This document shows positions 1-25,506 of a stretch of 25,506 nt of DNA, in pieces; within the stretch, counting starts at the first letter, position 1; every line of letters begins with the position of its first letter. Below the pieces are notes generated by a model. It worked only from the letters and a program-made list of their open reading frames with translations. It did not search any database and was not told where the DNA came from. The position numbers were made by a program, and so were the translations under genes. The DNA lies in the IMG/VR virus record IMGVR_UViG_3300036715_002701, positions 1-25,506 of that record; one strand, given 5' to 3'. The stretch comes from a virus.

Positions 1-198
1 CATTGAAATAGAACCAACAAAAACCAACCCCGATGCTGTAGCTTTGTATTTGTAAAACTGAGCTAAACCATTGACAGTAATTAATGAAAAATCAGAACGA
101 TTAAGCGGCGCAAAAATATACACAAATCCTTTGTGATAAAAAGCATAGTAAAAGTAGATATTGGGTTGCGACCAGGGAGAGGGCGTTAGTTGTAACAT
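1..198 (-). CDS. Partial unknown protein, N-terminal 66 residues
   Basis: The start codon ATG is at 198-196, preceded on the minus strand by AAGGA about 6 bases upstream, and the frame stays open to the left edge of the window. The visible part begins MLQLTPSPWSQPN and is rich in aromatic residues (Tyr, Phe) with alternating hydrophobic residues, suggesting a beta-rich soluble protein. I recognise no family. It starts 2 bases after the stop of the holin-like gene, so it is probably co-transcribed with the lysis candidates. An endolysin would be a natural partner here but nothing visible supports one. Confidence 0.6.
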   Translation of the reverse strand, partial: MLQLTPSPWSQPNIYFYYAFYHKGFVYIFAPLNRSDFSLITVNGLAQFYKYKATASGLVFVGSISM

Positions 199-200
199 GA

Positions 201-437
201 TTATTCCTTATTTTCTGGAGAAGGATCTGGCGTGACATCCGTCTTCTTAGTCATCGTATCGTATGCAACTTCCGCGCCCTTGTTGATGCCACACAACGCC
301 AGCACTCCACCAACTAGCACAGGGTAGACCGCAGCAATAGCAACCCAATGCGCGGCAGCCAGACCCGTTCCAGCCACTACCACAATGCCTACGCCTACTA
401 ACAAGTGGTCTTGAACCCAATCTCTCCAAGGTAACAT
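201..437 (-). CDS. Small membrane protein, holin candidate
   Basis: A 78-residue protein with two hydrophobic segments, about residues 13-30 (LVGVGIVVVAGTGLAAA) and 31-50 (WVAIAAVYPVLVGGVLALCG), and a hydrophilic, charged C-terminus (about 60-78, KKTDVTPDPSPENKE). Two membrane helices, short length and charged tail fit a phage holin, which would form the inner membrane lesion that starts lysis. No sequence family is certain. The neighbour upstream is a coiled-coil protein with one C-terminal membrane segment, a pairing known from XhlA/XhlB-type lysis cassettes. The ribosome binding site AAAGGAGCC lies just before the ATG and overlaps the stop of that neighbour, implying coupled translation. 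It could instead be another small virion membrane protein. Confidence 0.55.
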   Translation of the reverse strand: MLPWRDWVQDHLLVGVGIVVVAGTGLAAAHWVAIAAVYPVLVGGVLALCGINKGAEVAYDTMTKKTDVTPDPSPENKE

Positions 438-447
438 GGTGGCTCCT

Positions 448-732
448 TTAGTGGCCGCGTAACGTCCACAAGAAATGCATCAAGTCCATTAATGGGATAA
501 CAAATGCGGCCAACACCACCGGCCACAAAGCATAGGAGCGGTCTTTGGACTTGATAGCCGCTTCGCGCTCGCTCATCAAAATAGCAACCGACTTATGTGT
601 CTCTTCGATCTTGGGCGACAGCTTTTCCAACAGCGCGCCGGTATTTTCTACACTAGATTGCAACTTGACGAACTCCTCGCGGGTGGTGTAGTGTTCTAGT
701 TCTTCGATGTGTAATGCAGGACGAGGTGCCAT
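448..732 (-). CDS. XhlA-like coiled-coil membrane protein, lysis candidate
   Basis: A 94-residue protein. Residues 8-65 are a charged, heptad-like helix (IEELEHYTTREEFVKLQ..., EKLSPKIEETHKSVAILMSERE), and residues 68-91 form one hydrophobic segment (ALWPVVLAAFVIPLMDLMHFLW) with a short basic tail. N-terminal coiled coil plus single C-terminal membrane helix is the architecture of XhlA (haemolysin XhlA family) proteins, which act with a holin in phage-mediated lysis. The next gene downstream is a two-helix membrane protein, which supports a lysis role. The assignment rests on architecture and context, not on diagnostic residues. The start has a good RBS (AGGAGGAT) about 10 bases upstream. Confidence 0.5.
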   Translation of the reverse strand: MAPRPALHIEELEHYTTREEFVKLQSSVENTGALLEKLSPKIEETHKSVAILMSEREAAIKSKDRSYALWPVVLAAFVIPLMDLMHFLWTLRGH

Positions 733-756
733 GTTTATCCTCCTGTGGTAGTTAGA

Positions 757-1671
757 TTAGCCACCTAGATTGGCTAGAGAAATAAAGTCCCAACGACTGG
801 TGAACAAAGTGTTGGCTGCATCGTAGTTGCCGGTGATGATTGCGTGGCGTGATGTGACTAACACGTCGTATGGTTGAGCCTTGACCCCGGCGTTAGTGAA
901 GAAGCTGTTGGACAAGACCAAGCTAGGTGATTGTAGCAACGACATCTTGGCTAAGAAGAATTGGGAAGCGGCATTGGACACCAACATCACCGCTTGCGAG
1001 CGATTTAAGTCGCACTGTTCTTCAGACACCAAGTTGAATGCCGTTAAGGCTGGGCCCGGTAAGACCCCGTACGTTTGGGAGTTCGGACGGTAAGTGTACC
1101 CCGTGCCCGGAGCAGCCACGGTTAATCCGAACAAGGTGTCTTGGACTGGCAAGAACTTGACCAAACCCGGAGTCAACACCGACAACAGACGCCAATAAGG
1201 AACGGTGCCATTGTCTAACACGGTACCAATGAACAAAGTATTGGTGGTGCGGTTGAACAGATAAAGCTTGTCGTGTACAAAGGACAAGTTGATGGCGTCT
1301 GTGGGCGCTCCGCACTGGGCGATATTGATTGTGCGGAATTGGAAATTCTGTTGGACGAAGCATGAAGTAATATCGACTACAGCAATGATCCCCAACGTGC
1401 CGATTGTGGTTGGGACGAAGTAAGTGTATGGTCCCACAACCAATGTCGAGTCCGACGACAAAAAGATCGACGGGTCTTGGGTGTGGAAAAAGGTTTCCAC
1501 TTTGACTACGGGGGATCTCATTGAAGACAAGCGGATAGCGACGGGCTGGCCATTGACCTTGTAAGTAGTCAAAGCATTGTCCGTGATCCCCAACGGGACA
1601 ATGAACGCGCCATTGGTTTCAATAGAACCTAGAGAAGCAAAACCTGGATTAAAAGAAAAATCGACGTTCAT
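757..1671 (-). CDS. Beta-rich protein of unknown function, probable virion protein
   Basis: A 304-residue protein without a family I recognise. It is rich in Thr, Val, Leu, Asn and aromatics in short alternating strands, with little charge, as in beta-sandwich or propeller-like virion proteins. It begins MNVDFSFNPGFASLG. There are four cysteines and no evident metal site. The gene lies downstream of the tail tube gene but beyond a strong terminator (1697-1734), so it is either read from its own promoter or by read-through. The RBS GAAAGG is about 8 bases before the ATG. Candidate roles are a tail- or fibre-associated structural protein; the position next to the lysis candidates does not decide this. 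Confidence 0.5.
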   Translation of the reverse strand: MNVDFSFNPGFASLGSIETNGAFIVPLGITDNALTTYKVNGQPVAIRLSSMRSPVVKVETFFHTQDPSIFLSSDSTLVVGPYTYFVPTTIGTLGIIAVVDITSCFVQQNFQFRTINIAQCGAPTDAINLSFVHDKLYLFNRTTNTLFIGTVLDNGTVPYWRLLSVLTPGLVKFLPVQDTLFGLTVAAPGTGYTYRPNSQTYGVLPGPALTAFNLVSEEQCDLNRSQAVMLVSNAASQFFLAKMSLLQSPSLVLSNSFFTNAGVKAQPYDVLVTSRHAIITGNYDAANTLFTSRWDFISLANLGG

Positions 1672-1696
1672 AGTGTACCTTTCTGGGCGTTACAGA

Positions 1697-1734
1697 GAAA
1701 GAAAAGAGGGCCGTGTAACGACCCGGCCCTCTTT
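1697..1734 (-). terminator. Rho-independent terminator after the tail tube gene
   Basis: A perfect 11-bp inverted repeat (AAAGAGGGCCG at 1703-1713 and CGGCCCTCTTT at 1724-1734) encloses a 10-base loop. Read on the minus strand, the GC-rich stem is followed by the T-rich run TTTTCTTTC. It lies 32 bases after the tail tube stop and before the next start. This should end the sheath-tube transcript and insulate the lysis-side genes. Confidence 0.9.
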
Positions 1735-1765
1735 GATACGGATTGCTTATAAAGTGGTTAGACGA

Positions 1766-2233
1766 TTAAGGAAGTTGTGCAGCACCTTGAGGACCAGTTG
1801 TAGACTCCCCTTGGCTACCTTCTTCGTCGGATAGGACTAGTCCGCGCATTGTGAATTGGATTTCGGTGGTTTGCTTGGCAGCCACGGTGTTGTTGAATCC
1901 CAAAACCTTAACCCCTACGATAACAGCTAGTGGTGTGTTGGACAAGCGGTCGTGGATGGTTACGGTAATGTCGTTCAACGTTAGCAAGTCTTGTAGCTTG
2001 CCCATGCGGATGCTGTCCGAGAACGGGCCGTTTTTCATAATACGATAACCAGTAGCAGAGATTTCTACTGGAGCGTATCCGGTGACTTGGATTTCTTGAG
2101 TAGCTTCTGCACCCACGATATCGATATCACGTGAAACCAATTGTACGCCCCACGTGATGGACGAAAAGATGCCTACTAACTTTGGCCCGATAAAGACCTT
2201 GGCTCTAGAGCCGTGTAGAACTTGAGATGCCAT
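1766..2233 (-). CDS. Tail tube protein
   Basis: A 155-residue protein directly downstream of the sheath gene, the usual sheath-tube order in contractile-tail phages. The N-terminal part (VLHGSRAKVFIGPKLVGIF) and the central strands (EIQVTGYAPVEISATGYRI) have the alternating pattern and small size of myovirus tail tube proteins of the XkdM/FI-like group. The tube is the rigid inner channel of the tail through which DNA passes. The last 20 residues are Gly/Ser/Gln/Pro-rich and probably disordered. The gene ends 32 bases before a strong terminator. Function rests on size, position and strand pattern; confidence is good because of the adjacent sheath. Confidence 0.75.
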   Translation of the reverse strand: MASQVLHGSRAKVFIGPKLVGIFSSITWGVQLVSRDIDIVGAEATQEIQVTGYAPVEISATGYRIMKNGPFSDSIRMGKLQDLLTLNDITVTIHDRLSNTPLAVIVGVKVLGFNNTVAAKQTTEIQFTMRGLVLSDEEGSQGESTTGPQGAAQLP

Positions 2234-2269
2234 GTTTGGTGTCCTTTATTTAATTACGAGCCAGCGTTA

Positions 2270-5236
2270 TTATTGCCCAGCCGATTGCTGTACCGGCTGG
2301 ATGAAGAAGTTGATCGGGATGAAGTACAAACCAGTCGCTTCAAAGACCGTGAACGAAACCTTGGCCGTAGGACCGTTGATATCGATTTGAGCGTTCAAGT
2401 AACCGGCTGGCGCTTGGTCCGATGGAGCGATCAACTTCAAGCGCACGAAGTTCTTCATAATGCCCGCTAGAGAAGACAACATCATGGCCGCAGAGATATC
2501 TGCCAATGACTGACCAACGTATTGCTTTTCTAGTTGTGCAGCAGTCGACAACGCGATAACGTCGGCTACGTACACAGCTTGGATAGAAGAGTAAACGAAG
2601 TTGCTATCCGTGGCGTAGGTGGTGTAGTCTGCCAAGAACTTGTAGGCAACGCCCGTGTCGTCCGGGACGATAACCATCAAGCCCGCTTGCAACGCTTGGT
2701 CAACTGCGTCCGAGTCTGTAGGCAAGAAGTCTCCAGCAGCTTGGTAGGCCGAGTTGATGTTCAAAATCTTGTTGAAGATTGGCTTGTAGAAACCAGCCGC
2801 TTGCATAGCTGCAGTAATAACGGCACCCATCCACGGTTGGAAGGACTGGATGGAACCAGACGAAGCCAACAAGCGCACGTCTTGGAAGCCCATAGAGCAA
2901 CGGGCATTTGCGATGGTTTGTGCAGCGATTTTGGCGTTTGCGAACGTGTCTTTGATGGACAAGAAAGCTTGACGGCTACGACGACGCTTTAGTTGGCTAG
3001 AGAACAATACGCTGGTGGAGAAAGCCGCATTGATCGAAGCGATGGTGTAGGACGATGCGGGATCAGTCAACCCAGCTTGTACGTCCAGCGAAGCGTCGCG
3101 GCTGAACAACGGTACCGCAAAGTTGCAGCGTAGCTTTTGTAGCGCTAAAATGGCGTTGGCGATATCGGTGTTGGACGTGCTACCCAACGTTCCACCGGTC
3201 AAGAAGGTCTGCGCAGCTACTTCTGGCAAACCGGAACCCGTGGTCACGTATTGACCGTTGGCTGGAATACCGCCTGCCAATACACCACCCATGATTACCA
3301 TGTAACCCGTGGCGGCATCCGTCAAGTCCACTAGCTGAGACTGGGAATTGATTTGCAGAACTTCGTAGGCGTCTTTCTTGATACGAACACCAAAAGATGT
3401 TACAGTAGACGTACCGGCTACGTTTGTGCAGATGTTGAACGTACCTTGGTCTAGAACATAGCAAGGCAAGTTCTTGAAAGCAGCTAACGTCACGGCGCAA
3501 GAATAACCAGGCTGAGCGTTGATCCAAGCAGCCAACGCCCCTAATGTCAGATAGTTGGTGTAAGCTACGGACAAGTTGGACCCAGTACCACCGGTTACAG
3601 ACGTGGTGATCGTGTTAGTGGACGTCACAGTCATTGTTGCTGTCGTACCGTTGTAACCGATAGCCAAAACCGCGTTACCGCCTACGGGGAAAGCTTCGGA
3701 CAAGTTGGACACAGGGTTGGTGGTGTTGATGGACACTACCAAGTCGGATGCCGATACGATTGGAGCTTGGGTGGCCGATTGCAACCAAGCTGTGGTCGCG
3801 CCCGCCGCCGTGAACGTGGACGTTTGCAAGGAGTCGGTGGCTGCGGAGCCGTCGGAGATTGCCAAGACCTTGGACACACCGTCGATAGCAGGACGCAAAG
3901 TTTGCGCGTCCGTAGCTGGAGTCACGATTGCCGTAGCAGATACCGCTACTAGGACCGCGCTGTTCGACAAACGTGTAGCGATAATAGTGGACGACGTAGA
4001 CGCGGTGATTTGATACCAGCCGACGTTGACGGAACCAGCGCCAGCTAACACGGACCCGGAGTTGATACGGAAGTAGTCGCCTACTGCCGGAGTAGTAGCC
4101 CACGTACCCGTGATCGTAGCGGTTACTACTTGGGTGACGTTGTTGACCGCCAAAGCGATCAACGTGCCCGTTTGCCCAGTGATCAACCCACGGTCCGTAC
4201 CTGTTACGTTAGTAGCTGTGATACCGGAAATGATCTTCAAGTCGTTGGCTGGAGTAGCAGACACCGCCGTCGCCGTCTTGCTGGTCAAGGTATGCGCTGC
4301 CGTAGTGTCCGACTGCATCAACTTGGCGGTGATCGTCGTAGCCGTTGCAGCCGTTACCACGAACGTTCCTTGGTTGGTGTTCGCACCGTTGATCAAAATC
4401 GAGTCCGCGCTGTTGGAGTATTCCGTGTTAGCCGCAATAATCAACATGTCGCCCGGAGTAGGGATGGTGGCCCAAGAAGTAGCAGCACCGGACAAAGTCA
4501 CTACGATAACTCCCGTTGCGTTGGTAGCCGAGATAGCCAACGACGACGTGGCCGTGATACCGGTCATCACCAAGCGATCAACGCCACCCGTTACCAACAT
4601 CGACGGAGTTAATGCCGCCATCGATGCCGCAAACGTTACTGGAGAAACCAAGCCAGTGATAGCCGACGTTACGGTTTGGGTGAACGTCGTGTTGGCACCA
4701 CCGTTAACACGTACGTTAACGATCTGCGTACGACTGGTAGACAAGTTGGTGGGCAACGAAGCGAAAGCAAACAAACCGGTGGTCGCAGGAACCTCTGCTT
4801 GCGATTGGGTTACAGACAAACCGGTCCCGTTACCAGAAGCCCCGTAAAAGTTAGACTGTGCCTTACGGTACGCAGCTAAACCAGCACGCGTCATTGACGT
4901 AGACGCCAAGCCACCTTGATTGGTCTTCAAAATGTAAATAGCTTGTGCCGCACCAGTGATTTGTGGGTCCTTAGACGGCACAGCCAAAGCCGAGAAGGCG
5001 TCCACGATATTGCCGGAGCCGTATTTCGTACGCACAGCCGCTAACTGTCCCGGACCATACACGTTTTGAGTGATATCGGACTCTTGTGCAAATGACGGAC
5101 CTTGCATAGCTTCGCCAACAAGCACCATCACGCCCGACGTCGACAAACCAACTTGGTTGTTCACAACGGTATACTTAGGGTAAGCACCCGGTTGGTAAAT
5201 GACTGCGCCTGAGTCATCAATGTAAGATAATGCCAT
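2270..5236 (-). CDS. Contractile tail sheath protein with a large beta-rich insertion
   Basis: A 988-residue protein. The N-terminus (YQPGAYPKYTVVNN, about 14-27; VMVLVGEAMQGPS, 36-48) and the C-terminal half (about 640-988, including PLFSRDASLDVQAGL, VLFSSQLKRRRSRQAF and the final YLNAQIDINGPTAKVSFTVFE region) read as a phage tail sheath, the outer contractile layer that drives tube penetration. Typical sheaths have roughly 400-700 residues. The extra length is a Thr/Ala/Val-rich region from about 130 to 640 which includes at least two related segments: GITAT at 226-230 and 338-342, WATIPTPGD at 255-263 and WATTPAVGD at 379-387. These probably form surface domains on the tail. The RBS AAAGGA is about 10 bases before ATG. 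The 135-bp gap upstream is the largest in the window and may hold a promoter. Confidence 0.88.
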   Translation of the reverse strand: MALSYIDDSGAVIYQPGAYPKYTVVNNQVGLSTSGVMVLVGEAMQGPSFAQESDITQNVYGPGQLAAVRTKYGSGNIVDAFSALAVPSKDPQITGAAQAIYILKTNQGGLASTSMTRAGLAAYRKAQSNFYGASGNGTGLSVTQSQAEVPATTGLFAFASLPTNLSTSRTQIVNVRVNGGANTTFTQTVTSAITGLVSPVTFAASMAALTPSMLVTGGVDRLVMTGITATSSLAISATNATGVIVVTLSGAATSWATIPTPGDMLIIAANTEYSNSADSILINGANTNQGTFVVTAATATTITAKLMQSDTTAAHTLTSKTATAVSATPANDLKIISGITATNVTGTDRGLITGQTGTLIALAVNNVTQVVTATITGTWATTPAVGDYFRINSGSVLAGAGSVNVGWYQITASTSSTIIATRLSNSAVLVAVSATAIVTPATDAQTLRPAIDGVSKVLAISDGSAATDSLQTSTFTAAGATTAWLQSATQAPIVSASDLVVSINTTNPVSNLSEAFPVGGNAVLAIGYNGTTATMTVTSTNTITTSVTGGTGSNLSVAYTNYLTLGALAAWINAQPGYSCAVTLAAFKNLPCYVLDQGTFNICTNVAGTSTVTSFGVRIKKDAYEVLQINSQSQLVDLTDAATGYMVIMGGVLAGGIPANGQYVTTGSGLPEVAAQTFLTGGTLGSTSNTDIANAILALQKLRCNFAVPLFSRDASLDVQAGLTDPASSYTIASINAAFSTSVLFSSQLKRRRSRQAFLSIKDTFANAKIAAQTIANARCSMGFQDVRLLASSGSIQSFQPWMGAVITAAMQAAGFYKPIFNKILNINSAYQAAGDFLPTDSDAVDQALQAGLMVIVPDDTGVAYKFLADYTTYATDSNFVYSSIQAVYVADVIALSTAAQLEKQYVGQSLADISAAMMLSSLAGIMKNFVRLKLIAPSDQAPAGYLNAQIDINGPTAKVSFTVFEATGLYFIPINFFIQPVQQSAGQ
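3953..4246 (-). repeat. Sheath insertion repeat 2
   Basis: Encodes sheath residues about 331-428: NDLKIISGITAT, then WATTPAVGDYFRI, then WYQITASTSSTIIATRL. It matches repeat 1 in motif order but is clearly diverged. Confidence 0.6.
4307..4579 (-). repeat. Sheath insertion repeat 1
   Basis: Encodes sheath residues about 220-310: DRLVMTGITAT, then WATIPTPGDMLI, then TFVVTAATATTITAKL. The same order of motifs returns about 115 residues later, indicating a duplicated beta domain. Confidence 0.6.
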
Positions 5237-5371
5237 TGTTGAAAGTCCTTTCGGTTACAACCGGGTGCTACATTAAATTCCGTGGCCGGAACACCAACCA
5301 CTCTTGTACCGCAAAAGATTATGTAATCCGTCACGTCAGGTTTTGTATGTAAAAACGTCTGTGCGCCAAGA

Positions 5372-8293
5372 TTATTTGACTTTAAAAATCTTTGACAAGG
5401 CTTCCATGTAGTAAGTAGCTTCCGCCTTGCCCAACTTAGCCTTGGCGTCTTTGTATACCGACATTGGGTCGGTAGCTGGCTGTGCGTTGAATTGTTGAGC
5501 AGCAGCTTGTTCGTTTGCAGGGATTGATGGGTGATCGGGATTGTTGACGCGGTCGTGGATCTCTTGTGTCCACGGTTTATCTGGGGACATCAACTTGTGC
5601 AACTCCATTTCGCCTGGAGAAGCCAATCCATTTTCTACAGCATATTGATTCGTCAAATAATCGCAATGTGCGCAATTTCCACGGGCGTCTACGTGACGAT
5701 CCAATGGATGGCTGTCACCGTTAGGTGCGTTATCTTTGATCCCTCTATAAAGGTGCCCACTTTCCACCTCCATGTCTGGAGACGGAAGCTGACTCATTGC
5801 CAAGTTGTGGCGTTGAAGATAGTCATTATGATGGTCTTCTTTTGCACCTATAGGATCGCGCTCTTGTCGAGCGTGAAAATCTGAGCCGTTATCGTGTTGG
5901 GCTCCCAAAATACTCATTAATTTTTCAAATTCTTCTTGCGGGTCACGCGGCGCGCGGGTCGGAGACAGACTAAAACGCTTACCTTCTTGTCGGCGTAGCA
6001 TCTGTTGTTGCATACGATATTGTCTTTGCTTAATAATCGACCCTGGCTCAAAGTCGTATGAATTTCGTGGAGCATCGTTTAGTTCTGTTTCAACGTTGTT
6101 TGGATGTGGTGGCATAGCAATATACTCGCCGTCTTGATCAGTATATCTTTCGTTTCTGATAGGCTCTGCTGGTTCGAATTCAGCGGGTTGTTGGGAAGCA
6201 CCGCCGTATTCGGGGTGAGCTTGTTGGTCCCAAACGTCATTCTGATCCGGGTCGTCGGTAGGTTGGTTGTACTGTAAACGCGATGCGGCATTACGTCCGA
6301 AGACGTCGCCTTTCACTAACGCCACAATCTGTTGCAAATGGAATCCAGCTTCGGACTTAGACATCTTGCCGGAGCGCATCTTGTCGTACGCTTGTTGGCG
6401 ACCTTGCACGTTAGCCGGATCAGACAATGGCAACCCAGGATCCGTCTTGGCTTCAGACGGATCATAAACTTGACGCTTCTTTGGTTGTGGCGCAGGAGAT
6501 TCCCAAAAGCCACCCAAAGGCTTGCCCACTTTTGGTACACGCTCTCCTACCCCCGGCTCACGAGCACCTTTTGCAGCAGCATATGCCGTAGCTACTTTGT
6601 CTTCGAAGCGCTCTTTGCTCTTAGGGATTGGTGATGGCTTCCCTTGCGGGATGTCGAACGGCGATGCCCCGGGAGTTAATCCCGACTTAGCTTCCGCTTT
6701 GGCTTTTTGCTTTTGATGCGCTTCTTGGATGCGGGAGAACTTGACCGACCCGCGCTCCACGTTGCGTTGGTGCTGCTTTTGACGACGCAAGTCTTCTACG
6801 TGCGCTTGACGATGCGCCAAGTCCATCTTGGCTTCACCACGTTGCGTACGTGTGCGGTCTTCCTTGAATGCGGAAATGTGCTGGGCATCACGCTTGGCTT
6901 GGTCACGTTCTGCTTGTGCAGCCGCCTTTTGCTTTTCGTGCGCTTGACGGATTTGATGCAACTTGTAAGCACCGTACATTGCCGGTACCATGTACTGCAA
7001 GCCGGAATTGAAAGTAGGTGCCGTGGCGTAGTTCGGCATCTCCTTGCGCAAAGGCTGTACGTCCGGCATTGTTTCAATAGCCGACAAACTCTTGGACAAG
7101 GTTTCTACGTAGTAAGCTGCTTCGGACTTACCTAACTTAGCCTTTTCAGCGTGATAAACAGCCATAGGATCGTTGCTGGGTGTAACACTGGCTTTTGCCT
7201 TTGCTGCTTGGTCTGGTCGATTCGGATGATCTTTATTGACAAAGCGCGCGTAAATTTCTTGAGTCCAAGACTCGCCCGGCGACATAACCCGATGTAATTC
7301 CATTTCACCAGGATGCGCCATATTGTGTTTTAAAGCAAAGTCATTTACATGCTTATTGCAATGCGCGCAACTTTTGGTGGCGGGATCGATGTAAGAATCC
7401 AATTCGTGTTCGTCGCCATGCTGCAACGAGTGCATTGGAGCGAATTCGCCCAAATGAATCCCGGGGTTCAAGTTTTTTAATGCGGCGGTGTGATTTTTAT
7501 GACCTTCAACGTGTTTCATTTGTTGTTGATCGTGGTCCAGTTCACGCTCTCCGTCTGACGATAAATACTTTCCTTCTAGGTAAGCATCTTTGTGTCCGGC
7601 ACGGGCATCGGAATGGTGATAGGTCAATTGTTGAATTAAATCATCAAAAGCGATACGAGGACTTGGGTGAACAAATCGACCTTGTACGTCAAGAGGACTT
7701 TCGTCAAATTGCCCCTTGGACAAAGATACGATTTGTTGTAGATAAAATTTAGCTTCACCCTTCGTGATCGGTTTGATATTGGGATTAAAACCCGTTTGGG
7801 CATAAAGATGTTCGCCGCCCGTATTAGCAATGGCGGCTTCTTGCGGATAGATGATTTGGTCCATTGCCGGAGCAAAAGCAGCTTGCGCAATCTTTTCTTC
7901 ACAATGAGCACACTTGCCGTTGGGCTTAACATGCTGATCTAATGGACGATTGCCCCCCAAAGGTAAAGCTACTTTATAGTAATTCGTAGGATGTGGTTGG
8001 TTAAGCGTTTCACCGAATTGCGCTCTTTGCGCTTCATTCTGCGCATTTCCACCACTTCGATGAAACTCGGCTGGGTCCATCAATTGTTCTAGTTCCCCAG
8101 CAGCCGCCAAGTGGGCTTTCTTCTGGTTATGATGGTGAAGAAATTCTGGGCCACCTAACGGTGTAGCACGATCATTGATACGACCGCCATGTTGATGAGC
8201 CGCCAACATGTGCTCAAAGTGAGCTTCACGAATGGCTTTTTTAGCGCCTTCGTTTAAGTCACTCTTTTTGAGCGAAGAAATTTGAATAGACAT
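5372..8293 (-). CDS. Multidomain His-rich protein with three CAHC modules
   Basis: A 973-residue hydrophilic protein with no family I recognise. It contains three copies of a module: a His-rich helical segment, then [H/R]PLD or HELD, then CAHC (residues 128-131, 309-312, 874-877). Copies two and three continue with PGEMELH, a WTQEI segment, a D-H-P segment and DPM-x-VY, and end in KAKLGK-[S/A]-EA. The CxxC pair with conserved His and Asp suggests a structural zinc site. Residues about 443-535 form a long, highly charged coiled-coil-like stretch; 540-640 is Pro/Lys-rich linker. The motif [hydrophobic]-x-K-[S/A/G]-[E/D] occurs at 8-12, 176-180, 387-391, 644-648, 659-663 and 953-957, each near a module border. 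It sits between a disordered protein and the sheath gene, so it is probably a virion protein. Cutting at these sites is my inference. Confidence 0.6.
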   Translation of the reverse strand: MSIQISSLKKSDLNEGAKKAIREAHFEHMLAAHQHGGRINDRATPLGGPEFLHHHNQKKAHLAAAGELEQLMDPAEFHRSGGNAQNEAQRAQFGETLNQPHPTNYYKVALPLGGNRPLDQHVKPNGKCAHCEEKIAQAAFAPAMDQIIYPQEAAIANTGGEHLYAQTGFNPNIKPITKGEAKFYLQQIVSLSKGQFDESPLDVQGRFVHPSPRIAFDDLIQQLTYHHSDARAGHKDAYLEGKYLSSDGERELDHDQQQMKHVEGHKNHTAALKNLNPGIHLGEFAPMHSLQHGDEHELDSYIDPATKSCAHCNKHVNDFALKHNMAHPGEMELHRVMSPGESWTQEIYARFVNKDHPNRPDQAAKAKASVTPSNDPMAVYHAEKAKLGKSEAAYYVETLSKSLSAIETMPDVQPLRKEMPNYATAPTFNSGLQYMVPAMYGAYKLHQIRQAHEKQKAAAQAERDQAKRDAQHISAFKEDRTRTQRGEAKMDLAHRQAHVEDLRRQKQHQRNVERGSVKFSRIQEAHQKQKAKAEAKSGLTPGASPFDIPQGKPSPIPKSKERFEDKVATAYAAAKGAREPGVGERVPKVGKPLGGFWESPAPQPKKRQVYDPSEAKTDPGLPLSDPANVQGRQQAYDKMRSGKMSKSEAGFHLQQIVALVKGDVFGRNAASRLQYNQPTDDPDQNDVWDQQAHPEYGGASQQPAEFEPAEPIRNERYTDQDGEYIAMPPHPNNVETELNDAPRNSYDFEPGSIIKQRQYRMQQQMLRRQEGKRFSLSPTRAPRDPQEEFEKLMSILGAQHDNGSDFHARQERDPIGAKEDHHNDYLQRHNLAMSQLPSPDMEVESGHLYRGIKDNAPNGDSHPLDRHVDARGNCAHCDYLTNQYAVENGLASPGEMELHKLMSPDKPWTQEIHDRVNNPDHPSIPANEQAAAQQFNAQPATDPMSVYKDAKAKLGKAEATYYMEALSKIFKVK
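5390..5932 (-). repeat. CAHC module C (complete copy)
   Basis: Residues about 788-968 at the C-terminus. Order: FEKLMSIL, His-rich hairpin, HPLDRHV, CAHC, SPGEMELHKLMSP, WTQEIH, NPDHPSIP, DPMSVY, KAKLGKAEATYY. Confidence 0.8.
7094..7648 (-). repeat. CAHC module B (complete copy)
   Basis: Residues about 216-400. Order: FDDLIQQL, His-rich hairpin, HELDSYI, CAHC, AHPGEMELHRVMSP, WTQEIY, KDHPNRP, DPMAVY, KAKLGKSEAAYY. This is one of three copies carrying all segments. Confidence 0.8.
7724..8236 (-). repeat. CAHC module A (diverged copy)
   Basis: Residues about 20-190 of the 973-residue protein. It has a His-rich helical start, RPLDQHV, GKCAHC at 126-131 and ends at ITKGEA and LSKG. The PGEMELH segment is missing or replaced. 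Confidence 0.6.
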
Positions 8294-8311
8294 TAGGCCG
8301 CCTTTGTCTGA

Positions 8312-10558
8312 TTATAACCCACCGTGTCCACGAGAAGAACGGCCCATTTGAGAAGCTTTGTGCGCTGCTTCTGCTTGCTTTTTGGCCGCTGCGTCAGACT
8401 TGTGCTTAGTGGACATGTGGAAGGCGGCTAACTTACGGAAAGCGTCAGCCTTATCCTTACGTCCAGCCGCTTCGTGTTCCGCCGCTTTGGCGTTGGCGCG
8501 ATCTGCCGCTTGTTCGTGCACCGACTTCTTTGGCTCGACCGGCGCTGGCGCAGACATGCTCGAAGGCCCCTCACCACGCGTAGCCGGATCGTCTTGCATA
8601 GAACGTCCCGGGCTAGTAGACATTGCAATCGTTGGTCCGGCAGACGACCCGCCCATTTCTGAGCCCATTGCTGACCCAACCATAGACATATTGTCTAACG
8701 CCTTTTGCATGGTGCGCAAAATCGGATTGGACATGATAGCCTTAAGTTCCGGTTCCGAACGACGCAATGCGTGACCACCTGCTCCACGGGCTGCACGCCC
8801 CATCTGCCCCGGCGTGGCCGATGCTACAGCCTTGCCAACTGCCGATGGTCCCATCTTTGTTGCTGGACCACGCACTGCCGGAACCTTGGTCCCTCCCTTT
8901 TGCATAGCCGTATTAAAATGAGCATCCGTAGCCCCATGTGTTTGCGCTAGAGCTTTGTGCTGATCGGCAATCTGCGAAAACTTGTTGTACGAGTCCATGT
9001 CTCCACGGCTTCCGTGGTGGAAAGCTTGGTGCTGAGCCTTGGCGTATTGTGCTACGTGGTGAGGCATCATAATAGAGTCCAAGGCGGATTGGTCACGGGA
9101 AGGTCCAGCCGCTGCTGGACTCGGATTAGCCGCTGGATCTTGCCCGCCACCCTTTTGAACGAAATCCATGTATTTCTGGTGATTTCGTTGATCAATAGAA
9201 TGCGGCCCCTTAACTGCGGTAACGTCGTTTGGAGCTTGGGCTGGTGCCGCTTGTTGTGCAGCCTTAGCTGAAGGACGTGCAGCCCCGGTCTTTTCTTCCA
9301 AAACTGGCGCGCCAATCTGAGTACGGGCTGCCGAAGGATCTTCTTGTGGGGCAGCTTGTTGAACACCTGACGGACTAGTCATACGCCCGTAGTTTTCTTG
9401 AGGGGTTGGCTTGCGGGAAGCTGGTGCCGCCACCGTACCATCGGTCTGACCGCCCATGGCGGGCTGGGTGGCTGCCGCTTGTGGCGCTGCCGCTTGTGGC
9501 GCTGGAGCCGGTGCTACCCCGCCCGGCTGCTGTGTCGCTCCCGTTCCACGTGCTCCACCCGTTTGCATCGATCTTACGGCGTTACCTGCACCGGATTTTG
9601 CAGAACTATAAATCGACTTCAAAGAATCCAAAATCCCCTTGGATAGCGTAGCCGCTTCTGCCTTAGACATCTTTGTTTCTTTTTCTGGCGCGGACTTTTG
9701 TGGTTCTTTGTCGTCTTTTGGCTCCATCTTTTCGCCTGGAACTTTTCCCGCACGAGTCTTGGCGTGCTCTTGCTGAGCGGCATGCAAACGCTTGATATCG
9801 TGCATACCCGGAGTGGATACACCGGTACCAGCACGCTCATTCATAAAAGCTTGACGAACTCCCGAAGCATCTTGCTTAGGAGCTTGGTCGACAGAGTGAT
9901 CAGCGTCCACGGGCTTTTCCTTGGATGGCTTGTCGATCTTGTTGCCCAAGTTATCATCTCCCTTAGCAAAGCCAGCCATAGACATCTTGGGCGCTGTCGG
10001 GGCTTTGGGTGCGATTGGTGCCGCTGCCGCTTTTGGTGCTGCCGGTGGAGTCATGCCCGGAGCTTTGGGCGCTTGTGGCGCAGGTGCGCCAGCTTTGCCC
10101 AGTTCACGACCCATAGAACGGCCCGTGTACCCGGCACGTTTTGCACCCAACGGATTCTTATTGCCGTTCATGGCACCCATAGCGCCCATGCCCGCTTTTT
10201 CTAGATCCCCATCGCCCTTAGCTACCGGGACAACTCCACGCACGATCTTTTCTGCTTCGGCATCGTGCACGATTTTACGGGATTCTGCAACGTCCGCTGG
10301 CGTAGTGCCGTGGCGTTCCGACGCGTCGTTGGCTTTGTCGGACTCTTCCGAATGCTTTTCGCCAGTCGACACTTTGTCGGCTACCGTCTTCTTCTTTTTA
10401 CGCAAGTCGTTCTTCGACCCGACCGGCGTTGCCGCAGGATCTAAGCTCTTGGCTAACGTCTGCGCACCGGTTGGATCTTGGTCGGCAGCTTTTTGCAAGC
10501 GTTCAGTGGCTTCTAACAAAAACTGCGCGGTTTCTTGTGCGGTGTAAGTACGTGACAT
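8312..10558 (-). CDS. Low-complexity Ala/Pro/Lys/Gln-rich protein, probable internal virion protein
   Basis: A 748-residue protein, largely of low complexity: Ala/Pro/Lys stretches around 155-195, Ala/Pro/Gln stretches around 345-370 and 400-445. Ordered-looking parts are two His/Ala-rich helical hairpins, about 497-540 (HHVAQYAKAQHQAFHHG...) and 681-727 (HEQAADRANAKAAEHEAAG...), both of the TPR-like form A-x3-A-x2-H-x-A-x3-G-x2-D. Motifs of the form hydrophobic-x-K-[S/A/G]-[E/D] occur at 112-116, 197-201 and 297-301, and LAKSLD at 36-41. No enzyme motif is seen. Such composition fits scaffold-like, internal or DNA-ejected virion proteins. It ends 18 bases before the CAHC-module gene and is probably co-transcribed with it. 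RBS AAGGA is about 6 bases upstream of ATG. Confidence 0.5.
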   Translation of the reverse strand: MSRTYTAQETAQFLLEATERLQKAADQDPTGAQTLAKSLDPAATPVGSKNDLRKKKKTVADKVSTGEKHSEESDKANDASERHGTTPADVAESRKIVHDAEAEKIVRGVVPVAKGDGDLEKAGMGAMGAMNGNKNPLGAKRAGYTGRSMGRELGKAGAPAPQAPKAPGMTPPAAPKAAAAPIAPKAPTAPKMSMAGFAKGDDNLGNKIDKPSKEKPVDADHSVDQAPKQDASGVRQAFMNERAGTGVSTPGMHDIKRLHAAQQEHAKTRAGKVPGEKMEPKDDKEPQKSAPEKETKMSKAEAATLSKGILDSLKSIYSSAKSGAGNAVRSMQTGGARGTGATQQPGGVAPAPAPQAAAPQAAATQPAMGGQTDGTVAAPASRKPTPQENYGRMTSPSGVQQAAPQEDPSAARTQIGAPVLEEKTGAARPSAKAAQQAAPAQAPNDVTAVKGPHSIDQRNHQKYMDFVQKGGGQDPAANPSPAAAGPSRDQSALDSIMMPHHVAQYAKAQHQAFHHGSRGDMDSYNKFSQIADQHKALAQTHGATDAHFNTAMQKGGTKVPAVRGPATKMGPSAVGKAVASATPGQMGRAARGAGGHALRRSEPELKAIMSNPILRTMQKALDNMSMVGSAMGSEMGGSSAGPTIAMSTSPGRSMQDDPATRGEGPSSMSAPAPVEPKKSVHEQAADRANAKAAEHEAAGRKDKADAFRKLAAFHMSTKHKSDAAAKKQAEAAHKASQMGRSSRGHGGL

Positions 10559-10620
10559 GGTTATCCTTTGTGTTGTGTACTACTGTTGTAACAAATGGCT
10601 TAAAGATTATGGTGTGTCGC

Positions 10621-11688
10621 TTAAAAGGGTTCGTCCTCTAAGACAAATGGCGTAGGGATGGTGCTATCTTTACGCAACGGATTATTCACCGTAGTCCACG
10701 GATCGATTCCCGGTTGTAACGGCACCGGTCCGTCTTTGTTAGAAGCGATTTGCATACATACTGTCAACCCTTGGATTTTAGGCGTGATCGTCTTTGGCCA
10801 GAACTCTTGGATCATCCCGGAAATTTGCAACGATCTATTAAATACCTTTTCTGTACCAAAAACCGGATCTTGAGACATTCTACCAGATGAAATACGGGTC
10901 TGTTCGAAGCCACGGTTTTCGATGTACGCTTCACGATAGCGCAACAAGCAAAACTTGGTCACGGAATATAAGTACATCAAGTTTTGGGCTTTAGTATTGT
11001 CACAGCACAAAACCGAATAGGACTCGCGGAAGCGTGAGCTTTCCAAAGACACCGATAAGTAGTTGTTGGCCGGTACTACCGCCACGAACTTAAACGGACT
11101 TGATAAACCTGTCGTAATGCTAAAAGAAGAATTAGTTTCGATATCAATGATGGGGTAGGACAGCTTTGTTTCCAAGTCGACAACCAACATAAAAGTCGTT
11201 ACCGGAATATCGTTGGGGTTAGTGATGGTCATCTTCCCGGTCGTGGCGTTATAAGAGTTACGATTGGAGTCCACAATAGACAAAACCGTGGCGGCAGGTG
11301 CGTCTTCGTACGGGAAATAGTTCACATCCCCTAACGTAGACTGTTCTTCTGCAGAATCGTTCAAACCGATTACTACGCACGGAAATTTAGGAGAGTCACG
11401 AACGGTGTAGTCCATTAACACGTGGATCTTGGTGTTCAAGAACCAAGTTTTGGCATCTTGCAGGGCTTGGGGACCATATCGGCGTGCCGTCAAGGTGTCT
11501 TGAGACAGCCAAGCAAAGCAATAGTCCATTAATACCGGATACTTTAATAGATCGTCAAATCCGCACTCCAAAGCAGTCTGCAATAGGATGTCTGATTGAG
11601 ACATACCAAACGCAGTCGTAGACCCATAGGCGGGCTCTTTGTAAGTGATTGGGTAGTCTACTAGTGAAGCTTGAATGATCTGGTCCAT
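10621..11688 (-). CDS. Probable neck or tail-terminator type virion protein
   Basis: A 355-residue protein. Residues about 30-90 are helical (SDILLQTALECGFDDLLKY, then a YGPQALQDAKTWF segment), followed by a strand pattern KFPCVVIGLNDSAEEQ (101-116). The last resembles the P-x-[I/V]-x-[I/V]-x-L-x3-E element I associate with tail-terminator and neck proteins of large myoviruses, but this is a weak match. Position between an HK97-gp10-like gene and the tail genes is where terminator or completion proteins are usually encoded. It begins 10 bases after the stop of the gp10-like gene, with RBS AAGGGG. The rest is beta-rich with no metal or catalytic motif. Alternative: another structural protein of the connector or baseplate. 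Confidence 0.5.
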   Translation of the reverse strand: MDQIIQASLVDYPITYKEPAYGSTTAFGMSQSDILLQTALECGFDDLLKYPVLMDYCFAWLSQDTLTARRYGPQALQDAKTWFLNTKIHVLMDYTVRDSPKFPCVVIGLNDSAEEQSTLGDVNYFPYEDAPAATVLSIVDSNRNSYNATTGKMTITNPNDIPVTTFMLVVDLETKLSYPIIDIETNSSFSITTGLSSPFKFVAVVPANNYLSVSLESSRFRESYSVLCCDNTKAQNLMYLYSVTKFCLLRYREAYIENRGFEQTRISSGRMSQDPVFGTEKVFNRSLQISGMIQEFWPKTITPKIQGLTVCMQIASNKDGPVPLQPGIDPWTTVNNPLRKDSTIPTPFVLEDEPF

Positions 11689-11698
11689 GCGCTACCCC

Positions 11699-12445
11699 TT
11701 ACAACTCTTCCAGCTTTGTTTTAATGTTTTTGTCCAAGTTATCTTGCACCCACTGATAAACCACGTCCATCAAAAACTTGCCTTGTAGACCGGGGTGCTG
11801 CCACTTGACGCCCCGGTCTTTTTCTGTTACAACACGGAAAGTAGTGGCGGTTGCTTTGGACTTGGTGGAGTTGCCGGTTTCTTTGTACTTCGTGTCTTGC
11901 AATAGCGGGACTGAATCCGTCGCCTTACCCAACCCGGGCGGAGTCGCAGGTTGCAAGGTCTTCTTGAAGGACGTTCCTTGAGTAATATTAGAAGCCTTCA
12001 AGTCCAACCCCTCTTTGCGGATAGCTTGGTTGACTGCACCCGACAAAGCTTTTTCTTTGGAGGTTTGACCTCCGCCAGCAATCTTGTGCTCAAATGGCAC
12101 TACCATGTACTTGCCGTTCTTGCCTTGCTTTGCTTTAGGTGAAGCTAACATGCCCGGTACCATGTCGTACGGCTTCATACCGGATTCAACGCCTTGAGCT
12201 AGCTTGTCGCCCGGCGAATCTCCCTCGCCTACAGATAACTTGTACCCGTTCTTTTCGGCAGTTAGGCGTATGGCTTGTTGGTAAGCCGCCCGAGAAGAGT
12301 TCAATCTAGACCCGGCTAAGTCGAATAGCTTTTGGTGCGCTTCTTGGGCAGTTTGTGCCACACCTTCATTGATCAAAGCGATGCTACGCGGTGTCAATTC
12401 CTCGACAAAGCGTAGCATGTCTTTCATGTCAATCTTGATGTCCAT
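11699..12445 (-). CDS. HK97 gp10-like tail-completion or neck protein
   Basis: A 248-residue protein that begins MDIKIDMKDMLRFVEELTP with a long N-terminal helical region (about 8-70), a basic Gly/Lys loop region (100-130, VVPFEHKIAGGG) and a C-terminal WQHPGLQGKFLMDVV segment (about 215-229) followed by a helix. This order (N-terminal helices, basic loop, HPG or HPF motif, C-terminal helix) is that of HK97-gp10-type neck proteins, which join head and tail. It lies between the 332-residue protein and the terminator-like gene, in the expected place. Its RBS GAAGGAG is inside the end of the upstream gene, implying translational coupling. The family call is from pattern only. Confidence 0.6.
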   Translation of the reverse strand: MDIKIDMKDMLRFVEELTPRSIALINEGVAQTAQEAHQKLFDLAGSRLNSSRAAYQQAIRLTAEKNGYKLSVGEGDSPGDKLAQGVESGMKPYDMVPGMLASPKAKQGKNGKYMVVPFEHKIAGGGQTSKEKALSGAVNQAIRKEGLDLKASNITQGTSFKKTLQPATPPGLGKATDSVPLLQDTKYKETGNSTKSKATATTFRVVTEKDRGVKWQHPGLQGKFLMDVVYQWVQDNLDKNIKTKLEEL

Positions 12446-12451
12446 GCTAGC

Positions 12452-13450
12452 TTATGCTCCTTCTCCCCCGTCATCACCGCCACCGCCATCGGTGCCGAAG
12501 TAATCCTTGGTAGCTGCTCCAGATACGCCACCAGCTACTTGACCGGACTTAGCCGATACCCAAGTGGTCCCGCCTTCTGGCAAGCGGACTTTTACACGCC
12601 CTTTATGCACCGTCCCCACCGGGATCCCACCATGCCCTTCGTCTTCAGACTTTCCTTCACCTAACTTAGCCCCTTCACCGTCACCTTGTAGCTCTGGCGG
12701 CGTTAACGCCTTGACAGCAGCACTGATACCACGCAAGATATCCACGTGGAGTTCATAAAAGTCTGGATCGGTTTGCTTGAAGGACTCGATCTTCGACGCT
12801 TGCTTTTTGATTTCGTCGGTCACTTCTCCTAGCAGCCCCAACGGATCAATAGCATTCGGATCTTCTGCACCCGGTTGCTGTTCTTCTTGCTTTGCTGGTG
12901 GCGGTCCCATCGCATCCATCTCTTGGTCACTCTTGGGCGTGTCGTCTTCCGCCTTCGACAAAGACTTGTTCAATAGCTTCGGCTGATCGAAGATTTCTTG
13001 TTCTTCACCCAGCATAGGCTCGTGCGACCCCACCAACGCATTCAAGTCTAGCTCCGGGTCTTGCGGCGATAAATCTTGCGCCATTTGTGGATCGTAATAT
13101 TTGGGCTCTACTGTAACCGTGTGTACGCACCAGTCCACAGCCGTTTGACTTTGCTTCAAGTCAAACCCAATCCCTACGTGCACGATCATGCCCGACACAG
13201 CTTGCATGCGCTGCACCAGCCCGTGAATATCTTGGTCAATCTTATCGGCGGGCGCCATCACTACACCACTGCATAATTCCGTGTAGACCACTGACCCGCC
13301 ATTGTTCAACGCCCAGTCAGCCAACATGCGCACCGTAGAATAGCCCCGTGCGTACATTTGGCGAAATCGTTCTGGCGTAATATCGGTTGCTACCGCGTCA
13401 TTCATAGCATCGGCCATGGCTGGGCAGTCGTACGCAATCATCATGTCCAT
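12452..13450 (-). CDS. Unknown two-part protein with possible degenerate palm-like N-terminus
   Basis: A 332-residue protein. Residues 1-120 look like a compact alpha/beta domain: strand MMIAYD (3-8), two helices, strand-turn-strand SVVYTELCSGVVMAP (53-67), helix, strand IVHVGIGFD (89-97). The order and the G-I-G strand resemble palm domains of GGDEF cyclases and CRISPR-type polymerases, with D8 and E58 where metal ligands would lie, but the GGDE/GGDD turn is absent. Residues 130-270 are acidic and disordered, with NKSLSKAED at 161-169. Residues 274-305 (IPVGTVHKGRVKV, TWVSAKSGQV) resemble a short beta module found near C-termini of other phage structural proteins. The tail is Gly/Asp-rich. 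The palm idea is an inference from strand order and could be wrong. Confidence 0.4.
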   Translation of the reverse strand: MDMMIAYDCPAMADAMNDAVATDITPERFRQMYARGYSTVRMLADWALNNGGSVVYTELCSGVVMAPADKIDQDIHGLVQRMQAVSGMIVHVGIGFDLKQSQTAVDWCVHTVTVEPKYYDPQMAQDLSPQDPELDLNALVGSHEPMLGEEQEIFDQPKLLNKSLSKAEDDTPKSDQEMDAMGPPPAKQEEQQPGAEDPNAIDPLGLLGEVTDEIKKQASKIESFKQTDPDFYELHVDILRGISAAVKALTPPELQGDGEGAKLGEGKSEDEGHGGIPVGTVHKGRVKVRLPEGGTTWVSAKSGQVAGGVSGAATKDYFGTDGGGGDDGGEGA

Positions 13451-13468
13451 TGCTGTTCCTTTGCTCTC

Positions 13469-13660
13469 TTAAAACCACGGAGCGGGCGGCGTATATTCAC
13501 GAACAATTAATTCAATCTGTTTTTGCACCAAAGACGCTGCTACAAAGTATTGATTAGCCTTGTTGACGTTACCTTCCGCTTCCGCAGCCTCTCCTTGACG
13601 CACAAAGTCCTCGCGCCACTGGGTTAAGGTTTGAAAAGACACTACGACTTTTTGTCCCAT
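13469..13660 (-). CDS. Small helical-hairpin protein
   Basis: A 63-residue protein, MGQKVVVSFQTLTQWREDF..., with RBS AAAGGAGCC correctly spaced before the ATG and 13 bases after the stop of the zinc-ribbon gene. Residues about 14-53 form two predicted helices around the turn AEAEGNVNKANQYF, the same A-x-G-x3-K-A pattern as TPR-like hairpins and similar to the hairpins in the 748-residue protein. The function is unknown; a small virion or chaperone-like protein is plausible. RBS and tight packing support it as a real gene. Confidence 0.6.
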   Translation of the reverse strand: MGQKVVVSFQTLTQWREDFVRQGEAAEAEGNVNKANQYFVAASLVQKQIELIVREYTPPAPWF

Positions 13661-13673
13661 ATGGCTCCTTTGC

Positions 13674-14324
13674 TTACTTGCGCAACTTATTAATCAAAGC
13701 GTCTATTACATCTGGTGTCCATCCTTTACCGAACTCCACGACCGTGTATGCTTCATACGGTGTAACCGTTGTTACTAAAGAAGATTGGGGTACGTTTTTG
13801 TTGAGTGACCCACATGCACAACCTGTATAAGACGTGGGGCTACCACGGAACCAAGACTGATGACACGTTCCGCAAGACTTGCGTAGTTGGTGATTGAAAA
13901 ACTTTACCTTGCGGTTGGTGCATACGGCGGTGTTATGCAACAAGAATAACCCATCGATGGACTTGGACAGCTTTTGTTTGATATGGGTGTTGGCGTTCAA
14001 CTTGTAATCGGTTACGCCCAGTGCCAATGAAATAGCCGCGATTACTTGGGCTTCGCCAGCTTCCTTGAACAAAAAATTGAATGGGGTGGCTTCACGGTCG
14101 TTCTTAACCAAGCCGTCATAACGCCCATTGGTTTTTACATAAGAAACAGCGATGGGGGTGCCCGGTAGCAGACCCGTGTAAGAAGAATTGTACTTCAGCC
14201 AGCACTTGACGGTCTGCGGGATGATTACGCCCGAAATCTGCGGCAAAATCGAAGCGCTGTTGGATAAGGCTTCGGCGTTGCTGTCCCCCAACACTCCTAC
14301 TAAAAAAGATTGGGCGTAATCCAT
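13674..14324 (-). CDS. Virion-module protein with a zinc-ribbon-like motif
   Basis: A 216-residue protein. The C-terminal part has CGTCHQSWF (151-159) and CACG (169-172), giving C-x2-C-x14-C-x-C, a plausible four-cysteine metal site; H155 follows the first pair. The N-terminal 100 residues are hydrophobic with VIAAISLALGV around 94-104. I do not recognise the family. CxxCH can bind haem in exported cytochromes, but there is no signal peptide, so zinc is far more likely. It lies 3 bases downstream of the stop of the 289-residue gene, within the neck cluster, and is probably structural or an assembly factor. Confidence 0.5.
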   Translation of the reverse strand: MDYAQSFLVGVLGDSNAEALSNSASILPQISGVIIPQTVKCWLKYNSSYTGLLPGTPIAVSYVKTNGRYDGLVKNDREATPFNFLFKEAGEAQVIAAISLALGVTDYKLNANTHIKQKLSKSIDGLFLLHNTAVCTNRKVKFFNHQLRKSCGTCHQSWFRGSPTSYTGCACGSLNKNVPQSSLVTTVTPYEAYTVVEFGKGWTPDVIDALINKLRK

Positions 14325-14327
14325 GGC

Positions 14328-15197
14328 TTATTGACCTTGAATCGGACCAGAGCCATTCAAGGCGCTTGTTCCATAAGAGCCGCTGTTGGGAGACTCTTGG
14401 GTTTGTGCAGAAGCCGTAGAAGTTGGACCATTGTTCTGTTCGTTAAAGAACCCGTACTCTCTTTGGGCGATGATATACATTTGCATTTTTTGTAAGTAAC
14501 GCCCGGGTTGGGATGGGTCCAAGTCACCATCGCCCGGCTCTTGTTGAGCAACGCGAATGTCCTTGGTCAAAGATTTAGCTAACCAAAAAGGGCGGTAGGT
14601 GTAGCGTACGGAATAGCACAAGCCGTTGCCGATATCGTTGACACCCGGACGATTGCCGATCCACTTGATGCGACCAGCGTCAATCACGAAATCGGTCCCG
14701 CAAAAATAAAAGACGCCGTTAGCGTCGACTAAGTGCAAAACATCGACGATAGGGAAGCGGGCACGGTCGATGCCGCTGCGGTGCGCTTGGATGATTTCGT
14801 CTTCCACCACGTCCGGTGGCGTATCCAAGTATTCGAACTTGTCGTACATACCGATATGGATAATTTCACCGGCACTCTTGCAAGAGATTTGGTCATAGAC
14901 GATTGGAAATGTCATGTAAGCAACAGACGAATCGATTTCGCCCAACGCTTGCTGTTGACGATTGGCCGAGTTATTGGAGAAAGCGACCTTCATATCCCCA
15001 GCCACAATAAAGATCATGCCGTTTTGGCAATTGTCGTGTGGCGCATGCGTGGAACGTGCGTCATACTTATCTTGGATCCCAATTGGGCAAATCAAAGAGT
15101 GATAGTGACGCATAAAAACCCCTTGCGAATTGACAAAGTCTTCAAACGCTTCGGGTTGCATCTCTAACTTGCCAAATGGCATGATCGGCGTGGACAT
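14328..15197 (-). CDS. Probable neck or virion structural protein
   Basis: A 289-residue protein. Residues 30-60 (HYHSLICPIG, DKYDARSTHAPHDNCQNG) hold C37, H51, H54 and C57, a possible metal site. A second region, roughly 165-215, reads as strands with FYFCGTDFVIDAGRIKWIG followed by YSVRYTYRPFW; such a D-x-x-I-x-W then Y-x-V-x-Y-x2-x-P pattern recurs in structural proteins of large phages. The last 50 residues are Ser/Thr/Gln/Gly-rich and disordered. The RBS AAGGAGCCGCC is strong. Its place between the 102-residue and zinc-ribbon genes suggests a neck-cluster role. I cannot name the family. Confidence 0.45.
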   Translation of the reverse strand: MSTPIMPFGKLEMQPEAFEDFVNSQGVFMRHYHSLICPIGIQDKYDARSTHAPHDNCQNGMIFIVAGDMKVAFSNNSANRQQQALGEIDSSVAYMTFPIVYDQISCKSAGEIIHIGMYDKFEYLDTPPDVVEDEIIQAHRSGIDRARFPIVDVLHLVDANGVFYFCGTDFVIDAGRIKWIGNRPGVNDIGNGLCYSVRYTYRPFWLAKSLTKDIRVAQQEPGDGDLDPSQPGRYLQKMQMYIIAQREYGFFNEQNNGPTSTASAQTQESPNSGSYGTSALNGSGPIQGQ

Positions 15198-15219
15198 GGC
15201 GGCTCCTTGCGGTTACAAC

Positions 15220-15528
15220 TTACTTGCCACGGACCTTGGCGTCCACTTGTTCAGTTACTTTGACCCAAACAGCCGAATCCTGTTCCAAGCACCAAGCCGG
15301 ATACGGATCGGACTTGTGCAATTGAGTAAACACTACCGTAGGGTGCTTCTTTTGGACAATGTACTTGGCAATGCCGATGTGCGGCGCTACAGCCAAGGTT
15401 TCTACTTCGGTCCCATTCTTCTTGATCAACACTTCTAATCCACCCATCGTGCGGATGTGGATGACCGATTGCCCCTTGATCTCTCCAATAACTTCTTTAC
15501 GCGTGATGTGTTCTGGCTTGATATCCAT
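15220..15528 (-). CDS. Small protein of unknown function
   Basis: A 102-residue protein, MDIKPEHITRKEVIGEIKG..., mixed strands and helices (VIHIRTMGGLEVLIKKNGTEVETLAVAPHIG...), no cysteine pairs or catalytic motif, one cysteine. The RBS is GGGGA, about 6 bases before ATG. The 58-bp gap before it includes TATAAT with an upstream TG, but the spacing would put the start of transcription after the RBS (see rejected items). The gene precedes the 289-residue gene by 22 bases. No family recognised. Confidence 0.5.
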   Translation of the reverse strand: MDIKPEHITRKEVIGEIKGQSVIHIRTMGGLEVLIKKNGTEVETLAVAPHIGIAKYIVQKKHPTVVFTQLHKSDPYPAWCLEQDSAVWVKVTEQVDAKVRGK

Positions 15529-15586
15529 TTTGTTCCCCTATTATAACATGGCGTTACGTTAACTACTTGGTACAGCTTAGTGCGAC

Positions 15587-17155
15587 TTATAACGACTTGA
15601 CGGGCACCATCCCGTGCTTCTCTACTAGCTTGCGGTGTACAGCTTCCGCAGACGGTGCGTGGTCACCGATAACCACGTGCGTGATTCCATGCACGTGGCG
15701 CCCGTGAGCGTATCCGGCTTCGCGCAGAGCTTGCCCGATACCCTTCTTGGAGTGGTTATCGTGGGTAGTAGATTCCATCATAGTTAAATGCGGAATCGCA
15801 CCGTCACGATTAACGTCCATCGATGCCGCGCCCACAGGGCGGCCTTGGTGAGTCGCCGTTATCGCAAACGAAGTTCCATTGGCACCCGGACGCTCACGTA
15901 AGTGGATTTTGTATCCTTCCTTGATAGACTTCACCGGCAACAAATGTGAATAGTCGTAGGACTTGCGGGGGCGTGGGGCACTCCCTTCCGGTTCAGACTT
16001 ATTCAAAGTTTTGTGCGTCGGTAATTTAGCCATATCTTCCGGCGAAGTGTTTTCTTCTGCATAACGGATCATGTTTGGGATGGCGTTCTTGGAGTCTTCT
16101 AATTCATACATAGGCAAGTGGTGTTCCATCCCTAGCGCACGAGCGACGTGGGCGTTGCAGTGTGCACAAGAACCATCCGGACGCAAGTGCTGATCCATTT
16201 CGTGCGGTTGGTACTCGTGACCGACCGGTTCTGCCGGGAAAACAGGAGTTTCCGGCGTTGGCGTAAAGACTCCTCTGTATTTTCCCGTCAAATAGTCTTG
16301 TGGATCATAAAGAGACACTGCTTGATTGGTGTGCTCACTTGACCTCTTGTAGTGACGCTGTTTTCCACTGTTTGGTGACCAATATCTTTCTTCTTGTTCT
16401 TTCCAAGGCGCGTTGTCAAACTGCCCTTGCTTGAACTTTTGCATTCCCATGTTGTGGTGATAGTCGGACAAGCCTTCATGGTCTACTTTTGCTTGATTCA
16501 AAGCTTGATAAATACGCGCTGGCGAAAAAGTAGCGATGGTCGTGTCTCGAAACTTGCCGTCCGCTTTGGCCAAACGTAGTTGTACCACGCGGGCCAAAAC
16601 TTGCTTGACGAATTCGGTTTCTTGTGGAGTGTATTCGGTCTTGCCCAGTTTGGCTTTTTCAGCGCGATATATAGCCATAGGATCGTTTTCGGTTGCATTA
16701 AATCGAGCCCCAGCTTTAGCTTCGTTCGCTGGGATCTTAGGATGCTGTGGATTAGCGGCTCGCTCGTACAGTTCATGCAACCAAGGTTTTGACGGATCGT
16801 CAAATAGTCCAAATTCTCTTTCGCCAGGGTGAGCCAAGCCGGACTCTTCTCCAAATTGATCAATTGCCTCACGACAATGCGCACACTTTCCTGTTTTTGG
16901 ATTAATTTGAATATCTAACGGATGTTTACGCCCGACCGCAGGGATTTTGTAAGCTTTTGGGTAGGTGGCGCTCTCGCCATTCATTTGAAGGTCGTTAATA
17001 GCCTTACTGTGTGCATTAGCAGGCAAGTAATGAACCATACGGTCTTCGTATCGATTCGGGCCTTGGATACTATTTGCCATATCCCAATGTGATTGGCGAG
17101 CACTTTCATGGTCACCACGTAGTCTATTTACTAGATCGTCAAAACTTTCAGCCAT
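15587..17155 (-). CDS. Two CAHC modules fused to a GNAT acetyltransferase-like domain
   Basis: I choose ATG at 17155 (MAESFDDLVN, 522 residues) because AAGGAG lies directly upstream and the frame then starts 2 bases after the preceding stop; an upstream ATG would add 13 residues without an RBS. Domains in order: CAHC module D (5-185, CAHC at 91-94), module E (215-388, CAHC at 330-333), and residues about 410-522, a GNAT-like fold: strands, then the acetyl-CoA loop HSKKGIGQAL (468-477) on a helix, then THVVIGDHA and a helix ending in KHGMVPV. GNATs transfer acetyl from acetyl-CoA to amines; the substrate here is unknown. Motifs LGKTE (170-174), LAKAD (195-199) and LNKSE (384-388) lie between the domains. 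GNAT call is strong in pattern; its role in the virion or host is inference. Confidence 0.65.
   Translation of the reverse strand: MAESFDDLVNRLRGDHESARQSHWDMANSIQGPNRYEDRMVHYLPANAHSKAINDLQMNGESATYPKAYKIPAVGRKHPLDIQINPKTGKCAHCREAIDQFGEESGLAHPGEREFGLFDDPSKPWLHELYERAANPQHPKIPANEAKAGARFNATENDPMAIYRAEKAKLGKTEYTPQETEFVKQVLARVVQLRLAKADGKFRDTTIATFSPARIYQALNQAKVDHEGLSDYHHNMGMQKFKQGQFDNAPWKEQEERYWSPNSGKQRHYKRSSEHTNQAVSLYDPQDYLTGKYRGVFTPTPETPVFPAEPVGHEYQPHEMDQHLRPDGSCAHCNAHVARALGMEHHLPMYELEDSKNAIPNMIRYAEENTSPEDMAKLPTHKTLNKSEPEGSAPRPRKSYDYSHLLPVKSIKEGYKIHLRERPGANGTSFAITATHQGRPVGAASMDVNRDGAIPHLTMMESTTHDNHSKKGIGQALREAGYAHGRHVHGITHVVIGDHAPSAEAVHRKLVEKHGMVPVKSL
15992..16513 (-). repeat. CAHC module E (diverged copy)
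   Basis: Residues about 215-388: hairpin with HHNMGMQKFKQGQFD, HEMDQHL, GSCAHC, then a diverged C-terminal part ending at LNKSE. The PGEMELH segment is absent. Confidence 0.65.
16601..17143 (-). repeat. CAHC module D (complete copy)
   Basis: Residues about 5-185: FDDLVNRL, hairpin, HPLDIQI, GKCAHC, LAHPGEREF, PWLHELY, NPQHPKIP, DPMAIY, KAKLGKTEY. It matches modules B and C segment by segment. Confidence 0.8.
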
Positions 17156-17157
17156 TT

Positions 17158-18426
17158 TTACTCCTTGGATAAAGCGTCCATACAATGTGCGCACGTGGTC
17201 CCGTACTCCGAACCGTCTGGAGTAACCATTGCGTCCAAGTGGTGATTGCCACGGTGGGAAGGGGAGTCGTTAGAAAAGCGCTCGTGACGTTCGGTGTGAG
17301 CGGGTGACAAAAGCTGTTCGGCCAACAAAGCGTGCCCCACGCCCCCGTGATTTTCGTCAGCGTGGTCCAACAAACGACGAATGATCATGGTGTGCTGGGC
17401 GCACTGGTTGTAATGACGTTGTGCGTCATCGGGGCACGATTGCAAAAATTCCCCTAATGTGTGATGGTGACGCTGCGCTTCAAGGTGGTCTGCGATCAAG
17501 TCTCCGATGACACGGATTGGCCCACCGTTCCCGTCGTTGTGCGGATCCATGTTGGCGCCCATTTCGGCCAACATTTCTTCTACGGTACGGTCGTCCGACA
17601 AGTCTGAAGAATCCGACAAAGCGTCCGGTGAAAAATCGTCGAATTTGGTCAAAGGCTGTGTGGCGTCTTCGGCCTTGGACATACCCACCGGCTTGTACTT
17701 GAAGTCCCCTTCCTTGCCGCCGTGCTTCAAGTGCAAGAACCACTGGACGTAAGCGTCATTAGCTACAGTCTTGGGGTCTTGCAACCCATGGTGATTTGCA
17801 CCGTGACGCCACGCAAATGCCTTACGGGCGTCGTCTGGGAAAAACTTTCCGATACGATCCCATGTAGTGTTGGCTAGCTTATTATAAAAAGCGTGGTCAT
17901 TGCGCATCTTTTCAGTAAACTTCAAGTCATCATCGGCAACGTGCGGGTATTCTTGCTGCAGAGCCTTGGTCTTGTTGTAAACTTCCTTAGCTGTGAACGG
18001 TCTTAAGCCCACGGTCCCTTGCGCTGTATAGAACGGTCCACGTGAATCGGGATAGTGGTTTACGTTCTTACCCCAGTGTGATTCTTGGAAGGCCAAGTGG
18101 TGTAGATCGGGGTTCATTTCAATCCACAAATCTGGTTGGTTACCTTCAGAACCATCGGGTGAGTGCCACAACGTATGCAAGTGCTTATCGTTGACGGCGC
18201 CAGCGCCCGCTCCTTTGCCCACCTCTTGCATCAAGTGGTTCGACGGATGAGCTACAGGCTCCGGAGACGAAGTCGTCTGTGCGGGGCTGCTAGCGTGCGT
18301 GGTGGCTTCTTTTGGTGCAGCGTGTTGCATGTGTGCTGCACCAAAACCGCCCGACATCAATAGCGCTGCCGCAGCACCCGCTGCTTTGGGTAGTCCTTTT
18401 TCTAGTGGTTCTTTTTCAGTATCCAT
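17158..18426 (-). CDS. Lysozyme/transglycosylase-like protein with C-terminal CAHC module
   Basis: A 422-residue protein. Residues 11-33 are Ala/Gly/Leu-rich and mildly hydrophobic. Residues about 108-235 resemble a virion lytic transglycosylase (SLT/goose lysozyme type): AFQESHWGKN (112-121) with E115 as candidate catalytic acid, AQGTVGLRPFTAKEV (135-149) in the place of the usual G-x2-GLMQ-x-P-x-TA, and KAFAWRHGANHHG (202-214) in the place of the late A-x-A-Y/W-x2-G motif. Such domains cut peptidoglycan during DNA entry. A border motif MSKAED (249-254) follows, then an acidic linker and module F (303-422, CAHC at 412-415) at the very C-terminus. TAATG overlap with the upstream gene and GGAGGA in its end imply coupling. 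The enzyme call needs a profile search. Confidence 0.6.
   Translation of the reverse strand: MDTEKEPLEKGLPKAAGAAAALLMSGGFGAAHMQHAAPKEATTHASSPAQTTSSPEPVAHPSNHLMQEVGKGAGAGAVNDKHLHTLWHSPDGSEGNQPDLWIEMNPDLHHLAFQESHWGKNVNHYPDSRGPFYTAQGTVGLRPFTAKEVYNKTKALQQEYPHVADDDLKFTEKMRNDHAFYNKLANTTWDRIGKFFPDDARKAFAWRHGANHHGLQDPKTVANDAYVQWFLHLKHGGKEGDFKYKPVGMSKAEDATQPLTKFDDFSPDALSDSSDLSDDRTVEEMLAEMGANMDPHNDGNGGPIRVIGDLIADHLEAQRHHHTLGEFLQSCPDDAQRHYNQCAQHTMIIRRLLDHADENHGGVGHALLAEQLLSPAHTERHERFSNDSPSHRGNHHLDAMVTPDGSEYGTTCAHCMDALSKE
17161..17520 (-). repeat. CAHC module F (C-terminal, truncated copy)
   Basis: Residues about 303-422: hairpin (DLIADHLEAQRHHHTLGEF), HHLDAMV, then CAHC and six more residues to the stop. 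The segments that follow CAHC in modules B, C and D are missing. Confidence 0.65.
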
Positions 18427-19934
18427 TATTGTCCTCCATTTGGACGGAACTTGTTTTCAGACAACCACGATTCGTCAGCTTGCTCAGCCATTCGACGCAT
18501 GTGCTTGGCTGCCGACTTCAAGCGTGTGTCAAATCCACGACGCATGTCATCCGTAATCGGGCGACCTGTTCCTGCTTGCAAGTTATCGAAGAACTTTTTA
18601 CGGTGATCTTCATCGTTCAAGTGCGAGAACAAATAACCGATAGCCTCTTCGTCCGGATGATTTCCTTTTGCTGCGCCAACATGATGTGTCTTAGGGGAAA
18701 TCGGTGCGTCGGGATGTACCCCCGGATTTGGAAAATAACGTTTACGTAAGTTACGTACCGTATCACGGGTTTTGGCGTCTGGGATTGATTCAATCAAATT
18801 CGTTGATAGATTTTTGCGCGCTGCTGGTCCATACTTAGAATGAACTTGGTTTAAAGTAGCATGCCAGTTTTCGTGATTTTCGATGCCCGGCTCGTGGGTT
18901 TCTTGTTTGATGTATCCTAGCTTGGGCGCATCAGGCAATGGTGACGCTACAGCCGCACGATTGTGGGTGCCTTGATACGTCTGCAATACTTTCTTGTAAC
19001 GGTCGGGGAATGACGCTCCGGGACTTTTGCGCGCTGTAGCATGTGCAATCAACTTTTGCTTCAAGTCGGTCTGGGCCGGATTGGTGATAGGGATTTGACG
19101 CGTGGTATCCTTGACCCCTAACTTGGGCATAGCAAAAGGCGTTTGGGCTTTGGCCATGGGCGCCTTGCGACGGTTCTGGAACAAAGCGGGGACAGCCGTT
19201 CCTGCTTGACGCTGAAAGTGCTTGTACGCTATACGGTTATGATCATCGTGCGCCATCTCTTCGTTCGGAGTCAACATCATAAGATTGGTCGTCATAGCAC
19301 GAGTCTCAGGATCATTTAAGTGAGAAATCGTGTTGGCGATTATTTCTTCGTTGAAGGCGTCGGAATCGTCTGGATCGTATCCTAAACTTTTGGTGTGCTC
19401 AACCAAGTGCTTGAAAGTGTTTTCAGGCAGCCCTTTGATCATGTGATTGATCAAAGCTCGCTTCCCCTTAAGACCATAACGATGCCCGACTTCAGCAAAA
19501 GCTGCGTGTTGAGCTTCGTGATGGGTAGTCCCATTCAGACTTTTGTTAGTGTATGGGGCCAGCGGTAAACCCGCTTCACGAAATTTGTCGAAGTAAGTGG
19601 GCGAGCGAGCAAATCCCGTTTTGGCGGTTTGCCCAGCTACATTCAAATCGGTTAGCTCGGGTTCAGTACCGGATTCGTGCCCCAAACGATGATCAGCAAT
19701 CTTTTGTTGACGAGGAGTAGAAATTGTTTGAATATTATGTTCGTGACGACCAATCCCTAAGCCTGGGAAAGCAAAGCTCGGACGTGACTTAGCCAAGTCT
19801 TCGGACTTTTTGACGTGCTCAGGTAGCTTGCCATGCGTCACAGAAGCCCAATGCGCTGCCGTACCTTTAGGTAGCTCTCCGGCGGCTTCCTTGGCATAAA
19901 TCAAACGGCGCTGTGCTTGGCTGCGAAATGGCAT
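18426..19934 (-). CDS. Tandem HExxH metallopeptidase-like protein
   Basis: A 502-residue protein. The N-terminus MPFRSQAQRRLIYA..., ending LPEHVKKSE (37-45), is a short basic segment seen at the start of other phage proteins. Then follow two related domains. Each begins with AK-[S/A]-x3-FA-x-P-x-LG (48-60 and 261-273), carries HExxH (H139-E140-A-Q-H143 and H354-E355-N-W-H358), and later EE-[I/A]-I-x3-[I/F]-SHLND (196-208 and 429-441), the second E being a candidate third zinc ligand 58 and 75-76 residues on. That is the gluzincin pattern HExxH...E. The duplication is clear; whether both are active peptidases and on what substrate is unknown. Its stop overlaps the next start. It could process neighbouring virion proteins or act in the host. 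Confidence 0.6.
   Translation of the reverse strand: MPFRSQAQRRLIYAKEAAGELPKGTAAHWASVTHGKLPEHVKKSEDLAKSRPSFAFPGLGIGRHEHNIQTISTPRQQKIADHRLGHESGTEPELTDLNVAGQTAKTGFARSPTYFDKFREAGLPLAPYTNKSLNGTTHHEAQHAAFAEVGHRYGLKGKRALINHMIKGLPENTFKHLVEHTKSLGYDPDDSDAFNEEIIANTISHLNDPETRAMTTNLMMLTPNEEMAHDDHNRIAYKHFQRQAGTAVPALFQNRRKAPMAKAQTPFAMPKLGVKDTTRQIPITNPAQTDLKQKLIAHATARKSPGASFPDRYKKVLQTYQGTHNRAAVASPLPDAPKLGYIKQETHEPGIENHENWHATLNQVHSKYGPAARKNLSTNLIESIPDAKTRDTVRNLRKRYFPNPGVHPDAPISPKTHHVGAAKGNHPDEEAIGYLFSHLNDEDHRKKFFDNLQAGTGRPITDDMRRGFDTRLKSAAKHMRRMAEQADESWLSENKFRPNGGQ
18525..19157 (-). repeat. Metallopeptidase-like domain 2
   Basis: Residues about 260-470, starting MAKAQTPFAMPKLG. Contains HENWH at 354-358 and DEEAIGYLFSHLND at 428-441. 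It repeats domain 1 in motif order. Confidence 0.65.
19200..19796 (-). repeat. Metallopeptidase-like domain 1
   Basis: Residues about 47-245, bounded by AKSRPSFAFPGLG and ending before MAKAQTPFAMP. Contains HEAQH at 139-143 and NEEIIANTISHLND at 195-208. Confidence 0.65.
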
Positions 19935-19949
19935 ATGGTCCTCAAAAAC

Positions 19950-20798
19950 TTAGATCGTCGACACCATAATTTGACGACCAAACAACCCACGAATTTGCTT
20001 GGCCAATTCTTCTTTGCGAGTCAACAGCCCGTCCAAGCGATTCTGCAGAATTTGCGGGTTCAAGGATTGCGATTGGCTCATTCCGTCCAACGATAAGCTG
20101 TAAGAGGACTGGAAGAACCAAGCAAAGATCAAGCCTAACACATGGCAAGCTACAATGGTCCCAATCAAATCATTAATGATGTACGGCAGTTGTCCGTTAG
20201 GGAAGCCGGTGGTGTACAAAATCGTAAAGTAAGCAGGCATCCAATAGTTACCGGTCATCATGGCGGCGAACATCGCGCCCACAGCTTCACCTCCGGGCAC
20301 TACGAAAGCGGAGTCCGTGGAAGACGCCCCGAACCCGAACGGAATTGAATAGATCAAACCACGATTGAAGTTACGGTTGTCGATCCAATCAGTATTAATG
20401 TCGTAGGACGTAGCGTTGTTGGTCAATTCAATAGACAACTTGTCTACAGACGCGATTGGCTTGTGTGGCATGCGGAAGTACCCGAACTGAACGAAGTGGT
20501 TACGGTCGTACGGTTGACCTCCACGACGTTGGACAGGAAAGATGTCGATCTTTAAAATCATTTCCGCTTCGTTAACAGCTTGCTTAATAAAATCTTCCAA
20601 CATCGGGTCGGTAATGACGTCGCGCTTTTTGGTAATGGGATTGATGAAGAAGGATTGGGTAGGTAAGCCCAACAGATAACGTTGGCGGACCAAGGTCGGG
20701 GTCAACAACGGTTCATAACGCTGAAAACCGTCGGTATCGACGGCATCGCGTGGGAACATAGACGACCCAGCTTTTTTAGAGTTAGTATACTTAGCCAT
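19950..20798 (-). CDS. Probable head-tail connector (adaptor) protein
   Basis: A 282-residue protein. Residues about 65-83 (DPMLEDFIKQAVNEAEMIL) form the helical start typical of phage head-tail connector proteins, followed by strands (FGYFRMPHKPIASVDKL, SIELTN) and helices near 180-230. Connectors of the gp6/gp15 type sit between portal and tail. Here it is followed by the peptidase/CAHC genes and the neck genes, which fits. RBS TAGGAGAATC is directly before ATG, and 15 bases separate its stop from the peptidase gene's start. The family was recognised from the D-x-x-x-E-x-F-I-x-x-A pattern and context, not from a search. Confidence 0.55.
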   Translation of the reverse strand: MAKYTNSKKAGSSMFPRDAVDTDGFQRYEPLLTPTLVRQRYLLGLPTQSFFINPITKKRDVITDPMLEDFIKQAVNEAEMILKIDIFPVQRRGGQPYDRNHFVQFGYFRMPHKPIASVDKLSIELTNNATSYDINTDWIDNRNFNRGLIYSIPFGFGASSTDSAFVVPGGEAVGAMFAAMMTGNYWMPAYFTILYTTGFPNGQLPYIINDLIGTIVACHVLGLIFAWFFQSSYSLSLDGMSQSQSLNPQILQNRLDGLLTRKEELAKQIRGLFGRQIMVSTI

Positions 20799-20813
20799 GA
20801 TTCTCCTAAAAGC

Positions 20814-21224
20814 TTAGCAACCCGGATTAACAGACGATACGCGGATAACATTACCTGCGTAACCGTTGATGACAGTTGATCCATCCATCAACACCATCTT
20901 AACAGACATATTGCCCGCTAAAGTATCGGAAGGCATTAAAGCCATAGACCAAATGGACGTATCGTTGGCCGACACCAAAGTGGCGTAACGAGTGATCGAT
21001 AACGCTTGGTTGATCGATGTGATGGTAATAGACAAAATGGCGGTAGGGGGTGGGTGATAAGCCAACCCTGTAGGGTTGTATCCCGCATACGCCGAATTGA
21101 CGGACGTATCTACCAATTGGAAGTACAACGTCGGCGTGTCTCCTTGAGAAAAGAAGAACGCGTCGTTGAAAGTAAAAGTATTGATAGACGCAAATCCAGA
21201 AAGTGGACGTAAAGATAGAACCAT
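20814..21224 (-). CDS. Small beta-rich protein, probable virion component
   Basis: A 136-residue protein rich in Ser, Thr, Ile and aromatics (FNDAFFFSQGDTPTLYFQLVD; ILSITITSINQALSITRYA), with regular strand alternation and no catalytic motif, consistent with a beta-sandwich, Ig-like or decoration domain. RBS AAAGGAATAA precedes ATG. It ends 15 bases before the connector gene. A strong hairpin 39-71 bases upstream of the start separates it from the ThyX/phosphoesterase block, so it may begin a separate transcript. No family recognised. Confidence 0.5.
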   Translation of the reverse strand: MVLSLRPLSGFASINTFTFNDAFFFSQGDTPTLYFQLVDTSVNSAYAGYNPTGLAYHPPPTAILSITITSINQALSITRYATLVSANDTSIWSMALMPSDTLAGNMSVKMVLMDGSTVINGYAGNVIRVSSVNPGC

Positions 21225-21262
21225 AGTTATTCCTTTGGTGCCAAAGATTACCTTATAACGTG

Positions 21263-21295
21263 CAACGGCCCCGTTCTTAAAGAACGGGGCCGTTG
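21263..21295. terminator. Strong GC-rich hairpin, candidate terminator or processing site
   Basis: A perfect 16-bp inverted repeat (CAACGGCCCCGTTCTT and AAGAACGGGGCCGTTG) around a single base. It lies 17 bases after the 193-residue gene's stop and 39 bases before the next gene. Neither side has a long T tract, so termination is less certain than at 1697-1734; an RNA stability or processing hairpin is possible. Confidence 0.6.
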
Positions 21296-21311
21296 GTGAT
21301 TGACTTATACC

Positions 21312-21893
21312 TTACTTTCCTAAGACCGGCTGTACACGTCCATCTAACGACCATCTGTTAGACAGTGCTACTTCCTTTACGTGCAAGTGTTGTAGACGTG
21401 GGGCCTTGCCCGGAGTCACGTCGGCCATTTCGTATCCGCCCCAAAAGTGGAAGAACACTTTTTGGCCATTTTGGATATCCAAGCGCAACGGTGACGCGTA
21501 ATCAATGTGCCCTTCTACGTGCAAGAAACCACCTACGACCGTAGTCACGCCCGAGCCGATCAAAACGCCGTCGGCATCTTTGATGTCCACGAACCCTTCA
21601 ACGATTTGTGCGCCCGCAAACGAGCCGCTGATTTGACCACCGGACTCTAACTTCAAAACGTCGCCCGATACAGAAAACAGCTTGGCGTCTTGTAGGGGGA
21701 CTTCCTTCACCGGAGCCAGATCGTCCACAACAACTTCGTCCAGCGGCGGTCGAACGACCGGAACTTGGACAACTTCGTCCACTACGGGGGCAGACGCCAC
21801 CACTTCATCGGTCACACCTTTTTGAGCCAACTTTTGCTCTTGTGGGACTCCACCCAACACATCTTGACCCATTGGATCGATATCTACGCTCAT
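21312..21893 (-). CDS. Unknown protein with disordered N-terminus and beta-rich C-terminus
   Basis: A 193-residue protein. Residues 1-68 are Val/Pro/Asp-rich with repeated DEVV elements (29-32, 38-41, 52-55) and appear disordered; residues about 70-193 alternate strands (LKLESGGQISGSFAGAQIV, HIDYASPLRLDIQNGQKVFF). There is no catalytic motif. The start overlaps the stop of the metallophosphoesterase gene by ATGA, and AAAGGAGCC lies before it, so it is translated with that gene. It may be a structural protein despite its metabolic neighbours. Confidence 0.5.
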   Translation of the reverse strand: MSVDIDPMGQDVLGGVPQEQKLAQKGVTDEVVASAPVVDEVVQVPVVRPPLDEVVVDDLAPVKEVPLQDAKLFSVSGDVLKLESGGQISGSFAGAQIVEGFVDIKDADGVLIGSGVTTVVGGFLHVEGHIDYASPLRLDIQNGQKVFFHFWGGYEMADVTPGKAPRLQHLHVKEVALSNRWSLDGRVQPVLGK

Positions 21894-22702
21894 TTTGGCT
21901 CCTTTACAGCATCAAAAACCTTGTTTAGTTCCGCTTGACGGGAAGGGACTACCGTTTTGTTAAACGGCTTGCTGAAATCAATATCCCAAACGTATGGCTG
22001 AAAACCGACGTTGTAGTTAACGTCCATCATAGCCGCATTATTGAAGATTACGTTATTTTGCACCAATGATCCGCCCGCCTCGTGGATGTGCCCGAACACA
22101 TGCAACCGCAAGTGTTGTTTTTCGGGAGGTTGAAGATCCTCTAGACTGTCCCAATGTTTGTCTTGCGTCGTCAGTTGGTCTACACGGGCCCGCAAAGCCG
22201 TAGAACCCGCGTGGATTTCCGGTGAAATATCCCAATCGATTCGACGCTTGGATCCCGGACGACCAACACGATCCAACACGCCATTAGGAGGCGTGTGCGT
22301 GATGAGCACTTGCGTATCATCCGGGATGCCCTTGTAAAACTCTTCCAGTTCGTACTCTTCGCGCATAAAAGCCCACTGACCAAACGTAGGAGAGTATGGG
22401 CTGCCCCAAAACTTCACACCGTCGACCGTGATGGCTTCGTTGTGGAGCAAGTGAGCGTTGGGGGACTTGTCCAGCAAGTAGTCCACCATCCGCGGCATAG
22501 ACAAGCCAAAATCATGGTTGCCCGCCACCATGATAACGTGAGCGAATTCTTTGGACTGACGTTTAACCCACAGGTGCGTCAAAGCCAATTCGCTTTCCGT
22601 TCCACGGTACGTAAAATCTCCAGCACACACCAACACATCGCCTTTGGGCAGAGAAATTTCCTTGGCTTTGCAGTGCAAATCCGACACGCATACGATTTTC
22701 AT
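21890..22702 (-). CDS. MPPED-like calcineurin-type metallophosphoesterase
   Basis: A 270-residue protein with the full set of dimetal phosphoesterase motifs: D8-x-H10 (SDLH), GD at 28-29, GNHD at 61-64, H136 in LITHTPP, and GH-x-H at 204-207 (VFGHIHEAG). FWGSPYSPTFGQW (98-110), HTPPNG and FNNAAMMDVNY are characteristic of the MPPED/class III cyclic-nucleotide phosphodiesterase-like subgroup. It probably hydrolyses a phosphodiester or phosphomonoester, perhaps a nucleotide second messenger, but the substrate is not known. It lies 12 bases downstream of the ThyX gene and overlaps the next gene by ATGA. Cytoplasmic, since no signal peptide or membrane segment is seen. A role against nucleotide signalling in the host is conceivable and untested. 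Confidence 0.85.
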   Translation of the reverse strand: MKIVCVSDLHCKAKEISLPKGDVLVCAGDFTYRGTESELALTHLWVKRQSKEFAHVIMVAGNHDFGLSMPRMVDYLLDKSPNAHLLHNEAITVDGVKFWGSPYSPTFGQWAFMREEYELEEFYKGIPDDTQVLITHTPPNGVLDRVGRPGSKRRIDWDISPEIHAGSTALRARVDQLTTQDKHWDSLEDLQPPEKQHLRLHVFGHIHEAGGSLVQNNVIFNNAAMMDVNYNVGFQPYVWDIDFSKPFNKTVVPSRQAELNKVFDAVKEPK

Positions 22703-22714
22703 TGGGTTCCTTGG

Positions 22715-23617
22715 TTAATCAACCACAGGGGTAATGTCGATTACGTCGGTTGGACGAGGAATGTACTTGTACGAGCGGACTTCATTGGTAAAGGTCTTGC
22801 GGTACTGCACAAAGCCCTTAAATTGGCCCGACGACGTAGTGGAATGTACGTCTACGGTTAACGCTTGATGCTGAAACGGCGACCAGTGTCCTTCGTCTTG
22901 CAAAGAAGCAGCCAAAATCCGGTCCTTGGCTAGCTCGGTTGGCGTACCGTCTACGTTGTTGTACGATACTCGGCAACAACGTGCAACAGAAATCCGCAGT
23001 TGGTCTTCGGTTTGTAAAGAATGCTCGGATTGACGCACGAAAGGCAAGTGCCACTGACCAAAGGCCAACGGTTGCGGTTCAGCATTGTAATAGATGTTCG
23101 CCATTTGACGAGCACAATAAGCAATCTCATCTTGGGCATCGGGCGCATCGCGCAACGCGAAGAAGTTCTCCACTTCTGTAGCTGTCACAATCACCGTAGC
23201 CCAAGTCCACGGTTCCAACAAGCGGTTGACGATTTGCTTGTGGACTTCTAGATCTACCAGTCCGTTCACATACTTCAAAGCGGCATCGCGGGCTTCTAAC
23301 CACTGCTTGGCAGCGGCGATTTGCTGGTCGTAGTCCAAAGTGGCATAACCTTGCATGCCCTTTTGATTCTTGGACCAACGGACGGGGACGTAGGGGTCGT
23401 TGGTCACTTGTTCGATGACCTTCTTGACGGGCACCGCACGAGACGACGATGCGTTCTTGCACAGTTGCCCGTGCATGTTAAGCTGCGCTAGATGTTGCTT
23501 GGGGTACTTCCACTTGGTCGTGATAACACGCTTGTTGTTGTGAACGTTCTCCGAGAACAAAACTAACTTAACTGATGGCTTGGAGAAACGTGGATACTCT
23601 TCTGGAAAAAATGACAT
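22715..23617 (-). CDS. thyX: Variant flavin-dependent thymidylate synthase (ThyX family)
   Basis: I set the start at ATG 23617 (MSFFPEEYPR, 300 residues), which has AAGGAG 5 bases upstream; an upstream ATG would add 12 residues with no RBS. ThyX makes dTMP from dUMP using FAD and methylene-tetrahydrofolate. Recognisable parts: LNMHGQLCKNASSSRAVPV (46-64) in the place of the usual T-H-R-x-x-S-x-N-x-x-SSRA, KNQKGMQG (83-90), NRLLEPW (131-137), TATEVENFFALR (145-156), AQDEI (161-165), GHWSPFQHQA (243-252) and FVQYRK (269-274). In the signature, the residues normally R, R and S are M48, G50 and C53, so activity is uncertain. It opens a short block with the phosphoesterase and may be under its own promoter. 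Confidence 0.8.
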   Translation of the reverse strand: MSFFPEEYPRFSKPSVKLVLFSENVHNNKRVITTKWKYPKQHLAQLNMHGQLCKNASSSRAVPVKKVIEQVTNDPYVPVRWSKNQKGMQGYATLDYDQQIAAAKQWLEARDAALKYVNGLVDLEVHKQIVNRLLEPWTWATVIVTATEVENFFALRDAPDAQDEIAYCARQMANIYYNAEPQPLAFGQWHLPFVRQSEHSLQTEDQLRISVARCCRVSYNNVDGTPTELAKDRILAASLQDEGHWSPFQHQALTVDVHSTTSSGQFKGFVQYRKTFTNEVRSYKYIPRPTDVIDITPVVD

Positions 23618-23651
23618 GGCGGCTCCTTGGGGTCTACCCGAGTGAGCCGCC
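23618..23651 (-). promoter_or_regulatory. Hairpin leader covering the thyX ribosome binding site
   Basis: GGCGGCTC and GAGCCGCC form a perfect 8-bp inverted repeat at 23618-23625 and 23644-23651, the inner arm being the bases directly before the start codon and including part of AAGGAG. The loop itself has GGGT/ACCC complementarity. Pairing would hide the RBS. It could regulate translation or be chance, as AAGGAGCCGCC before ATG occurs in other genes here. Confidence 0.4.
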
Positions 23652-23679
23652 ATCCTACCACGCGGAGCCGCTGTGTCAA
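23652..23679 (-). promoter_or_regulatory. Candidate sigma70-type promoter for thyX
   Basis: On the minus strand TTGACA (23679-23674) is a full match to a -35 box, and TAGGAT (23657-23652) matches four of six -10 positions, with a 16-base spacer. It begins 4 bases after the fibre-gene stop, and transcription would start near 23645, giving a leader of about 28 bases. Confidence 0.5.
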
Positions 23680-23682
23680 GCG

Positions 23683-25506
23683 TTACTCTTCCGTGAACTC
23701 AATATTCATCGACACGTTGGCCGCACCAGCAGCACCGTTTACCGCAGACAAGTAAACGCCGTTTGCTGTGCCAGGCTGGATTTCGATACCCTTCATCGTA
23801 CCACCGTCCGTGAAGTCGATAACTTGTGGCGTGAAAGCAGCGACAGCGGTAGGAGTAAACAATGAGAACTGGTAAACCGTTGTACCAGCAGTGCCCGCTG
23901 TAGCACCAGCAATACGGGCTAGACCACCGAAGGTATCTGTGGTTGCCTTTGCAGCTGGCACTTGTGTAGTGCCTACTGAAGATGCTGTTGTTTCACGAAT
24001 CAAAGAGTAGTTCGTGACTTGAGCGGCAGTCATAGAACCTGCTTGCCAAATCGTCAACTTCTTGATAAAGACTTTCTTGGTAGCAGAAGCTTCAACAACT
24101 CCTAATACGTAACCAGCGGACGTAGGAGTTTGAGCAGACATGTTCAATACGTAAGAAGCTTTCTTGGAGTTACCGACACCAGTAGCGGTTGGTACGGATA
24201 CCAACTTTAATGCTCCGTAAGCTACACCTGATGTGAAAGCCGTGCAGTGAACACGTACGGAAGTAAAGGAAGAAACGTCTGCTTCCCATACACCAGACTG
24301 AGGCAAGGCGGCTGTACCAGTTGCAGATACAGTAGCCACAGTAGGACCCCCACCAAGAGGCTGGAAGTTTAGCGCGTTATAGTTTGTACCGTCCGTTGAA
24401 CCTTCTAGCGTATAAGTCAATGTACCGGTTACGGCATCTACAATCATAATAGCTTTGGTTGAACCAGAAGCCTGTACGTTTAGAGTACGTACGCCACCTG
24501 TAAAGACCTGGCCGTTTGCTACACCTACGGCTTCTGTAGTAGAAGCAGCGGTTAAGGCAAATGGACTTACTGTAGCTACTGATGCAGGCTGAATTACAGG
24601 GATTACACGTACGACACCGACAGTGTTAGTTGTAGTACCAGCCGTTAAGTGGACACGCAAGATTGGGAAGCCATATGTCTTGCCTTTGTATAGACCACCA
24701 GCTACTGGAGTAAATGCTGCGGCAGAAGCATACTGCAATGAAGCTGCCGTAGCATCTACCTTGGTTAGAGGAATGACAGCAAACAACATGTTGTCGTATG
24801 ATCCTTCTAGCTGTATCGTAGGCGTGGTTGAAATTGAATCGACGTTCAAGTAAACATCGGATTCGATAGGTGGTACGAAAATCGTCTTACCGTTCGTCCC
24901 GTCTGTTACAGCAGCAGCACCAGTACCAACAGAGAACTGACTGATTGTTTCACCGGGACCAGCACCAAACAAGAAACCGTCTGTGGTTAATTGAGCACGA
25001 CGAGTTAGGCTGTTCGCGTCGACTCCACCTACTAGGACTGGGTTGCTTGTTGCCGCAGTACCAACCGCGATGTTACCACCAACCGCTTGCGTACCAGCAA
25101 CGCCCGCCGTTACTGGTGCAGTACCGCCCAACTGAGCAACGTTAACAGTTTGGTTAGCCGTTAATGCGCCAATAACAGCAGCGCCAGCAGGTAGAGCTAC
25201 TGTAGCAGGAGCTTGACCAATTGATTGACGAAGAGTTACAGTAGCCGTACCTGTTACAGCAGCTAGAGCGGTGATACGAGCCTGATTATAACCAGCCACT
25301 TGTGCCTGGAAAATGCTTTGTGTAGCAGAAGCGATAGTAGCAGTGGAAGTGCCACCAGCGATACCCATGAAAGGAGTACCACCAACAGTGATCCAGTTTG
25401 TACCATTTACAGTAGCTTGTAGAGACAATGCACCAGTATATACACCAGTTACTTGTACGGTAATCATACCCGCAGAGTTTAAAGCAATCGACACAGCAGA
25501 ACCAGC
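23683..25506 (-). CDS. Fibre or decoration-type virion protein, C-terminal part
   Basis: The frame is open to the right edge, and a GTG at 25494 has no RBS, so the true start lies outside the window; 607 residues are visible. The protein is rich in Ala, Thr, Val and Gly, with regular beta strands. A recurring element ([L/I]-[Q/E]-[A/G]-[T/S]-x-[D/N]-G-T-N-[W/Y]) occurs as LQATVNGTNW, LEGSYDNMLF and LEGSTDGTNYNAL, as in repeated beta-sandwich domains of phage head fibres, decoration proteins or tail fibres. The C-terminus ends ANVSMNIEFTEE. It is the first gene in the window in transcription order, next to thyX across a candidate promoter. Exact location on the virion is unknown. Confidence 0.65.
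   Translation of the reverse strand, partial: AGSAVSIALNSAGMITVQVTGVYTGALSLQATVNGTNWITVGGTPFMGIAGGTSTATIASATQSIFQAQVAGYNQARITALAAVTGTATVTLRQSIGQAPATVALPAGAAVIGALTANQTVNVAQLGGTAPVTAGVAGTQAVGGNIAVGTAATSNPVLVGGVDANSLTRRAQLTTDGFLFGAGPGETISQFSVGTGAAAVTDGTNGKTIFVPPIESDVYLNVDSISTTPTIQLEGSYDNMLFAVIPLTKVDATAASLQYASAAAFTPVAGGLYKGKTYGFPILRVHLTAGTTTNTVGVVRVIPVIQPASVATVSPFALTAASTTEAVGVANGQVFTGGVRTLNVQASGSTKAIMIVDAVTGTLTYTLEGSTDGTNYNALNFQPLGGGPTVATVSATGTAALPQSGVWEADVSSFTSVRVHCTAFTSGVAYGALKLVSVPTATGVGNSKKASYVLNMSAQTPTSAGYVLGVVEASATKKVFIKKLTIWQAGSMTAAQVTNYSLIRETTASSVGTTQVPAAKATTDTFGGLARIAGATAGTAGTTVYQFSLFTPTAVAAFTPQVIDFTDGGTMKGIEIQPGTANGVYLSAVNGAAGAANVSMNIEFTEE

Follow-up and report, generated by a model that had tools for sequence, protein, structure and literature searches.

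A recurring motif between domains of phage head-cluster proteins as a probable cut site of the prohead protease

A short motif, Phi-x-K-[SA]-E (Phi, a hydrophobic residue), recurs in the head-gene cluster of a contractile-tail phage and very probably marks the sites where the phage's own capsid-maturation protease cuts long multi-domain proteins into single domains, although no N-terminus has been measured for any of these proteins and the protease is inferred from related phages (probability about 0.8). The window, that is, the whole 25,506-nucleotide stretch analysed here (IMG/VR record IMGVR_UViG_3300036715_002701), is a fragment that contains a tail sheath, a tail tube and a run of head-cluster genes. 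The only annotated relative found was Myxococcus phage Mx1 (169,621 bp), whose sheath is 40% identical over the whole length and whose gene order from head to sheath matches. The original prediction, made from the sequence alone, held that a hydrophobic-x-K-[S/A/G/T]-[E/D] motif lies at domain borders in six proteins and may be a polyprotein cut site. All the motifs it named are present, one more was found in a 102-aa protein, and its interpretation is supported by our analysis.

Positions and features of the head-cluster motif sites and of associated sequences (coordinates refer to the window unless another sequence is named; strict, [LIVMF]xK[SA]E)
Coordinates	Strand	Feature	Remarks
1766-2233	-	Tail tube
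2270-5236	-	Tail sheath	Marker linking the window to Mx1 and the protease-bearing contigs; no strict motif
5372 to about 21,000		Run of head-cluster genes
5372-8293	-	973-aa multi-module protein (CAHC modules)	Six motif sites, three of them strict; no Pfam or PHROG hit
8258-8272	-	LKKSD (aa 8)	Weak form
7754-7768	-	ITKGE (aa 176)	Weak form; before helix-like EAKFYLQQIVSLSK
7121-7135	-	LGKSE (aa 387)	Strict; directly after a CAHC module ending DPMAVYHAEKAK
6350-6364	-	MSKSE (aa 644)	Strict
6305-6319	-	LVKGD (aa 659)	Weak form
5420-5434	-	LGKAE (aa 954)	Strict; directly after the C-terminal CAHC module
8312-10558	-	748-aa Ala/Pro-rich protein	Weak sites VAKGD (aa 112) and FAKGD (aa 197), one strict site (aa 297)
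9656-9670	-	MSKAE (aa 297; MSKAEA)	Strict
12947-12961	-	LSKAE (aa 164; LSKAED) of the 332-aa protein	After its N-terminal domain (homologue of Mx1 70340, mCpol-like)
15307-15321	-	LHKSD (aa 70) of the 102-aa protein
15587-17194	-	535-aa protein	Two CAHC modules and a C-terminal GNAT domain
16634-16648	-	LGKTE (aa 183)	After first CAHC module
16559-16573	-	LAKAD (aa 208)
15992-16006	-	LNKSE (aa 397)	Strict; Lys 12 residues before the GNAT homology begins
15593-15964	-	GNAT domain (aa 411-534)	Homologous to a GNAT unit in the polyvalent proteins of Mx1 and related contigs G014 and G018
17158-18426	-	422-aa protein	Lysozyme-like domain (aa 104-239) and C-terminal CAHC module
17668-17682	-	MSKAE (aa 249; MSKAED)	Strict
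18426-19934	-	502-aa protein	N-terminal module, then two HExxH peptidase-like domains (HEAQH aa 139, HENWH aa 354)
19800-19814	-	VKKSE (aa 41; VKKSED)	Strict; between N-terminal module and peptidase domain 1
19143-19157	-	MAKAQ (aa 260)	Related site, between the two peptidase domains
19800-19934; L035, 31-1092		N-terminal module of the 502-aa protein; similar module in contig G001
Mx1, 13002-16721		Mx1 prohead protease
L040, 7158-7928		SPO1 gp3.2
Mx1, 24404-28843 (about aa 1047-1085)		Segment preceding the Mx1 lysozyme-like domain
G005 (L027-L034), 30209, 41432, 43299, 43723, 106255		Small head-cluster proteins with N-terminal tag	Single cases in L068, L077, L080, L091
12452-13450; Mx1, 33963-35369

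In the head block of the window, the broad pattern of the original prediction occurred 16 times against 4.33 in composition-preserving shuffles, and the strict core [LIVMF]xK[SA]E occurred 8 times against 0.68, with none of 2000 shuffles reaching either value. About a quarter of the 16 sites could therefore be due to chance. The other window genes had one and zero hits, respectively (1.27 and 0.19 expected). It should be noted that some sites are not independent, since the LGKxE sites of the 973- and 535-aa proteins end paralogous CAHC modules. These modules recur six times in three proteins (the 973-, 535- and 422-aa proteins), and several of them end in DPMxVYxxxKAKLGK directly before a site. 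No Pfam match was found for them.

To test whether the motif is specific to head genes, we pooled the window, Mx1 and six related IMG/VR contigs (G010, G011, G013, G014, G016 and G018). The portal-to-sheath genes of these eight genomes or fragments (91,249 aa) contained 104 strict sites against 16.3 expected (z 22.7), while the remaining genes (255,480 aa) contained 33 against 32.5. In the head block, the reversed motif (15 against 16.1) and the K-to-R version (12 against 11.6) showed no excess, and K[SA]E without a hydrophobic residue at -2 was hardly enriched (60 against 51). Sequences with D at +2 (26 against 14.1) and with G or T at +1 (44 against 22.5) were weaker variants, and PhixK[SA] without E/D was barely enriched (267 against 204, compared with 240 against 203 for the reversed form). 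Forward sites exceeded reversed sites in each of the eight (window 8:0, Mx1 16:0, G010 19:0, G011 10:1, G013 27:5, G014 11:5, G018 9:3, G016 4:1), although sites in homologous proteins are not independent, the excess was modest in G014, G016 and G018, and a few of the open reading frames in the unannotated contigs may be wrong because they were called mechanically as the longest non-overlapping ones. A more distant lineage, G005, showed strict sites mainly in its scaffold. As a control, the same method applied to T4 head proteins recovered the known [LI]xE site of gp21 as a forward excess (55 against 28.9, reversed 29 against 29.1), most strongly in scaffold gp22, while PhixK[SA]E was absent there. 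Thus, a head-specific and direction-specific excess is what a prohead-protease site looks like.

The sites lie outside and beside predicted domains. In 21 long multi-domain head-block proteins, none of 44 strict sites and none of 66 broad sites fell within Pfam stretches, where 7.4 and 11.2 were expected (p = 0.0002 and p < 0.0002, respectively). These stretches included ART-PolyVal (PF18760), NUDIX, GNAT, kinase and YunG, although Pfam stretches cover only part of each domain. The 1479-aa protein of Mx1, which holds ART-PolyVal, NUDIX, GNAT and YunG, is a polyvalent protein by Pfam, and the window 535-, 422- and 502-aa proteins share domains with it or with its counterparts in related contigs. 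GNAT units in G010, G011 and G013 are bounded by sites on both sides, reading VSK↓SE...FGK↓SE, ITK↓SE...FGK↓SE and MAK↓SE...FGK↓SE, respectively (the arrow marks the proposed cut). Pfam and PHROG searches gave almost nothing for most window proteins, and AlphaFold models of the 422- and 535-aa proteins, computed without an alignment, were too poor to place domain borders (mean pLDDT 36.7 and 40.5). The borders in the window were thus taken from homology to other phages. No close relative of the 973-aa protein was found in IMG/VR, and no relative of the sheath was found in bacterial genomes.

The positions of the sites beside lysozyme-like and peptidase domains are conserved across phages, whatever domain follows. 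Measured from the start of the lysozyme-like homology, the site Lys lies at +147 in the window, +148 in Mx1, +136 in G018, +146 in G011 and +143/+148 in G014. In Mx1, the lysozyme-like domain is preceded by LSK↓SWKSAFAGALAAAGMSTASMAADPAQAE, which looks like a signal peptide that a cut at LSK↓S would expose. After the peptidase domain, MAKAQ of the window matches sites in G011 and G014. In the 102-aa protein, K and S are invariant among four phages that are only 25-30% identical to the window protein. Varied codons encode the sites (14 distinct 9-mers in the 16 sites of Mx1, with both Ser codon families), which points to selection on the protein and disfavours a DNA-level repeat or recombination site.

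The relatives encode an SPO1-type (S78-like) prohead protease. The annotated prohead protease of Mx1 matches SPO1 gp3.2 and its relatives by tblastn and belongs to the same PHROG (phrog_1028), and gp3.2 passes the Peptidase_S78 cut-off. A scan found at least 80 contigs with this protease, and all ten of those tested also had the window-type sheath. However, the 25.5-kb window contains neither protease, capsid protein nor scaffold. A search with PF04586 found nothing in it, although that model also misses the Mx1 protease. No protease was found in contig G001 either, though its capsid protein and scaffold are of this kind. The motif also occurs in scaffold and portal, and the SPO1 scaffold has 11 PhixKS in 244 aa (0.72 expected). 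Capsid proteins of the group carry an N-terminal arm with L-x-K-[AT], with Lys in 41 of 41 in an alignment that did not require it, Leu at -2 in 38 of 41, and Ala or Thr at +1 in 38 of 41. PDB 5lii holds a full 463-aa capsid protein, probably that of phi812, whereas 9row/9rox/9roz hold a 439-aa chain that lacks the first 24 residues and starts just after VVK. We read the shorter chain as the mature N-terminus, which is an inference from the deposited sequence and favours a cut after Lys and before Ser/Ala. Furthermore, the prohead proteases of Mx1, SPO1 and many of the other sequences examined (L041-L120) carry, after the protease domain, a close copy of the N-terminal arm of the capsid protein (in Mx1, FAK↓AMEAGNFNAAPSTLQGGSALQ against capsid LRK↓AMEAGNFNAKPSTLVQGSAMQ), which may dock the protease on the shell or be its own processing site.

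Based on these results, we propose that Phi-x-K↓[SA]-E is the recognition site of the phage's own SPO1-type prohead protease. During head assembly, the scaffold, portal, capsid-protein arm and multi-domain proteins would be gathered in the prohead, where the protease would trim the capsid arm, shred the scaffold and split the polyvalent proteins at their linkers into single domains (GNAT, lysozyme-like, peptidase and CAHC modules), which would be carried in the head and injected. Cleavage, the bond that is cut, packaging and injection are all inferred, and only gene position suggests the last two. In the window, the strict sites would yield a GNAT fragment of about 136 aa from the 535-aa protein, separate lysozyme-like and CAHC parts from the 422-aa protein, and separate N-terminal module and peptidase parts from the 502-aa protein. 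However, capsid arms lack the E at +2 that cargo sites need, implying that one enzyme would have to accept two contexts. If the proposal is true, a sequence motif alone reveals which genes of these large phages encode head-packaged proteins and where each effector domain starts and ends, and it would connect capsid maturation proteases with polyvalent proteins, two subjects studied apart, and show that tailed phages make polyproteins with inter-domain cuts, as animal viruses do. We further speculate, with odds only slightly better than even, that these phages use a true polyprotein strategy, in which interchangeable domain cassettes bounded by prohead-protease sites are strung together in one gene, co-packaged by one scaffold signal and cut into separate effectors inside the capsid. 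This would let effectors be swapped by recombination without building new packaging signals.

SPO1 and other Herelleviridae share with the relatives a homologous protease, a capsid arm of the form L/V-x-K↓[SA] and a scaffold full of PhixK[SA], and such sites were seen in scaffold, portal, protease and capsid protein of SPO1, whereas here multi-domain cargo proteins carry them between domains with Glu at +2. In T4 (gp21, LxE↓) and SPN3US (gp245, AxE↓), a phage protease likewise cuts head and internal proteins at a short motif, but the cut follows Glu, and the reported SPN3US cuts remove N-terminal propeptides (13 of 14; PMC10052503) rather than splitting proteins domain by domain. Polyvalent proteins with GNAT, NUDIX, ART-PolyVal, kinase and zincin domains were described previously (PMC5512222), and processing by zincin or assemblin-like domains within the proteins was proposed, with no shared cut motif named in the section consulted. 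The HK97 capsid protein, to which the original prediction compared the motif, appears to be cut after Lys103 and before Ser104 and is thus similar in form, but this is a single capsid site without cargo polyproteins. No description of a Lys-cut motif in phage cargo was found in the open literature searched, which does not cover most subscription journals.

Among alternative explanations, it is possible but unlikely that the same protease cuts these sites after Glu (K-x-E↓), as in T4 and SPN3US. In favour of this, E is a fixed position after K. However, the capsid arms of the same protease group read L-x-K-[AT]-[LIM] without Glu at the matching place, the deposited phi812 chain starts after Lys, and Ser/Ala at +1 fits a small residue after the cut. 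It is also doubtful that the motif is an uncut docking or capsid-targeting tag that binds scaffold or protease. Several sites in the window precede a short amphipathic segment (EAxYYLExLSK-like), and T4 internal proteins probably carry targeting peptides. However, a tag is needed once per protein, yet sites flank individual domains on both sides and occur many times in scaffolds, and the match is to residues around a capsid-arm cut. Cutting by the zincin-like HExxH domains of the 502-aa protein, which lie next to sites and resemble domains proposed to autoprocess polyvalent proteins (PMC5512222), is improbable as a general mechanism, since Mx1 and G010 have 16 and 19 strict sites, but the head block of G010 has no HExxH and that of Mx1 has only matches in other contexts, one at the start of the lysozyme-like domain. 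Chance or the K-, A-, S- and E-rich composition of linkers is very unlikely to explain the motif, since shuffles preserving composition are exceeded sixfold, the reversed and K-to-R controls show no excess, and positions are conserved across phages.

Two N-terminal segments may be related to targeting. The 502-aa protein begins with a module MPFRSQAQRR...HGKLPEHVKK↓SED, and G001 has a similar module ending VAK↓TE. This is a candidate capsid-targeting module removed by the cut. In addition, the second lineage, G005, has small head-cluster proteins with an N-terminal tag like KNGQW[SRTV]LxK[SAM], again ending in Phi-x-K, which is possibly a targeting tag with a cut site.
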